Of a stretch of DNA of 64,000 nucleotides, positions 1-64,000 are shown piece by piece (position 1 is the first letter of the stretch; each line of letters begins with the position of its first letter). Origin of the DNA: Arthrospira sp. PCC 9108 (GTDB taxonomy: Bacteria > Cyanobacteriota > Cyanobacteriia > Cyanobacteriales > Microcoleaceae); NCBI GenBank assembly GCA_016745315.1, contig CP066886.1, positions 6,200,501 to 6,264,500 of the forward strand. The letters run 5' to 3'. The notes under the pieces were generated by a model, which was not told where the DNA came from, searched no databases, and saw only the letters and a program-made list of their open reading frames with translations. The position numbers and the translations under genes were made by a program.

Positions 1-2
1 AT

Positions 3-368
3 CCCGAAAGGCTGACGGTTAGTTATATCTATCCCCATTGGTATTCTACTCTCGGTGAAGACTTCAAAATCTACTGTTTACTCTGTCCAATGAGTGTTAC
101 AGAAACTCGTGCCTACTTAATCCATTTTACCTCGCTTAACGCCTTTTGGAGACTGCATAAACTCCCGGTTAAATTTCGTCAATTCATAAAAAACAGCCTA
201 TTTGGTTGTGCCCAAAAAATGTTAGATGGTTTAGTGGAAGAGGATGTTAGGATGATAGAAGAGGAACAACAGGCGTATCAAAAGCATCCCCAGCGGCGGG
301 GTTACGAATTAAATAAAGCGATCGCATCTGTTCAGCGAGTGATGAAAAAGCAGGCGATCGCCAATTAA
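3..368 (+). CDS. Rieske-type aromatic ring-hydroxylating oxygenase, C-terminal part (5' truncated by window)
   Basis: The frame is open from the first bases of the window (codons from position 3) to a TAA at 366-368, so the gene begins upstream. The visible part is the C-terminal end of the catalytic domain: a beta-rich start (TVSYIYPHWY), a PMSVTETR segment, then a charged helix with EEDVRMIEEEQQAY and a final QRVMKKQ. This arrangement (a P-x-S/T-x-T-x-T strand, then ED..MIE.EQ and a closing helix) is typical of alpha subunits of Rieske non-haem iron oxygenases. The Rieske [2Fe-2S] domain itself is not in view. An internal ATG at 90 is not the true start, because coding character continues upstream of it. 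The substrate cannot be told from this fragment. Confidence 0.7.
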   Translation, partial: PERLTVSYIYPHWYSTLGEDFKIYCLLCPMSVTETRAYLIHFTSLNAFWRLHKLPVKFRQFIKNSLFGCAQKMLDGLVEEDVRMIEEEQQAYQKHPQRRGYELNKAIASVQRVMKKQAIAN

Positions 369-380
369 TCAACTAGCCCT

Positions 381-2072
381 CTAATTCTCCTGAGCATCAG
401 TAGATACAGCGGCTGATTTTAGATTAACAAATAGGTCATAACGGCTGGTGTGGTTGTCAGTGACAGCCGTAGTCAAACCGATAGATTGAACAGCATTTAC
501 CCAGACTTCTTGTTGAGGAGGTAAAGGGGGTAAAGAGAGGTTTTGGCGATTAAATACCTGTTCAACATTAATATAAAAATTCCCATGTTTAGGACTGAGA
601 CTAGAGGGGAAAGTTTGTCGGAACAAAGAACTAGAACTAATTGCGGTTTGAGGTTGTGGTATAATCTGATTAGCCACAGCAGCGCCCAAATTCACAAAAG
701 CGACATCTCCATCTAACCAACCGCGAAGCACAGTAAAGCCGCCATAGGGAGAAGTCCACTGAACCACAGGCTGACCATTAAGTTGAGCATCACCAACTTG
801 GAAACTGCGACCCCTGAGAATTTCATCTAATTGTTGTAAAGCTGTGTCTGCTGCATTGCGATCGCTGACCCTAATCATAAAAATCAAACCCGCCATAAAC
901 CTTTGAGGGGTGTCAGGATTAGAAATAGCCGGAATTACAGACAGAGAAAACTCGCCATCCATCCAGCTCAGGAAATCTCGCTGCAACTCCATACCAATAG
1001 ACTCTTGTAAACTAGCAGCCAAAGCCTGTGGATTAAAAGGAGCGATCGGATTAGCATTAGCACCTTGATTATAATCACTCCAGAACTGTTTAAGGTTGCT
1101 GCCACCGAGAGTCATAATTGCCGTATCTGGGATACGTCTGAGCATTCCATCAGTAGAATTCCCAACAGTGAGTTTTCTGTCAGTGTTAGGCCGCAACCAG
1201 GAAACCCCCTGAAAATTAATGCCATTATCTCTTAAAATAGCAGTAGTAGCAAAGCCCTGGTGTCGTTTCAATTGTTCCAAACTTTCTGGGGGAATAGGCT
1301 GCGCCGCAGTCATAGAAGCCAAAGAAGCAGCGACGGGAATATTCAGATAAACCTGAGCAAAAGCCTGGGAATTTCTAATTTGTTGAACTGCTGCCGAATA
1401 TCCAGGAGTAGCAGCGAGGGAAGTATCACCGCGATAAGTATCGATCGCCCTATCGGTAGCACGAGGGTCATCAGAAACCAACAAAAACTCTCTATCGAGG
1501 ACAGCAATAGAGTAATTTTGCAATCGTCCTTGAGTTTCAAATATATCAATTCCCCGGTAGTTACGTTCGAGAATTTCTCCTTGATTTAAAGACTTTCGAG
1601 CCGTCAGAATTTCTTGAGCCCGGAGAGGATTAGCAATAGGAAGTAATAAAATCCTAGCGGAAGTCATGGGAGACTGACGGGGAGTATCACCGGAGGGGGA
1701 AGGCTGACCAGAGACCAGAGCCGGATCTGGCAACCAAGCCATCATCACCTCATTACCAATCCAGGGCTGAATATCCTGCTCAAAATCATAGCCTTGATCA
1801 GTAAAAATGCGATCGCGCCACTGAATTAGCAATTGTTCAAAAGCGGCTTGAGACTGTGAAGTGCCATACTGTTGAAGTGTTTGCCATTTTTGAGGCGAAG
1901 TAGAAACAGAAACAGCCAACAAGGCATCTTGGGGAACAATATTAGCGCCCAAAGGCACATCCCTAATAGTTCTTCTAGCGGTCAACACGAAATAGGCAGC
2001 AACCCCACCACCAATCAAAATAGCGATCGCACCTATAGTTACAAGCAGAGACGGTTTATTTTTTGCAAGCAT
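381..2072 (-). CDS. DUF3352 domain-containing membrane-anchored protein
   Basis: 563 residues. An N-terminal hydrophobic segment (about residues 9-30) follows a short positive stretch and should anchor the protein with the rest outside the cytoplasm. The remainder matches the cyanobacterial DUF3352 family by overall pattern: VPQDALLAVSVSTSPQKW near the start, a central part with FATTAILRDNGINFQG, and a C-terminal half with repeated FTVLRGW and FYINVEQV strands. No catalytic motif is visible and the family has no established function. It converges on the Rieske gene with only 12 bases between stops. The membrane protein at 2112-2405 lies just upstream on the same strand and may share its transcript. 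Confidence 0.8.
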   Translation of the reverse strand: MLAKNKPSLLVTIGAIAILIGGGVAAYFVLTARRTIRDVPLGANIVPQDALLAVSVSTSPQKWQTLQQYGTSQSQAAFEQLLIQWRDRIFTDQGYDFEQDIQPWIGNEVMMAWLPDPALVSGQPSPSGDTPRQSPMTSARILLLPIANPLRAQEILTARKSLNQGEILERNYRGIDIFETQGRLQNYSIAVLDREFLLVSDDPRATDRAIDTYRGDTSLAATPGYSAAVQQIRNSQAFAQVYLNIPVAASLASMTAAQPIPPESLEQLKRHQGFATTAILRDNGINFQGVSWLRPNTDRKLTVGNSTDGMLRRIPDTAIMTLGGSNLKQFWSDYNQGANANPIAPFNPQALAASLQESIGMELQRDFLSWMDGEFSLSVIPAISNPDTPQRFMAGLIFMIRVSDRNAADTALQQLDEILRGRSFQVGDAQLNGQPVVQWTSPYGGFTVLRGWLDGDVAFVNLGAAVANQIIPQPQTAISSSSLFRQTFPSSLSPKHGNFYINVEQVFNRQNLSLPPLPPQQEVWVNAVQSIGLTTAVTDNHTSRYDLFVNLKSAAVSTDAQEN

Positions 2073-2111
2073 AACTAGCCCATGGGAAATCGAAAAAACT
2101 CAGATGTCAGT

Positions 2112-2405
2112 TCACAGTAGCACTAAATCAATCAAAGTGTAGAAACCGAGAGCCAACAATAGGATAGCGACCAATTGGGTAAGCAGCAAGCGGTTAGAGG
2201 GAAAAATCGCCTCTCGAACTAACATGGCAGTGGAGGACCCCATCACATAACTAAGACACAAGACCAAATAGGGCCACCGTCCAGTTATAGCCCACAGCAG
2301 CAATAGTGGCATCCCCAGCAGTAGCATCAGAACCTCAATAAATTGAGGCGGATTATATTGGGTTAAATAAACCAGATTCTGCCACCAAACTTGCCAAAGT
2401 CTCAT
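2112..2405 (-). CDS. Small hydrophobic membrane protein, unknown function
   Basis: 97 residues with three strongly hydrophobic stretches (about 25-42, 45-62 and 75-95), so probably a polytopic inner- or thylakoid-membrane protein. The N-terminus (MRLWQVWWQNLVYLTQYNPP) is Trp/Tyr rich. I do not recognise a family. It sits between the LCP gene and the DUF3352 gene on the same strand, about 40 bases upstream of the latter, so co-transcription is possible. The case for a real gene rests on its length, its clear membrane character and the lack of a better frame in this interval. Confidence 0.6.
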   Translation of the reverse strand: MRLWQVWWQNLVYLTQYNPPQFIEVLMLLLGMPLLLLWAITGRWPYLVLCLSYVMGSSTAMLVREAIFPSNRLLLTQLVAILLLALGFYTLIDLVLL

Positions 2406-2504
2406 CAGGTTATCCCGCTGTCAAATTCATCTAGTTTCCAGGATAGTCCCTGAACAGACCAGGAAGCAAGGGAACCCTGACCCCCAATTGGATACTATGA
2501 TATT

Positions 2505-3986
2505 TTAGCGTCCTGACAGTCGCCGCCGAGAGCCGCCGAAATCATCCTCGATTTGCAATTGTGGCTGAGTTTCCTCTTGAAATTGAGATTCGTATTTCTC
2601 CAGCCAATCGAGTCCTACCTGAATGGTAATATCCGACTGTAGATGACCTGTACTTTCCACCACAACTTCCCCAAATCCCAAGGCTTCCTGAATAGCTTGT
2701 GCGCTTCTGACATCGCCATCTTGAGCAATAACACGGGTAACATCAAGTGGTTGATTCCAGGGTCTTGTTAGTCTCAGATTCCAATATCCTTTACGATTGA
2801 GGGAAGACATGAAATCATCAACCGCATAGGAATCATCAGTGCTGTCTTGAATGGCAATTCTCAAATCCCTCGGATCAATATTATCAAAACTCCAGCGGTT
2901 ATGACCAAAATCAAAATGTTTTGTCACCATCGCATCAAGGCGACTATAATCTGGTAGCCAATAACTAGCTCTATACTCTTTCGGATCACTAAACTGTCCA
3001 GGAACCATCAGCATTTGTACATCATCAGGATTTACCTGAGCGGCAAAATTGACCAAAGCCACCAATTCTTCTAAAGTCAAATTTGTATCAATATGAGATT
3101 GAATAATCGAAACCAACCTAGGTATGCGGGATATCGTACCCACATCTAAAACTTGGTTAATAAAAGAGCGGATCAGCATTTGCTGTCGTTGTACCCGACC
3201 AATATCACCTAAATTGTCATATCGGAACCGCAAAAACTGCAAAGCACCATCACCATCAAGATGTTGTTCACCCTCTTTCAGATTAATATAAAGATGTTGG
3301 CTATCATCTTGATACTTCATATCTTTAGGAACATAAACGGTGACTCCTCCCAAGGCATCAATCAGCTTTTCAACGCCTAAGACATTAACGCGAACGTAGC
3401 GATCTATGCCGACACCGCCCATCAATTCACTCACCGACTTAGCGCTAAGTGCGGGACCACCGTAGTAGTTAGCATCATTAATTTTAGTCATCCCCCGTCC
3501 CTTGACAAAAGTACGGGTATCCCTAGGAATAGAAAGAACTTTTAACTTATTAGTATTAGGGTCAAAACGCAACAGAAGCATGGTATCAGAAAGACCCTTA
3601 AAGGAGTCTACTACCGCATGATATCCCAGGTCTTCTTCTGGCGGTTCATCTAAATCTGAGGTTAAAACTTTAATACCCAAAACTAGAATATTGACAGGAC
3701 GAGTTAATTCTGGTAGACGCATATTTACCCGCGCCATTTCACCCTTAGAAAAAACCGCCTGCTGTTCAGGTGTTAACTTTTCCTGCATCAGGGGAGTTGA
3801 AGACAAGGAAACAGCCAGCAAGGCTCCAGCAGTTGCCGAAATCATAGCCACTCCGGTTAAACCCATACCAATGCCAAGCCATTTGGCGGGGCTAGACCTG
3901 ATGAACTTTTTCATAACAGGTCGAGACGGTTGAGATCTAAGTGGTTTTTGCCGTTTGATTGGATGATTTGACACAGGCTTCCTCAC
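2505..3986 (-). CDS. LytR/CpsA/Psr (LCP) family protein with LytR_C domain
   Basis: 493 residues. A basic N-terminus and one membrane segment (about 33-58) are followed by the LCP catalytic domain: DTMLLLRFDPN, LSIPRDTRTF and KINDANYYGG, then LRFRYDNLGDIGRVQRQQ. The conserved Asp and Arg residues that bind the polyprenyl-pyrophosphate substrate are present. The region from about 375 (SYAVDDFMSSL to ITIQVGLDW) fits a LytR_C domain. LCP enzymes transfer lipid-linked glycopolymers to peptidoglycan outside the membrane. In cyanobacteria the acceptor and polymer are often unknown, and this sequence does not settle them. The gene is monocistronic or leads into the small membrane gene at 2405-2112. 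Confidence 0.88.
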   Translation of the reverse strand: MRKPVSNHPIKRQKPLRSQPSRPVMKKFIRSSPAKWLGIGMGLTGVAMISATAGALLAVSLSSTPLMQEKLTPEQQAVFSKGEMARVNMRLPELTRPVNILVLGIKVLTSDLDEPPEEDLGYHAVVDSFKGLSDTMLLLRFDPNTNKLKVLSIPRDTRTFVKGRGMTKINDANYYGGPALSAKSVSELMGGVGIDRYVRVNVLGVEKLIDALGGVTVYVPKDMKYQDDSQHLYINLKEGEQHLDGDGALQFLRFRYDNLGDIGRVQRQQMLIRSFINQVLDVGTISRIPRLVSIIQSHIDTNLTLEELVALVNFAAQVNPDDVQMLMVPGQFSDPKEYRASYWLPDYSRLDAMVTKHFDFGHNRWSFDNIDPRDLRIAIQDSTDDSYAVDDFMSSLNRKGYWNLRLTRPWNQPLDVTRVIAQDGDVRSAQAIQEALGFGEVVVESTGHLQSDITIQVGLDWLEKYESQFQEETQPQLQIEDDFGGSRRRLSGR

Positions 3987-4209
3987 ACACCAATTTTAAT
4001 ATACAAAGAGTTTACAGACACTTCCGAGAAATTGTGATATCAATTGACAATTGGTCAATTATAATGCTCGATCGCCCTTGTTAGCAATGGTTAGCATAGG
4101 CCAAGGGGGAGTAATCATATCCGCCAGAATAATCCATTCTTTCAGCATCAGCCAGCCATAACAGGATATACAACTCACCCAAATCTACTGTAGTTTAATA
4201 TTCAGCAAC

Positions 4210-4599
4210 TCAGGAGTTAGGGGGATTATCCCCCAGATAACGACGCATAACCTTTTCGGAGAAGGGACTGATTGCAGGCAACCACAGGGGTTTATCTTTC
4301 CATAGACGCACCATTAAGCCAAAGTTAACTAAAAAGTAAGTTGTGGTCAGAACACTGCTAGTTAACAACACAGGTAGTTCCGGGATTTCCGCAAGACTAG
4401 CACCACCGCGCAAAAGCAAATTGCCAGCCAACCAGCTAAATGCTAAAGTCACGACTAAGCGACAGGTAGCGCGTTCTTGGGGTGTACCCTGATGGCGATA
4501 CAAAGTCCATAGGGCCGGGAAAAAGCCCAACACGGGAATTAAATACACAAACTGTTGGATAGATATTCTATCGCTGGGTTGGTCCCGATGATGCCGCAT
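4210..4599 (-). CDS. Hypothetical membrane protein
   Basis: 129 residues with an opening charged segment ([11 protein letters not shown]) and three to four hydrophobic helices (about 17-33, 48-65 and 80-105). I do not recognise the family, although the arrangement resembles small uncharacterised cyanobacterial membrane proteins. It is divergent from rpe, and the interval of about 170 bases must hold both promoters. An upstream reading frame overlapping its start (to 4789) looks like an antisense shadow of rpe and its leader. Confidence 0.6.
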
Positions 4600-4774
4600 A
4601 AGATATCCTCATCTCCAGGCTGATAGGTTGGATCGCTGGGGTCGGTATGGGAAGATACTCCCTAGGGAATTGACCAACGGGGGTAGTAGAAGCACTTTTT
4701 TGGTTGTCCCTTGGGGTCAGCAAATTCTGATACACTGGATAAAAAGACCAGATGTTGGAGGAAACACAATCGCT

Positions 4775-5476
4775 ATGAGTCAATCCCAAAAATCAGTTGT
4801 TATCGCCCCATCTATATTATCAGCAGATTTCAGTCGTCTTGGAGAAGAAATTCGCGCTGTTGATGAAGCGGGCGCTGATTGGATTCATGTTGATGTTATG
4901 GATGGTCGCTTTGTCCCTAATATTACCATCGGTCCTCTGATTGTTGATGCTATTCGGCCCGTTACTAAAAAGCCTCTGGATGTTCACTTGATGATTGTGG
5001 AACCAGAGAAGTATGTTGAAGATTTTGCTAAGGCTGGGGCTGATATTATCTCGGTTCACGCTGAACATAATGCTTCCCCTCACCTCCACCGGACTCTCAA
5101 CCTGATTAGGGAATGTGGCAAACAGTCCGGTGTGGTATTAAATCCTTCTACTCCGCTGGAGTTGATTGAGTATGTTTTGGATGTGTGCGATCTGGTGTTG
5201 ATTATGAGTGTCAACCCCGGCTTCGGAGGTCAGAAGTTTATCCCGACTGTGGTTCCTAAAATTCGCCAACTGCGCCAAATGTGCGATGAGCGGGGTCTTG
5301 ACCCTTGGATTGAAGTTGATGGCGGCTTGAAGGTTGATAATGCCTGGCAGGTGTTGGAAGCTGGGGCTAATGCTATTGTGGCAGGTTCGGCGGTGTTTAA
5401 TGCTGATAATTATTCGCAGGCGATCGCCGGTATTCGTAATAGTAAGCGCCCTAGTCCTGAATTAGCGACGGTCTAA
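4775..5476 (+). CDS. rpe: Ribulose-phosphate 3-epimerase
   Basis: 233 residues from ATG 4775. This is the usual family length, and the start is preceded by a GGAGGA about 13 bases upstream. The frame is open back to 4628, but the extra 49 residues do not look like the family. The TIM-barrel motifs are all present: [29 protein letters not shown] (metal ligands and catalytic Asp), [16 protein letters not shown] (phosphate-binding loop) and EVDGGL (second catalytic Asp). The enzyme interconverts ribulose-5-phosphate and xylulose-5-phosphate in the Calvin cycle and pentose phosphate pathway. Confidence 0.97.
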
Positions 5477-5664
5477 ACTGCTGGCCTTACTGAACTCAGG
5501 GGGGGGGCGTAATGTTAGATAATCCTACTAGAGACTAAGTAAAATCGCTCCCCCCAATCCCCACATAGTGAGTTATTATGGGTGAGCCTTCCTGTTGAGC
5601 TACTAAATGTGGACATCGAGTTAGGATTGGCATGGCTTCAGAATCTAGGTTATCTAAGTAAAGT

Positions 5665-6285
5665 ATGGTTGAAACACTAATCACATCAGGCATCATCAAT
5701 CCTCGCCAATGGCCTTTAGCGCGTGTTTGGTTGGAGGTGGCTACTTATCTGGGAGTCCCACCTCGCCAAATCGATCGCTTAGAGTTCTGGGCACATCAAA
5801 TTTGGGTTAAACTCATAGGTATGAGGGCGACATTAGTTAGTTTCCGGGTTCTGCCTCTGTGGGTGGAACAAGGACTTGCAGCTATTAAGCAAACAAGCGA
5901 TCGCGATCGCCTAGATCTGCTAGGGGAAATATTTAGCACTGAAATCTCGCGCTACTCCAAACGCTATAATGCCCAAGACATAGAAAACTGGCGATCGGCT
6001 TGGGCGGAACAATCCCAGAAACTCAAACAACAAGAACTTATCAAAATTCAGGAAGAAGAAAATCTTAAACCCCTTCGGGAACACCAGCAGGCTTGTCAAC
6101 AATGGCTCGAAGGTTGGCGGGTGATTCTGAAACACTGCCAAAGTCTGGAATCTCTCGATAATTTAGTCCCGGAAATCGAACGACAAATGCAGGAGTTTTC
6201 CGACTTGGAGGAAGCGGCTACAGCCATGGAAATTTGGAGCGATCGCCGTCAGGAAGTAGCCCAAATTACTGGCGGAATTACTTAA
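5665..6285 (+). CDS. Conserved hypothetical protein, cyanobacterial type
   Basis: 206 residues, soluble by composition. The first half is mixed (ARVWLEVATYLGVPPRQIDRLEFWAHQIW). Residues about 110-195 form a long charged, Gln/Glu-rich helical stretch (SQKLKQQELIKIQEEENLKPLREHQ and onward) that could be a coiled coil. No enzymatic motif is visible and I do not recognise a named family. The gene contains GCGATCGC octamers, which fits native cyanobacterial sequence. It converges with the CHASE2 cyclase gene at 6309. Confidence 0.7.
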   Translation: MVETLITSGIINPRQWPLARVWLEVATYLGVPPRQIDRLEFWAHQIWVKLIGMRATLVSFRVLPLWVEQGLAAIKQTSDRDRLDLLGEIFSTEISRYSKRYNAQDIENWRSAWAEQSQKLKQQELIKIQEEENLKPLREHQQACQQWLEGWRVILKHCQSLESLDNLVPEIERQMQEFSDLEEAATAMEIWSDRRQEVAQITGGIT

Positions 6286-6308
6286 TTTTGCCTATACCTG
6301 AATCTGAT

Positions 6309-8546
6309 TTAGCCTTTAATAATCTGGTAAATATCATTAAGTTTCGCTTCAATTACAGGAGGTTTGGAGGTGAAACGAATATAAAATTTACCCGGTTCGG
6401 CTGGTTTTTCTAAGACCTTGGCATAGATATCCTCCCGCAGTTCCGAGTCCGATGATTTCAGATTCAGTTTGATGTTAGTCAACACCAGCGGTAAAGAGTC
6501 TGTACCATCTTCTGCACCGATTAAAGCACTGCGATCGGAGAGTTCTAATAACCGCCCAGAAAATAGGTTTTCGCCAACGTGCTTACCTTCTAAGACCGTA
6601 TATTGTAATGATATGGGCTGAGACAAAGAATAAAATATTTCGGTTTCTTTGGGTAAAAATAGGTTATATTTCCCAGCAATTCCAGAGACTTCATAGATAG
6701 CTATGGGATTTTTAACCCCCTTGGGTTGTACCAATTTCTTATCATCAATTTTAACTAAATTAGGATTAGTACAATTGAGGGTTTCTTCAGAAATAATAAT
6801 TTGTCCGCCTGTGGTGTAAGACTCAATTCTGTAGGTGAGATTAACATGACTTCCTACAACTCCGTATTTAGTGCGTTTTTCCGAACCCAAATTACCAACG
6901 ACCACTTCTCCGGTATTAATGCCAATTCCCATTTCTAAAGCGGGTAATTCCCACTTCTCCATTTGTTCATTTACCTGAGCCATAGCCAACTGCATGGCTA
7001 CGGCACAAGCCACCGCCCTTTCTGGGTCATCTTCGCGCAGGGTAGGCGCACCAAATAACACTAAAATACCATCCCCCATAAATTCATCAATTGTCCCTTG
7101 ATAATGGGTAATGACATCAGCCATATAGGATAAATAGAAATTCAGCACTTGCACAACTTCTTCAGGGGGTAAGCGTTCAGAAAGCGCGGTAAACCCCCGT
7201 AAATCCGAGGTTAAAATGGTGATTTTACGACGTTCGCCACCCATTTTTAATCCCTCTGGGTGTTCCAGCAAATTAGCAACTATTTCATCACTGAGATATC
7301 TACCAAAAGTTTTACGGATATCGGATGCTGAACGAGCAATATAAGCAGTAATTACCACTACTGAACCGACCAAAGCCAGGGATGAAGGTACAACAGGTAA
7401 CCACCAACTGCCTAAAAATACGATAAAGGTAAAGCCTAATAAAATACCCCCAGCCATCACCAAAATCACAACTCTTTTAAATAGGAATTGTCCAACTCTA
7501 GTGGGGTCGCGTAATCGCCAAGTTAGGGTCGCCCCCAGACCAGACCAAAACAGAATCCATAGCCATTCGATAACTTCTGGTAAAGTTCTAATCAGAGGTC
7601 GATTTTCCAGGGCGGCGCTGATGATGTTACTAACAATATTAGCATGGATTTCTACGCCGGTCATGCGTTGATCTGGGGCTAGGGTGTAGGGGGTAGAAAA
7701 TAAATCTTTCATGCTTTCGCCCACCGAACCGATTAAAATAATGCGATCGCTTCCCCAGTCTGAGGCTACCCGGTTTTCAAAAATATCTCGCATGGAGACA
7801 ATTTCAAAATGCTGGCTAGGTCCTCGGTAGTTAAGTAAAACTTGATAGCCACCATCATCGGCGCGCACATAACCGCCATCATTCCCCTCAAAGGGAACAA
7901 ACACCACATCACCAAATTTCCACCAATTATCTGTACCTTCTACAATCTCAACTGAAAAGTCCGGTTCTTCATTTAAATATCTCAGGGCTAAATGAACGGC
8001 AAAACTATGGACAGTTTCCCCATTTTCTCTGGGGAAATATAGCAAAGCGCGACGCACCCTATTATCCTGATCAACAATCAGGTCATTAGCCCCAACTTGT
8101 CCCTTAGCAGCCAAGGCGGGAGGGGGTCCCACCCGACTAAAAAAGTGATCACCTATGACTTTTTCAATACCAATTAGATTATCTGTAGTTTCAAAAAGCC
8201 GCACCAATTGGGAATGCCCAGGTTCAAAGGGTAAATCTCGATAAATATCTAATCCGATTACCCTAGGATTCATGGCATTTAGTCGTTGGATTAACTCAAA
8301 ATACACCCCATCTGGTACATAACCTTGACCAATAAATTTAAGGTCATCCTCATCAATACCAACGATGACAATGCGACTATCACGGCTTTCCGGGGGTCGC
8401 CAGCGCATATACTGGTCATAGGCAGCCAATTCCAAGGTTTGCAAAATACCAGTTAGCCGTAATAAAATCACGGCGAGGGCGACAGAGGGGGTCGTCACCA
8501 GGACAACCCGCCAATTCCAGAATCGTTCTCTAATGGTTTTGAGCAT
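6309..8546 (-). CDS. CHASE2-domain class III nucleotide cyclase (possibly guanylate cyclase, Cya2-like)
   Basis: 745 residues: one membrane helix at about 15-32, an extracytoplasmic CHASE2 sensor domain (about 35-320, with DSRIVIVGIDEDDL and ILIGSVGESMKDLFSTP), three membrane helices (about 325-415), a class III cyclase domain (about 435-620) and a beta-rich C-terminal part of about 120 residues. The metal-binding Asp residues (TSDLRGFT, FMGDG) and the Asn/Arg of HVNLTYRIE are present. At the two substrate-selecting positions I read Glu (IDEFMGDG) and Gly (KYGVVGSH) instead of the Lys and Asp of adenylate cyclases. This recalls cyanobacterial cGMP-forming enzymes such as Synechocystis Cya2. 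The DUF928 gene ends 4 bases upstream, so the two form an operon. Confidence 0.88.
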   Translation of the reverse strand: MLKTIRERFWNWRVVLVTTPSVALAVILLRLTGILQTLELAAYDQYMRWRPPESRDSRIVIVGIDEDDLKFIGQGYVPDGVYFELIQRLNAMNPRVIGLDIYRDLPFEPGHSQLVRLFETTDNLIGIEKVIGDHFFSRVGPPPALAAKGQVGANDLIVDQDNRVRRALLYFPRENGETVHSFAVHLALRYLNEEPDFSVEIVEGTDNWWKFGDVVFVPFEGNDGGYVRADDGGYQVLLNYRGPSQHFEIVSMRDIFENRVASDWGSDRIILIGSVGESMKDLFSTPYTLAPDQRMTGVEIHANIVSNIISAALENRPLIRTLPEVIEWLWILFWSGLGATLTWRLRDPTRVGQFLFKRVVILVMAGGILLGFTFIVFLGSWWLPVVPSSLALVGSVVVITAYIARSASDIRKTFGRYLSDEIVANLLEHPEGLKMGGERRKITILTSDLRGFTALSERLPPEEVVQVLNFYLSYMADVITHYQGTIDEFMGDGILVLFGAPTLREDDPERAVACAVAMQLAMAQVNEQMEKWELPALEMGIGINTGEVVVGNLGSEKRTKYGVVGSHVNLTYRIESYTTGGQIIISEETLNCTNPNLVKIDDKKLVQPKGVKNPIAIYEVSGIAGKYNLFLPKETEIFYSLSQPISLQYTVLEGKHVGENLFSGRLLELSDRSALIGAEDGTDSLPLVLTNIKLNLKSSDSELREDIYAKVLEKPAEPGKFYIRFTSKPPVIEAKLNDIYQIIKG

Positions 8547-8550
8547 TTAG

Positions 8551-9312
8551 TTACGATGCTTCGATTTCCGAACCCACAGTTTCCTCAATTTCTGGAATAC
8601 AACAGGGGGCGATGGGTTTAGAGGCGATATCTTTTAATCCTACGGACTCCATCAACTGTTGCCAAATTTCGGGATGAGTTTCTCGCAGTCCTAACACAAT
8701 CAGGAGAGTCTCCGGCCACATCTGTTGTTCTGCATACAGTACCGCCTTATCAATGGGGTCAGTTTCGGCGGCAATTCTAGCTTTGTGTTCCTCGTCTAAT
8801 TCTATCCGTTCAATAGCTCCTGTGATGGACTCGTCTAAATCCCTTTGATTAGGATCGCAAAATAGGGAAAATTGCCAGGTGTAGGTTTCTCCCACTCTCA
8901 AGGAAACGGTTTCCGGTAGGCTAATTTTCATAATAGCCCCTTGTGCGGGTGTGGCGAAACTTTCCACATAGACATCCCGACCTTGGCTATCTAGCACCAA
9001 AAATTCAGCCTTTTGGGCTTTGGTTTTGGGAACGTACAGGAAAAAGCTGGGATTGGGGGAAGCGGTCTTTAAGACCTCGTAACCAATGGGTAATAGGGGG
9101 GTGATAAAATCACTGTTGTTGTCACAAGTGCCATCGACAATGGTGCTGGCATTCCCTCGGGTTCCTCCTCCAGCGGTTGACTGAGGTGGCTGGCGACTTG
9201 GACCTTGTGGAAATTCTAGGGCTGTGGTGATGGAAAGGGGAGTGGCGATCGCTAATATAGTAGATGCGATCGTAGTTAACAGTGTCCGCCCGCGCCAAAA
9301 TTTGATTTTCAT
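8551..9312 (-). CDS. DUF928 domain-containing secreted protein
   Basis: 253 residues with an N-terminal signal-like segment (RTLLTTIASTILAIATPLSI, about 10-29). The mature part carries the DUF928 pattern: LLPIGYEVLKTASPNPSFFLYVP, then AEFLVLDSQGRDVY and VGETYTWQFSLFCDPNQRD. DUF928 genes are commonly placed next to CHASE2-domain genes in cyanobacteria, and here it lies 4 bases upstream of one. A role with the periplasmic CHASE2 sensor is therefore plausible but inferred. The start ATG 9312 fits the signal peptide. A longer out-of-frame alternative to 9367 has no support. Confidence 0.8.
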   Translation of the reverse strand: MKIKFWRGRTLLTTIASTILAIATPLSITTALEFPQGPSRQPPQSTAGGGTRGNASTIVDGTCDNNSDFITPLLPIGYEVLKTASPNPSFFLYVPKTKAQKAEFLVLDSQGRDVYVESFATPAQGAIMKISLPETVSLRVGETYTWQFSLFCDPNQRDLDESITGAIERIELDEEHKARIAAETDPIDKAVLYAEQQMWPETLLIVLGLRETHPEIWQQLMESVGLKDIASKPIAPCCIPEIEETVGSEIEAS

Positions 9313-9491
9313 GTAAAATTCTATACCTCCATAATCCGTTGAGCCAATTTACAGACAACTGATGCACTCAACTGATGACCCTAGTTTAATCTTTTCAATT
9401 CAAGTTGGTAAAAACAGCACTCATCTATTTTAGAGACTCATAGCATAATCAGCACGTTCCCGAACTTTGTAGTAAAATACCCTAACATTAT

Positions 9492-10841
9492 ATGCCCAAA
9501 ACTAAAACCTACGCCCAACCCCCCCTAGAATTTCTCCCCCCCAAGTTTAACCCGCTGGTTTTGCGACTGTCCCAGACATTTATGCCGCTGTGGATGGCCT
9601 GGAAAACACCGATCGCTGATATTCAGATAGAACAAGGCGATCGCATCATTGAATTGTTCCAACAATTCCAAGCCTCAAAAATTCGCTTCCTCCTCGCTTT
9701 TCGTCATCCCAACCCCAATGACCCCATAGCCCTTTCCCAGGTATTTTGGCGGCGTATTCCAGCCCTGGCAAAATCTCAGGGTGTCAGCCTTCAAGACCCC
9801 GTGCATTTTCATTTTATTTATGATCGCGGTATTCCTCTGTGGGCGGGAAATTTCGTGACTTGGTTATTTCCTCAATTGGGCGGAAGTTCGATTTTACGCG
9901 GCACCATAGATCGCCCTGGCTTAAAATCTGCCCGCCATTTATTTGTTAACGGTCGTTTCCCCATAGCTGCGGCTCCAGAAGGTGCAACTAACGGCCATAA
10001 TCAATTAATTAGCCCCCTAGAACCCGGTATCGCCCAAATGGCTTTTTGGTGTGTGGAAGACCTCCACAAACTCCAGCGCCCAGAAACAGTTTTGATTGTT
10101 CCCCTAGGAGTTCAATACTCTTATGTTCAAGATAACTGGAAAGCCTTAGAATCCCTGTTAACGGAGATGGAAACAGATTGCGGCTTATCGACATCTAACC
10201 ATCAGCCTGTTTTTGAGAATTTATATCCCCGTTTAATTAACCTGGGTAACTATTTACTAAATTTGATGGAGAACTTATATCGCCAATTCTATCATCAAAA
10301 TATTCCCCAGTCCAGTGACCAGCAAGATTTACCGGAACGCCTCCATTCCCTGCTAGATATCGCGTTAAAGGTTTCTGAAAGCTATTTTGGTATTCAACCT
10401 ATAGGGGATTTAACTAGCCGTTGTCGCCGTCTGGAACAGGCGGGTTGGGAGTATATATATCGGGAAAATCTGAAATCTCCCGAAGATTTATCAGCGGTCG
10501 ATTTAGGACTAGCTAATCGCCTGGCGGAAGAAGCAAGTTTGCGAATGTGGCACATGAGATTAGTGGAAAGTTTTGTGGCTGTGACTGGGGAATATATTAA
10601 GCAAAATCCCTCGTTCGATCGCTTTGCGGATACGGTAATCATTATTTGGACGGCGATCGCTAGATTAAAAGGCGTGAACCCTAATAAAACCCCCAACTTA
10701 GGTAAACAGTTAGTTAAAACTAGGGTGGGTGAACCTATTGCTGTATCCCCACGGTGGGCTAGTTATCGAAGCAGTCGTCGTCAAGCGATCGCTGATTTAA
10801 CCCAAGATTTACAAATCGCCCTAGAAGAGTTAATTGTTTAG
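9492..10841 (+). CDS. 1-acyl-glycerol-3-phosphate acyltransferase-like protein
   Basis: 449 residues. The acyltransferase signature HX4D is seen as FRHPNPNDP (about residues 72-80), followed by the substrate block FPIAAAPEGATNG (about 155-167), which matches the EGT/EGG block of PlsC-type enzymes. The region after residue 190 is a long helical extension found in the cyanobacterial members of this group. The likely role is acyl transfer to a glycerol-phosphate or related acceptor at the membrane. The exact acceptor is unknown. The gene stands alone, divergent from the DUF928/cyclase operon. Confidence 0.78.
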   Translation: MPKTKTYAQPPLEFLPPKFNPLVLRLSQTFMPLWMAWKTPIADIQIEQGDRIIELFQQFQASKIRFLLAFRHPNPNDPIALSQVFWRRIPALAKSQGVSLQDPVHFHFIYDRGIPLWAGNFVTWLFPQLGGSSILRGTIDRPGLKSARHLFVNGRFPIAAAPEGATNGHNQLISPLEPGIAQMAFWCVEDLHKLQRPETVLIVPLGVQYSYVQDNWKALESLLTEMETDCGLSTSNHQPVFENLYPRLINLGNYLLNLMENLYRQFYHQNIPQSSDQQDLPERLHSLLDIALKVSESYFGIQPIGDLTSRCRRLEQAGWEYIYRENLKSPEDLSAVDLGLANRLAEEASLRMWHMRLVESFVAVTGEYIKQNPSFDRFADTVIIIWTAIARLKGVNPNKTPNLGKQLVKTRVGEPIAVSPRWASYRSSRRQAIADLTQDLQIALEELIV

Positions 10842-10847
10842 GCAGAT

Positions 10848-11684
10848 TTATTTTAATTTATACTCCCGAAAATTCTCCCTTTGATTACCATTAATCCGTA
10901 ACACAGCCAAGGGTTGATTTTGTTGATCACGGATTAAATAATACCATTGAAAGCTAGTTGTCCCATTCAAGGCTTGCAGCAGTTCCGGTTGTCCCTGGAA
11001 GGCACTTTGAATCGCCTGTTCATATTCCTTAGCCACAATTTGACGTTCAAATCCTCTTTGGGGATAATCAACCCACATAGAATCATAATTCCAAATAATA
11101 ATATCATCCTGTTGGTCAGGTAAATACAGAGTAATATCATTCACAAACGATAACTTTTTGACACTTCTAATTAAATCATCCAAGGTGTTAGGAACATTAG
11201 CCCTCGGCGGTTCATTTAATAGAGAAACCTGCTGCACAAACTCATCGCTGAGTTGCTGCATTTGTTCTGTAGCAATGCGTTTAAAAACACGGTTACGATG
11301 GTTAGTAATCATAAAATTAGCGACAGATAAAGCACTAATTAACACGGCAAAAACCGCCACGACACCGGACATATATAACATATAGGTAGTTTTGGGCGCG
11401 TCGGCAACAGTCTCCAACTCATCCAAACCTCGACTTTTTTGGAGTAAGCCAATAGACTTAACAATTTCTTGAATACCCAACACAAAAGTAATGGCGACAC
11501 CAAAAACACTCAGGACAATACACCCCGCCATAATTGCCCTTAAAAGCTGTTCAACTTGCGGGCTAAAAATATCCCAGTTTAACATATCATCAAAAATGCC
11601 TAACACGGCTAATGTCGCCCCAATTAGCAACAGAGAAACTGTCATCGCTACAGTGAAAGACAGACGTTTAACTCGTTTTTTCAT
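10848..11684 (-). CDS. Membrane protein with extracytoplasmic sensor-like region
   Basis: 278 residues. Three hydrophobic helices occur at about 9-30, 48-72 and 100-125. After residue 128 there is a soluble part with a helical linker (RIATEQMQQLSDEFVQQVSLL) and a PAS/Cache-like pattern of strands ending in NQPLAVLRINGN. No transmitter or catalytic domain is attached, so if it senses something it must act through a partner. I do not recognise a named family. Its stop lies 6 bases from the end of the convergent acyltransferase gene. Confidence 0.65.
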   Translation of the reverse strand: MKKRVKRLSFTVAMTVSLLLIGATLAVLGIFDDMLNWDIFSPQVEQLLRAIMAGCIVLSVFGVAITFVLGIQEIVKSIGLLQKSRGLDELETVADAPKTTYMLYMSGVVAVFAVLISALSVANFMITNHRNRVFKRIATEQMQQLSDEFVQQVSLLNEPPRANVPNTLDDLIRSVKKLSFVNDITLYLPDQQDDIIIWNYDSMWVDYPQRGFERQIVAKEYEQAIQSAFQGQPELLQALNGTTSFQWYYLIRDQQNQPLAVLRINGNQRENFREYKLK

Positions 11685-11770
11685 GGGTGAATCCTGACAT
11701 TAAATTTCAGTGTGCTTTTTTTGTCCGAAAATGCTAGGCTATTGGTTAACGTTATGAGGTAATCTACTCA

Positions 11771-11866
11771 ATGACTGAACATGAAATGTTGATGCTAGGT
11801 ATTCTGCTATTACCGGGTTTGGCATTATCCATAATTATTTTAGGGACTTTTGCGGCTGGCGGTTAA
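11771..11866 (+). CDS. Tiny single-pass membrane protein (31 residues)
   Basis: ATG 11771 opens a 31-codon frame ending TAA 11864-11866. It encodes a polar N-terminus (MTEHEM), one hydrophobic helix (LMLGILLLPGLALSIIIL) and a small Gly-rich end (GTFAAGG). This is the size and layout of the many one-helix subunits of cyanobacterial photosynthetic and NDH complexes. I cannot match it to a named one such as PetN, PsaM, Psb30 or PetG. A possible -10-like TAGGCTATT lies about 40 bases upstream. The frame could be spurious, but its clean membrane design and its position in an otherwise empty 280-base gap favour a real gene. Confidence 0.5.
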   Translation: MTEHEMLMLGILLLPGLALSIIILGTFAAGG

Positions 11867-11972
11867 TTAGAGATACGCACCCAGGGGACTAAGTGGGGTT
11901 ATCCCCACCCCTGCTAATTAATAAACAACAGGATTATGGCAAATTCCGCAAGTGTGATTGATCACTTCTTGA

Positions 11973-12878
11973 TTATTTGCTGGCTTGGTCTTCGCCAAAA
12001 ATCTGAAGCTGGAAATAGACTAAGACTAGGGCGATCGCTAACAGTAAAGTCGCCGCCGCTGCTGCGTAGCCAAAATCAAACTGGGAAAAAGCCTGTTCGT
12101 AAATATAGTAAACCAGTAAATTGGTAGAGTTGAGGGGACCGCCGCCAGTAATTACATAAACGGGTTCAAAACTTCTCAGGGTAAAAATAACTGTAGTGAC
12201 AGTCGCAAATACTAAGGTAGGTTGGAGACCGGGTAGAGTCACATACCAAAATTTTTGCCAGGGTCCCGCGCCATCAAGTTCCGCCGCTTCATAACGGTTA
12301 ATGGGAATGGTTTGCAGTCCGGCTAAAAATACGACTAAGTTAAAGCCTAATTGTTTCCAAATACTTAGTAAAATTAAAATGGGCATAGCCCAGACGGTAC
12401 TACTTAACCAGGGAATGGGGTCAAAGCCAATTTGTGATAAAAAGCCGTTAACAGGACCGTCAGTTTGAAATAGCCACCGCCAACCCAAACCTACGGCGAC
12501 TAAGGAGGTAATAGAAGGGATAAAATAAGCAGTCCGTAAAAACGCCCGCAGCATCAAGGTTTGGTCTAACATTACAGCTAGGGCGAGGGGAATGATTAAA
12601 CTCGGAATAACTGTGGCAATGGTGAAGTAAATTGTATTACCAATAACCTGCCAGAAATCAGGGCTAACAATTAAGCGCAGATAGTTGGTTAGTCCTACCC
12701 ACTCGGTGCCAGACCGGGTAAAACTTCCCTGAGTGAAACTGAGGTAAATTAAATAAATAATCGGCCAGATAATAAATATTGCCATCAGAAACAAGGCGGG
12801 AGTTAGGAACACCCAGGCGGCTACTGATTCTTGATCTAATGTTAACTTGGGGGGTGATTTTGGGTGATTCATATACAC
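11973..12878 (-). CDS. Carbohydrate ABC transporter permease (MalF/UgpA-like)
   Basis: 301 residues with six membrane helices. The binding-protein-dependent permease signature lies near the C-terminal third (EAAELDGAGPWQKFWYVTLPGLQP, the EAA loop that contacts the ATPase). The N-terminal helix region (AWVFLTPALFLMAIFIIWPIIYLIYLSF) is typical of the MalF/UgpA branch that pairs with a MalG/UgpE-type permease. No partner permease, binding protein or ATPase is next to it, so the other parts must be encoded elsewhere, as is frequent in cyanobacteria. The substrate is probably a sugar or polyol; the sequence does not say which. Confidence 0.9.
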   Translation of the reverse strand: MYMNHPKSPPKLTLDQESVAAWVFLTPALFLMAIFIIWPIIYLIYLSFTQGSFTRSGTEWVGLTNYLRLIVSPDFWQVIGNTIYFTIATVIPSLIIPLALAVMLDQTLMLRAFLRTAYFIPSITSLVAVGLGWRWLFQTDGPVNGFLSQIGFDPIPWLSSTVWAMPILILLSIWKQLGFNLVVFLAGLQTIPINRYEAAELDGAGPWQKFWYVTLPGLQPTLVFATVTTVIFTLRSFEPVYVITGGGPLNSTNLLVYYIYEQAFSQFDFGYAAAAATLLLAIALVLVYFQLQIFGEDQASK

Positions 12879-12917
12879 AGATAATAGGACATAGTAATCG
12901 ATTTATTAAAATGAGTT

Positions 12918-14069
12918 TTATGGGGTTTCCATGACTGATAAAACATAATCAAACTCATTAACACTGTGGTTGGTGGCGATATCTAGCACTAAACCATCAG
13001 CTTCTGCCAAGACGGGGAGAATTGTAGATGTTTGTTGGTCTTTGTCGAAGGATAGTATATCATAGATTTTACTGTTTTTGGTAATGGAATCGCCAATATT
13101 AATAGAATTGGTAAACATACCTCCCTGGGGGGCATAGTATTTTTTTATATGAGTTTTGGGAACGAGTTTAATGGGATAATTAGCAGTTTGTGGCAGGGGA
13201 AATTTTTCAATATTTAAGATGCCTTTGTTGGCGAGATAATTTTTAATTCCGATTAATCCGCGCTGGACTGAATCGGGGTTCATGGTCATACCTGAGCCCA
13301 ATTCCAGAGTCCAAGATTCAATGTCAAAAATTAGGGGTTTTCCTAACAATTTAAATTCCTGTTCTAGGGCTAACCAAGGTTTTAAAAAAGCCTCGTCAAA
13401 AGCATCTCCATCATATTGATTCATCCAAATACCATAATCTAACAAAAAACCTCTGGCGCTTTCTTCTCGACTATGGAAACAATACAAATAATCGATCGCT
13501 TGATTAGTGGAACTGTGCAAATCAATGACATAATCAGCATCAAGGCACAGAGATTGTAGTTGATAGCGGTAATATTCTCCGTAGGGAAGGCGACTACTGC
13601 TGTGGATTTTATAATTATGTGAATTGTGGAATTTTGCCAGTATTTTTTGGCGATAATTGGCGATAATTTGTGGGGTGGGAAAATCCCGGTTAGCACGGGC
13701 AAAACTGGCGATATCATCCCCGGTTTTTTGATAATCCCAAAAAATGCGATTCCAATCTTTACCATCATAAACATGATAGCGACCAGGAGAAAAATGGTGC
13801 GATCGCTGATTAACTCCTAGGGGATTACAAACTGGGACTAACCAAATTTCCCCGACCAATTGGGAAGGGTCTAAATGAGACAAAAACCCAATCAAATGGT
13901 GAATTACCTGATTGCCACTAATTTCCGCGCCGTGCAAATTAGACTGTATATAGGCTTTTTTGCCAGGATCTGCACCCTGAAACCGATAAACCTGTAACCC
14001 CAGGCGATCGCCCGAAGCCAACTGCAATAAAGGGATAGTCCAAATTGTCGGTATCATGATCAGACACAT
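12918..14069 (-). CDS. Succinylglutamate desuccinylase/aspartoacylase (AstE/AspA) family protein
   Basis: About 383 residues from ATG 14069, or 379 from ATG 14057. The frame is open up to 14225, but the first 52 residues of the longest form look non-coding. Zinc-ligand motifs of the M14-like deacylase family are visible: NLHGAEISGN (His and Glu of HxxE) and, about 120 residues later, VIDLHSST (third ligand His). LVPVCNPLGVNQRS also fits. These enzymes remove an acyl group from an N-acyl amino acid, or cleave a related amide. The real substrate is unknown. It follows the permease gene by about 40 bases on the same strand, which might hint at use of an imported compound. Confidence 0.82.
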   Translation of the reverse strand: MCLIMIPTIWTIPLLQLASGDRLGLQVYRFQGADPGKKAYIQSNLHGAEISGNQVIHHLIGFLSHLDPSQLVGEIWLVPVCNPLGVNQRSHHFSPGRYHVYDGKDWNRIFWDYQKTGDDIASFARANRDFPTPQIIANYRQKILAKFHNSHNYKIHSSSRLPYGEYYRYQLQSLCLDADYVIDLHSSTNQAIDYLYCFHSREESARGFLLDYGIWMNQYDGDAFDEAFLKPWLALEQEFKLLGKPLIFDIESWTLELGSGMTMNPDSVQRGLIGIKNYLANKGILNIEKFPLPQTANYPIKLVPKTHIKKYYAPQGGMFTNSINIGDSITKNSKIYDILSFDKDQQTSTILPVLAEADGLVLDIATNHSVNEFDYVLSVMETP

Positions 14070-14285
14070 TTGATAGTAGAATCTCAAACCTGTATCAAGA
14101 CCCGGTGAGCCTGGGCAACTCCTGATTTTCAGGGAAAGGCTACAATAGGCTGATAGATTAGTGCCAGTATCTAGCTGGCTTGGTAAAAGCGTCCGGCTAG
14201 GTTGGTAACTCACCGGCTTGGTCACAAAATCATTTAGGATTGCTATATCAATTTAACTTATTTGTTCATTTTAAAGATTATCCCT

Positions 14286-17000
14286 GTGTCAAATCCTATC
14301 CAAAACAGCCCCCAACTCGATTTAAGTTATCTATTCCCTTTTGAACTCGACGATTTTCAGAAGGAGGCGATCGCCGCTTTAGAGGAGGGAAAATCCGTAG
14401 TAGTATGCGCCCCCACCGGAGCCGGAAAAACCCTAATTGGGGAATATTCCATCCATCGCGCCCTAGCCAACGGTCGCCGAGTCTTCTACACCACACCCCT
14501 AAAAGCCCTCTCCAATCAGAAATTAAGAGATTTTCGGGAACAATTCGGTGATGAGATGGTGGGACTACTCACCGGGGATATCTCCTTTCATAGGGATGCC
14601 CCCATTTTAGTAATGACCACAGAAATTTTCCGAAATATGCTCTATGGTACTCCCATAGGTGAAGTAGGCACATCCCTAGAAGGAGTGGAAGCCGTAGTCC
14701 TTGACGAGTGCCACTACATGAATGATAGACAGCGCGGCACAGTTTGGGAAGAATCAATCATCTACTGTCCTCGAAATATACAACTGTTAGCCTTATCGGC
14801 TACTGTAGACAACCAACAGCAACTCACCGATTGGATCAGAAGAGTACACGGTCCCACAGAATTAATATCTTCCGATTCTCGTCCGGTCCCGGTAGAGTTC
14901 TACTTTTGCAACAGCAAAGGGATGTTTCCCCTTCTCGATGGTAGCAAACGCCGCATCAGCCCATCATTAGCCAAAAGCAGTAGAGCGCGTCAGCGTGGCA
15001 GTTATAACCGCAAAAGCGGTGTACCAGAACTAGCCGATATTGTATTGCGACTGAAACAACGGGATATGTTACCGGCGATTTATTTTATATTTAGCCGTCG
15101 TGGGTGCGATCGCGCTGTGGGTGATATTAGCCATCTATCCCTAGTCAGCCCCAAAGAGGCGCAAATTTTACGCGATCGCATTAACCGTTTCATCAAAGAA
15201 ACCCCCGGTGCCGCCCGTCCCAAACAACTCGAACCCCTCGCCAAAGGCATTGCATCCCACCACGCCGGACTACTTCCCGCCTGGAAAATCTTTGTAGAAG
15301 AGCTATTTCAGGAAGGACTCATTAAAGTAGTTTTCGCCACCGAAACCCTAGCCGCTGGGATAAATATGCCCGCCCGCACCACCGTAATTTCTAGCCTATC
15401 CAAGCGCACAGACGACGGTCATCGCCTCCTGAGAGCCTCCGAATTTTTGCAAATGTCAGGACGTGCCGGACGGCGCGGCATGGACACCATCGGCCATGTA
15501 GTTACCGTAGAAACCCCTTTTGAGGGAGCCGAGGAAGCAGCCTATTTAGCCACATCCAAACCCAACCCCCTAGTCAGTCAATTTAGCCCCAGTTATGGCA
15601 TGGTGCTGAACCTGTTGCAGACCCACAGCCTAGAAAAGGCAAAAAACCTAGTTGAACGCAGTTTTGGTCAGTATATCTCCACCCTATCTTTAGTTCCAGC
15701 AGAACAACATATTAAAAACCTAGAAACAAAACTGGCCCAAGTTGAAGCCGAATTAGGCTTAGGAGAGGACTTAGACATCAATACCCTAGAAGACACCCTC
15801 GCTGAGTATGAAAAGCAGCAGCAACGCCTCAAGCAGGAAAAACGACTGTTAAAAACCCTGCAAAAACAAGCCAGAGAAGCCCGCACTCAAAAAATGGCAG
15901 AAGCCCTGGACTTGGCAGCGTTTGGTACTTTGGTCAGCCTCCGGGGTAAGCACGTCCCCACCGCCCGCAAGTCTGACTCACCGCCAATTTCCGCCGTACT
16001 GGTTGCCCAAACCCCTAGCCCTGGACAAGCGCCCTATTTCCTATGTTTGGGGCGAGATAACCGTTGGTATATAGTGGCGGCGATGGATGTGGTTAATTTA
16101 CACGCTGAACTTCCTAGGCTTACCTGGGTGGATCATTTGGAAATGCCAGAAATGCAGTTTAAATTGGGACAGTCACGACGGGGAGATGAAATAACCGAAG
16201 CCCTGGCTGTACAAATTCCAGAACTGTTGGTCGCAGATACGGCCCCAGAGGTAGTTAACCAAATCACTCGCATTGAACAGGTCGAGGAAATTTTAGCTAC
16301 ACACCCAGCCCAAAAGTTTGGGAAACCTCAAAAAATCCTCAAACGCTTGAGCCGCCGTTCGGCTATTCAGAAGGAAATTGTTGATTATCAGGAAGAGTTG
16401 CGTCAATATTTGGAACGTAATTGGCGGGAATTTCTGAATCTGATTGACATTTTACAAGAGTTTGAGGCTTTGGATGATTTGCAGCCCACTAAGTTGGGAC
16501 AGGCGACAGCAGCGCTGCGAGGGGATAATGAGTTGTGGTTGGGGTTGGTTTTGATGTCGGGAGAATTTGATAACCTAGAGCCTTATAATTTGGCTGGTGC
16601 TTGTTCTGCTTTGGTCACTGAGGTTTCTCGGTCTGATAGTTGGACTCATTATCAGCTTTCGGAGGTGGTACAGGAAACTTTGAACCGCCTGTGGTCTTTG
16701 CGTAGATCTTTGATTAAGGTTCAGGGTCGCCACCGTGTTGAGTTTTTGGTGCTTCCTGAACGCCGAGAACATCAGCGCCTCAGTGCTATTCTTGAACAGT
16801 GGGCTGGTGGGGTAGAATGGGCGGAATTGGTGAAAAATACTACTCTTGATGAGGGGGATATTGTCAGGATTATACGACGCACTCGGGATTTTCTCTCGCA
16901 GATTCCCCATGTTCCTCACCTCAGTAGTACGCTGAAAGATAATGCGATCGAGGCTAAAAATTTAATCGATCGCTTCCCGGTTAATGAGGGTGTGCAGTAA
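14286..17000 (+). CDS. DEAD/DEAH-box RNA helicase with DSHCT domain (Ski2/Mtr4-like)
   Basis: 904 residues from GTG 14286. A TTG at 14262 in the same frame is the alternative start. The superfamily 2 motifs are all visible: Walker A APTGAGKT, TTPLKALSNQK, the box DECH, LSATV, YFIFSRRGCDRAV and QMSGRAGRRGMD. A helical coiled section follows (about 480-560). The last 200 residues are a DSHCT-type C-terminal domain (LWSLRRSLIKV and GGVEWAELVKNTTLDEGDIVRIIRRTRDFL). This is the cyanobacterial Ski2-like helicase, presumed to unwind RNA during processing or decay. The precise target is not established here. Confidence 0.92.
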   Translation: MSNPIQNSPQLDLSYLFPFELDDFQKEAIAALEEGKSVVVCAPTGAGKTLIGEYSIHRALANGRRVFYTTPLKALSNQKLRDFREQFGDEMVGLLTGDISFHRDAPILVMTTEIFRNMLYGTPIGEVGTSLEGVEAVVLDECHYMNDRQRGTVWEESIIYCPRNIQLLALSATVDNQQQLTDWIRRVHGPTELISSDSRPVPVEFYFCNSKGMFPLLDGSKRRISPSLAKSSRARQRGSYNRKSGVPELADIVLRLKQRDMLPAIYFIFSRRGCDRAVGDISHLSLVSPKEAQILRDRINRFIKETPGAARPKQLEPLAKGIASHHAGLLPAWKIFVEELFQEGLIKVVFATETLAAGINMPARTTVISSLSKRTDDGHRLLRASEFLQMSGRAGRRGMDTIGHVVTVETPFEGAEEAAYLATSKPNPLVSQFSPSYGMVLNLLQTHSLEKAKNLVERSFGQYISTLSLVPAEQHIKNLETKLAQVEAELGLGEDLDINTLEDTLAEYEKQQQRLKQEKRLLKTLQKQAREARTQKMAEALDLAAFGTLVSLRGKHVPTARKSDSPPISAVLVAQTPSPGQAPYFLCLGRDNRWYIVAAMDVVNLHAELPRLTWVDHLEMPEMQFKLGQSRRGDEITEALAVQIPELLVADTAPEVVNQITRIEQVEEILATHPAQKFGKPQKILKRLSRRSAIQKEIVDYQEELRQYLERNWREFLNLIDILQEFEALDDLQPTKLGQATAALRGDNELWLGLVLMSGEFDNLEPYNLAGACSALVTEVSRSDSWTHYQLSEVVQETLNRLWSLRRSLIKVQGRHRVEFLVLPERREHQRLSAILEQWAGGVEWAELVKNTTLDEGDIVRIIRRTRDFLSQIPHVPHLSSTLKDNAIEAKNLIDRFPVNEGVQ

Positions 17001-17113
17001 AGGGATTATGGATGATTCTGGCTGGCTCTCCCTTCTGGGGAGGGAGGCTAGATGATGGCTAGATGTCGCCCCTACAACCTACTTGATAATTGGTAATATT
17101 GGTTATTACGAAA

Positions 17114-18523
17114 ATGTCTCCAATTTCCACCAAAAGTGAAACTATTGCTGCGATCGCCACCGCCATTGTGCCACAACAGGGCAGTATTGGCATTGTCAGA
17201 ATGTCTGGAGCAGAAGCTGTAGCGATCGCTAAAACCCTATTTAAAGCCCCAGGAAATCAGCCCTGGTCAAGCCACCGCATTCTCTATGGTTATATCCATC
17301 ATCCCCACACACAGCAACTGGTGGATGAGGCTTTATTGCTATTAATGCTCGCTCCCCGCTCCTACACCCGCGAAGATGTGGTAGAATTCCACTGTCACGG
17401 TGGTATTATCCCCGTTCAACAGGTCCTACAGCTTTGTTTACAAGCGGGAGCGAGACTAGCCACCCCCGGAGAGTTTACCCTGCGGGCGTTTCTCAATGGG
17501 CGACTAGATTTGACTCAAGCTGAGAGTGTCGCTGAACTGGTGGGGGCTCAGTCTCCCCAGGCAGCGTCTGCGGCTTTGGCTGGACTGCGGGGAAAATTAG
17601 CCGATCCGATACATCATCTGCGATCGCTCTGTTTAGATATTTTAGCAGAAATTGAAGCTAGGGTCGATTTTGAAGAAGATTTACCCCCCTTAAATGAATC
17701 GGAAATTATCCACCAATTACAAGAGGTCCTCCAGCAATTAACTGATATCTTAGACACAGCAGATAGGGGGGAACTCTTACGCACAGGTTTAAAAGTGGCA
17801 ATTGTTGGTCGTCCTAATGTGGGAAAATCTAGCTTATTAAATGCTTGGAGTCGTAGCGATCGCGCCATTGTCACAGACCTACCCGGAACTACTAGGGATG
17901 TGGTAGAGTCTCAGCTAGTGGTCGGGGGTATTCCTGTACAAGTTCTTGATACGGCTGGGATTCGTAAATCTGATGATAAAGTCGAACAAATTGGGGTGGA
18001 AAGGTCGCAGATAGCCGCTCAATCAGCGGATTTGGTATTATTTACCCTGGACTGTGAAAAGGGCTGGACAGAAGGGGAAAATGAGATTTATCAGCAGGTC
18101 AAAAATCGACCAATAATTGTAGTGATGAATAAAAGCGATCGCCTATCCTCAGCACAGCTAGAAAATTTACGTCAAGCTATTATTAATCAACTTGACATTA
18201 AACCTTCGTTAATTATTGCAACCGCCGCCACCCTTAATCAAGGGATTACCGATTTAGAAACAAGCATCCTTAACGCTGTCCATACGGAAAACCTACAATC
18301 AGCTAATCTGGAATTTGCCATTAACCAACGTCAAGCAGCAGCCCTTACCCGTGCGAAAATAGCCCTAGAACAAGTGGAAAACACCATAGGCGATCGTCTA
18401 CCCTTTGACTTTTGGACTATCGACCTACGCGGCGCAATTCACGCCCTAGGAGAAGTCACCGGAGAGGAAGTTACCGAATCAGTATTAGACCGGATTTTTA
18501 GTCGATTTTGTATTGGTAAATAA
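17114..18523 (+). CDS. mnmE: tRNA uridine-5-carboxymethylaminomethyl modification GTPase MnmE
   Basis: 469 residues from ATG 17114. The frame is open from 17090, but homologues begin close to [17 protein letters not shown]. The N-terminal folate-binding domain has [10 protein letters not shown] and [18 protein letters not shown]. The inserted GTPase domain shows G1 [10 protein letters not shown]2/G3 DLPGTTRD and DTAGIR, and G4 NKSD. The protein ends in the conserved CIGK, whose Cys is essential in the family. With MnmG it modifies the wobble uridine of several tRNAs. Confidence 0.97.
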
Positions 18524-18530
18524 TCAACAA

Positions 18531-19247
18531 TCATCCATCATTACTGACAGCAGGGAGAGTAATCATAGAATTAATGCGATCGGCAAGTCGAGAGAATGGT
18601 AAACTTTGAACAATCACAATACCCGGTCCCGTCATTTTCGCCAAAAATAACCCTTCCCCACCAAATAAAGCATTACGAAAACCACCCACAAACTGAATAT
18701 CATAGCGCACCGACGGAGAAAACGCCACCAAACATCCCGTATCAACTCGCAAAGTTTCACCAGGTTGTAAAGTTTTTTGAATCATCGCCCCTCCCGCTTG
18801 AATAAAAGCCAGACCATCCCCTTTTAATCGTTGCAGAATAAATCCCTCCCCCCCAAAGAAACCAGCCCCTAATTTCTTAGTAAATGCTACATTAATTTCC
18901 GTACCATTAGCAGCACACAAAAACGCATCTTTTTGGCACAAAAATTCCCCACCAATTTGAGCTAAATCAACCGGAATAATTTGCCCTGGTGAAGTCGCCG
19001 CAAAACCCACCCTAGAACGTTGTTTACCATTATTTAAAAACGTAGTAATAAAGAAACTTTCTCCGGTAATCATCCTTTTAAAACCAGAGAATAACCCCCC
19101 TTTCCCCATACCCGTTTGCATTTGAATACCATCTTCCATATAGGTCATGGTTCCCACTTCGGCTTGAACTCCCTCACCGGGGTCTAGTTCAATTTCCACC
19201 AATTGCAAATCATTACCGTAGATTTTGTAATCAATTACATCAGCCAT
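18531..19247 (-). CDS. AIM24/TIGR00266 family protein
   Basis: 238 residues, almost entirely beta-strand and glycine rich: [54 protein letters not shown] and [20 protein letters not shown]. This repeated F-GGEG-LF pattern identifies the TIGR00266/AIM24 family, a widespread protein of unknown biochemical role. It converges with mnmE, leaving 7 bases between stops. Upstream on the same strand is ndhH, about 75 bases away; a functional link is not implied. Confidence 0.9.
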
Positions 19248-19322
19248 AAGTCAAAATACCGTGAGAAGTAAGCATGGAGGGCAAGCCCAAAGACTTGCCC
19301 CTATATGTTCGGGGAAATCAGA

Positions 19323-20507
19323 TTAGCGATCTACTGACCCCATAATAATATCTACACTTCCCAAAATCGCCACAATATCAGCCACTTTTTCACCTTTAAC
19401 TAAATCGGGAAAAATTTGCAAATTATTAAAGTCTGCTGCCCGAATTTTGAACCGCCAGGGGAAAACATTATCATCACCGATAATATAAATGCCCAATTCC
19501 CCTTTACCGCTTTCGACGCGCACATAATGTTCTCCAGAAGGAATCTTAAAAGTCGGAGCAATTTTTTTCCCAATAAACTGGTAATCAAAATTATTCCACT
19601 CAGACTTAGGCCCTCCCATCATCCGTTGTGCCTCTAAGTTCTCGTAGGGGCCCCCAGGAAGACCATCTAAGGCTTGGCGAAGAATTTTAACAGATTCCCG
19701 CATTTCCCGAATTCGCACTACATAACGGGCGAGACAGTCTCCGTCAGTTTCCCAGTGAACATCCCAATCCAAATCATCGTAACATTCATAATGATCGACC
19801 TTACGAAGATCCCAATTAACCCCAGAAGCGCGCAACATAGGGCCAGAGAGTCCCCAGTTAATGGCTTGTTCACGGGTAATAACTCCCAAACCCTCGATAC
19901 GGCGGCGGAAAATCGGGTTATTGGTGATTAGTTTTTCATACTCATCAACTTTGGGGAGAAAATAATCGCAGAAATCATGGCATTTATCAACCCAACCATA
20001 GGGAAGGTCGGCGGCGACTCCACCAATGCGGAAGTAGTTGTTATTAACCATGCGATAGCCAGTAGCAGCTTCCCAAAGGTCATAAATCATTTCCCTTTCT
20101 CGGAAGATGTAGAAGAAGGGAGTTTGCGCGCCTAAATCTGCTAAAAATGGTCCTAACCACAGTAAATGATTGGCGATCCGGTTTAACTCTAACATGATTA
20201 CCCGGATGTACTGGGCACGTTTGGGAACCTCAATATTAGCCAGCATTTCTGGGGCGTTGACTGTTACGGCTTCATTGAACATCCCCGCCGCATAATCCCA
20301 ACGGCTAACATAGGGAACATACATGATATTGGTGCGGTTTTCGGCGATTTTTTCCATGCCCCGATGTAGGTAGCCGATGACGGGCTCACAGTCTACTACA
20401 TCCTCGCCATCGAGGGTGACAATTAGCCTCAACACTCCGTGCATGGAGGGGTGATGGGGTCCCATGTTGATGACCATGGGTTCGGTGCGAGTTTCGATTC
20501 TGCTCAT
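19323..20507 (-). CDS. ndhH: NAD(P)H-quinone oxidoreductase subunit H
   Basis: 394 residues, full family length. Motifs of the 49-kDa/NuoD subunit are complete: [16 protein letters not shown] near the start, [36 protein letters not shown], and the C-terminal [19 protein letters not shown], which closes all cyanobacterial and plastid NdhH proteins. It forms part of the quinone site of the thylakoid NDH-1 complex, which serves cyclic electron flow, respiration and CO2 uptake. It stands alone and is divergent from rsmH, with about 107 bases between starts. Confidence 0.98.
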
Positions 20508-20614
20508 ATCGTTATTGATGGCGCTAGAGTTTATGATGGTCTTATAGTCTCGTCAAATCTGCGTAACTTGCCGATTAATTTGAGTTTCCTTTAACTGATT
20601 ATAGGGATTTTGGG

Positions 20615-21553
20615 GTGTCTGAGAAAGGTAGAGATTTGGATAATTTAGAATTGGCTGGGAAATTTGTCCATATTCCGGTTTTGGGGCGGGAATTAATCGA
20701 GGGGTTAGCAGTCCAGGAGGGTGGTCACTATCTCGATGCTACGGTTGGCGGCGGGGGACATACAAAGATGATTTTTCAAGGGGCCCCTAATGTGCGGGTG
20801 ACGGCGATTGACCGTGATTTAGAAGCGATCGCCGCCGCCAAGTCAATGTTAATGGATACTATGGGTAATTGTGGCGATCGCCTGCAATTTTGGCACGGAA
20901 ACTTTAGCCAATATCCATCGAGTCCCTCACAATTTGACGGCATCATAGCTGATTTAGGGGTGAACTCCCATCAACTAGATACCCCAGGACGAGGATTTAG
21001 TTTCCGTCATTGTGGACCATTGGATATGCGAATGAACCCACAAGACCCCCTCAGCGCCGCCGAAATCATTAACACCTGGGACGAAAAACAATTGGCTGAT
21101 ATCTTTTATACCTACGGCGAAGAAAGACTATCTCGGCGCATAGCAAGGCAGATTGTCGAAAAACGACCCTTTCAAACCACAGAACAACTCGCGGGGGCGA
21201 TCGCCAATTGCGTCCCCTCCAAGTACCGTTACGGGCGAATACACCCAGCTACCCGAGTTTTCCAAGCCCTACGCATAGCCGTAAACGGAGAACTAAGCGC
21301 CCTAGAAACCTTCCTAGAAACAGCCCCCACCTGGCTTAAACCCGGAGGACGTATCGGCATCATCAGTTTCCACAGCCTAGAAGATCGGCCAGTCAAACAC
21401 GGATTTCGCCATCATCCCCTACTCAAAGTCTTAACCAAAAAACCCATAACTCCCCAGCCAGATGAAATTAGCCAAAATCCTCGCGCCCGTTCCGCTAAAC
21501 TTAGATTGGCACAAAGAAATACAAATGAGACTTTAAACCCCGTTTTTCGGTAA
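20615..21553 (+). CDS. rsmH: 16S rRNA (cytosine(1402)-N(4))-methyltransferase RsmH
   Basis: 312 residues starting at GTG 20615. Family motifs are present: [13 protein letters not shown], the SAM-binding [25 protein letters not shown], the [14 protein letters not shown] segment, [15 protein letters not shown] and the C-terminal [13 protein letters not shown]. It methylates N4 of C1402 in the decoding centre of 16S rRNA. No mraZ or division genes adjoin it, in line with the scattered gene order of cyanobacteria. The response regulator gene starts about 40 bases later. Confidence 0.96.
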
Positions 21554-21594
21554 GATGTTTAAGATGCCTGATTGATCTAGGAGAAACGTAGAGC

Positions 21595-23277
21595 ATGAGT
21601 CGGGGAGAAGGTCGCAAACTGAAACTAATGGTCGTCGATGACGAACCCGATAACCTAGACCTGCTGTTCAGGACGTTTCGCCGTGATTTCAAAGTCCACA
21701 AAGCCGATAGCGCCCTAACAGCCCTCGAGATTCTTGATCAAGAGGGAGAAATGGCTATTATCATTTCCGATCAGCGGATGCCTGAAATGAATGGGACAGA
21801 GTTTCTCGGTAAAACCGTTGAACGCTTTCCCGACACTATCCGTATTCTGCTGACCGGATACACTGATGTAGAAGATTTGGTCGAAGCTATCAACTCCGGT
21901 CAAGTCTTCAAATATATCACCAAACCTTGGAATCCAGAGGAACTGCGAACCGTTGTTCAGCAAGCCTCCGAAACCTATAAATTTTTTAAACAGCGCACTA
22001 ACGCCCTGCGTCGGTCTTTGAAACGAGAGCGGCTATACAATGATGTGGTAATTGCCTTGCGCGAGTCTCTCGACTATGCAAGTATGCTGCAAACCATTGC
22101 AGATACCGTAGGTGAAACCTTTGAAGCCTTGGCTTGTAAGGTTAAACCCATCGAATCGGGCTCTTTGTCAGAACAGGAGTTCTCTTATCAGAGTGAATCT
22201 CACCCGGAACCCGACAATATCATAGCCTTGATGCAAGCGGCTGTAGAAACCCGTGAAACCCAGACCCACAGCGGTCAGGGAGATGATACCATCAGCCACA
22301 TTGTAGTTCCCCTTACCTATCAACACGACCTGTTAGCCGTTTTAGCCGTTTACCGCCATGGCGCAGACCAACCCTGGTCGGAAGAGGATATTCAACTGTT
22401 AGAAGTAGTTTCCGAACAAGCATCTCTCGCCCTGTCTCAAGCTAGACTATATCAACGTACCCTAGAACTCGCCGAGCAAATGCAGAGTGAGTTAAAGGTT
22501 GCTCGTCAAATTCAGATGAATTTACTCCGCCAAAGTTGGCCGGAATTTGACAATCTGAAGCTACAAGCCTGCTGCTATCCAGCTAGAGAAGTTGGGGGTG
22601 ATTTCTTTGAGGTCTATATCCACTCTATGGGGGATATTTGGGTGGCTTTGGGGGATGTTTCCGGGAAGGGAGTTCCCGCAGCTTTGTTTATGGCTAGTGC
22701 CATTTCTGTCTTGCGTCGAGAACTCTCTCAAGATACTTCCCCAGAACCAGAACAGGTAATGCACAATCTTAATAGCATCTTATCTGATGATCTGATTGGC
22801 AATAACCACTTTATTACCATGGTTTTGGCTCGCTACACACCAGCAACAGGAGAAATATCCTATGCTAATGCTGGACATATCTACCCCCTGATTTGGGATC
22901 ATCGCACCCTCCAACAACAAAACCTTAATGGTGATGGCCATGTCACAGTTGAGCCGATTTTTCTGAAAGAACGGGGTATTCCTTTAGGGATTCTCCCAAT
23001 CTGGCGCGGAAAAGTAGGTAGTCGTGTCTTGTCCCCTGGAGATGTATTTTTACTAACCAGTGATGGAATTACAGAGGCTACTGTGCTACAACAAGGCAAT
23101 GATGGTAATTCCGCCCGTGCCATGCTGCAACAGGAGGGGTTATGGCAACTCCTAAAACAACAAACTAGCCTATTAAATTTAGAGGCTTTACTGGCTTCCA
23201 TCCGTGAACAAAATCCGGTTCAGGAGGACGATCAAACCATACTCTCTCTGGAGGTTGTGTCAACAGATGATCACTGA
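21595..23277 (+). CDS. Response regulator with GAF and SpoIIE-type PP2C phosphatase domains
   Basis: 560 residues in three parts. The receiver domain spans 10-130, with VVDDEPDN, the phospho-acceptor Asp59 in IISDQRMPEMNG, and the conserved Lys of YITKPWN. A GAF-like domain covers about 145-290 (ILLEVVSEQASLALSQARLY at its end). A PPM/SpoIIE phosphatase covers about 300-555 (AREVGGDFFEVY, GDVSGKGVPAALFMA, LLTSDGITEA and DDQTILSLEV, holding the metal-binding Asp residues). Such proteins dephosphorylate anti-anti-sigma (STAS) partners when the receiver is activated. The next gene, overlapping by 11 bases, encodes the matching RsbW-like kinase, so the pair is a partner-switching module. No STAS protein is encoded nearby. 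Confidence 0.92.
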   Translation: MSRGEGRKLKLMVVDDEPDNLDLLFRTFRRDFKVHKADSALTALEILDQEGEMAIIISDQRMPEMNGTEFLGKTVERFPDTIRILLTGYTDVEDLVEAINSGQVFKYITKPWNPEELRTVVQQASETYKFFKQRTNALRRSLKRERLYNDVVIALRESLDYASMLQTIADTVGETFEALACKVKPIESGSLSEQEFSYQSESHPEPDNIIALMQAAVETRETQTHSGQGDDTISHIVVPLTYQHDLLAVLAVYRHGADQPWSEEDIQLLEVVSEQASLALSQARLYQRTLELAEQMQSELKVARQIQMNLLRQSWPEFDNLKLQACCYPAREVGGDFFEVYIHSMGDIWVALGDVSGKGVPAALFMASAISVLRRELSQDTSPEPEQVMHNLNSILSDDLIGNNHFITMVLARYTPATGEISYANAGHIYPLIWDHRTLQQQNLNGDGHVTVEPIFLKERGIPLGILPIWRGKVGSRVLSPGDVFLLTSDGITEATVLQQGNDGNSARAMLQQEGLWQLLKQQTSLLNLEALLASIREQNPVQEDDQTILSLEVVSTDDH

Positions 23278-23698
23278 ATTACAGGTGCCGAGCGATATTC
23301 GGTTTTTAGAAGTTGTTGAACACTGGCTATTAAGCAGTTTGGAAGTCCAGTTAGGGGACTCGGTGGATTGGCCCCGTCAGTCGAATCGGTTTCGCCTAGT
23401 CCTAGCTGAAGCCTATTCTAATGTGATTCGCCATGCTCACCGCGATCAGCCTGATCTTCCGGTGATTATTCGCCTACAACTTGATCAAGGTGACATTCGC
23501 TTGGAAATTTGGGATCAGGGTAAGGGATATGAAATGAGTGATTATGAACCACCATTACCTGAAGATAAGCCAGTACATGGTTATGGGTGGTTGATTATGA
23601 AGCGCCTCATGGATCGGGTTGATTATAAACTTGAGACTGATGGCCGTAATTGTTTGGAGTTACAGGCTAGTTTGGGTTCTAAGGAGTCCTCGTCTTGA
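23267..23698 (+). CDS. Anti-sigma regulatory factor-like Ser/Thr kinase (RsbW/HATPase_c)
   Basis: 143 residues from ATG 23267, which overlaps the end of the phosphatase gene by 11 bases and has a GAGG about 12 bases upstream. The frame extends to 23204, but that part lies inside the preceding gene. GHKL ATP-binding motifs: N-box LAEAYSNVIRHAHRD, G1 IWDQGKGYE, and G2 VHGYGWLIMKRLMDRVDY. It lacks a histidine kinase dimerisation domain, as expected for the RsbW type. The translational overlap with the SpoIIE-type phosphatase supports a joint regulatory module. Confidence 0.9.
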   Translation: MITELQVPSDIRFLEVVEHWLLSSLEVQLGDSVDWPRQSNRFRLVLAEAYSNVIRHAHRDQPDLPVIIRLQLDQGDIRLEIWDQGKGYEMSDYEPPLPEDKPVHGYGWLIMKRLMDRVDYKLETDGRNCLELQASLGSKESSS

Positions 23699-23776
23699 CA
23701 CTCTAATCCCACCACCCCCCATAGGGTGGCATTAGCCCCATGATTAACCACTTTCCATTGTTGACTTTTCTCTCTG

Positions 23777-24706
<930 letters not shown>

Positions 24707-24850
24707 CATACTCACGCCCGCTGAAGCCACGGTGATTCTTGACGCTTCACTGACTGAGGCTACCGAAGTAGCCAAGAAAGTAGCTGGCTTCTGCGTTGGC
24801 GAAGCCTTCCTAAGCAAAGCAGTACCTCTCAATTGAAACGGGAGCATGAT
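24707..24850. repeat. Hairpin-rich segment, possible remnant end of an IS200/IS605-type TnpB element
   Basis: This stretch begins at the queG stop. It contains perfect short hairpins: GGCTAC at 24758-24763 with GTAGCC at 24768-24773, and GGCTTC at 24786-24791 with GAAGCC at 24801-24806. Read on the minus strand, its queG-proximal end (CACCGTGGCTTCAGCGGGCG then TGAGTATGTC) resembles the conserved structured right end of IS200/IS605 TnpB elements, where the guide RNA scaffold lies. No minus-strand tnpB is attached. It may equally be part of the left end of the neighbouring IS607 remnant. Confidence 0.35.
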
Positions 24851-24920
24851 TTAATCTCAAATTAGGTTAATATTTTAGGGCAATACGGTATAAGAAGCGA
24901 GAATAGTTGAGGATAAACCT

Positions 24921-25529
24921 ATTGCCAGATATGTCAAACCCAAGGAAGCGGTCTAAATCCTTGGAGTCCATGAAAGAACACTCCCCAGATGGGACTCCAA
25001 TGGCTCAATCGAGACCATCAGAACCCCGGCTGGGCAACGACGATACAACGTTGAGTCATATTCTGCTGCCAAATCAGGCAGTGACAAACGCAAAGTCGTT
25101 ATCTATGCCAGAGTTAGTAGCCGCGCCCAGCAGTCCGACCTCAACCGACAGGTGGCCGCACTGTCCAACCTCTACCCCGAAGCAGAAGTCGTCTCCGAAA
25201 TCGGAGGCGGGCTCAACTTCAAGGGAAAGAAAATGCTGGCCTTACTGGGATAAGTCTTGTCAGGAGATGTCCGCATGGTTGTCGTTGCCCACCCAGACCG
25301 ATTGGCCAGATGGGGATTTGACTTGTTTCGATGGCTCTGTGAGCAAAACAGGTGCTCACTCATGGTTCTCAACGAGACAAGTCTCAGTCGAGAACCAGAA
25401 ATGGTTGAGGACATCCTCGCCATCCTCCACTGCTTCAGTTCCCGATTATACGGACGGAGTAAATACAAAACTCAGGTCAAAGAAGATCCGGATTTACCCC
25501 AGCCCAGAGCTAAATCAAGTCTGGCGTAA
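24921..25529 (+). pseudogene. tnpA: IS607 serine recombinase TnpA, broken by two in-frame stops
   Basis: In the frame of codon 24921 the translation gives a MerR-like DNA-binding start (ARYVKPKEAV, stop, ILGVHERTLPRWDSNGSI, TPAGQRRYNVESY). A serine-resolvase core follows (KVVIYARVSSRAQQSDLNRQ, with the catalytic Ser), then MLALLG, a stop, VLSGDVRMVVVAHPDRLARW, LMVLNE and a CFSSRLYG end. The stops are TAA at 24954-24956 and TAA at 25251-25253. Both sit where homologues would be expected to carry a coding residue, most likely Glu or Gln (KEAV-x-ILGV, LG-x-VLSGD). The frame is otherwise well conserved, so inactivation looks recent. Confidence 0.85.
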
Positions 25530-26598
25530 ATGGCTGGCTGCTTGTCGGTATTGCTACAACCAAGCAATTGCATTATCCCGGAGTGGTAAACGACTAAGCA
25601 AGTTAAAGTTACGCTGCGGAAGTGATGCAGAGCGACTTGCCTGCATGGGTCAAAGAAACACCCGGCCATATTCGGCAGAATGCTATCTTTGATGCCTATC
25701 TCGCCTTTTCAGTCAGTCCTGGCGCAAGGCCACCGAGCTGTCGGGATAGTTCTCAAGGGATTAAGTTCAATAATACTAATTTCTCTTCAGGGAGTTGGTA
25801 TCCAAGACTCACGAAAGGATTAACTTTCATGGTTTCCGAAGCTATCCCTAAAACTTGCGGGCAAGGGACTCAGTTGGTGTTTACCAAAGGTCGATGGTTG
25901 GCGATTTTCCCTGAACCAGTTGCCGTTAACCCAACTGAAGCGAATGGCGTAATTGCATTAGACCCAGGTGTCCGAACTTTTATGACCGGGTTTGATGGCT
26001 CTCGGTTTCTGGAATTGGGCTCCGGGGATATTGGACGCATTACTAGGCTATGTCAACATTTGGATGATTTGATGAGCCGAATCGCCAAGGAACCCTGTCG
26101 TTCAAGAAGGCGACGGATGAGGCAAGCGGCTCAACGAATGAGAACCAAAATCCGCAATCTAGTTGATGAAGCCCACAAACAAATTGCTCACTACTTGACT
26201 AATGACTACAGCATAATTTTTCTGCCCACCTTCGAGACTTCCAACATGGTTGCCAAAGCCAAGCGGAAAATCAAATCCAAGACTGCCCGCGCCATGCTGA
26301 CATGGGCGCATTATCGATTCAAACTAACCCTGAGACATCAAGGGGAAATAACTGGAACCACAGTTGTAGATGTGACCGAAGAATACACCAGCAAAACCTG
26401 TACTCACTGTGGTCATGTCCATTCCCAGCTAGGTGGCTCAAAAGTGTTCCGATGTCCTGAGTGTGGGTTCAACCCAGGGACTGGAACGGTGCTTTTGGAA
26501 TCTTTCTAAAAGCTTTGCGGGATACCGCCTCTGTTACCTTAACGGGTAATAGTGCTATCGTAGCATTGTCAGGCAATAGCCGGATAAATGTCGCGTAA
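25459..26598 (+). pseudogene. tnpB: TnpB RNA-guided nuclease homologue, broken by two frameshifts
   Basis: Three frame segments join into one TnpB. The first (to about 25615) has RIYPSPELNQVWRKWLAACR. The second (25622-26475) has LPAWVKETPGHIRQNAIFDA, the RuvC-I motif ALDPGVRTFMTGFD, the RuvC-II region IIFLPTFETSNM and the zinc finger CTHCG...CPECG. The third (26476-26598) has RDWNGAFGIFLKALRDTASV. The third catalytic Asp (DRD-type motif) therefore lies just beyond a frameshift at about 26473-26476 and is lost from the main frame, which would be nuclease-dead. The start is uncertain, because the first segment overlaps the tnpA end. Confidence 0.85.
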
Positions 26599-26683
26599 AT
26601 GTATCAGTAATCCCAAAGCTAACCCTACAATAGCGGGGGGCTTGTCTGCGGGTAGCTAAATTTGAGGCGATCAAGCTGTTGGG

Positions 26684-27796
26684 TTAGTGGTCAGTGCCAA
26701 TAATGTGTAAATCAACCTGGGGTAGACCTCGCATTAACCTTTGAACAATAGATCCTTTAATCAGTAGTTGCCAGCGAGATCGTCGAGTTTCCCCCAAAAC
26801 AATTTGAGTGATGTGTTGTTCGACGGCAGTATCAAGAATCGCTGTCACCACATCATCTGACTCCACCCGCAAAAACTCCCCCTCAAACTCCTGACACATC
26901 CGTTTGCAGGTTTCAATGTGGAGTGCCTCAGATTTAGAAAGAAATTGATGAGGATGAGCTACAAACAGCACAGACAAACGGCCATTCATTTGGTTAGCAA
27001 TGCGTGCCCCTCGTCTCAATAACCGAATCGAACTGGGATAGGTTGAAACACAGACCAGAACCCGTTCTTGGATATTGCAATAGCTCTGAGAATGGCTCTG
27101 TCGGCCATTGTCTTCAATATTGTCAGCCACGAACCGCAGCGCCAATTCTCTGAGAGCGACAAGATTGCGACGTTGGAAGAAGTTGTGCAGAGCCCGATCA
27201 ATCTTGGCAGAGGCATAGATTTTACCCTCTTGAAGGCGCTCTTGGAGAGTTTCAGGGGTAACGTCTACGACGATGACTTCATCAGCTTCATCAAGTAGGC
27301 GATCGGGTACCCGCTCGCGGACGACCACCCCAGAAATTTTGTGTACCAGGTCATTAAGGCTCTCTAGGTGCTGGATATTGATAGTGGAATAGACATCAAT
27401 ACCCGCTTCCAAAATCCAAAACACATCTTGGTAACGCTTCTGTCGTTCAGAACCGGGGATATTGGTATGAGCCAATTCATCAACCAGGACTAGCTGAGGA
27501 CAGCGGGCGAGTACAGCAGAGGTATCCAATTCCGTGAGAGTGCGAAAGAGCCAGTTGATCTGCTTGAGGGGAACCTGCTCTAAGCCAACTGCCTTCTCAG
27601 CGGTATCTGCTCGTCCGTGGGTTTCCAGTATTCCAATGACGACATCAAACCCTTCCTGCTTTAGCTGTTGGGCTTCCTCTAACATTCGATAGGTTTTACC
27701 GACTCCCGGTGCCATGCCGATAAAGACTTTGTGCTTACCAAGGGCGATGCTTTGGGGAGGATTGGGTGGGGTGATACATAGGGAGGTTTGGAACAT
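26684..27796 (-). CDS. kdpD: KdpD-like protein, short cyanobacterial form (KdpD N-terminal and USP domains)
   Basis: 370 residues. The N-terminal KdpD domain has VFIGMAPGVGKTYRMLEEAQ (Walker A), VLVDELAHTNIPGSERQKRY (Walker B region), YSTINIQHLESLND and DLTPETL-like VDVTPETLQERLQ. It is followed by a universal-stress-protein domain from about 245 (VLVCVSTYPSSIRLLRRGARIA). The histidine-kinase half found in E. coli KdpD is absent, which is normal for cyanobacterial KdpD rather than a truncation. It senses conditions for the high-affinity K+ pump KdpFABC. It follows the broken kdpC by about 20 bases and is the last gene of what was a kdp operon. Confidence 0.88.
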   Translation of the reverse strand: MFQTSLCITPPNPPQSIALGKHKVFIGMAPGVGKTYRMLEEAQQLKQEGFDVVIGILETHGRADTAEKAVGLEQVPLKQINWLFRTLTELDTSAVLARCPQLVLVDELAHTNIPGSERQKRYQDVFWILEAGIDVYSTINIQHLESLNDLVHKISGVVVRERVPDRLLDEADEVIVVDVTPETLQERLQEGKIYASAKIDRALHNFFQRRNLVALRELALRFVADNIEDNGRQSHSQSYCNIQERVLVCVSTYPSSIRLLRRGARIANQMNGRLSVLFVAHPHQFLSKSEALHIETCKRMCQEFEGEFLRVESDDVVTAILDTAVEQHITQIVLGETRRSRWQLLIKGSIVQRLMRGLPQVDLHIIGTDH

Positions 27797-27817
27797 TAGA
27801 AGATTTGAATTTAAAGG

Positions 27818-28384
27818 TTATCCAAGGCTAAGTTCTCTCTTGAGAACATTGATACCAGGCTCCCCAAAAATACCAAGGAAGCGGTCTTCAGTATTTTGAG
27901 TAATCAGCGATCGCACTTGGTCAGTAGACAGGCCACGCGCAAGGGCGACCCGTTCAACTTGAGCGAACCGCAGCAGGGGGGCTAATGTGAGGGTCAAGAC
28001 CGGAACCGGAGGAATAAAGTAAGTCAGCGGTGGGTTCAATCCCGGCGCTACGAAGACGCTGGGCTTCGTTCTGAATGCGTGCCAACAGTTCCGGGTTGTC
28101 TGGAGCCAGATTACTACCTCCCGATACTCCGGTGGGGTTAGCCTCCGCGTCAGAACTATAATTGACATCACTAGGACGGCTCCAGAAATAATCGTCAGTG
28201 GTAAAGGTTTGACCAATGAGTGCGGAACCAATGACCTCAAGAGTGAGAGTTAGTGAGAAGACTGCCGTTAGCCTGGTAGGGGAAAAAGCCCTGACCAATG
28301 AGGAAAATCAGCAGGGGATAGAGGAAAGCGGTGAGGAAGCGCGAGGGTAGCGAGACTGCGAATACTGATGATCAGGTCTTTCAT
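27818..28384 (-). pseudogene. kdpC: KdpC (K+-transporting ATPase subunit C), frameshifted
   Basis: From ATG 28384 the translation starts MKDLIISIRSLATLAL. The KdpC pattern then continues in other frames: FLYPLLIFLIGQGFFPYQAN, then IGSALIGQTFTTDDYFWSRP with SSGSGLDPHIS, and last FAQVERVALARGLSTDQVRS and FLGIFGEPGINVLKREL. At least three frame changes are needed to join these, so no functional product is expected. KdpC stabilises the KdpFABC pump, and its loss should inactivate it. The order kdpF-kdpC-kdpD on the minus strand shows the remains of a kdpAB(F)CD operon whose 5' part is gone. Confidence 0.9.
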
Positions 28385-28467
28385 GGTGAATTTCTGAGAG
28401 GTTTAGAGTTTGAAAAAGTTGACAGTTTGAGTTGGGATGTAAACGTTTATAGGGATTAACGTTGTAC

Positions 28468-28527
28468 TTAGAACTTCTCGGGCTGAACAATCACGATCGC
28501 TAAATAGATAGCCAGGCCCACAACGAA
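28468..28527 (-). pseudogene. kdpF: 3' stub of a kdpF-type gene at the island edge
   Basis: Minus-strand codons 28527-28468 read FVVGLAIYLAIVIVQPEKF and a stop. The hydrophobic helix ending in QPEKF matches the C-terminal end of KdpF-like subunits of cyanobacteria. A stop codon lies immediately upstream in the same frame and no start is left, so only the last third of the gene survives. Its position between the break and kdpC fits the expected operon order. The loss of the front half places the left edge of the foreign island at roughly 28,520-28,540. Confidence 0.6.
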
Positions 28528-29000
28528 TCAAGTGCATTAGGCATTATCTGTTAATTTATTGTTGTAAGTCATAAGTCATTTTAGTTCTCCATTACAGTTT
28601 TGTTAGGGCTAAACACTCACTTTCACTAAGAGCGCGAGGGTAGTAGCGGAAATCTTTACATATACCAGTTTCAACAACACCATTAGCTCTTCTTAATATA
28701 AGAATTTCAGAAATAGGTTGATAAGATGTTACTGTATTAGGTGCATCAACCACTTTATCACCGTTAATAAATAACTTTTGCCGACCTTGCTCTAAAACAG
28801 ATAATATCTTAAATGATGGTGCGTCCAATCTAGTTATTAAGGGTGATGAATAAGTCAACACACCACCAGACACAGTTCTAGTGTCTATACCGAAACCTGC
28901 ACTGTCGTCGCCGTGAAGTATCAAGTTGGTATTATCTGAATTAGTACCTAAAATAGCACCAACTCCTGTCAACTTGTTTGGTGTATATTCTATATAAAAA

Positions 29001-31582
29001 GTGCGAGACGTTCAGGCATGAAATAGGGTTGCAATACCCGAAATAACCGCCTGGTGGGGACTTCAACCCCTTGGTTGAATATAAGGAGCGCACTCCTGAC
29101 CATCCTCATAACTGTTTATATGTCCCAACGATTAGTATCCTACGATACAAATCAAGGCAGGGAACCCAAGGTCAAAACAAACTAACTCATACAAATTCCT
29201 TATAGGATGTCCAAAAATGGATAAGTAAAAGTTAGGAAATTAGGGTAACGGCGATAGCCACCCCCAGTTTTGGGAATCACAACCCCAGGATTGAAGCGGG
29301 GAACGGAAGGCTCCGAGGTGCAACCTAACACCAGAAACGAGACCACTGCCAACCATCCATGATTAGGGAAACCGAATGTCTGGCTTGAACCATCGTAAAG
29401 AGTAAGTAGCGAAATAGGTTGATACGCTGCGCTCAAAAGAGTAAGGGGAAAAGTAGGGGTTTTTTTTTACTACCTACACAGACCTTTAAAAGTACCCCGG
29501 TGGAGAGGACAAATCTAAAGATGGAATGCCCATATAAACGGAACGTTTTAAGTCCTCCTGGACTCTGATTATCTGGTCGAGATATCAGTAGGGATAAGTG
29601 TAACCGCAAGTCCTAGAGGATGTGAGATGTGACCAGAAGCCAACGCCCTGCTGTAATGGTAGGGATATGCTAACAGGTCACGGTTTGATTGTAAGAATAG
29701 AGTCTAATAAGAGTCAAAATGGCGATAGCGAGTTTAAAGAAAGGATTTGGTAAACCCAAACCAATCAAGACTACGAACAACGCATGGAAGGCAATCCCAT
29801 GGACTAAGGTTCAACGGAAAGTTTTCAAGCTCCAAAAGAGTATATTTCAAGCAGCTAAATCGGGACAAGACGCAAAGGCACGAAGGTTGCAACGTCTATT
29901 GGTGAAATCGTATTATGCCCGGCTCTTAGCAGTGCGGCGAGTGACCCAAGATAATCAAGGCAAGAAAACAGCCGGGGTTGATGGAGTAAGAGCAATCTCT
30001 CCAAGACAAAGGTTAGAAATTGTCAAAAACATTAAGGGAAACCTCAAAGCAAAACCACTGCGAAGGGTGTGGATTCCAAAACCTGGTAGGGATGAAAAAC
30101 GCCCACTAGGCATACCCACAATCCAAGATAGAGCAAGGCAAGCTTTGGTTAAGTCGGCCCTCGAACCTGAATGGGAATCGAGGTTTGAAGGCACAAGCTA
30201 TGGGTTCCGACCCGGACGGTCAGCACAAGATGCAATAAGTAGAATATATACTGCCATAAATCAAGGACAATACTATGTTCTTGATGCTGATATAGCAAAA
30301 TGCTTTGACCGAATAAACCATGATTACCTATTGTCCAAAATTCATTGTCCAAGCAGCTTGAAGAGAGACCTGAAACAATGGCTCAAAGCTGGCGTGCTAG
30401 ATAACGGTGTATTTGAGGATACAGAAGCAGGGACACCCCAAGGAGGAGTAATAAGTCCACTACTAGCCAACATCGCACTGGATGGAATAGAAAGGTTAGT
30501 CAAAGAAATGTATCCAAATAAAGGCAGCACCAATCAGGTAAACCTTATAAGATATGCCGATGATTTTGTGGTCATCTCCAAAGACCTAGGAATCATTGAA
30601 CAGTGCATGACTGCTATTTCTATATGGCTAAAACCTGTAGGACTAGAGATTAGACCTGAAAAAACCCGAATATGTCACACACTCAATCCTATTGAGTATA
30701 ATGGCAAGATTGAGGAACCTGGGTTTGATTTTCTAGGATTCAATATCAGGCAATATCCCGTAGGAAAGTATAAATCTGGGAAAACAGGGGGGCCTAAGAG
30801 TCGATTAATCGGACATAAAACCCACATAAAACCCAGCAACAAAGCAGTTAAAGCCCACACAGAAGTGATTAAAGGTGTGATTAAACAACATAGAACAGCA
30901 CCTCAATCAGCCTTGATTAGTAGACTAAATCCAATTATTCGGGGATGGTCAAATTATTACTCAGCGGTAGTCTCAACAGAGACCTTCAATAAGCTAGACA
31001 AAACAATCTGGCAAATGTTAAAGGCATGGACAGTATCAAGATGCGGAAAGGCAAATCACGAAAAGCTAAGTAATTATTTCAGACATGGAACAATTAAACT
31101 TAGCAATGGGAAAGAAAGACACGAAAATTGGCTATTCCAAACCAAAGATGGGTTACATCTATTCAAACATAACTGGACTCCAATTGTCAGACATACCCTA
31201 ATACGCCCCGACGCAACACCATACGACGGAAATTGGACTTACTGGGCAACCAGGAAAGGACAAGCAATCGACACGCCAATTAGGGTAGCAAAACTACTCA
31301 AAAAACAAAAAGGTAGATGTACCTGGTGTGGGCAATTCTTTACCCCATCAGACTTAATTGAAATAGACCACATTGTACCTAGAAGCCAAGGCGGAAAGGA
31401 TGACTACAAGAATCTTCAATTATTACACCGCCATTGTCACGACGATAAAACAGCTCTTGATGAAGAGATGATGCTGTACTCTTAACAAGGAGACGGTCAA
31501 ACTAGGAGCCGTATGAGGTGAAAGTCTCATGTACGGTTTTGTATGGGAGGGGGAGATGGCGACATCTCTCTCGACCCCTACT
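29001..31582 (+). mobile_element. Group II intron, copy 1 (with LtrA-type ORF)
   Basis: The 5' end is GTGCGAGACG at 29001, the group II consensus, and the 3' end is near CCCCTAC at 31581. Domain V is visible at about 31506-31540 (GAGCCGTATGAGG, GAAA loop, TCTCATGTACGG). The sequence shared with copy 2 runs 29001-31583 and appears identical base for base. The reading frame of the disrupted tail gene requires removal of 2,582 bases, so one junction differs by a single base from the GTGCG...AC limits. It is inserted antisense to the tail gene. Confidence 0.93.
29719..31485 (+). CDS. ltrA: Group II intron reverse transcriptase/maturase with HNH endonuclease (copy 1)
   Basis: 588 residues. The reverse transcriptase domain has RRVWIPKPGRDEKRPLGIPT, YGFRPGRSAQDAI, DADIAKCFDRINHD, GTPQGGVISPLLANI and the active site YADD at 279-282. 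The maturase (X) domain follows (NPIIRGWSNYYSAVVS). The HNH endonuclease domain lies at the C-terminus (CTWCGQFF, IEIDHIVPRSQGGKDDYKNLQLLHRHCH). All catalytic motifs are intact, so the protein should support splicing and target-primed retrohoming. It sits in intron domain IV and is identical to the protein at 55699-57465. Confidence 0.97.
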   Translation: MAIASLKKGFGKPKPIKTTNNAWKAIPWTKVQRKVFKLQKSIFQAAKSGQDAKARRLQRLLVKSYYARLLAVRRVTQDNQGKKTAGVDGVRAISPRQRLEIVKNIKGNLKAKPLRRVWIPKPGRDEKRPLGIPTIQDRARQALVKSALEPEWESRFEGTSYGFRPGRSAQDAISRIYTAINQGQYYVLDADIAKCFDRINHDYLLSKIHCPSSLKRDLKQWLKAGVLDNGVFEDTEAGTPQGGVISPLLANIALDGIERLVKEMYPNKGSTNQVNLIRYADDFVVISKDLGIIEQCMTAISIWLKPVGLEIRPEKTRICHTLNPIEYNGKIEEPGFDFLGFNIRQYPVGKYKSGKTGGPKSRLIGHKTHIKPSNKAVKAHTEVIKGVIKQHRTAPQSALISRLNPIIRGWSNYYSAVVSTETFNKLDKTIWQMLKAWTVSRCGKANHEKLSNYFRHGTIKLSNGKERHENWLFQTKDGLHLFKHNWTPIVRHTLIRPDATPYDGNWTYWATRKGQAIDTPIRVAKLLKKQKGRCTWCGQFFTPSDLIEIDHIVPRSQGGKDDYKNLQLLHRHCHDDKTALDEEMMLYS

Positions 31583-32616
31583 CTACCTTCACTCGGGTTA
31601 AACTCATCCCCCAACACTCGACTAACCGCATCAGAAGCACGTGTTACGCTGGTGGCTTGAGTAGGGGTGTAAGGGGATGGTGTTGATGATGCTTCTAGTT
31701 GTGTACCCCAAATGTAGATACCTGAAATGCCATCACCTGTGTAAAGAATGCTAGACCCATTATTCAAGTAATGCACTATTGTTGCAGTAGCAGTTGATGA
31801 TGCTGTTGAGGTAATTGAGCATCTATACCATCCGTTTCCCATAGACGTTACTGATGAAGAAACAAGTCCTCCTCCTGCTGTAATTGCTCTAGTCAGTAAA
31901 TTGAAATTTGCGAAAGAATTGGCGGGAAATTGAGTGGCAAATGCAATTACAAGAATCGAGCGTTCTGCGGCTTTAGCATATATGGTTAATGTATATGTTG
32001 TCCCAGATGTTGCAGAAAATGTACGATTTACATGGTGGGCGGTGTTTGTGCTTGAATCCTCAACTAACTTGTCACCAGTTAAATTTCCATCAAGCGCAAC
32101 AATTACATTTGGCGTAATACTTGCTCGTGTTTTTGTCCAAGTCGCATTATCAAAATCCTCACTCCACGATACCAAATTAGTCCTCTGTTCCTCCACCAAC
32201 GACCCTAACCGTTCACCCGTTTCAGGATTAAATGTGTATCTAGGCTTATTCACTGCGGCTGTACGAATCCTGCCTGCTGCGTCTACATACGTTGCCGTAG
32301 ATGCTCTAGTAACAGTGTAAGTGTCTGTTACAGGTTCTGTTATCCATTCTTCACCATTGTAGCGTGTGTTGGATTTACCAAACTGAGTTGAAAGGGTAGG
32401 TTCTATAGAGATGCGAGGTTCAACGTTATACGTATTTGAGTCAATAACTGCTTGTATCCGTTCATTAGTTAAATACAGATTAACTTCACCTTCTGGCAAG
32501 TCATCGGTTGATTGCCCAAACTTACTAGAGTAAATGTTGAAATTAGTCATAACTGCCTCTATATTGATTATTTAATTAAATGGCTAATAACTTAATACTA
32601 GCCATTCATTTGATGA

Positions 32617-32964
32617 TTACATATTGATATATTCGATAATTGTAACGCTGATACTAGCGCTAGATTCTGCTATCGCCTGTAACTTAGTTCTACCCCACGT
32701 TATTGAGATGGTATCACCTGGCTTAACCGAAAATGCAGCGTCTGACACGCTATCACCTGTAGGGTCAAATATTAGATGTACATTGGTATTTGACCGATTC
32801 TTTACAAACACCGTTCTACCGTTACTGGTAGCATTGATAGGCACAACTTCCGTGATAGTGTTAGCAGTCAAACTTATCGCGGTAGTTTCGGGAGTTCCCG
32901 GTATTTTACTGCTAATGTTTAGAGTGTCTAAATTGACAATAGAACTGTAAATTGAGAAACTCAT
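32617..32964 (-). CDS. Phage virion-type small beta-sandwich protein
   Basis: 115 residues, Thr/Ser/Ile rich and almost all beta. The core NGRTVFVKNRSNTNVHLIFD ... VKPGDTISITW resembles the small beta-sandwich modules (NRTxLYVxNxSxxxIYLxFG ... LxPGxSxxI) found in accessory virion and fibre proteins of tailed phages. The same pattern appears at the C-terminus of the next gene upstream. It lies between the split tail gene and the 264-residue gene on one strand with short gaps, so these three probably form one late operon. Confidence 0.6.
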   Translation of the reverse strand: MSFSIYSSIVNLDTLNISSKIPGTPETTAISLTANTITEVVPINATSNGRTVFVKNRSNTNVHLIFDPTGDSVSDAAFSVKPGDTISITWGRTKLQAIAESSASISVTIIEYINM

Positions 32965-32990
32965 AATAAACTCCTAAATCAAAGTATAAT

Positions 32991-33785
32991 TTACCAATTT
33001 ATTATTTGTTTTAATCCAACAATATTGGTTACGCTATCCTCAGTTATAGCATAGATAGAAGCTGTTGATTTTAGTTCATCATCCCACCCAGCGTTAGGAG
33101 GTAAATATAGGCATTGATAAGGTACACAGTTACTGATATCACCGTGACAAAACCATACCCCTACAGAACCTACGTTTTGTAAGTGCAACCTATACCGATT
33201 AATATTTGAGGGTCTAACTAATGTGGGGGTATTGCCTATTGTCACCCCAAAATTTTCGGGTTGTGTCAATGTAGGGGTTTTAGGAACTGTATCGAGTTGA
33301 TATTCAGCCATGCCCAAAATATTAATAGAATCATTGTTATGTAACTGAGTTAAACACCTAGCTTTAACTATTGAGTTGCTATCAATTGCTAAACCTTCGT
33401 TTTGATTAGTGATTAATTCAATTAACAGGTTTTCGGTGTGAATGCCTCCATAATATGGCAATTTGACAATCCCTAAATTTAACCCGTTTTCTGTTGCCAT
33501 ATTCCCATAAAATATTTGTAAATCTACCGCTTCCTGCAACACTTCCTGTTTTTTTTCCCACCGTTGGTAATAGCTATCTTCCGGGTAAATTGTGGGGATT
33601 TGTGATTGTGCAATACTGGGAGTGTAACATCTAGCGTTTAACGATGATATATAGCTGTAAATACCGATATCATATTTATATCTTTCTGTTATTAATGATT
33701 CTAAAATAGTCCCGTTAAATAACTCTATGGCGTTACTCCAGTTAGCAGCGTTTATATGAGCCGCGATATTTTTAACACCTCTCAT
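32991..33785 (-). CDS. Phage structural-type protein of unknown function
   Basis: 264 residues. The N-terminal two thirds (AHINAANWSNAIELFNGTIL, YYQRWEKKQEVLQEAVDLQ) are not recognisable. The last 85 residues (NRYRLHLQNVGSVGVWFCHG ... YLPPNAGWDDELKSTASIYA) repeat the beta-sandwich pattern seen in the following gene and in phage fibre or decoration proteins. It is the first gene of the minus-strand block and is divergent from the plus-strand genes, with about 78 AT-rich bases between starts for both promoters. A virion role is inferred from composition and neighbours only. Confidence 0.55.
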   Translation of the reverse strand: MRGVKNIAAHINAANWSNAIELFNGTILESLITERYKYDIGIYSYISSLNARCYTPSIAQSQIPTIYPEDSYYQRWEKKQEVLQEAVDLQIFYGNMATENGLNLGIVKLPYYGGIHTENLLIELITNQNEGLAIDSNSIVKARCLTQLHNNDSINILGMAEYQLDTVPKTPTLTQPENFGVTIGNTPTLVRPSNINRYRLHLQNVGSVGVWFCHGDISNCVPYQCLYLPPNAGWDDELKSTASIYAITEDSVTNIVGLKQIINW

Positions 33786-33863
33786 GATTTCCCTTATTTA
33801 ATGGATTTAGTAACATAATTATACTATCATATAATACTATTAAACTTAGTACAAAACGTTAAT

Positions 33864-35285
33864 ATGGTTAGAGACAGACGGACGATTAGAGACAAACCAA
33901 AGGTTAGACCTCGCTCGGGAGTTAGATATGACACAGCTCCCTTTAGATTAAACGATGACCCCGGTAAACTAGGAGACCCGTTTCGAGGTTGGACTGGAGA
34001 CCCATACGGGAGGGAATTAGATACTCGAAACAAATTTATAAGTGATTCTAAATATGTAGCTCCTGAATACTGGGATGCAGATGAATATCACAAAAAAAGA
34101 GAAGCTGAAGAAAGGGAAAAAAGAGAGGATATTAAAAAAGAGGCAACTGTCAAGGAACCACCAAACAGAGATGAACCAAAGGGAGGAAAAAAACCTAGGG
34201 GAAAGGGTGGCGCTGGTAGAGGTTTTGGCGGTCCTAATAGCGGTGACGAGGTAGATGATGATAAAGGAAGGCGACCAGGCGATAGTTCAGATGATGATTC
34301 AGATGATGATTCAGACAATGGAAATGGCGGAAATGGCAATATCGGTTGTACCATAAAAGCTAATGAAAAGTACAGCGTTGAAGAGTTCGACAGACAAATG
34401 GGTAGCGGGGGATGCTGTAATCCTCCACCAAGTGGAAGTAGCATCACTTTTTTTAGTCATATGGATTGGAGGTGGGGAGAAACTCCTCAACCAACAGGAA
34501 GTGAGAGGTTTTTTTATACGCAAGGACAGTGGGAGTCTGAGTGGGCATACGGCGACCCTGATTTAATGTTTGAAAGTATAGGTGTATTTTGTGATTGGTG
34601 GATGGAATGCACAGAATTTGATTATGTAATTCCTAGATTTTCCGCGAGCACAAAAGATATCCCGCAATGCATCGAAGGAGAAGAACCTGAAAATATACGA
34701 ACGATAACAATACCAGATATGAACGAAGAATGCTGTGGAATGATTAGAAGGATTTACGAGTTCCTAGACCCTGAATCCTTTCCGGCTGAAATGCCGGAAA
34801 AAATCACGGTTAATGCTGATAATCCAGAGAACAGAATTAAACGAATAAACACATTGCCAGAATGGTTAATGTATCGATTTGACATCGATGACGAAAGATG
34901 GGGTGAATTTGAAGTTAAAGTAGAGATTGATGATGTCAATCTAATGACAAAAGCAGAAGAAAAAGCCGAAATCAAATTACCTAACTTAGCTGAATCAATT
35001 GCTGAAATATTCGGGATGGTAATGGAAATTGCCATCTCCCATCAAGTGACACAAAACGCTGTTTTAACCTGTTTACATGAAGCAGGTTTGGCGCATTCAG
35101 CAGCCTTTAAAGCTGGTAGAGAGGTCTCAGAAATATTAGATTATTTAGGATTTAAAACTGAAGAAAAATACGCAACAATTAAAACAGCGTTTACTCCAGA
35201 AGCTGATAATTTTGAGGAACTACTAGAACCTAATGAAAGTAAAGTTAAAATCACTAATCAAAAGAACGCGAAAGAAACACTATAA
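33864..35285 (+). CDS. Unrecognised island protein; frame continues past its TAA to 35537
   Basis: 473 residues to the first stop. Residues 1-75 are basic and Arg/Asp rich. Residues about 75-160 are low complexity (KKE, GGKKPRGKGGAGRG, then DDDSDDDSDNGNGGNGN) and probably disordered. From 165 a folded Trp/Cys-containing part follows (CCNPPP, MDWRWGE, CDWWMECTEFDY), and then helical segments. No family is recognised; a large structural or injection protein is possible. The TAA at 35283-35285 is followed in frame by 83 more open codons whose own stop overlaps the next gene's ATG. The stop is thus likely a nonsense change, or is read through. Confidence 0.6.
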   Translation: MVRDRRTIRDKPKVRPRSGVRYDTAPFRLNDDPGKLGDPFRGWTGDPYGRELDTRNKFISDSKYVAPEYWDADEYHKKREAEEREKREDIKKEATVKEPPNRDEPKGGKKPRGKGGAGRGFGGPNSGDEVDDDKGRRPGDSSDDDSDDDSDNGNGGNGNIGCTIKANEKYSVEEFDRQMGSGGCCNPPPSGSSITFFSHMDWRWGETPQPTGSERFFYTQGQWESEWAYGDPDLMFESIGVFCDWWMECTEFDYVIPRFSASTKDIPQCIEGEEPENIRTITIPDMNEECCGMIRRIYEFLDPESFPAEMPEKITVNADNPENRIKRINTLPEWLMYRFDIDDERWGEFEVKVEIDDVNLMTKAEEKAEIKLPNLAESIAEIFGMVMEIAISHQVTQNAVLTCLHEAGLAHSAAFKAGREVSEILDYLGFKTEEKYATIKTAFTPEADNFEELLEPNESKVKITNQKNAKETL

Positions 35286-35537
35286 ATAACATTAAATCAA
35301 ATAAAGAAAATATTCTCAATAGTTAGAGCGCAAGGTACTTTACAAGTTAATGGTAATGACCCGTCAAAAGACATATTAGCCGATTTAACTAGGTTATATG
35401 ATTCAATGAAAAAACAGGATGATATTAGAGAACAGGAAACCAAGAAAGTACAAGAATTATTGAAAAAAGACTTTCCTGATATCAAGATAGAAACCGAATT
35501 GATTGACGGCGATAACCCACTAAGAGGAACTTTGTAA
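35286..35537 (+). pseudogene. Open continuation of the upstream gene after an in-frame TAA
   Basis: 83 codons are open directly after the TAA at 35283-35285, in the same frame. They encode a charged helical sequence (IVRAQGTLQVNGNDPSKDIL, DSMKKQDDIREQETKKVQEL) and end TAA 35535-35537, which overlaps ATG 35537 of the next gene (TAATG). The coding character and the coupled end show that this is the original C-terminus of a protein of about 557 residues. There is no ATG before 35406. If translated alone, only a 43-residue piece from ATG 35406 would arise. A CAA to TAA change explains the stop. Confidence 0.55.
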
Positions 35538-36724
35538 TGGTTGCCAGAAGTGCAAGAATGCTAAGGAGTACTCGTAGCTTGTCTAGCCGTCAAACTCGTA
35601 GCAGTATAGGTAGGAATGGCGTTAGACAAGTTAATTTAGCTCAGAGAACATCTACTCAAGAGATGGGTTGGTTTGGCAAGCTATGGGCAAAAATAACTGG
35701 TAAAGTTGTTGAATGGGGCAAAAGTTTTGGAGGTTGGTTATGGGAAGGAATTACTAAGTTTTTATCTAACTTTAGTTTTGAGAAAGTAGCACGATTTATC
35801 ACGTCTAATTGGGATAGTTTCTGGAATTTCAACTGGAATATATCAGATGAACAGATAGACAAAAATATGATGAATATTGCTAATCAATTTATTAGTACTA
35901 CCGCCGGTTTTTTGGGTAATATGGCAGGTAAATTAGTTTGTGGAGTATTGCCTACCATTGGTATTGCATTTATCAACAAAGCCGCTGCTATGCACATTGC
36001 CTTAAGCAAGGGACCTGAAATGCTTATGGAAGTATCTACAGCTTTCGGCTCATACGTTAAACAATCATTTGGCATGGCTATGAAAGCCATAGCATGGCAA
36101 CTGTTTAAACATGGTAGACGGGTTGTTAAAATGTTTTTAGATAAAAGTCCTTCAACACTTGCAACGGCTATTGTTTCAATGGTTCCTGGTGGTAAAGGAA
36201 CGATTGAAAAGTGGGGTGACGAAAAAGGTGAGGAATGGAGTTTCGGTAAACAGAGAAGGGAAGCTAGGGAGAAATTACCAGAAAGCTATGACGGAAATAT
36301 TAACACTATTTGGAATCAAGATAGTAGTGAAGAATTTTGGGAGGAATTCTCAGATAATTGTAAAGAAGCGATTATTTTAGTTGCTCAAGGATTAGATGAA
36401 TATATTGCATTACAACGCATTGAGGAAAATAGACAACAACAATTAGTTAACGCGGTTGTAGAAAATGGTGGAGAGCGATTTAGACTAGTATCATCATTAA
36501 GAAACCTTCAAGAAAATGTAGCAAATGTGTTAGCTCAAACTGAAATACTAGGTAATCGTGATATAGGGCAATTTGTGGGTTCCGGTGATATCTCTGAAGT
36601 TCCGAATAGTAGTAATTTAAAAATTCAGTTAACCTTTATTTTATATAACTACGAAAAACCTCCATATTGGACTAAGGAAAGACGGTCAAAACTACAAAAA
36701 ACTCAAATAGAACTCCATCAGTAG
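35537..36724 (+). CDS. Unrecognised island protein with amphipathic/hydrophobic middle part
   Basis: 395 residues. The N-terminal 45 residues are very basic (SARMLRSTRSLSSRQTRSSI). Next comes a Trp/Phe-rich section (WFGKLWAKITGKVVEWGKSF, NWDSFWNFNWNIS), then a hydrophobic stretch at about 115-160 (STTAGFLGNMAGKLVCGVLP) and a charged helical C-terminal half. This could be a membrane-interacting virion or lysis-related protein, but no family is recognised. The start overlaps the stop of the preceding frame (TAATG). The last about 10 residues may not be native: coding character switches to the -1 frame near an A6 run at about 36697, where the next frame takes over. Confidence 0.6.
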   Translation: MVARSARMLRSTRSLSSRQTRSSIGRNGVRQVNLAQRTSTQEMGWFGKLWAKITGKVVEWGKSFGGWLWEGITKFLSNFSFEKVARFITSNWDSFWNFNWNISDEQIDKNMMNIANQFISTTAGFLGNMAGKLVCGVLPTIGIAFINKAAAMHIALSKGPEMLMEVSTAFGSYVKQSFGMAMKAIAWQLFKHGRRVVKMFLDKSPSTLATAIVSMVPGGKGTIEKWGDEKGEEWSFGKQRREAREKLPESYDGNINTIWNQDSSEEFWEEFSDNCKEAIILVAQGLDEYIALQRIEENRQQQLVNAVVENGGERFRLVSSLRNLQENVANVLAQTEILGNRDIGQFVGSGDISEVPNSSNLKIQLTFILYNYEKPPYWTKERRSKLQKTQIELHQ

Positions 36725-37119
36725 AAAGACACGAAATAACCTGGGATAAATTACAAAGGATATTTACTCAACCTAGTAAATCAGCGTTCACAAAAGGCAA
36801 TATCAAAGTAACCTGCAATATGCGAAATGGTAGAACATTCTCGTTTTTTGTGAATGAATCTAGCAAGTCAGATGCTGAACGTATTTGCAAGGATTTAGTA
36901 CAATTAACAAATTCTTCAATTGTTTATCCTTTACTATTTGAGGAAAGGAAAGGTTTTGGCGGTAGGGAAAATGCGAAACGAATAAAGGAAACAAAAATGT
37001 ATATATCGGAGGTTAAAATACTTAACTGGGAATTAATTGATAAATTTGAACAAGCCAAAATCGATATGGAGAGAATAGTGTTTTGGCAATGTACAAAGAC
37101 CCTAGGAAGTCTAAAGTAA
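36676..37119 (+). pseudogene. Frame without start that continues the previous gene in -1 frame
   Basis: The frame is open from 36676 (after TAA 36673-36675) to TAG 37117-37119 and encodes NSNRTPSVERHEITWDKLQR, then RNGRTFSFFVNESSKSDAER. The first ATG is 36820, but good coding character precedes it from about 36700, where no start codon exists. The simplest reading is a fusion with the preceding gene by a -1 shift on the A6 run CAAAAAAC (about 36696-36703), either an indel or a programmed slip. Independently, the part from ATG 36820 would be a 99-residue protein. No family is recognised. Confidence 0.5.
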
Positions 37120-37232
37120 AAATTCCTTTACATTTTGAGAAGAAACCTAAGTGGGTAGATGACGCAATCAGAACAGCTACTAGAACGTCGTTAGAAATTA
37201 AAACTGGGAGTCAGCCACCAACTACAGCTTAA
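37089..37232 (+). CDS. Small basic protein (47 residues), unknown
   Basis: ATG 37089 opens 47 codons to TAA 37230-37232, overlapping the end of the previous frame by 31 bases. The product is basic and soluble (MYKDPRKSKVKIPLHFEKKP, ending SQPPTTA). Overlapping starts are common in this gene block, and the interval downstream has no other frame, so a real gene is plausible. No family is recognised, and confidence is limited by its size and the lack of a clear ribosome-binding site. Confidence 0.4.
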   Translation: MYKDPRKSKVKIPLHFEKKPKWVDDAIRTATRTSLEIKTGSQPPTTA

Positions 37233-37350
37233 TGTAGTTTTCATTGAATAGAAGCTACATATATGTAGCATTTCCTTAACGAAAATATAGCTAACACCTA
37301 TATCAGTTTGGTGCTATCTTATTACTATTGATTTATTAGAGGTAATGACT

Positions 37351-37596
37351 ATGGCAAGCCCCGTAACTCTTAATGGTCCCACTCTCGAACACCAATTGTT
37401 AGAAGTTATCGAGCAAGTTCAACGTGCACAGATAAACGCAACTAGAAACCCTAATGGTGTAACGGTAGTTACAGCTTATACCCGCAACATGGCAACTGGA
37501 GCTGTGACAGTATCCCTAACAATCCCTACTGATGATGTTTTGGATGCTACTAATGGCTCTATCGATGTAGAAGCTATTGCTGTTTTTGTTGACTAG
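37351..37596 (+). CDS. Small island protein (81 residues), unknown
   Basis: Starts at ATG 37351, which has AGAGGT about 8 bases upstream. The in-frame ATG at 37345 lies too close to that site. The product has a helical N-terminal half (LEHQLLEVIEQVQRAQINAT) and a beta-rich C-terminal half (TVVTAYTRNMATGAVTVSLT), with no Lys, Cys or Trp in the second half. It is clearly separated from its neighbours by gaps of about 80-120 bases. Small, abundant virion components have this size, but nothing identifies it as one. Confidence 0.55.
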   Translation: MASPVTLNGPTLEHQLLEVIEQVQRAQINATRNPNGVTVVTAYTRNMATGAVTVSLTIPTDDVLDATNGSIDVEAIAVFVD

Positions 37597-37676
37597 GGTT
37601 CATTAACTAGGTAGACAACAATAGTGTTAATGTCTACCTATCTAAGGTTTTGTTTGATAATTAATGAGGTTAAATT

Positions 37677-38318
37677 ATGCCATTAAATGATGCTTACGAT
37701 AAATATAAAGCAAATTTTGTTGCTAAACTAGCGGAACCGAAAGGCACTTGTATCGGCAGGAGTTTGATGGTTGAGGCTCCAGTAGACAAGACATCAAAGT
37801 ATGTTATCCCAATGCCTATGTTGCTGCTTTATACGCTATCCGATAACGCCGTAACACAGGAACCCGTCCTGGTGCGAGACTTAACTATCTGGAGACCTCC
37901 CGTTAGTGGAACTACATCAACTAATGCTAATAGGCGTAATATCATACCAGGGGCTAGAGTTAGGTCATGGAAACGTATAGAGTACACAAAGATTTTTGTA
38001 GAAGCTCCTGCCTCTATGGGTGGAGTATGGAGAACATATCGCACATCAGGAGTTAACGCGGGTGATAGGAAGCTAAGATTTATTGGTTTAAAAGTTCCTC
38101 AAATTTTCTCGATTAATTCCTTGCTATATGTTTTTGCTCATTACTGGAGCAAACAACCCGCGAGTATTAGAACCTATAACTCAATGTTTCGTATTCCGGC
38201 TGAATCTGAAATTACCCTCGATAACCTAGGAGAACTAACCACAGGTAGAACTGAAGCAGCTAATCAAGTACAAGGAAACCTTAGCGCTTTACCTGAGACA
38301 ACAGGCAACAATCCATAA
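37677..38318 (+). CDS. Unrecognised island protein (213 residues)
   Basis: A soluble protein with an N-terminal helix (NDAYDKYKANFVAKLAEP) and then mostly strands (YVIPMPMLLLYTLSDNAVTQ, RKLRFIGLKVPQIFSINSLL), ending in a flexible Thr/Asn-rich tail. It is preceded by GAGGT at a proper distance from ATG 37677. A possible terminator follows at 38346-38379, which suggests the end of a transcription unit. No family is recognised. A capsid or virion role is conceivable from its position behind the structural-type genes, but there is no sequence evidence for it. Confidence 0.6.
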   Translation: MPLNDAYDKYKANFVAKLAEPKGTCIGRSLMVEAPVDKTSKYVIPMPMLLLYTLSDNAVTQEPVLVRDLTIWRPPVSGTTSTNANRRNIIPGARVRSWKRIEYTKIFVEAPASMGGVWRTYRTSGVNAGDRKLRFIGLKVPQIFSINSLLYVFAHYWSKQPASIRTYNSMFRIPAESEITLDNLGELTTGRTEAANQVQGNLSALPETTGNNP

Positions 38319-38345
38319 TAACTATCTTGTTACTAAGTATATACC

Positions 38346-38379
38346 CGTTAACTCACAAAATAGGATTAACGAGTTTTTT
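38346..38379 (+). terminator. Possible rho-independent terminator
   Basis: CGTTAA at 38346-38351 pairs with TTAACG at 38366-38371, followed closely by a run of six T at 38374-38379. The 6-bp stem is weak and AT-rich, so efficiency is doubtful. Its place about 30 bases after the stop at 38318 and before the next gene fits a terminator. Confidence 0.4.
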
Positions 38380-38511
38380 GTATTGGTTATTATTTGTACA
38401 TTCTATATATACTTAATGTAATACTTGATATTTTTATAAATAAGTGTAAATTGTATAATTTATGTTTATTTTTAATAAATTAATTAGATAAGATAATTTT
38501 AATTAAATACA

Positions 38512-38976
38512 GTGAATTCAAAAGAGCAAGGTAACTATACAGTTACAGAATCAATTGAAGGTAGCGTAACTGTAGAAAATGTAACTAATGTCAATACTAA
38601 TAAAGTATTGACTCCTACAGAATACCAAGAGACGTTGAGTCGGTTTAATCAGTTTACTAAGTTTCTGGAGTTGGTTAATACTTACCTTCCTTACCCCAAA
38701 ACTTCATTAATTCAATCATTGACCAACAAACTCCAAACGTCGGAGATTATCAACTCAAATACCTTTTATCTGACATATTCAGAGATTGCCACACTTAAAC
38801 GAGTCACCAACGCAATCCTGACGCTATTAAAAGCAGGTGGAGTAAAGCTACCTCGTAAGGTTACGGGAGCCATCCAAGATGATATTAACGCCCTCGAAGA
38901 CCATCTATTGGGCTCTGAGAGTGATTTAGAGGATGAAGATAATGAAGTCAACCCATTTTCTAGTTGGTTAGATTAA
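38512..38976 (+). CDS. Unrecognised acidic island protein (154 residues)
   Basis: Starts at GTG 38512. The N-terminus is Thr/Val/Glu rich (ESIEGSVTVENVTNVNTNKV). The middle is helical (EYQETLSRFNQFTKFLELVN, SEIATLKRVTNAILTLLKAG) and the tail is strongly acidic (LGSESDLEDEDNEVNPFSSW). No ATG is available upstream in frame. It is preceded by a long AT-rich gap (38319-38511) likely to hold its promoter, and followed by a perfect 12-bp inverted repeat. Function unknown; a small regulator or assembly protein would fit. Confidence 0.5.
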   Translation: MNSKEQGNYTVTESIEGSVTVENVTNVNTNKVLTPTEYQETLSRFNQFTKFLELVNTYLPYPKTSLIQSLTNKLQTSEIINSNTFYLTYSEIATLKRVTNAILTLLKAGGVKLPRKVTGAIQDDINALEDHLLGSESDLEDEDNEVNPFSSWLD

Positions 38977-38994
38977 TCCCACACCAAAAACAAA

Positions 38995-39047
38995 ACCGCT
39001 TATGTGTAAATTTTTTAGGGACTCTATTTTAAAAGCACATAAGCGGT
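38995..39047. repeat. Perfect 12-bp inverted repeat with 29-base spacer
   Basis: ACCGCTTATGTG at 38995-39006 is the exact inverse of CACATAAGCGGT at 39036-39047. The spacer contains a run of six T. It lies between two genes, 19 bases after the stop of the 154-residue gene. It could be a transcript-end hairpin working in either direction, an operator, or a recombination or replication site. A hairpin with long spacer and no T-run after the stem is not a classical terminator. Confidence 0.6.
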
Positions 39048-39138
39048 AGCCACTAAGCATTAGGAAATTATAGCATGATACCACGTCATTGGGTCCGAGG
39101 TTAGGCTTAACCTACGAAACATCACGTTAACCCCCTTG

Positions 39139-39426
39139 ATGTATATCGGTCATTCCCTATATATCAAAGTTCCAATTTCAGGCGTAAAGGGGTTTACGTG
39201 GCCATCAACTTTAGTTAAGTTTGATAAGGATTTTATTGCTTATTTTATAGGCGAAATTCTTAAAAAATTAATCCCATTACATCCTGACAAACTTGAGGAA
39301 ATTTGTACAGAAGCCCTAGAGTTCTACAGAGAAGAATGGAATATATATCAAGCCGAAAACGGCGGGGATAGAGAACCTGATAATCCTAATACATCTTTCG
39401 GAGTGTACCCAAAAGATGAAAAATAA
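39139..39426 (+). CDS. Unrecognised island protein (95 residues)
   Basis: ATG 39139 is chosen over the TTG one codon earlier. The product starts MYIGHSLYIKVPISGVKGF and then has helical, acidic segments (DKLEEICTEALEFYREEWNI), with a DNPNTSFGVYPKDEK end. Its stop overlaps the ATG at 39416 of the nuclease-like gene by 11 bases, so the two are translationally coupled. No family is recognised. Confidence 0.5.
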   Translation: MYIGHSLYIKVPISGVKGFTWPSTLVKFDKDFIAYFIGEILKKLIPLHPDKLEEICTEALEFYREEWNIYQAENGGDREPDNPNTSFGVYPKDEK

Positions 39427-39820
39427 ATACAATGCTAGAGGACAAAAAATAGACGGCTATTATTTTCCAAGTGCATTTGAATGTAGGGTTTATCACCTTC
39501 TACGAAAACATGATAATCAATTAATTGTTCACCCTAAAATGACATTAATTGAACATGCAAAACCTTGGAAAAATATCACCTGGATTCCAGATTTTTAGAG
39601 TCCGTTCTTTAATCGTTACATCGAAGTTAAGGGAGTATTAACTGATTCATTTAAGCTAAAAATGCAGTTATTGCAGTACCTTAATCCTGGTTTAGTCAAT
39701 CAGTGTTGGTTTGTTATAAGGGGGACATCCTACCGATGGCAAGGCATCTCATTTATCAATATCGACGAGTTTAAGGGGCTTTGGAAAAACTTAGAGATTC
39801 CAAGGGTAAACAATGAATAA
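39416..39820 (+). pseudogene. DUF1064-like phage nuclease with an in-frame TAG
   Basis: The frame reads KYNARGQKIDGYYFPSAFEC, VYHLLRKHDNQLIVHPK and WKNITWIPDF, then TAG (39596-39598). It then continues in the same frame with SPFFNRYIEVKGVLTDSFKL and QCWFVIRGTSYRWQGISFIN to TAA 39818-39820. The order (a substrate-like K-Y-x-A-R-G...D-G...F-x-S-x-x-E start, then W-x-P-D-F, then Y-I-E-V-K-G) is that of DUF1064 and related PD-(D/E)XK-type phage nucleases. The stop separates PDF from the EVKG motif, so the short product lacks part of the active site. The final stop overlaps the next ATG (ATGAATAA), which supports the long frame as the native gene. Confidence 0.7.
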
Positions 39821-40178
39821 ACTGCACTACAAGGGGTTATTTTCCATTGACGGTGAGTTAATAAACACCACCTATAACCCACACCTATTTGAGTCAGAAA
39901 CCACTCAAATAGCCTACCGGATACTAACCCCTATAAAGGAACATAAAACCCAGGAAATCCTTGATTTAGCTTATTCCTATATGGGTTGTTATAGCCCTAG
40001 GGGGGACTACAGAGGTCACGCTACAGCAAGGTTGACAAATGAAGGCAGCCTACGAGTATCAATTGTTGGTAACCCTCAATTTTGGGAGGTATGCAAAAAA
40101 ATTTCAAACGTCATAATCAATCATCAAAGGATAGTTAATCATGAGTATCGGATATTACGGCAAAAAACAGGACGATAA
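39813..40178 (+). CDS. Unrecognised island protein (121 residues)
   Basis: Starts at ATG 39813 inside the final codons of the preceding frame. The product is basic, mixed alpha/beta (YKGLFSIDGELINTTYNPHL, ARLTNEGSLRVSIVGNPQFW). The stop at 40176-40178 lies 38 bases downstream of the next gene's ATG (40141). No motif or family is recognised. Overlaps at both ends support genuine translation. Confidence 0.5.
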   Translation: MNKLHYKGLFSIDGELINTTYNPHLFESETTQIAYRILTPIKEHKTQEILDLAYSYMGCYSPRGDYRGHATARLTNEGSLRVSIVGNPQFWEVCKKISNVIINHQRIVNHEYRILRQKTGR

Positions 40179-40857
40179 ATTTAGTTATTGCAGTGCAGTT
40201 AAGCCCGGTGAAACGGCAACCTTTCTAATTGTTGATTATGCATAATTCCGAATTAAGTCACCTCATTTATGGATATTCGGGAAAGGTGTATCAGGGGATT
40301 TTTCTAACTTCAATGATAGGGATTGGAGTTATTCCAAAGGTGATAAAGAATTAATTGCTGTACGGTTTTATATTGAAAAATACGAGACTGAATATAACGG
40401 CAAAAAACGAGAATATAGCCCTACATCTCCAGAACTCGCATTGCTTAAAATAGTCGAAAGTGACTCAATGCTTACAGACGGTTCTGTGATGTTTACAGCA
40501 ACAATAAATCTAAGTCAATCATCAGTCAGACCTTCTGACAGGATATTAGAGGGAAATATCGGAGACGATAATTTAAACTCTGATATTTCTAATATCTTAG
40601 AAATTGAATGTATTAATCCATTCAATCAATCTTTCGCTACTTACTCAATCGGAGATATTGACGCTTTCATTGAATCCAAAACTAAAAATAAAGCAGGATT
40701 TAATGGAAAGGCAAAATACAAAACCTTCGAGGAAAGGTTAACAGAAGGGGCTAAGGTTTTGGATTGTGACCCTAGCTTTGAGAGTCTTTATAACAAGGTT
40801 AAACAACTTGATTCTAATGTATTAATTGCATTAATTGAATTACTGCGATTAATGTAG
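40141..40857 (+). pseudogene. Unrecognised island gene interrupted by an in-frame TAA
   Basis: From ATG 40141 the frame reads MSIGYYGKKQDDKFSYCSAV and FLIVDYA, then TAA (40243-40245). It then continues unbroken with FRIKSPHLWIFGKGVSGDFS, DRDWSYSKGDKELIAVRFYI and YSPTSPELALLKIVESDSML to TAG 40855-40857. The whole would be a 238-residue protein with one stop at codon 35. No start codon with good spacing precedes the second part, so it is probably silent unless the stop is suppressed. A CAA to TAA change explains the stop. Function unknown. The gene lies directly upstream of the P-loop ATPase gene, so a replication-related role is possible. Confidence 0.6.
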
Positions 40858-40868
40858 TCACAAATAAA

Positions 40869-40892
40869 TCCCCCCTAAATATTTAGGGGGGA
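40869..40892. repeat. Perfect 24-bp palindrome
   Basis: The bases 40869-40892 read the same on both strands (arm TCCCCCCTAAAT). It lies 12 bases after the interrupted gene and about 50 before the ATPase gene. As RNA it would form a strong G/C-based stem with a tiny loop, but no T-run follows. A protein-binding operator or a replication/partition site is as likely as a transcript-end hairpin. Confidence 0.7.
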
Positions 40893-40942
40893 ATAACCAC
40901 CATACCATGTCAACAAGTCAAGAGCGATAAGAGGTTACTACC

Positions 40943-42142
40943 ATGTCTGAGGACTATATTGATTATAGACTAATTAGAAGTCAGATGTCATCTGAACTAG
41001 AAGAAATAATCACAGAAGGCAACCTGGGTGAGCAATTAGAGTCTGTTTTACGGGCTGTCTGTGTTCTGCCATATCCTGATATTCAGTTTCCAATTATCGC
41101 CTCGTTTATAGCGTCTCCAGTAACGTTAATGTCTACCGCTGGTATCCTGTTCCTTTGGGGGTCTAGCGGTACTGGAAAGTCACAGATAGCTACCGTAGCA
41201 TCTGAACTATACAAGACAACCTCGGTGCTTGCTAATAGCACTTTCGCTTCACTGAGAAACAAGATACAACATGAACGATTTTATGACCCCCTTCAATGTG
41301 AATTTGAGAAAAATTTTATATTGGTATGGGAAGATATCACCCCTAGCTTATTAATTGAAAATGAGAATATGTTATCGCTTTTCAAGGTGTTAAACCGCAA
41401 AAATAGCCGAATAACCATCAGTAGTCAGACACCGGGAACTAACATGATTTTTAATGCTTTCGCTTTAAAGGTGATTAATTCAATACATCCATTGTGGACA
41501 TTGTGGGAGTTAAACGAACTCAAAAGACGGATGTTTCCTATATGGTTTAAAAAACGAGAGACTATGACATCAGAGGAATATAGGGGGAATAGTTACGAGT
41601 TAAGTGATTTAAACGATGTAGAGGATATTACGCTTGATAAATTATCATCTCAATTAGAAATTTTCTGGAGAAATATCGATAACTGCAATCAATACAGCAA
41701 GGTCAAAAAACAACTACAGAAACACAAAAAAGATATCATTAACGCTAGGTTATCAAGTGAAATTATTGTCACTCATTCATTGATTTATCAATTATCTATC
41801 AATGAATCAATTAAACGCTTCAATGATTACTGGGATTTTGTTAATGAAAAAATCTTGACTATATCATCAGGTACTGAACAATTTTTAGACAGTTTTATCA
41901 CTCAAAGTATTGAGGCAAAAATGAAACAAAACAATCAGGCAATTAACGCGGGATGTCCTGAGTTAACCGAGGTTGTAACTGATATCGACCCGAAAGCGTT
42001 AAAAGAAGCCATTGAGAGAGCTAAAACAGATGGATATCTTGATAGTCGCGTTAATGTTTCAGAGTTGACTAATCTAATGAAAAATAGAGGATATAATATG
42101 ATTAATCAGAACAGCAAAAATGTTTGGAAACACATCATATAG
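40943..42142 (+). CDS. P-loop ATPase, probably replicative or packaging ATPase of the island
   Basis: 399 residues. Walker A is GSSGTGKS at 73-80, preceded by a hydrophobic strand (AGILFLW). Walker B is FILVWED at 125-131. A later ITISSQTPG resembles sensor-1 of AAA+/superfamily 3-type ATPases. The C-terminal 200 residues are helical and charged, ending with a small winged-helix-like part (NVSELTNLMKNRGYNMINQN). Such architecture suits a phage or plasmid replication ATPase with a C-terminal DNA-binding domain; a packaging role is the alternative. Only the ATPase fold is certain. AAGAGG lies about 10 bases before ATG 40943. A series of small genes follows on the same strand. Confidence 0.75.
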   Translation: MSEDYIDYRLIRSQMSSELEEIITEGNLGEQLESVLRAVCVLPYPDIQFPIIASFIASPVTLMSTAGILFLWGSSGTGKSQIATVASELYKTTSVLANSTFASLRNKIQHERFYDPLQCEFEKNFILVWEDITPSLLIENENMLSLFKVLNRKNSRITISSQTPGTNMIFNAFALKVINSIHPLWTLWELNELKRRMFPIWFKKRETMTSEEYRGNSYELSDLNDVEDITLDKLSSQLEIFWRNIDNCNQYSKVKKQLQKHKKDIINARLSSEIIVTHSLIYQLSINESIKRFNDYWDFVNEKILTISSGTEQFLDSFITQSIEAKMKQNNQAINAGCPELTEVVTDIDPKALKEAIERAKTDGYLDSRVNVSELTNLMKNRGYNMINQNSKNVWKHII

Positions 42143-42154
42143 GAGACCAAAAAA

Positions 42155-42379
42155 ATGACTAAACCTCCCAACACAAATGCCATTATAAAGGCACGGTTTA
42201 AAACATTTAAACAAATGGTAGATAGTACAGTCTACAACGCTAATAAAGAAGACGCTAAGGAAACGTTAATTTCAATAATGAATGATTGCGAGGTTGAGTT
42301 ATCCTTAGCAGAAGCGAAAAAACAATTATCGCTCAAACAGCTTAATTATATTCAGCATTTACTAACCAAAATCGAATAA
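42155..42379 (+). CDS. Small island protein (74 residues), unknown
   Basis: ATG 42155 has a clear AGGAGA about 9 bases upstream and starts 12 bases after the ATPase stop, so it belongs to the same operon. The product is basic and helical (RFKTFKQMVDSTVYNANKED, SLAEAKKQLSLKQLNYIQHL). Nothing identifies a function. Confidence 0.6.
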   Translation: MTKPPNTNAIIKARFKTFKQMVDSTVYNANKEDAKETLISIMNDCEVELSLAEAKKQLSLKQLNYIQHLLTKIE

Positions 42380-42441
42380 TTTAAACCCGTCCGAAATGAC
42401 GTTAAACTATCACAACTTAACCACTATCAAAGGATAAAACC

Positions 42442-42720
42442 ATGTCAATCAAATTAAGTACACCCGGATTAAACGTAGTAGAATATAGCTACATGAGTAA
42501 TCGATTAAATCCTAACGTTGTAGGATTACTTGACTTAGTAGAACTTGCTATCACACCTGAACAATTTGATGAAATTGTCGAATTTATTCAAATCCACAGG
42601 CATTTTTTAAACGCGGAAATCGAGTTACTCAAAGGCATTGAAGCCTTGCTTAATGCAAAAATTACAGAACACAACAATAGTCAAAATCACCCCGATAATG
42701 ATGATCACAAGTTCAATTAA
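42442..42720 (+). CDS. Small island protein (92 residues), unknown
   Basis: AAGGAT lies about 8 bases before ATG 42442. The product is acidic and helical (LLDLVELAITPEQFDEIVEF, AEIELLKGIEALLNAKITEH) with a flexible Asn/Asp/His-rich tail. No family is recognised. It continues the plus-strand block behind the ATPase gene. Confidence 0.55.
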   Translation: MSIKLSTPGLNVVEYSYMSNRLNPNVVGLLDLVELAITPEQFDEIVEFIQIHRHFLNAEIELLKGIEALLNAKITEHNNSQNHPDNDDHKFN

Positions 42721-42738
42721 TCAATAGGAAATAAAGCC

Positions 42739-43023
42739 ATGAATGAGTTTGAACAAGAAAAAATGATGGTTATTGCAGAAATGGCTAGGGAGATTTACAT
42801 TCAAATGATGTCACGAGATATCTCCTATTCCAATCAGGATACTAGGGTGACATTAGCCGAAATATCTCATAACGCCGCTGTTGATTTTATGATGGTACAC
42901 GAGAAATGGGTAGAATCTCAGTATCCAATTATTACTCGATTTGATTCAGGTATAATATCACCTGAATGCAACCTTAATGGTTATAACAGCGATATCCTAC
43001 TGGGAGGTGATTTTCATGCCTAA
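42739..43023 (+). CDS. Small island protein (94 residues), unknown
   Basis: TAGGAA lies about 10 bases before ATG 42739. The product starts MNEFEQEKMMVIAEMAREIY, contains an Asp/Ser-rich middle, and ends PECNLNGYNSDILLGGDFHA. Its last 8 bases overlap the next gene, whose ribosome-binding site lies inside it. The Met-rich helical first half might mediate oligomerisation. No family is recognised. Confidence 0.55.
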   Translation: MNEFEQEKMMVIAEMAREIYIQMMSRDISYSNQDTRVTLAEISHNAAVDFMMVHEKWVESQYPIITRFDSGIISPECNLNGYNSDILLGGDFHA

Positions 43024-43336
43024 GCTACTCCCGGTAGTCACACTAACAGGGTCTTACAAAGGGTTTCTGGTAGGTCATGGTAATATCTGTATCGAAGTAG
43101 GTTCTTTAGAATGGTTTAAATACCTAGAAACCCATAAATCCTTTTCAGTGGAGGTTAATGGTAAACGATTTACAGCGTGCAAAAAACTCTCAATCAATGG
43201 TTTTACCTACTGGAACCTCAAAGGGTGGGATGGTAGCGTCAATCATCACATCTACGTTGGAAAATCTGACCAAGTTACTGTAGACAAGTTAATAGACGTA
43301 GCTAACGCTATGGTTACTAAGTGCAGAAAACCCTAA
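43016..43336 (+). CDS. Small island protein (106 residues), similar in layout to cyanobacterial plasmid/phage hypotheticals
   Basis: ATG 43016 is chosen because GGGAGG ends about 9 bases upstream; the frame itself is open from 42977. The product is beta-rich and basic: KGFLVGHGNICIEVGSLEWF, SFSVEVNGKRFTACKKLSIN, YWNLKGWDGSVNHHIYVGKS and a final helix. This reads like a small DNA- or RNA-binding fold, but no named family is recognised. It is the last gene of the plus-strand block; no gene follows for 0.9 kb. Confidence 0.55.
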   Translation: MPKLLPVVTLTGSYKGFLVGHGNICIEVGSLEWFKYLETHKSFSVEVNGKRFTACKKLSINGFTYWNLKGWDGSVNHHIYVGKSDQVTVDKLIDVANAMVTKCRKP

Positions 43337-44237
43337 ACCCTAACAGCTAACAGCTAACCCTAACTCAATAACTTAAATGGCCCCTATGGTTTCTGACTGT
43401 AGGGGGTGTCTGCATATTTTTTGTTTCCTGGCTCTGGAAAACCAGGCCAGGAAATCATTTATATGAATGCTTGCCTCTAATTTACCTACAATAAACACCC
43501 TAAGCCAAAACCTTAACCCGTCTATTAGGGGTAATCATCCCGTGCGGAACTCAGTACCCCTATAAATTGGAGACTTGCTGAGGATTATGTAGGTATCAGC
43601 GAGAGATGACGAAACAAGTTACCAGTTGAAAAGTTGTTTAGGGGTATCGGGTTGGTTCCGGTAGATGATAGTTCAGATTATGCGATCGCATTTTGTTGGT
43701 AGCGAGTAGGCTCCCCAATATTTCCCCAATAACCTGACTCCCATAGATAACCGGATAGGCAGCCTAATATCTTTGTACATTGATAGGAGTATCGTTGTAC
43801 ATTGATAACCTAGTGGGTTCCCCCTACGGCTACCTACGGCTATCGTGTTGACTTTGAGCCATAGATAAATCCCACTGCGATCGCACTCATACCTTTCTAT
43901 GGTTAGCACTGGTAGCTTTAGGTAATACCCTGCAAAATTGAACCCATACCCTCCCCCTAACCGAAACAAGCACTATTGGGGAAACGAACGATGTGATAGC
44001 AGTCAATGGTGAGGAACGAACCGATAGGCTTGCCATTGACGGGTATCACAAGGGAGTTACCCTATCGGTGTTTGGTTGGGGGGTGGTATGAGTGTTTGAC
44101 AGATTAATTAAGTTGTGCTTGTTGACTGAGTAATCATCCTATTGACAGAATTATTTTCCTGTGCTAGGACTAGATTGTGAGTAATATCTGAGTAATTCAA
44201 TAGGATATAGGGGTTGAGTAATAACCCGCTATCGCTG
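43337..44237. other. Gene-poor 0.9-kb segment with direct repeats and hairpins (candidate origin or control region)
   Basis: No convincing gene is seen. Near the start CCCTAA occurs three times with a doubled ACAGCTA (43329-43365). A 13-bp hairpin with one bulge spans 43424-43454. TTGTACATTGATA occurs at 43773-43785 and again at 43795-43807 (22-base period), followed by doubled CTACGGCTA. Two GCGATCGC octamers (about 43682 and 43879) reappear here, unlike in the genes to the left. Overlapping inverted repeats fill 43993-44069. Iteron-like repeats together with hairpins suit a replication origin or regulatory region of the island; this is an inference. Confidence 0.5.
43993..44069. repeat. Two mutually exclusive inverted repeats
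   Basis: Repeat A: 43993-44009 pairs with 44033-44049 over 17 positions with two mismatches (GTGATA-x-C-x-GTCAATGG against its inverse). Repeat B: ACCGATAGG at 44020-44028 pairs perfectly with CCTATCGGT at 44061-44069. The left arm of B lies in the loop of A, and the right arm of A lies in the loop of B, so the two together form a pseudoknot or switch between alternatives. This is typical of structured RNA controls and of some single- or double-strand origins. Confidence 0.65.
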
Positions 44238-46073
44238 TCAGGATAAGGGTTTATAGTTAACACGCTCTGACGCATCGCAACCGTCACCAAGAGTCAGGGG
44301 TTCTTGCTCGCGGATAGCCAAAGTAATCAAGGCAATTCCAATGGGAGCAGTTAGCAATGACAATCCCAAGTTAAATCGGTCGGCTAAAACTAATTGGATG
44401 TCTCGTTGTAAAAGTACCCTTATTTGCCTCAGAGGAGAAGGCTTAACCTGTTTTGGTTTATCTTTTAATTTTGTCGTCCTTTGATTGGCTTGATTGATTT
44501 CAGGAGAATTGGCATTAATTTTACCGGGAACAATCAGAGCGTCTAGGACATATTTTTGGTAGTCAGTATGCTGTTTAAATCGAGTATTCCACTGGTGGCA
44601 ATAATCTTCGATGGAGCAGCCTTGATTTTCTTCTGGAGACTTTTCCAGTTCATTATAAATTTCAGCAAAGTCATCCCGTCCTACATTAAAAAAACTAGGA
44701 GCTTCGCTAGGGGGTCCGAAGTAACAGAGATTTCCTCCCCTTCCCATAAAGGCAACGCGATCGCACAAAGTGATATTGGCAGTCGCATGGGTAACAAGAG
44801 CTACAGTTCGATTTTCTGAGTGAGCTAACTTTCGCAGAAGTTGCATCATTTTTTTGTCTAATCCTGGATCGAGTCCTGATGTGGGTTCGTCGAGGAAAAA
44901 TAACTTGGGGTCTGCTAAAAGTTCAACGCCAATGCTGACTCGCTTCAATTGACCACCACTTAGTTGGCTAATTAGGGTATGCCGTCGATCTAAAAGTTCA
45001 ATTTCAGTCAGAGTTTTTTGAATAACTGCCTCAATATTTGTATCAGGGGGAAGACGTAATTGAGCAGCAAAAGTGAGAACCCGATCAACCGTCAGATTTC
45101 TATGTACGATATCTTCTTGAGGTACATAGCCAATTTGGGTACGGTAGATATTAAAATTTTGTTGCAGGTCTGAGCCGTTTAAATAAACATATCCTCCAGA
45201 AAGAGGTTGAATACCTAGCAGTGTCTTCAAAAGAGTTGATTTTCCCGTTCCACTTCCGCCAACAATTGCAATCAGTTGACCGGGTTCGAGTGGAATTGAA
45301 ACACAATTGAGCAAAGTTTGGCTGTTTCGGGAATGTTTGGAAACAATGCGGGTAACTTCCCAAGCATCAAGACGCAATTTATCCCCCCGGTCTTGAAGGG
45401 TGAGGCGATCGCCACTCAACACCAAAATAAATGAACCGATGCGAATTGTGCAACCATCGGGAAGCCGCATGGATTGATTGACTTTCTGTTCGTTGACGAA
45501 AACACCATTTGTACTGTAGTCAAATAACTGGTAGTACCCACCATCAACCTTGTCAATGACAACGTGCTTTCTGGAAACCACAGGAGAATCAAGAACCAAG
45601 TTACAAGATGGGTCGCGACCTAGCATAATCGAACGGTTTTTGATACTAATTGATTGATTTCTCGTGGTGCTAGAGACAATGAATTTAGGGTTTTGGGGAT
45701 TATGGTATTTCAGACGAATGAGAGTCATAGGATCTTGACCAATTTGCAACTCATCCCCGTCGAATAATTGATAATATTCCACAACCCCTACCCGGCGTTG
45801 CTCAACAAGCAGTCCATTTCGACTGGGTTGGCGAGTACCATTTTTGGTGATACCGTCGTAAATCTCATATTCATCGCCGTGGCGAGTTAAAGTAGCCTGG
45901 TAACGAGAAATTGCTAACCAGTCTTCGGGAGTCTTTAAATCTGCATCAGTAGCCCTACCAAGTATCAGTTGAGCCTTTTTTAGTGGAAATTTGATGGTTT
46001 GGGTCTGGTTTGTCAGTTCCAGATATGGATCGGAAGATGTTTCAAGCTGGGTTTTAGGTAGACTATGGCTCAT
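44238..46073 (-). pseudogene. FHA-FHA-ABC transporter (ABCG-like), C-terminal membrane half lost
   Basis: 611 residues. FHA domain 1 covers about 35-115 (ILGRATDADL, RNGLLV) and FHA domain 2 about 145-220 (IMLGRDPSCNLVLDSPVVSR, TNGVFVNEQ). The ATPase domain covers about 235-470: Walker A GGSGTGKST, Q-loop VPQED, signature LSGGQLKR and Walker B LFFLDEPTSGLD. After residue 555 the membrane part begins (RDIQLVLADRFNLGLSLLTA) but stops after LAIREQEPLTLG. A foreign tail of 15 residues (DGCDASERVNYKPLS) follows, while homologues carry a further membrane domain of several hundred residues. The break at about 44,286 marks the right edge of the island. Export function is presumably lost. Confidence 0.85.
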
Positions 46074-46258
46074 GGGTTATGAAAACTATGCTATTAAGTT
46101 TTTTATGTTAAATTTTTTCAAGGTCAATCCGTTAAAACTTAAAAGAAAATTTATATTTCTTGGCTTGAGTTTCAGAGTTAAGCGTGTTATTGTTGGAATA
46201 AATAGGTATAAGCAATAAAGACAGTTCGTACTTAGAATGAACTGGTTAAGGAATTACT

Positions 46259-47878
46259 ATGGCTGACCATTCTTTATTAAACCACCGCTATCAAATCATT
46301 CAGCCTTTAGGTTCTGGCGGTTTTGGAGAAACATTTCTGGCTGAAGATACTCAAATGCCATCCGGGCGAAGGTGCGTCATTAAACAACTAAAGCCTGTTA
46401 CGGATAATCCTGATATTTATCAATTAGTACAAGATCGGTTTCAACGAGAAGCTGCTATTTTAGAGGAACTGGGAACGGCTCATCAACAAATTCCAACCCT
46501 CTACGCCTATTTTCGTGAAAATGACTTATTTTATCTGGTTCAAGAGTGGATCGAAGGTCAAACCTTAACGGACTACGTTCATCGCCACGGATCAATGCGT
46601 GAAAGCTCTGTCCGAGCTATGTTAGTCAGCTTACTGTCTGTTCTGGAATATGTTCACAGTAAGCAAATTGTTCATCGCGACATTAAACCTGACAATATTA
46701 TGCTGCGATCGAGCAATTTAGAACCCGTATTGCTCGATTTCGGTGCCGTCAAAGAGACGATGGGAACCGTACTGAGTCACTCTGGAAATCCGACGCGATC
46801 GGTGGTTATTGGTACACCGGGGTTCATGGCTAGTGAACAAGCTATAGGTCGCCCTATATACAGCAGTGATTTATACGCTTTAGGATTGACTGCCATTTTC
46901 TGCCTAACTGGAAAAGTTCCCCAAGAATTTTCAACAGATCCTCTTAGCGGAAATCTCCTTTGGCGCTCTGAAGTCCCGACAATTACACCAAGTTTTGCTA
47001 ACGCCATTGAACAAGCTATTCAATCTCATCCAGACAAGCGTTTTTCGACGGCTGGCGAAATGCGAGCTGCGCTGAATTTCACATCTCATACAGGTACTTC
47101 TGTTTCCCGGACTGGGCAACCTACAGCTACAATAATTTCTAGCAATCCCAACCAGCAACCTCCAACAATTGTTTCTTCTGTTCCCGTAGGTCAAGCAGCT
47201 ACTATTCTTTCTCCAGCTCAGTCTATGAGTCCGACAGCATTACAAAATCCATCAACAATGCCAGAATGGGCTAAAGCAGTATTAACGGGCGGAATAATTG
47301 GCAGTTGCATTATTGTTGGACTTTTTGTCTCAAGATTTTGGAATAGTGTTGCTGATAATGCAATAGACAATCCTATAGCCGTTGAGGTTCAGCCGACAAC
47401 TACAGCTTCTGCAAGCCAGACACCATCGCAATCGGAATCAGAAGCAGAATCTCAGCCACCAAAGCCTGCTGTACAAGCAATACCATCTATTACAGAAGAA
47501 AAAGCGGTTGCATTAGTTAAACAATGGCTTCAGTCTAAATCCCAAATTTTTGCACCTCCTTATAGTCGAGATGCTGCCCGTAATTTAACCACAGGTGCAT
47601 TACTCACTGATTTAGTTAAAGCCGATGGCCCCATAACTTGGCTACAAAATAATAATGCTTATTATCAGTATGGAATTCAGCGCGTTGATTCTGTAGAGCG
47701 TTTTGAATCAGATGAAAACAATGCAACAATAGAGCTGATAGTTACAGAAGATGGCACATTATATCGCAACGGCAAACCCGACCCCAATAATGCTTATTTC
47801 AGTACATCCAGATATCGATATACCATAAAAAAAGAAAATAATCAGTTAAAAATATCCTGGTATCAAAAAGTTGATTAA
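46259..47878 (+). CDS. Membrane Ser/Thr protein kinase with C-terminal ARC6-IMS (DUF4101) domain
   Basis: 539 residues. The kinase domain spans 10-270: LGSGGFGETFLAED, catalytic Lys in CVIKQLKP, HRDIKPDNIMLR, DFGAVK and GTPGFMASEQ, all intact. A Ser/Thr/Pro-rich linker follows, then one membrane helix (about 341-361, GGIIGSCIIVGLFVSRF). The extracytoplasmic C-terminal domain (about 410-539) has the ARC6-IMS pattern (EEKAVALVKQWLQSKSQIF, then YYQYGIQRVDSVERF, ending in ISWYQKVD). The next gene follows within 10 bases, so both are probably one operon. The kinase is divergent from the broken FHA-ABC gene; FHA domains bind phosphothreonine, so the two could once have worked together. Confidence 0.92.
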   Translation: MADHSLLNHRYQIIQPLGSGGFGETFLAEDTQMPSGRRCVIKQLKPVTDNPDIYQLVQDRFQREAAILEELGTAHQQIPTLYAYFRENDLFYLVQEWIEGQTLTDYVHRHGSMRESSVRAMLVSLLSVLEYVHSKQIVHRDIKPDNIMLRSSNLEPVLLDFGAVKETMGTVLSHSGNPTRSVVIGTPGFMASEQAIGRPIYSSDLYALGLTAIFCLTGKVPQEFSTDPLSGNLLWRSEVPTITPSFANAIEQAIQSHPDKRFSTAGEMRAALNFTSHTGTSVSRTGQPTATIISSNPNQQPPTIVSSVPVGQAATILSPAQSMSPTALQNPSTMPEWAKAVLTGGIIGSCIIVGLFVSRFWNSVADNAIDNPIAVEVQPTTTASASQTPSQSESEAESQPPKPAVQAIPSITEEKAVALVKQWLQSKSQIFAPPYSRDAARNLTTGALLTDLVKADGPITWLQNNNAYYQYGIQRVDSVERFESDENNATIELIVTEDGTLYRNGKPDPNNAYFSTSRYRYTIKKENNQLKISWYQKVD

Positions 47879-47885
47879 ATACATC

Positions 47886-49151
47886 ATGGCTGTGCATAAA
47901 TATTTTTTCAAAAATAATCATAAAAATCAGGGTGAACGTCAAGGATTGAGACGTGCCTATTTAGCGACTAACAATTACCCGAATAAAAAGCATTTATCAA
48001 GGTTAGCTTGGACTACAATTGTTATGTCAGTTAGTTTAGTTTTAGGACTAAGTGGAGCAGCTATTTTGTACTTTGTATTTCCTCATAAACCTTCATTAAA
48101 TGATGATCGCTATTTAGATAATACAATTTTTAGAGAGCCACCTAATAGTATAGATTTATCTCCAGATTCTGTAGATTTAAATATAACTTCTAGACTGGAA
48201 TCAAGAGAAGGTATTAACCCCAATTGGGTTTATAATGTCACTAATCCTACTCACTTTAATCCAAATGATAATTTACAAAAGATTGTTAATGAAGTAGTTT
48301 ATACTGCCAGAATGCGAGGTCTGCCAACTAATTCTTTATCTATACACTTGATTGATTTAAATCAACAAACTGAAGGCACTTATCAAGCTGATGTTTTTCG
48401 TTATCCTGCCAGTATCCCGAAATTGTTTTGGTTAGTCGCGTATTATTCCTTACAAGCAGAGCGCAACATTCCTCCTCAACCAATTGATTTACCACAAATG
48501 GGATGTGTTACTACTATTTGTAAACTCATCCAAAAATCTGATAATGAAGCAGCTAGCCGAATTGTAGATTTTATCACTGATACCACATCTATTTCCCATA
48601 CAGAAGACTACCAAACTTGGCTAAATAAACGCTATTCTGTCAATTATTTCTTTCAAAAATCAGGATATTCAGGAATAAATATCAGTCAGAAAAATTTTCC
48701 CATACCCTATTTGGGAATGAATTATCCTCAAGGATGGGATCTGCGTATGCGTGGTGATAATCAGCCTCCAATTCGTAATCAAATGACGGCTCGACATGCG
48801 TCTAGATTAATGTATGAAATTGGTACTTATCAAGCTGTTTCTCAAACTGCATCAATGCAAATAATGTCACTGCTTAAAATAGATTTAAATCCTCAAGTTT
48901 GGAAGCCCGAGGAATATGATTCAGTTGATGGTTTTTTAGGAAAAGGAATTTATCAAAATCGACAAAAGATTGATTTTTATTCAAAAGTCGGGTGGACTAA
49001 TGATTCTCGGCTCGAAGTCGCTTTAATTCATCATAGGTCTAAAAATAGAGCCTATATTATATCAGTCTTTGGCGATGGGGCTGCTTATGGAGAGGATTGG
49101 GAATTTTTTCCAATTATTTCACGCTTAGTTTATGAAAGAATGTTCGAGTAA
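47886..49151 (+). CDS. Membrane-anchored class A beta-lactamase-like serine hydrolase
   Basis: 421 residues from ATG 47886; a TTG at 47871 overlaps the kinase stop. A membrane helix lies at about 43-65 (IVMSVSLVLGLSGAAILYFV). The C-terminal 300 residues show class A beta-lactamase/PBP-fold motifs: YPASIPK (SxxK with nucleophile Ser), KSDNEAASR (SDN) and SKVGWT (in place of KTG). A true beta-lactamase activity is uncertain; related cyanobacterial proteins are simply serine hydrolases or peptidases of the cell wall. It follows the kinase gene in the same operon and could be a target or partner of its external domain. Confidence 0.8.
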   Translation: MAVHKYFFKNNHKNQGERQGLRRAYLATNNYPNKKHLSRLAWTTIVMSVSLVLGLSGAAILYFVFPHKPSLNDDRYLDNTIFREPPNSIDLSPDSVDLNITSRLESREGINPNWVYNVTNPTHFNPNDNLQKIVNEVVYTARMRGLPTNSLSIHLIDLNQQTEGTYQADVFRYPASIPKLFWLVAYYSLQAERNIPPQPIDLPQMGCVTTICKLIQKSDNEAASRIVDFITDTTSISHTEDYQTWLNKRYSVNYFFQKSGYSGINISQKNFPIPYLGMNYPQGWDLRMRGDNQPPIRNQMTARHASRLMYEIGTYQAVSQTASMQIMSLLKIDLNPQVWKPEEYDSVDGFLGKGIYQNRQKIDFYSKVGWTNDSRLEVALIHHRSKNRAYIISVFGDGAAYGEDWEFFPIISRLVYERMFE

Positions 49152-49159
49152 AGAAAATA

Positions 49160-49321
49160 ATGAGTTTTTTAAAATTTGCAAATCATTGGGGTGTATTTCT
49201 GATATTATTTTGGGTATCTGACTGGGTTTTTGCAGAGACTTGCAACATTCAGCAGATTGCGGACGGTACAGAAATAGATAAAGTTAGAATTGACATCGAT
49301 CAATTTTTCACTTTTCCTTGA
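49160..49321 (+). CDS. Short secreted peptide frame (53 residues), possibly a gene remnant
   Basis: ATG 49160 lies 8 bases after the beta-lactamase-like gene. It encodes a signal-like start (KFANHWGVFLILFWVSDWVF, then AETC) and a short mature part (NIQQIADGTEIDKVRIDIDQ) ending TGA 49319-49321. The signal peptide looks genuine, but the mature part is very short, so a truncated gene is likely. It overlaps the front of the longest GUN4 frame. Confidence 0.4.
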   Translation: MSFLKFANHWGVFLILFWVSDWVFAETCNIQQIADGTEIDKVRIDIDQFFTFP

Positions 49322-49352
49322 TTTAATTATTGGAAAACTCTTCATTCAGCTT

Positions 49353-50066
49353 ATGACTATGCACAACCCGAAGTTAATAAAATACAAAAATTTTTTTTAT
49401 TTTTGGGGATTATCAATCATTGTTTTATTGCTTATTTTGGTTCAATTTCCTGCTCATTCAAAAATAGATAGCCAATACCATGTTCTTATAACCAGGTCTA
49501 GTTTGCCTGTTTTAAAGAGCCAAGGAGGACAGGATGTGGAGGCTATGTATTCTCGTTTAGAAAACTTTGCACAGGAGGGAGACTGGCGTAAGGCTGATGA
49601 GCAAAACTGGGAATTAATAAAGCAAGTTGGTAATAGATGGGGCAATTTAGGAAGACAAATCCGTCCCGAAGAAATTGCTCAAATTTCTTGTTCAGATTTG
49701 AGGAGAATTGATGAGGTTTGGAAGAAGCACTCAAATGGAAACTTTGGTTATAGTGTTCAACTTAAAGTTTGGAGACAGCAATTCAATACTACTCAACTTC
49801 AAGGGTTAATGGAGGGGGAGCGAAATCGTGAAGTTTTTCAAGCATCTCTTCGGTTATATGCAGCTTTGGGATGGTTGATTACTCCTTCTTATAAGAGGGA
49901 TTACCAGAACTTTATATTTTATTTGCAAGCACCTCCAGGACATTTACCTTGTGATTCGGGAAATTCAGTAAATCATTGTTACACAGCCTGTGACTCAGGG
50001 AGAGCACCTGGCTTTTGTGGGGGTGTAATTGTGGAAAATTCTCGGTTTTTGGAATGTAGGCTTTAA
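49353..50066 (+). CDS. GUN4 domain-containing membrane/secreted protein
   Basis: 237 residues from ATG 49353. Alternatives are ATG 49359 and a longer frame from 49290. A signal or anchor helix is at about 13-33 (FYFWGLSIIVLLLILVQFPA). The GUN4 signature follows: GDWRKADEQNWELIKQ, CSDLRRIDEVWKKHSNGNFG and YSVQLKVW. GUN4 proteins bind tetrapyrroles and stimulate Mg-chelatase. Paralogues fused to other parts, and exported ones like this, are frequent in cyanobacteria and have unknown roles. The C-terminal part is Cys- and Gly-rich (CDSGNSVNHCYTACDSGRAP), suggesting disulfides in an oxidising compartment. It continues the kinase/hydrolase cluster. Confidence 0.82.
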   Translation: MTMHNPKLIKYKNFFYFWGLSIIVLLLILVQFPAHSKIDSQYHVLITRSSLPVLKSQGGQDVEAMYSRLENFAQEGDWRKADEQNWELIKQVGNRWGNLGRQIRPEEIAQISCSDLRRIDEVWKKHSNGNFGYSVQLKVWRQQFNTTQLQGLMEGERNREVFQASLRLYAALGWLITPSYKRDYQNFIFYLQAPPGHLPCDSGNSVNHCYTACDSGRAPGFCGGVIVENSRFLECRL

Positions 50067-50082
50067 CCCCGTAAGTTACACT

Positions 50083-50495
50083 ATGAAATCTAAATTTATG
50101 GATTTTCCCATGCAGAAAATTGCCCTGGCTTTTCTAGGCTTACTATTTGGCACTTTAGCCACAATAGAGACTTCTTTCGCCTATCCCCGTCTTAACTGGC
50201 GCAGTGCTGATTTTGAAGGTCGAAGATTGCGGAGTCGGCTTGGAAAACTGAGGCAGAGGCTCAAAAAAGAGGTGAGGCTCTTCATTTTGAGCATGGATTT
50301 GGGAATTTAGGGGTTCTCTGGATTCCCTATTATGAAAATCTCTCAGGACGAAGACTCTATCAAACGATTATTGTTCCTGAAGCAAATTGCGATCGCTTCT
50401 TACGTGAGAATATTCATAAGATTGATGGCAATGCTTACTGCTTTACCCCCAGTAATCGCGGCTTACCGGCTAACCGCAGAGGAGTAACAATGTAG
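50083..50495 (+). pseudogene. Small secreted protein gene with a frameshift
   Basis: From ATG 50083 the frame encodes a signal peptide (KIALAFLGLLFGTLATIETS, FA) and then YPRLNWRSADFEGRRLRSRL, but it soon runs into a poor reading ending at 50310. In the frame shifted near 50245 the sequence KTEAEAQKRGEALHFEHGFG, NLGVLWIPYYENLSGRRLYQ and ANCDRFLRENIHKID continues to TAG 50493-50495. One single-base shift joins both to a protein of about 135 residues. No family is recognised. Its position downstream of the GUN4 gene suggests it belonged to the same cluster. Confidence 0.65.
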
Positions 50496-50499
50496 TAGC

Positions 50500-50880
50500 A
50501 ATGTAGGTTGGGTGAAACGCAGTGAAACCCAACATCATTTAGAGATGGTGGCGTTGGGTTTCGTGACCTCCACCCAACCTACTCAAATTGGGGGAAAAAG
50601 GTCATACTAAGAGATGGTGGCGTTGGGTTTCGTGACCTCCACCCAACCTACTCAAATTGGGGGAAAAAGGTCATACTAAGAGATGGTGGCGTTGGGTTTC
50701 GTGACCTCCACCCAACCTACTCAAATTGGGGGGAAAGGCGATACTAAGAGATGGTGGCGTTGGGTTTCGTGACCTCCACCCAACCTACTCAAATTGGGGG
50801 AAAAAGGTCATACTAAGAGATGGTGGCGTTGGGTTTCGTGACCTCCACCCAACCTACTCAAATTGGGAAAAAAGGCGATC
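50500..50880. repeat. Palindromic (REP-like) repeat, one divergent plus five tandem copies of 68-69 bp
   Basis: Units start at 50541, 50610, 50679, 50747 and 50816, each opening AGAGATGGTGGCG and containing GTTGGGT...ACCCAAC inverse arms around TTCGTGACCTCC. A related but different palindrome (GTAGGTTGGGTGAAACGCAG, then TGAAACCCAAC) precedes them at about 50507-50537. Copies differ by one base in length and a few substitutions at the join. GTTGGGT-type palindromes are widely dispersed in cyanobacterial intergenic regions. The tandem array likely grew by slippage. The remainder to 51019 holds no gene and should contain the parB promoter. Confidence 0.9.
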
Positions 50881-51019
50881 GCCTGTCTAGTCATTTTTCC
50901 TTGATGGGTGGGAAGGAGAGAATGACTGGAAACTCGGGTGCTAAATTGCATAAATTTATCGATCCGAGCCGATAACTATTTTAGGGAAACCCGAAAACCA
51001 CTGCACTGCCAAAGGACCG

Positions 51020-51895
51020 ATGAAAACTCTACCAAACTATCAAATCCGAACATTTGGCGATCGTCGTCAAATTCCCATCAAGCAAATCGTGATCTCGAAA
51101 GTGCAACCGAGAAAGTATTTTTCTGAGCAAAGCATCAATAAACTGGCTGCCAGTATTAAAAGCAGTGGCATCCTGCAGGATTTGATTGTGCGACCGATTG
51201 ATAAGGGTAAGTACGAGTTAGTGGCGGGGGAGCGTCGCTATCGAGCGGCTCAAATTGTGGGACTTGAGACGATACCGGCCCAAGTTAAGGAGATGAGCGA
51301 TGCTGAGGCTTTGCAGTGCGCTTTGACTGAGAATATCCAGCGGGAGGATTTGAACCCGATTGAAGAAACCGAGGCGATTTTGCGGCTGTTGGCTATCAAC
51401 TTAAATGACTCAGTGGAAAAGGTGCGATCGCTACTGCACCGAATGAAAAACGACGCTAAGAAAAAAGTAACTACCCATAGCGCTATGGGTAAACCAGAAG
51501 CCGAAATTGTGAAATCCACATTTGACTCCCTAGGTAGGATGTCCTGGGATTCATTCGTCAGCAATCAATTACCTATGTTGAAACTGCCACCAGAAATCAT
51601 GAAAGCTCTGGGTGAGGGAGAGATTGATTACACCAAAGCCAAGGAAATAGCCAAGTTAAAGTCCGAGAAGGAACGGTTGGCGCTGCTATCAGAGGCGATC
51701 GCTCAAAACTTGACCTTGAGACAGGTGCAAAAATTGGTAAGGGAAAGGAAAGTATCAGAAATGCCAGACCAATTGGAAACTGAGATATCCGACATGACGA
51801 AACAATTCCGACGTTCAAAGGCTAGGCTATCTCCTCAACAACGTTCCGAAATTGAAGCCTTACTGAAACAGTTGAAGTTGCTCATGTCGGAGTAA
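51020..51895 (+). CDS. ParB/RepB/Spo0J family DNA-binding protein (no adjacent ParA)
   Basis: 291 residues. The ParB N-terminal nuclease/CTPase-like domain is at about 18-105 (QPRKYFSEQSINKLAASIKS, LVAGERRYRAAQIVG, ENIQREDLNPIEE). The helix-turn-helix part in the middle is unusual: the stretch VTTHSAMGKPEAEIVKSTFD with SWDSFVSNQLPMLKLPPEIM recalls plasmid-type partition proteins. The C-terminus is a charged helix (FRRSKARLSPQQRSEIEALL). No parA or origin lies next to it, so it is an orphan, possibly of plasmid origin or a regulator. The triad begins 57 bases downstream on the same strand. Confidence 0.88.
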   Translation: MKTLPNYQIRTFGDRRQIPIKQIVISKVQPRKYFSEQSINKLAASIKSSGILQDLIVRPIDKGKYELVAGERRYRAAQIVGLETIPAQVKEMSDAEALQCALTENIQREDLNPIEETEAILRLLAINLNDSVEKVRSLLHRMKNDAKKKVTTHSAMGKPEAEIVKSTFDSLGRMSWDSFVSNQLPMLKLPPEIMKALGEGEIDYTKAKEIAKLKSEKERLALLSEAIAQNLTLRQVQKLVRERKVSEMPDQLETEISDMTKQFRRSKARLSPQQRSEIEALLKQLKLLMSE

Positions 51896-51952
51896 AAAAA
51901 TATGCTAGGATAAGGCCAAGAGAAAGTGTGAATCGATCAAAAATAAACGAGA

Positions 51953-52660
51953 ATGCCTACAAGACCGGGTGGAGAAATAGCTTCCAGACCTTTGCACTTC
52001 ATATTTCTGTGTGATTGCTCTGGATCAATGACGGTAGATGGTAAAATCCAATCATTAAATGCTGCTATTCGGGAATCTATTCCCCATATGCAAGCGGCAG
52101 CTAGTAGTAACCCAAATGCTCAGGTTTTGGTGCGAGTTATTAATTTTTCTAACGGAGCACAGTGGCATATTGCTAGTCCGACAAAAATTGAAGAGTTTAA
52201 ATGGAAAGATTTGGAAGCTAATGTGAATGCTCTAACAGATATGGGCAAAGCTTTATCAATGCTATCAGAACAAATGAAAGTTCCTCCTATGGAAGAAAGG
52301 GCTTTACCTCCTGTACTGGTATTAATTTCAGATGGTCAGCCTACCGATGATTTCAAGGCCGGATTGAATGATATCATGAAGCAGCCTTGGGGCAAAAAAT
52401 CTGTGCGTATTGCCATAGCTATTGGCAAAGATGCTGACGAAGAAGTGTTGCAAAAATTTATTGGTCACTCTGAGTTAAGACCACTTAAAGCGAACAATCC
52501 AGAAGCTTTAGTTGAAAGAATTAAATGGGTATCAACAGTGGTTTTACAGTCTGCATCTTCACCACCTAGCCAAATTTCAAGCTCATCTCACACACCAGTG
52601 ACTGTACCAATTCCAAGTGTAGTTCCAGCAAGCACACCTTCAGTAGATGATGTTTGGTAA
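51953..52660 (+). CDS. vWA domain protein, TerY-like (triad component 1)
   Basis: 235 residues. A vWA domain covers 13-205. MIDAS residues are visible: DCSGSM at 21-26 (DxSxS), the Thr in ALTDMGKAL, and the Asp in LVLISDGQPTDDF. It begins with MPTRPGGEIASRPLHFIFLC, a start shared with the second vWA gene (RPGG...RPL.FI..CD). The tail is Ser/Pro rich and ends in DVW. The next genes encode PP2C and a kinase with 12 and 4 bases between, the set described in the literature as the TerY-P triad linked to Ter/stress systems. The vWA protein probably acts as metal-dependent scaffold or substrate for the kinase/phosphatase pair. Confidence 0.88.
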   Translation: MPTRPGGEIASRPLHFIFLCDCSGSMTVDGKIQSLNAAIRESIPHMQAAASSNPNAQVLVRVINFSNGAQWHIASPTKIEEFKWKDLEANVNALTDMGKALSMLSEQMKVPPMEERALPPVLVLISDGQPTDDFKAGLNDIMKQPWGKKSVRIAIAIGKDADEEVLQKFIGHSELRPLKANNPEALVERIKWVSTVVLQSASSPPSQISSSSHTPVTVPIPSVVPASTPSVDDVW

Positions 52661-52672
52661 AAGGAGAAATAA

Positions 52673-53599
52673 ATGTCCAATCATCATAACAAGCAGGAAT
52701 GGCAAGTTATTGGAAAGACAGTTAGAGGTTCTTCCCATGTAAGAAATAATTTACCTAATCAAGATGCTATGGGGTGGTGGCCAGACTCAAAAAAAGGCCA
52801 TTCATTAATTTTAGTGGTTGCTGATGGTCATGGGAGTTCTAAAAGTTTTCGTAGTGACCAAGGTTCTAGGTTAGCTGTTAATTCAGCCAAACAAACGTTA
52901 CAGGATTTCTTAACTGAGATTTCCAAAACTGATTTAGTGCAAAATTTAGCATCCATTAAACAAATAGCTGAACTAGATTTGCCAAAGGAACTAATTAAAA
53001 ATTGGAAATCAGAAGTTCAGAAAAATTTTTCAGAACATCCTTTTACAGATGAAGAGTGGATAAAATTGAAAAATCAAGAAGGAATTCAACAGCGAGAACA
53101 AGTTGAAAAAAATCCATTTATTGCCTATGGAACAACCTTGCTATCTATTGTAGTTACTGATTTTTTTATCTTATATATTCAACTGGGCGACGGTGATATT
53201 CTTTGCGTTGATGAACAGGGAAGAACAGAAAGACCTTTACGCTTAGACAAAAGATTTTTAGGAAATCAAACAACTTCTCTTTGTTTACCAGATGCTTGGA
53301 AAGAGTTTCAAGTTAGATTAGTTCCTTATCCAGAGAGAATGCCAGAGTTAGTATTGGCTTCAACTGATGGATATTCTAACTCTTTCCGAACAGAGGAAGA
53401 TTTTATAAAAATTGGAAAAGACTACTGGGAAATGACTTATTCTAATAACCTCATTGAGTTAGAAAATCAATTAGAAAATTTTTTGAAAAGTGCTTCTGAA
53501 CAAGGAAGTGGCGATGATATTACACTAGGGATTATTAAGCGGCTACATCAAAATAAATCCAATAATTTGTGCCACAATCAAGTAATAAATCAGGAGTAA
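52673..53599 (+). CDS. PP2C-type protein phosphatase (triad component 2)
   Basis: 308 residues. PPM motifs: NLPNQDAMGWW, VVADGHGSSKSFRSDQGSRL (metal-binding Asp and Gly), IQLGDGDILCV, LVLASTDGYSNSF and GSGDDITLGII. No membrane segment, so cytoplasmic. AGGAGA precedes the ATG, and the kinase gene starts 4 bases after the stop. As part of a vWA-PP2C-kinase operon it should reverse phosphorylation by the following kinase. A helical insert of about 60 residues (DLVQNLASIKQIAELDLPKE and onward) is longer than in minimal PP2C enzymes. Confidence 0.92.
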   Translation: MSNHHNKQEWQVIGKTVRGSSHVRNNLPNQDAMGWWPDSKKGHSLILVVADGHGSSKSFRSDQGSRLAVNSAKQTLQDFLTEISKTDLVQNLASIKQIAELDLPKELIKNWKSEVQKNFSEHPFTDEEWIKLKNQEGIQQREQVEKNPFIAYGTTLLSIVVTDFFILYIQLGDGDILCVDEQGRTERPLRLDKRFLGNQTTSLCLPDAWKEFQVRLVPYPERMPELVLASTDGYSNSFRTEEDFIKIGKDYWEMTYSNNLIELENQLENFLKSASEQGSGDDITLGIIKRLHQNKSNNLCHNQVINQE

Positions 53600-53603
53600 T
53601 AAA

Positions 53604-54950
53604 ATGAGTCAACTACTTAAAAATGGGCAAGTTTTTTTTACAGTTCAATCCAATACACAAGGCAAAGTTGAAAAATTTCTTGGAGGAGGAACACAGGGAG
53701 AAGTATATCAAGTCAATTTAAAAGATAAAATTTTAGCTTTGAAATGGTATTTCCCAGAATGGATAAATCAAGATGATAAGCAAAAAAGTAGATTAGAAGA
53801 AGCTATAAAGTTGGGAATACCGACTGACAGATTTTTGTGGCCATTAGAGATAGTAAACATACCAGATATCCCTGAAACTTATGGTTATATTATGCCACTT
53901 CGAGAAAGCCGATTTAAAGGCGTGGTAGATATGATGAAAAGGCAAGTAGAGCCCAGTTTTCATGCACTAGCAACAGCAGGTTTTGAGTTGTCAAATAGTT
54001 ATTATCAGCTCCACTCAAAAGGATTATGTTACCGGGATATTTCATTTGGAAATGTTTTTTTTGACCCAGATACAGGAGAAGTAAGAATTTGTGATAATGA
54101 TAATGTAGATATTAATGGCAAGCCCGGTATGATTGGAGGGACTCCTGATTTTATGGCTCCCGAGATTGTAATAGGCAAGTCCCATCCTAGTAGTTTTACC
54201 GACCTTTATTCTCTAGCGGTACTTCTGTTTTATTTATTTCATGTTCATCACCCGCTTTGTGGAAAAAAAATGCTCCAAATTAAATGTTGGGATTTAGCAG
54301 CGCGGAGAAAAATATTTGGAGAAGAGCCAGTTTTCATTTTTGATACAGATGATACATCTAATGAAGCTCTCTCCAAAGATATTGATGAAACAGGAGAATG
54401 TGGAGATAATGCTCTTGCCTTTTGGCAAATTTATCCTAAATTCTTTCGTGACTTATTTACTAAAGCTTTTACTCAAGGTCTTCGAGATCCAGAAAATGGC
54501 AGAATAGCAGAAAGTATATGGCGAGGAGAAATGATTAGATTGCGAGATTCTATTTTTTACTGTAGTAACTGTGGATCTGAAAATTTTTACGATTTAGACA
54601 AACTCAAATCATCTAGTGGCGATCCAGGAAAATGCTGGTCTTGTGAAAGCCATTTAGCTATCCCACCCAGAATTAGATTTAAGAAGAACATTATTATGCT
54701 CAATAACAACACTAAGATTTTCCCGCATCATGTTGATGATCAAAAACGATATGATTTTTCAAATCCGATCGCAGAAGTAATCCAACATCCCACTCAGCCA
54801 AATGTTTGGGGATTAAAAAATCTTTCAGATGAAAAGTGGGTAGCTAATGTTAATAATTCAATCAAAGAGGTAGAACCCGGTAGAAGTGTAACTTTAGCTT
54901 TAGGAACAAAAGTTAATTTTGGTAAAGATGAAGGAGAAATAAGAGCTTGA
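53604..54950 (+). CDS. Protein kinase with C-terminal zinc ribbon (triad component 3)
   Basis: 448 residues. Kinase domain: glycine loop LGGGTQGEVYQV, catalytic Lys in LALKWYFP, catalytic loop CYRDISFGNVFF (Tyr replacing His of HRD), metal-binding loop ICDNDNVD (DND in place of DFG), and activation-loop end GTPDFMAPE. The essential Lys, Asp and Asn residues are retained, so activity is likely. A zinc ribbon (YCSNCG ... CWSCE) lies at about 324-352. The last 85 residues form a beta-rich, FHA-like part (VWGLKNLSDEKWVANVNNSI, VTLALGTKVNFG). This kinase-ribbon architecture is characteristic of TerY-P triads. Confidence 0.9.
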   Translation: MSQLLKNGQVFFTVQSNTQGKVEKFLGGGTQGEVYQVNLKDKILALKWYFPEWINQDDKQKSRLEEAIKLGIPTDRFLWPLEIVNIPDIPETYGYIMPLRESRFKGVVDMMKRQVEPSFHALATAGFELSNSYYQLHSKGLCYRDISFGNVFFDPDTGEVRICDNDNVDINGKPGMIGGTPDFMAPEIVIGKSHPSSFTDLYSLAVLLFYLFHVHHPLCGKKMLQIKCWDLAARRKIFGEEPVFIFDTDDTSNEALSKDIDETGECGDNALAFWQIYPKFFRDLFTKAFTQGLRDPENGRIAESIWRGEMIRLRDSIFYCSNCGSENFYDLDKLKSSSGDPGKCWSCESHLAIPPRIRFKKNIIMLNNNTKIFPHHVDDQKRYDFSNPIAEVIQHPTQPNVWGLKNLSDEKWVANVNNSIKEVEPGRSVTLALGTKVNFGKDEGEIRA

Positions 54951-54980
54951 AAATAAATTTATGCTATGCTCTATAAATAA

Positions 54981-57562
54981 GTGCGAGACGTTCAGGCATG
55001 AAATAGGGTTGCAATACCCGAAATAACCGCCTGGTGGGGACTTCAACCCCTTGGTTGAATATAAGGAGCGCACTCCTGACCATCCTCATAACTGTTTATA
55101 TGTCCCAACGATTAGTATCCTACGATACAAATCAAGGCAGGGAACCCAAGGTCAAAACAAACTAACTCATACAAATTCCTTATAGGATGTCCAAAAATGG
55201 ATAAGTAAAAGTTAGGAAATTAGGGTAACGGCGATAGCCACCCCCAGTTTTGGGAATCACAACCCCAGGATTGAAGCGGGGAACGGAAGGCTCCGAGGTG
55301 CAACCTAACACCAGAAACGAGACCACTGCCAACCATCCATGATTAGGGAAACCGAATGTCTGGCTTGAACCATCGTAAAGAGTAAGTAGCGAAATAGGTT
55401 GATACGCTGCGCTCAAAAGAGTAAGGGGAAAAGTAGGGGTTTTTTTTTACTACCTACACAGACCTTTAAAAGTACCCCGGTGGAGAGGACAAATCTAAAG
55501 ATGGAATGCCCATATAAACGGAACGTTTTAAGTCCTCCTGGACTCTGATTATCTGGTCGAGATATCAGTAGGGATAAGTGTAACCGCAAGTCCTAGAGGA
55601 TGTGAGATGTGACCAGAAGCCAACGCCCTGCTGTAATGGTAGGGATATGCTAACAGGTCACGGTTTGATTGTAAGAATAGAGTCTAATAAGAGTCAAAAT
55701 GGCGATAGCGAGTTTAAAGAAAGGATTTGGTAAACCCAAACCAATCAAGACTACGAACAACGCATGGAAGGCAATCCCATGGACTAAGGTTCAACGGAAA
55801 GTTTTCAAGCTCCAAAAGAGTATATTTCAAGCAGCTAAATCGGGACAAGACGCAAAGGCACGAAGGTTGCAACGTCTATTGGTGAAATCGTATTATGCCC
55901 GGCTCTTAGCAGTGCGGCGAGTGACCCAAGATAATCAAGGCAAGAAAACAGCCGGGGTTGATGGAGTAAGAGCAATCTCTCCAAGACAAAGGTTAGAAAT
56001 TGTCAAAAACATTAAGGGAAACCTCAAAGCAAAACCACTGCGAAGGGTGTGGATTCCAAAACCTGGTAGGGATGAAAAACGCCCACTAGGCATACCCACA
56101 ATCCAAGATAGAGCAAGGCAAGCTTTGGTTAAGTCGGCCCTCGAACCTGAATGGGAATCGAGGTTTGAAGGCACAAGCTATGGGTTCCGACCCGGACGGT
56201 CAGCACAAGATGCAATAAGTAGAATATATACTGCCATAAATCAAGGACAATACTATGTTCTTGATGCTGATATAGCAAAATGCTTTGACCGAATAAACCA
56301 TGATTACCTATTGTCCAAAATTCATTGTCCAAGCAGCTTGAAGAGAGACCTGAAACAATGGCTCAAAGCTGGCGTGCTAGATAACGGTGTATTTGAGGAT
56401 ACAGAAGCAGGGACACCCCAAGGAGGAGTAATAAGTCCACTACTAGCCAACATCGCACTGGATGGAATAGAAAGGTTAGTCAAAGAAATGTATCCAAATA
56501 AAGGCAGCACCAATCAGGTAAACCTTATAAGATATGCCGATGATTTTGTGGTCATCTCCAAAGACCTAGGAATCATTGAACAGTGCATGACTGCTATTTC
56601 TATATGGCTAAAACCTGTAGGACTAGAGATTAGACCTGAAAAAACCCGAATATGTCACACACTCAATCCTATTGAGTATAATGGCAAGATTGAGGAACCT
56701 GGGTTTGATTTTCTAGGATTCAATATCAGGCAATATCCCGTAGGAAAGTATAAATCTGGGAAAACAGGGGGGCCTAAGAGTCGATTAATCGGACATAAAA
56801 CCCACATAAAACCCAGCAACAAAGCAGTTAAAGCCCACACAGAAGTGATTAAAGGTGTGATTAAACAACATAGAACAGCACCTCAATCAGCCTTGATTAG
56901 TAGACTAAATCCAATTATTCGGGGATGGTCAAATTATTACTCAGCGGTAGTCTCAACAGAGACCTTCAATAAGCTAGACAAAACAATCTGGCAAATGTTA
57001 AAGGCATGGACAGTATCAAGATGCGGAAAGGCAAATCACGAAAAGCTAAGTAATTATTTCAGACATGGAACAATTAAACTTAGCAATGGGAAAGAAAGAC
57101 ACGAAAATTGGCTATTCCAAACCAAAGATGGGTTACATCTATTCAAACATAACTGGACTCCAATTGTCAGACATACCCTAATACGCCCCGACGCAACACC
57201 ATACGACGGAAATTGGACTTACTGGGCAACCAGGAAAGGACAAGCAATCGACACGCCAATTAGGGTAGCAAAACTACTCAAAAAACAAAAAGGTAGATGT
57301 ACCTGGTGTGGGCAATTCTTTACCCCATCAGACTTAATTGAAATAGACCACATTGTACCTAGAAGCCAAGGCGGAAAGGATGACTACAAGAATCTTCAAT
57401 TATTACACCGCCATTGTCACGACGATAAAACAGCTCTTGATGAAGAGATGATGCTGTACTCTTAACAAGGAGACGGTCAAACTAGGAGCCGTATGAGGTG
57501 AAAGTCTCATGTACGGTTTTGTATGGGAGGGGGAGATGGCGACATCTCTCTCGACCCCTACT
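54981..57562 (+). mobile_element. Group II intron, copy 2, inside the triad operon
   Basis: Begins GTGCGAGACG at 54981 and ends near CCCCTAC at 57561. As far as I can compare, it is identical to copy 1 over its full length. It lies on the same strand as the surrounding genes, 30 bases after the kinase stop and about 22 before the second vWA start. If transcribed with the operon it can splice out of the mRNA without harm. Domain V is at about 57486-57520. The 5' flanks of the two insertion sites share only an AT-rich stretch (TCTATA-like), so base pairing to the target is short or relaxed. Confidence 0.93.
55699..57465 (+). CDS. ltrA: Group II intron reverse transcriptase/maturase with HNH endonuclease (copy 2)
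   Basis: 588 residues, identical in sequence to the protein at 29719-31485: reverse transcriptase with YADD at 279-282, maturase domain and C-terminal HNH domain (CTWCGQ, IDHIVPRSQGG). It is intact, so this intron and the first copy can both provide the protein for splicing and mobility. Identity at protein and DNA level means very recent spread of one copy from the other, or from a third. Confidence 0.97.
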   Translation: MAIASLKKGFGKPKPIKTTNNAWKAIPWTKVQRKVFKLQKSIFQAAKSGQDAKARRLQRLLVKSYYARLLAVRRVTQDNQGKKTAGVDGVRAISPRQRLEIVKNIKGNLKAKPLRRVWIPKPGRDEKRPLGIPTIQDRARQALVKSALEPEWESRFEGTSYGFRPGRSAQDAISRIYTAINQGQYYVLDADIAKCFDRINHDYLLSKIHCPSSLKRDLKQWLKAGVLDNGVFEDTEAGTPQGGVISPLLANIALDGIERLVKEMYPNKGSTNQVNLIRYADDFVVISKDLGIIEQCMTAISIWLKPVGLEIRPEKTRICHTLNPIEYNGKIEEPGFDFLGFNIRQYPVGKYKSGKTGGPKSRLIGHKTHIKPSNKAVKAHTEVIKGVIKQHRTAPQSALISRLNPIIRGWSNYYSAVVSTETFNKLDKTIWQMLKAWTVSRCGKANHEKLSNYFRHGTIKLSNGKERHENWLFQTKDGLHLFKHNWTPIVRHTLIRPDATPYDGNWTYWATRKGQAIDTPIRVAKLLKKQKGRCTWCGQFFTPSDLIEIDHIVPRSQGGKDDYKNLQLLHRHCHDDKTALDEEMMLYS

Positions 57563-57583
57563 CACAAATAGCTGGTGGCAAAA

Positions 57584-58933
57584 ATGGTAAAAAGACCTGG
57601 CGGAAGTTTATCAGTAAGACCTCTTAACTTTATATGGATTTGCGATACATCAGGGTCGATGTCAGTGGAAGGTAAAATTCAATCTTTAAACGCTGCAATT
57701 CGCGAAGCGTTACCCCATATGGTAACTGTAGCAAGTGAGAATCCTAATGCTAATGTGCTTCTAAGAGTTTTAAAATTTTCTCATGGGGCAGAATGGTATT
57801 TTCCATCAGCTATTCCGATATCAGACTTTCAGTGGAAAGATTTAGTTGCGGATCCACTTCAGCAACCCAAGTTAGATATTGTATTTCTAGTAGATACAAG
57901 TGGCAGTATGAGCGATGAAATTGATGCTGTAAAAAGGAGCTGCGTTTCATTTGCAGATCAAATTATCAAAGCTGGAGCTAATGTCAGATTAGGTTTGGTT
58001 GGTTTTGATATTGGAGGTCATCGCGGATCGAGTATGGGCAAAGCCTATAAAGTTTATAATTTGTCTCGTTATACCATTGGTGTATGGCCTTTAAATACAC
58101 CTGAAAGATTTAAGAAAAATATTCAATCTCTATCTCTCGGTTTATTTGGAGGCGGGGGATGCTATTTAGCTCAACGCGACACCGTTGACATTTTTCCTCA
58201 TGTTATTAATACGTTTGATAATTCTTCTGAAAATACTCGAATATTAGTCATTATCTCAGATGAAATGGGTGGCAATGAAGGGCTTTCTGATATTGTTTCC
58301 CAACTCAAAAGTGCATCAATTACCAGTCATGTTTTGGGCGTTTCTGGAAGAGAAGGAGCACATAAATCTATTGCCCGCATGACAGGTGGCGAGTTTTGGA
58401 ATATTACAAAAACTAAGGGGGTTCATAATTTTGAGGATCTATTAGGAACAGTTGCAGACACGATCGCAAAAGAAGTGACTCAAAAGTTAGCAGATGGGAC
58501 AACTTCTTCAGGAACCGATATGGGTACAGCTTTAAAGCTAGTTTCGCAAGAGTTGAAAATACCCCCCATGAATGAAAGAGCTCTGCCTCCTGTTTTAGTA
58601 TTAATTTCAGATGGCCAGCCCACTGATGACTTTCAAAGTGGACTGGATGAGCTTATGAAGCAGCCTTGGGGGAAAAAAGCAGTCAGAATTGCTATTGCTA
58701 TCGGCAAAGATGCCGATGAGGCAGTGTTGCAAAAATTTATTGGTCACACAGAGCTAAAGCCATTGCAAGCTAACAACCCAGAAGCTTTATTTAAATACAT
58801 CAAGTGGTCATCCACTATAGTATTGAAAGCAGCATCATCCCCGGTTAGCCAAACTGATTCATCTTCTAAGAGTAATTTATCTATTGCTTTGCCTCCAAGT
58901 CCTGAAGTTTCTTCTAGTGGTGGAGTTTGGTAA
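57584..58933 (+). CDS. Nested vWA-in-vWA protein (second TerY-like component)
   Basis: 449 residues from ATG 57584, chosen because the first vWA protein starts the same way; GTG 57575 is the alternative. Residues 13-90 match the first part of the 235-residue TerY-like protein (MIDAS DTSGSM at 21-26). Residues 97-302 are a different, complete vWA domain with its own MIDAS (LVDTSGSMSDE at 102-112, LVIISDEMGG). Residues 310-425 then resume the first domain (TDMGTALKLVSQELKIPPMN, LVLISDGQPTDDF, KQPWGKKAVRIAIAIGKDAD). One vWA domain is thus inserted inside another, between its first half and its MIDAS Thr. The tail is Ser-rich and ends GVW, like the DVW of its relative. Confidence 0.9.
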   Translation: MVKRPGGSLSVRPLNFIWICDTSGSMSVEGKIQSLNAAIREALPHMVTVASENPNANVLLRVLKFSHGAEWYFPSAIPISDFQWKDLVADPLQQPKLDIVFLVDTSGSMSDEIDAVKRSCVSFADQIIKAGANVRLGLVGFDIGGHRGSSMGKAYKVYNLSRYTIGVWPLNTPERFKKNIQSLSLGLFGGGGCYLAQRDTVDIFPHVINTFDNSSENTRILVIISDEMGGNEGLSDIVSQLKSASITSHVLGVSGREGAHKSIARMTGGEFWNITKTKGVHNFEDLLGTVADTIAKEVTQKLADGTTSSGTDMGTALKLVSQELKIPPMNERALPPVLVLISDGQPTDDFQSGLDELMKQPWGKKAVRIAIAIGKDADEAVLQKFIGHTELKPLQANNPEALFKYIKWSSTIVLKAASSPVSQTDSSSKSNLSIALPPSPEVSSSGGVW

Positions 58934-58985
58934 AGTAGTGGAAAATTAATATTTAGTCAAGTTCATCTTTATCAATGAAAAACTA

Positions 58986-59996
58986 ATGAAAAATCAGCCC
59001 CACCCTCGGAAAGTGCTTGGAGAAATAATTGCTAAAGATCCAAACTTGTTGCAAGATAGGCAAAGATGCGAAGCATATTTGCGAGATATGTGTCCTGCTT
59101 ATAAACGCGAAATCAAAATTTTAATTGATGCACATAGGGAGGGAGTACCTAATGATTTGATTTCAAGCAAGCTTCCGCCTGAATTATCTATACAAAATAT
59201 TTCTCAAAAATTGCAAAATAACTGTGGATTGTCTCTCGAAATGTCTAAATGGGCGGTCGATTCATGGGCAATTGCACTAAAAATAATTGGTGTCTCATCT
59301 ACTCATAGCTCTGGATTAGGAACTCCTAAAATGACAAAAAAGCACGACATAAAAGTGACAGTTATATCTTTCATACTGGCAACCTTTTCGCTGTTTATTT
59401 TGATGGTATTTGGATATAAATATTTTGGATATCCTAAATTTTTATCCCGTCAATATGAAGCTCACGAACCAATTTCTACAAATTTATATAACTTAGAAAG
59501 TTCGTTTCCTCAAGAGCAATACTCTAAGTATATAGAATTAGCGAAAAAAAATATTTTATCTTTCCCGGACACAGCACATATAAGGTATTCGCTAGGAACA
59601 AATGAGCCAATTAGTTTGAACAACAATCATACAACTAACCTCAATAACAATTTAAATCTAGAAGCCATTGGATATTTAGATGCTTCTGGTGAGCAAGCCT
59701 TACCATTTACAAAGCAGGATATATTACAGCTAATTGATGAATTATCTGACAGAATGAATAACAACTCTATTCAGGAATCCGATACAGTAGAAGTTTTAAG
59801 CTTAGTCTGTATTGAAGCAAACAGTAACACAATTTATCTGATGAAAAATATTAGTATCCAAGCAATTTTAAGAGATATAGTTAATTCAGCAGTTAACGAA
59901 GGCTTAACATTTTTAGAGTCGGATATTGACTTGACTCAATTAGAAATCAATCAGAACTCGCCATCATCAAATTTGATGTCTGGTCGGTATCAGTAA
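58986..59996 (+). CDS. Single-pass membrane protein with helical adaptor-like N-terminus
   Basis: 336 residues. The N-terminal 100 residues (DRQRCEAYLRDMCPAYKREI ... MSKWAVDSWAIAL) are a helical module I recognise as recurring at the front of varied cyanobacterial signalling proteins, with the pattern RCEA.LRD.C and WAV.SWA.AL. I know no certain name or function for it. A membrane helix follows at about 124-143. The C-terminal part (LGTNEPISL, LEAIGYLDASGEQALPFTKQ and onward) is related to the downstream secreted family (GTNSPI, GYVDSSGN). It starts about 50 bases after the nested vWA gene and may be the membrane link of that locus. Confidence 0.6.
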   Translation: MKNQPHPRKVLGEIIAKDPNLLQDRQRCEAYLRDMCPAYKREIKILIDAHREGVPNDLISSKLPPELSIQNISQKLQNNCGLSLEMSKWAVDSWAIALKIIGVSSTHSSGLGTPKMTKKHDIKVTVISFILATFSLFILMVFGYKYFGYPKFLSRQYEAHEPISTNLYNLESSFPQEQYSKYIELAKKNILSFPDTAHIRYSLGTNEPISLNNNHTTNLNNNLNLEAIGYLDASGEQALPFTKQDILQLIDELSDRMNNNSIQESDTVEVLSLVCIEANSNTIYLMKNISIQAILRDIVNSAVNEGLTFLESDIDLTQLEINQNSPSSNLMSGRYQ

Positions 59997-60175
59997 TTTA
60001 TAAAAGTTTTTGGAGGTAATGGTTCAGATAATAAAAACATATATATCCACCCTCCCAATTCAAATGGATTTTGTCTAAAATGAAGTTTAGGTCACTCTCA
60101 GGCAATCTCAACTATAACCCCTAAAACTAAAGTTGCTTGCTTTCCATTTTGATTTTTACTGGAAGAACAAATCGC

Positions 60176-60847
60176 ATGAAAAAATCCTCTGTCTGGAAAA
60201 AAATAGCCTTGGCTTTCTCGTTTGTAATTTCTTTAGCCCTGATTATAAGCTTATCCAAGCCATCAAATGCAATTGACTCTCGTTATCAGAATTTAATTGA
60301 CTTAGGAATTATTGACGCTGTAGCCACACCTCATGAACTAGGATTAGACCAGCTAGGACAACAACCCGTAGATTTAAGTGCGAACCCTAGCTTAATGAAT
60401 TCTATAAGGCGTGTGAACAGAGAGGTTATGCAAATGCCTGAAAATGCTAGATTGATATTTCCTATTGGGACTAACTCTCCTATTAAAATGGGAGATATTC
60501 CACAGGATACAGGTCATCAAGCCGATTCAAGAAGTGATGAATATGAAGGTGAAGGTTATGTAGATGGCAGCGGAAACCCTCAATCTTTTACAGCGGGAGA
60601 TGGAGTTGAAATGACAACAGCAGAGTTACTTGGTAACGGTAGCATTGCTATGGATTTTAACTCTCAACATATTTTAGTAGCTGATGCAAGCCGTACATTT
60701 TTACAAGTACGACGCTATCCAACTATTAATCTGATAGTTCGCAACAAGCGGACTGGAACAAGAGCAGTAATGGTAAATACAAACTTGAATGCAGTTTGCC
60801 GAGATTTATTAAATGCTGTTTTAAACAGCAACTTGCGCAGTTCTTAA
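60176..60847 (+). CDS. Secreted protein, paralogous family member 1
   Basis: 223 residues from ATG 60176, because its relatives all begin MKK with the same signal peptide; the frame is open from 60137. The signal peptide is about 1-34 (KIALAFSFVISLALIISLSK, ending in PSNA). The mature part has YQNLIDLGIIDAVATPHELG, NREVMQMPENARLIFPIGTN, HQADSRSDEYEGEGYVDGSG, HILVADASRTFLQVRRYPTI and NLNAVCRDLLNAVL. The family is not one I recognise. Predicted location is the periplasm or thylakoid lumen, or outside. A strong terminator follows directly. Confidence 0.65.
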   Translation: MKKSSVWKKIALAFSFVISLALIISLSKPSNAIDSRYQNLIDLGIIDAVATPHELGLDQLGQQPVDLSANPSLMNSIRRVNREVMQMPENARLIFPIGTNSPIKMGDIPQDTGHQADSRSDEYEGEGYVDGSGNPQSFTAGDGVEMTTAELLGNGSIAMDFNSQHILVADASRTFLQVRRYPTINLIVRNKRTGTRAVMVNTNLNAVCRDLLNAVLNSNLRSS

Positions 60848-60862
60848 CCGTTCAAGTTCGGT

Positions 60863-60898
60863 CACCTTTCACTTGATAAGATTATCAAGTGAAAGGTG
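60863..60898 (+). terminator. Rho-independent terminator
   Basis: A perfect 17-bp stem, with arms 60863-60879 (starting CACCTTTCACTTG) and 60882-60898, a 2-base loop and TTATTTT shortly after. It lies 16 bases after the stop of the first secreted paralogue. The symmetrical arms could also terminate transcription from the other strand. Confidence 0.85.
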
Positions 60899-60927
60899 GC
60901 TTATTTTGAATCAACAAAAACAATCGA

Positions 60928-61022
60928 TGCAGTTCAAATTAATCTAGTTTAGATTGTAGTTAAGCGCGTCACTACAGTGACTTGCCTCTGACGTTAAGTT
61001 TTAAAGAATCACCAAAAATATC
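60928..61022 (+). promoter_or_regulatory. Upstream region shared with the paralogue at 62565
   Basis: The segment before the second paralogue contains TGCAGTT, a short variable stretch, AATCTAGTTTA, later TCTGACGTT and a final AAAAAATATCATG-like context. The region at 62468-62564 repeats these blocks in the same order and spacing (TGCAGTT, TTAATCTAGTTTA, TTCTGACGTT). The duplication thus took the promoter/leader with the gene, and the preserved blocks may be regulatory. Exact promoter boxes cannot be assigned by eye. Confidence 0.45.
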
Positions 61023-61757
61023 ATGAAAAAATCCGCTTTCTGGAAAAGATTAGCCTTGGCTTTCTCGTTTCTAATTTCTTTAGTAATGATTATAAGCTTA
61101 TCCAAGACTACAAATGCAATTGACTCTAGTTATCATAATTTCATTGGCTTGGGAATTATTGAGGCTGTATATACACCTCATGAACTAAATGAACTAGGGT
61201 TCAAACAGCTAGGAAAACAACCAGTATATTTAAGTGCGAATCCTAGCTTAATGAGGGCTATAAAGCGTGTGAACAGAGAGCTTATGCAAATGCCTGAAAA
61301 TGCTAAATTATCATTTCCTGTTGGTACTAACTCTCCTATTAGAATTGGAGAAATTCCAAATGATACCGGTCATCAAGTAGATTCAAGAAGTGATGAATAT
61401 GAAGCTACAGGTTATGTAGATAGCAGCGGAAACGCTCAATCTATTACAGCGGGAGATGGAGCTGCAATGACAAGAGCAGCATTGTCAGGCACTGGTCACC
61501 TCCTAAGACACCAGTGTTCATTGTCAAGATCCGAGTTAAGTTGCCAAGGTAACACTTCTACTGATTTTAACTCTCAACATATTTTAGTAGCTGATGCAAG
61601 CCGTATATTTTTACAAGCACGACGCTATCCAACTATTAATCTGATAGTTCGCCACAAGCGCACAGGAAGACAAGCGGTAATAGTCAATGCTAACTTGTAT
61701 GCAGTTAAACGAGATTTATTAAACGCTGTTTTAAACCAAACTTTACGAATATATTAA
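61023..61757 (+). CDS. Secreted protein, paralogous family member 2
   Basis: 244 residues. Signal peptide KRLALAFSFLISLVMIISLS, then TNA. The mature part follows member 1 closely (YHNFIGLGIIEAVYTPHELN, LMQMPENAKLSFPVGTNSPI, HILVADASRIFLQARRYPTI). It has an extra segment of about 20 residues with two Cys (LRHQCSLSRSELSCQGN) at about 160-177, possibly a disulfide-closed loop, and lacks the single Cys near the C-terminus (NLYAVKRDLLNAVL). Function unknown. It is preceded by the shared upstream region and probably has its own promoter. Confidence 0.65.
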   Translation: MKKSAFWKRLALAFSFLISLVMIISLSKTTNAIDSSYHNFIGLGIIEAVYTPHELNELGFKQLGKQPVYLSANPSLMRAIKRVNRELMQMPENAKLSFPVGTNSPIRIGEIPNDTGHQVDSRSDEYEATGYVDSSGNAQSITAGDGAAMTRAALSGTGHLLRHQCSLSRSELSCQGNTSTDFNSQHILVADASRIFLQARRYPTINLIVRHKRTGRQAVIVNANLYAVKRDLLNAVLNQTLRIY

Positions 61758-61792
61758 TTGGTAAATTTTTTCAACTATCAATAAAATAAGCA

Positions 61793-62350
61793 ATGAAACT
61801 TTTGTTAATCTTCTTGTTAACGTCCATCTTAAATTTTTCTATTTTTTTTGATTTGACATACCTCTTTGAAAATCATTTTACGGATACTATTAATGATATG
61901 TATATTCAAGAAAAAATCTACAATTTAATTGATTTTAAGTCGTCAAATATAAGCTTAATAGACATAAAAAAATATAGTAAAGTTTCTAAGAAAGAGTTGC
62001 TAAAACTTAGCTCTGTTTTCAGAGATATCGCTAGAGCTTTAGGATCTGGGTTTTCAACAAAGGATATTTTTTATGACAAATATTCAGAAATTTCCATGAC
62101 CAATAATGAGATAATAAATATTTTATACAGTGCTAGTCATATTAAAGATTCTCAAGGAGATTGGGTTTCGTTAACCGTGGGACAATCACTAAAACTGATC
62201 ACTCAACAACTTAATTACTTGGAAAACTTAGAATCCAAAAAAACAATTGATTTGTTGATTAAAGATAATACAAACAATCATGATCAACAAATTCTTAACG
62301 TTCCTTTAGATTACTATTGCCAAAGCATACTTCAAAAACTTAAATTATGA
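61793..62350 (+). CDS. Secreted or anchored protein, divergent member of the same family
   Basis: 185 residues. A hydrophobic N-terminus (KLLLIFLLTSILNFSIFFDL) acts as signal or anchor. The mature part lacks the conserved first half of its relatives (GTNSPI, DEYE). It keeps their C-terminal plan: GDWVSLTVGQSLKLITQQLN, then LLIKDNTNNHDQQILNVPLD with YYCQSILQKL, aligning with NLIVRNKRTG...N.NAVCRDLL. It is Lys/Ile/Ser rich and AT-rich. The relation is judged by eye and is distant. Role unknown. Confidence 0.5.
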   Translation: MKLLLIFLLTSILNFSIFFDLTYLFENHFTDTINDMYIQEKIYNLIDFKSSNISLIDIKKYSKVSKKELLKLSSVFRDIARALGSGFSTKDIFYDKYSEISMTNNEIINILYSASHIKDSQGDWVSLTVGQSLKLITQQLNYLENLESKKTIDLLIKDNTNNHDQQILNVPLDYYCQSILQKLKL

Positions 62351-62564
62351 CTAAGGAAACTCTCGACCGAGCAATATGTCGATTTTTATGTCTTTAGAAG
62401 TTCAATTTAGTTTGGAAATCTTTTGGCGATAATTGATTTTAATAAGAAATTCATATAAATTAATCTATGCAGTTAAACTTAATCTAGTTTACAATGAAGT
62501 GGTAATTGATAACGTTACAACATTTACCGACTTCTGACGTTTTGTTAAAATTACAAAAAATCTC

Positions 62565-63236
62565 ATGAAAAAATACTCTCTGTTGAGAACATTGGCTTTA
62601 GCTTTATCATTTTTAATTTCTTTAGCACTGATTATAAATGTATCAAAGCCCTCAGATGCAATTGACTCTGGTTACCAGAATTTAATTGACTTAAGAACTA
62701 TTTATGCTGTAGCTACGCCTCATGAATTAGGGTTAGATCAGCTAGGACAACAACCCGTAGATTTAAGTACGAGTCCTAGCTTAATGAGTTCTATCAATCG
62801 TGTGCGCCGCCAGCTTATGCAAATGCCTGAAGATGCTAAATTGTTATTTCCTGTTGGTACTAACTCTCCTATTAGAATCGGAGAGCTTCAGCGAGACAGA
62901 GGTCATCAAGCAGATTCAATGAGTGATGAATATGAAGCTGTAGCCTATGAAGATAGTAGTGGGAATATTCAACTTCTTACAGCGCAAGATGGTGTTTACA
63001 TGACAACTGCTGAGTATAACAATAGAGGGAATATTGCTAGTGATTTAAATTCCCAGAATATTTTAGTAGCTGATGCAAGCAATACATTTGTACAAGCACG
63101 ACGATATCCAAATATTAATCTGATAGTTCGCAACAAGCGCACAGGAAGATTCTGGAAAATTACCAACGCCAACTTGAATGCAGTTTGCCGAGATTTATTA
63201 AATGCTGTTTTAAACAGAAATTTACGCAGAATTTAG
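62565..63236 (+). CDS. Secreted protein, paralogous family member 3
   Basis: 223 residues. Signal peptide RTLALALSFLISLALIINVS, ending SDA. The mature part closely follows member 1 (LIDLRTIYAVATPHELGLDQ, VRRQLMQMPEDAKLLFPVGT, NILVADASNTFVQARRYPNI, NLNAVCRDLLNAVLNRN). It diverges most in the middle (GELQRDRGHQADSMSDEYEA). It is preceded by the upstream region also seen before member 2. Function unknown. Confidence 0.65.
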   Translation: MKKYSLLRTLALALSFLISLALIINVSKPSDAIDSGYQNLIDLRTIYAVATPHELGLDQLGQQPVDLSTSPSLMSSINRVRRQLMQMPEDAKLLFPVGTNSPIRIGELQRDRGHQADSMSDEYEAVAYEDSSGNIQLLTAQDGVYMTTAEYNNRGNIASDLNSQNILVADASNTFVQARRYPNINLIVRNKRTGRFWKITNANLNAVCRDLLNAVLNRNLRRI

Positions 63237-63268
63237 GATTTAAAATTATGGGAAATATAACCTGAATC

Positions 63269-64000
63269 ATGCTTATGTTTGTGAAGTTTATTTTAAGCCT
63301 AGTAATAATTTTTGGGGTGATTTTCTCTGTCGAACAACCAGTTCTTTCTGCCAATGATCCTGAGCATACTTATTTGGATATGCAGCTTAGGCAGTTAATT
63401 AATTCGATCGCCCCTAATAATAGTGGTTATCAGTATTTTATTCTACCTGATTCAGAAAATCTTAGTGCAATACCTTTTGATCCTCAAAATGAATTAACAA
63501 AAGAAAAAATTTATCTTGGTCAAATGCTGTTCCATGAAACGGCTTTGTCTATTAATCCAATTAATAGTAAACATTGGCAGGAAGCAAGCTGTGCATCTTG
63601 TCATTTTGCAGAAGCTGGATTTAGATCAAATTTGCCACAAGCATTAGGAACAGGAGGAATAGGAGCAGGTAAATTGCGACATCCAGATCCCGATGCTTTC
63701 CCTGCTGAAATTGATAAGCAAAATATTTTAGCTCCATCTGTATTAAACAGTGCTTACCAAAAAGCAATGTTATGGAATGGGCGTGCAGGCTCTACTGGAG
63801 TTAATGGCAAAGAGAAGCTAATTCAGAGCTTCGATATTAATAGATTTAAGCTGGATGGGTTAGAAACCCAGGCCATTAGTGCAATGAACGTCCATAAATT
63901 AGGAACAGCCGCGATCGCTCTCATACCTGAATACCAAAAGCTATTTGCTAGTGCTTTTCCTGATCGCCCTTATGTAGGATCAGAAGTTGAAGACTTGAAA
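63269..64000 (+). CDS. Di-haem cytochrome c peroxidase (MauG-like), 3' end outside window
   Basis: 244 codons are open from ATG 63269 to the window edge. A signal peptide is at about 1-27 (FVKFILSLVIIFGVIFS, ending in VLSA). The family patterns KIYLGQMLFHETALSIN and CASCH (first haem-binding motif, 108-112), then LAPSVLNSAYQKAMLWNGRA, fit bacterial cytochrome c peroxidases and MauG-like enzymes. The second haem motif is beyond the window. The enzyme would work in the periplasm or lumen on peroxide or on a protein substrate. It follows the secreted family by about 30 bases on the same strand; a functional link is not evident. Confidence 0.85.
   Translation, partial: MLMFVKFILSLVIIFGVIFSVEQPVLSANDPEHTYLDMQLRQLINSIAPNNSGYQYFILPDSENLSAIPFDPQNELTKEKIYLGQMLFHETALSINPINSKHWQEASCASCHFAEAGFRSNLPQALGTGGIGAGKLRHPDPDAFPAEIDKQNILAPSVLNSAYQKAMLWNGRAGSTGVNGKEKLIQSFDINRFKLDGLETQAISAMNVHKLGTAAIALIPEYQKLFASAFPDRPYVGSEVEDLK

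Follow-up and report, generated by a model that had tools for sequence, protein, structure and literature searches.

Why would a locus built around a TerY-like vWA protein carry a second TerY paralogue with a further vWA domain set into its fold? The question is raised by a gene at 57584-58933 of a 64,000-nucleotide stretch of DNA from Arthrospira sp. PCC 9108, referred to here as the window. A preliminary description, made from the sequence alone, had proposed that the encoded protein contains one complete vWA domain within another, and that it might form a two-site scaffold for a kinase/phosphatase pair.

The annotated genes next to it, from 51020 to 59996, lie on the + strand. A ParB-type protein (51020..51895; Pfam ParB_N, 110.1 bits; HTH_ParB, 53.5 bits) is encoded upstream of a triad that comprises a TerY-like single-vWA protein, TerY1 (51953..52660; Pfam VWA, 37.3 bits), a PP2C-type phosphatase (52673..53599; PP2C_2, 156.5 bits) and a Ser/Thr kinase (53604..54950; Pkinase, 60.1 bits). 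The Cys pairs of the kinase were read in the sequence as a zinc-ribbon-like CxxC..CxxC stretch; no zinc-ribbon Pfam family matched the window kinase at E 0.1, and the kinase of a related cyanobacterial locus (L035) matched below the cut-off. The C-terminal domain of the window kinase is common to the kinases of related loci. The PP2C and kinase genes (stops at 53599 and 54950) belong to the same locus as the nested gene, as had been proposed; the kinase and nested genes are separated by a group II intron (reverse transcriptase at 55699-57465, NCBIfam group_II_RT_mat, 338 bits; 3' end at 57484..57561, Rfam Intron_gpII, 60.5 bits). The intron (55699-57561) encodes an RT/maturase with an HNH-like end, and the L035 and L137 loci have merely a short spacer at this place. 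Downstream of the nested gene lies a gene (58986..59996) whose product begins with a helical domain; this domain is found again at related TerY loci, followed by variable C-terminal domains. Three similar tandem paralogues follow (60137-60847, 61023-61757 and 62565-63236), and by eye the 58986 protein has part of their GTN(E/S)PI region.

The available passages of PMC11090510 define the TerY-P triad as a TerY vWA protein, a PP2C phosphatase and a Ser/Thr kinase with a zinc ribbon or OB fold. The three genes side by side at 51953-54950, with CxxC pairs in the kinase, resemble this arrangement. The window differs from it in having a second TerY whose fold contains a further domain, and in the helical-domain protein that recurs at related loci. 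Because the PADLOC TerY model matched neither the nested TerY nor TerY1 (the nested protein of the L137 locus gave a weak partial match of 20.2 bits over residues 99-127), we refer to the locus as TerY-P-like and not as a PADLOC TerY-P member.

A vWA domain inside a TerY-like vWA domain

The coordinates and reading frame in the preliminary description were correct: an ATG at 57584 and a stop at 58933 delimit an uninterrupted frame of 449 aa on the + strand, with a GTG at 57575 as a possible alternative start. Compared with the 235 aa TerY1, residues 1-89 and 311-449 align, and the approximately 220 residues between them, located between WKDL and TDMG just before the MIDAS Thr311, are essentially unmatched. 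In a tblastn search, the nested protein matched the TerY1 gene twice, with query residues 2-90 (61% identity, E 3.7e-32) and 308-440 (68%, E 1.1e-56). The N-terminal half of the outer vWA (residues 1-89; 57584..57850) is 61% identical to TerY1. The second half (residues 311-449; 58514..58933, stop included) is 68% identical, and contains Thr311, Asp343 and a C-terminal tail ending in VW.

The intervening segment with its linkers (residues 90-310; 57851..58513) was recognized as a vWA domain by Pfam and by the predicted structure, and has relatives in the L137 and L163 loci. Pfam VWA (PF00092) matched the nested protein over two stretches, the best at 98-256; the full-length protein scored 66.4 bits (cut-off, 23.8). 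Submitted by itself, the insert scored 38.7 bits against the same cut-off, which bears out the separate vWA claimed at 97-302. There is no support for an origin of the insert by recent duplication of the outer vWA into its own loop, as the best insert/outer alignment covered just 16 residues around DTSGSM with a score of 46, compared with a mean of 30 and a maximum of 74 in 300 shuffles.

Structure prediction, which had been suggested as a check, was carried out on the full 449 aa with AlphaFold2, using an alignment of 30 rows (the protein and 29 relatives) in which the insert was covered by two rows. Eight stand-alone relatives of the inserted vWA were removed before folding; when aligned with plain TerYs, they had fallen on the outer domain. 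The model had a mean pLDDT of 75.4 and a pTM of 0.64. The outer elements (E12-21, H24-52, E56-66 and E68-78, then H313-323 and E337-342 through to H399-417) form one vWA domain that is broken off after its third strand, so that the first half contributes beta1-alpha1-beta2-beta3. These outer halves were predicted with confidence, with 10-residue block means of 83-97 over 11-90 and 311-410. The insert showed its own alternation of strands and helices, from E96-104 through to H283-303, making residues 96-303 a second complete vWA; its confidence was moderate, with block means of 39-85 over 91-310 that were lowest at 141-160 and 181-200. Two nested vWA folds are seen in the model; tandem vWA domains and a disordered insert are not, and were rejected on this basis. 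We therefore consider it confirmed that the 449 aa protein is a TerY-like vWA protein with a second vWA domain inserted in the loop before the MIDAS Thr.

It is, to our knowledge, unusual for a domain to be inserted into another domain of the same fold. Since TMq was at most 0.34 among the 50 Foldseek matches listed against the PDB, none of these structures fits the whole nested protein; the top match was the two-vWA protein PTMP1. The pilus adhesin SpaC, the vWA domain of which carries insertions, was also among the matches listed. Against BFVD, TMq did not exceed 0.36 among the 50 matches listed. At the sequence level, the best match of the nested protein to PDB sequences had an E value of 0.036, a search of genome contigs gave no confirmed match, and none of 24 plasmid records covered 80% of the query. 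Viral contigs searched with A1 yielded no match.

The outer domain has its DxSxS residues at D21-S23-S25, T311 in TDMG (at 311) and D343 in ISDG (at 341). The retention of this MIDAS, noted in the preliminary description, holds: all five residues are present and are invariant in all 30 rows of alignment A4. In the nested protein of the L163 locus, which was added after A4, Ser replaces the outer MIDAS Thr311. The insert keeps DxSxS at 104-108 (D104-S106-S108) and the late Asp (D226, in ISDE at 224). Its middle motif reads GGGGCYLA, compared with GGGDxPES in nine of ten stand-alone relatives and GGGDAPEA in the tenth, and the pattern across the three nested proteins is GG(G/A/S)G(C/S)YLA. The insert has thus lost the GGGDxPES motif of its stand-alone relatives. 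Of the earlier proposal that both domains may bind metal, the part concerning the intact outer site stands, but metal binding by both sites is doubtful. Type III-A CoCoNuTs, in the available text of PMC11090510, likewise have two TerY-like VWAs in one operon, the internal one without the middle MIDAS Thr. There, however, each VWA has a gene of its own and ATPase genes lie in between, whereas here one lies inside the other.

Recurrence of the insertion and a second kind of insert

Relatives were surveyed in two ways. The best 80 of 405 TerY relatives were kept for the survey of related loci, a ranking that may favour plain TerYs. In addition, TerY queries were searched against overlapping sets of 291, 386, 61, 34, 301, 274, 41, 297 and 82 genomes; 77 of the 80 loci were given to the whole-genome search, as batches of 35 and 42 (the latter in 41 genomes), with L088, L108 and L125 left out. 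These searches found six insert-bearing TerY genes in five genomes. Three have a vWA insert: that of the window, one in Trichodesmium sp. MAG_R02 and one in a genome of the Chloroflexota group. The vWA(N-half)-vWA-vWA(C-half) architecture, for which a database search had been proposed, is therefore present in two further genomes. The other three carry a beta domain. Neither the presence of the nested form in two phylum-level groups nor the ability of the loop to take an unrelated beta domain had been included in the preliminary description.

In a genome of the family of the window (G250, locus L035), a second TerY, with 156 unrelated residues in the loop, comes after the plain TerY, PP2C and kinase. 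In the Trichodesmium MAG (G616, loci L100 and L137), the gene order is plain TerY, PP2C, kinase, beta-bearing TerY, vWA-in-vWA TerY; its beta insert is close to that of G250, and its vWA insert is 72% identical to that of the window over 219 aligned residues. A third genome (G683), of the phylum of the Anaerolineae genome L063, which is labelled Chloroflexota, has a plain and a beta-bearing TerY. A genome of the same order (G1565, locus L163) has a plain TerY and a vWA-in-vWA TerY; the ORFs listed for the surrounding 15 kb, all of 150 aa or more, did not include the kinase. The insertion point was identical in all six proteins: it follows W(K/Q/R/T)DL and immediately precedes (T/S)DMG, giving the pattern W(x)DL(x)(A/P)(D/E), insert, (T/S)DMG. 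The insert-bearing paralogue shares its locus with a plain TerY in all five genomes. It is also rare, being absent from most of the genomes that encode a plain TerY. The NG86 dN/dS of the insert, calculated between the window and Trichodesmium genes, was 0.10, and that of the outer N-terminal half 0.15, at a dS of about 2, which is near saturation.

The position of the nested gene immediately downstream of a group II intron could raise the suspicion of a chimaeric ORF or a misassembly. Such an artefact is, in our judgement, exceedingly improbable: the reading frame runs without interruption, the same architecture is found in three genomes of two phylum-level groups, and two of the inserts share 72% identity over 219 residues. 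We consider this explanation refuted by the homologues with the same architecture.

Several other frames came to light in these genomes. A 369 aa frame of G282 was rejected as an insert-bearing TerY, as its extension is C-terminal by eye and is not an insert. G614:C311:1-147 is a partial TerY at a contig end, and at L164 (~1717-2410; G1567) the halves of a plain TerY lie in two separate frames, apparently broken. TerY loci of the window's family (L035 2006-5426, L036 and L137 2314-5397) also encode vWA proteins with transmembrane-like segments, one of which ends, by eye, in a stretch resembling the kinase C-terminal domain.

From its motifs, we take the beta insert to be YfaP/DUF2135-like. PF09906 matched the beta insert of L149 at 15.2 bits, under the gathering cut-off of 22, and gave no match to that of L035. 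The best match among PDB sequences had an E value of 0.8. AlphaFold predicted, with low confidence (most block means in the range 44-63), a helix and then eight strands, and TMq for the beta-bearing TerY was at most 0.37 among the 50 Foldseek matches listed against the PDB. Relatives of the beta insert in other proteins were found in 4 of the 146 cyanobacterial genomes searched. The cyanobacterial beta inserts (L035 10242-10709 and L137 9501-10652) contain CPC and C(P/S)VC, and that of L149 has single Cys residues. It is possible that the Cys pairs form a zinc site in one lineage.

Ancestry of the insert-bearing paralogues

To place the six proteins, trees were built on the outer domains alone, with the inserts removed. 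In a 93-row tree, the six insert-bearing rows fell on one side of a branch from the 87 plain ones, with support of 95/81 and in 98% of 200 bootstrap trees, and none of 500 label shuffles was as low as the observed arrangement. The corresponding branch had support of 97/92 in a 96-row tree with five insert-bearing rows, and 94/87 in a 42-row tree; the bootstrap had not settled in the 93-row and 96-row trees. The TerY1 relatives in the 96-row tree carry twelve phylum labels, mostly from MAGs and given as in the records. In the 93-row tree, the beta-bearing rows formed one group (100/95). If the insert-bearing clade is right, there must have been at least one domain exchange in the slot. We infer that one ancestor acquired the open loop as a socket, and that its content would have been exchanged at least once.

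An alternative is that the loop tolerates inserts, and that vWA and beta domains entered it separately in different TerY lineages. None of the alternatives that we tried was rejected by AU tests, which is compatible with such independent insertions: p was 0.284 for the nested TerY of the window as sister to its own plain TerY, 0.118 for the cyanobacterial nested pair placed with cyanobacterial plain TerYs, and 0.289 for the three vWA-type rows as one clade, the tree itself favouring an origin of the beta-bearing proteins within the vWA-bearing ones. The clade also includes long branches (L163 and L161). However, a single label change suffices in 94-98% of bootstrap trees, and inserts are rare among the sampled TerYs, yet all six occur in one clade. 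Separate insertions are consequently an unlikely explanation in our assessment.

Candidate roles in a TerY-P-like locus

The wider family of loci gives a context in which the nested protein may be interpreted. Profile matches in 80 fetched TerY loci (L057-L136) identified PP2C in 78, a kinase in 63 and the helical-domain protein in 71, and all three of vWA, PP2C and kinase were present within the fetched DNA in 61 of the 80. The helical domain, of approximately 110 residues and helical by the look of its sequence, had no Pfam match in the window protein; it is also encoded in the L038, L149, L150, L163 and L164 loci. We scanned 62 helical-domain proteins (57 of 90 listed ORFs >200 aa, that of the window, and four from L038, L149, L163 and L164), and found WD40 in 10, FGE-sulfatase in 10 and DUF1036 among others, with 25 shown of the 106 families matched. 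Because its relatives bear such variable C-terminal domains, the helical domain behaves like the effector-associated domains described in the available part of PMC7159879. We read the TerY/PP2C/kinase/helical-domain locus as a modular signalling or effector locus. The L038 locus also encodes a PrsW-type membrane protease (9047-10321), the end of which resembles the kinase C-terminal domain by eye.

The C terminus of these TerY proteins is invariant. It is [VI]W in 81 of 81 TerY ORFs (from 79 of the 80 loci, L057-L136) and in all six insert-bearing proteins, and follows a variable Pro/Ser-rich stretch; in the window, it is encoded at 52649-52657 and 58922-58930. This pattern points to a likely end-anchored docking tail that the nested protein has kept.

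TerY-P triads have been hypothesized to be phosphorylation switches (PMC11090510, available text), and the MIDAS is where vWA domains bind extended peptides (PMC7159879, available text). The outer MIDAS, the C-terminal tail and much of the plain TerY sequence are all retained in the nested paralogue, so that its most likely docking place is that of the plain TerY. The outer vWA would then engage the kinase/phosphatase machinery like an ordinary TerY, with a peptide at its MIDAS and the ...VW tail, and the loop before the MIDAS Thr would serve as a socket for a whole folded domain. The most likely contribution of the inserted domain, which adjoins the MIDAS Thr, is a recognition head that may bind a second ligand beside the outer MIDAS and so select or gate the targets of the kinase and PP2C. 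The TerY1, TerY-beta and TerY-vWA proteins that occur together in the Trichodesmium MAG could accordingly be alternative heads of one switch. On balance, we favour this joint reading, in which a second TerY paralogue of a TerY-P-like vWA/PP2C/kinase locus opened the socket once, exchanged its content, and acts as an adaptor that keeps docking and gains a recognition head. A two-site scaffold for the kinase/phosphatase pair, as first proposed, is possible.

The location of the insert also allows an opposite interpretation, namely that it blocks the outer MIDAS as a spacer or plug, so that the paralogue would act on the TerY switch as a decoy or negative regulator. The entry of the insert into the loop just before the MIDAS Thr, and the disappearance of the middle acids from the insert's metal motif, are consistent with this model. 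A plugged site would have no need of the conserved outer MIDAS residues, however, and the dN/dS of the insert is low, though dS is saturated; we regard a plug as distinctly improbable.

Integrins offer a precedent for communication between an inserted vWA domain and an older binding site. The metal site of the integrin ligand pocket lies in the beta-I vWA. In the available text of PMC10659397, the inserted vWA of integrin alpha-I supplies the trigger for the ancestral ligand pocket, and an internal-ligand model of the I domain exists. By analogy, a ligand at the TerY insert might move its C-terminal helix and thereby open or close the outer site through the covalent connection. This helix ends at 303, leaving seven residues (304-310) to T311, and the C-side linker is equally long in all three nested proteins, the N-side one differing by two residues. 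A seven-residue linker of equal length permits a relay but does not show it, particularly with n=3. The relative orientation of the domains is not fixed by the model (pTM 0.64), the insert's own MIDAS is altered, and the beta-domain version of the socket cannot work in this way, all of which leaves a covalent relay unlikely. The integrin host is also a beta-propeller and its partner another chain, whereas host and guest are both vWA domains of one chain here. Rather doubtful, too, is the more ambitious combination in which the socket opened once, vWA and beta domains were exchanged, and two MIDAS-type domains became allosterically coupled in one chain, as an independently evolved bacterial counterpart of the integrin relay feeding a kinase/phosphatase pair.

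Other known systems share parts of the architecture with the recognition-head model that we prefer. The pilus adhesins RrgA and GBS104 have a vWA domain with inserted arms beside the MIDAS and a second proposed binding surface (PMC7893114, available text), but they are surface proteins, and the arms of RrgA consist of hairpins, loops and short helices, neither a second vWA nor an exchanged domain. In vWA-MoxR conflict systems, the paralogous vWA components differ in the domains that they bear, and small, mostly helical domains couple variable effectors; the fusions described in the available passages of PMC7159879 are C-terminal, and the word 'inserted' is absent from its text. No MoxR gene was seen by eye among the ORFs of 45000-64000. 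In agreement with the preliminary description, we found no account of a vWA-in-vWA TerY in the open-licence literature, a scope outside which the 2012 paper that defined TerY-P falls.

With a guest that varies and an insertion point that stays constant, the socket is a natural experiment in how the adaptor of a kinase/phosphatase switch gains new inputs. The vWA inside a vWA provides a direct test case for binding passed from one metal site to another. Finally, the family points to a type of TerY-P-like locus that is widely distributed, in which a helical-domain partner recurs and the C-terminal tail of the TerY proteins is invariant.
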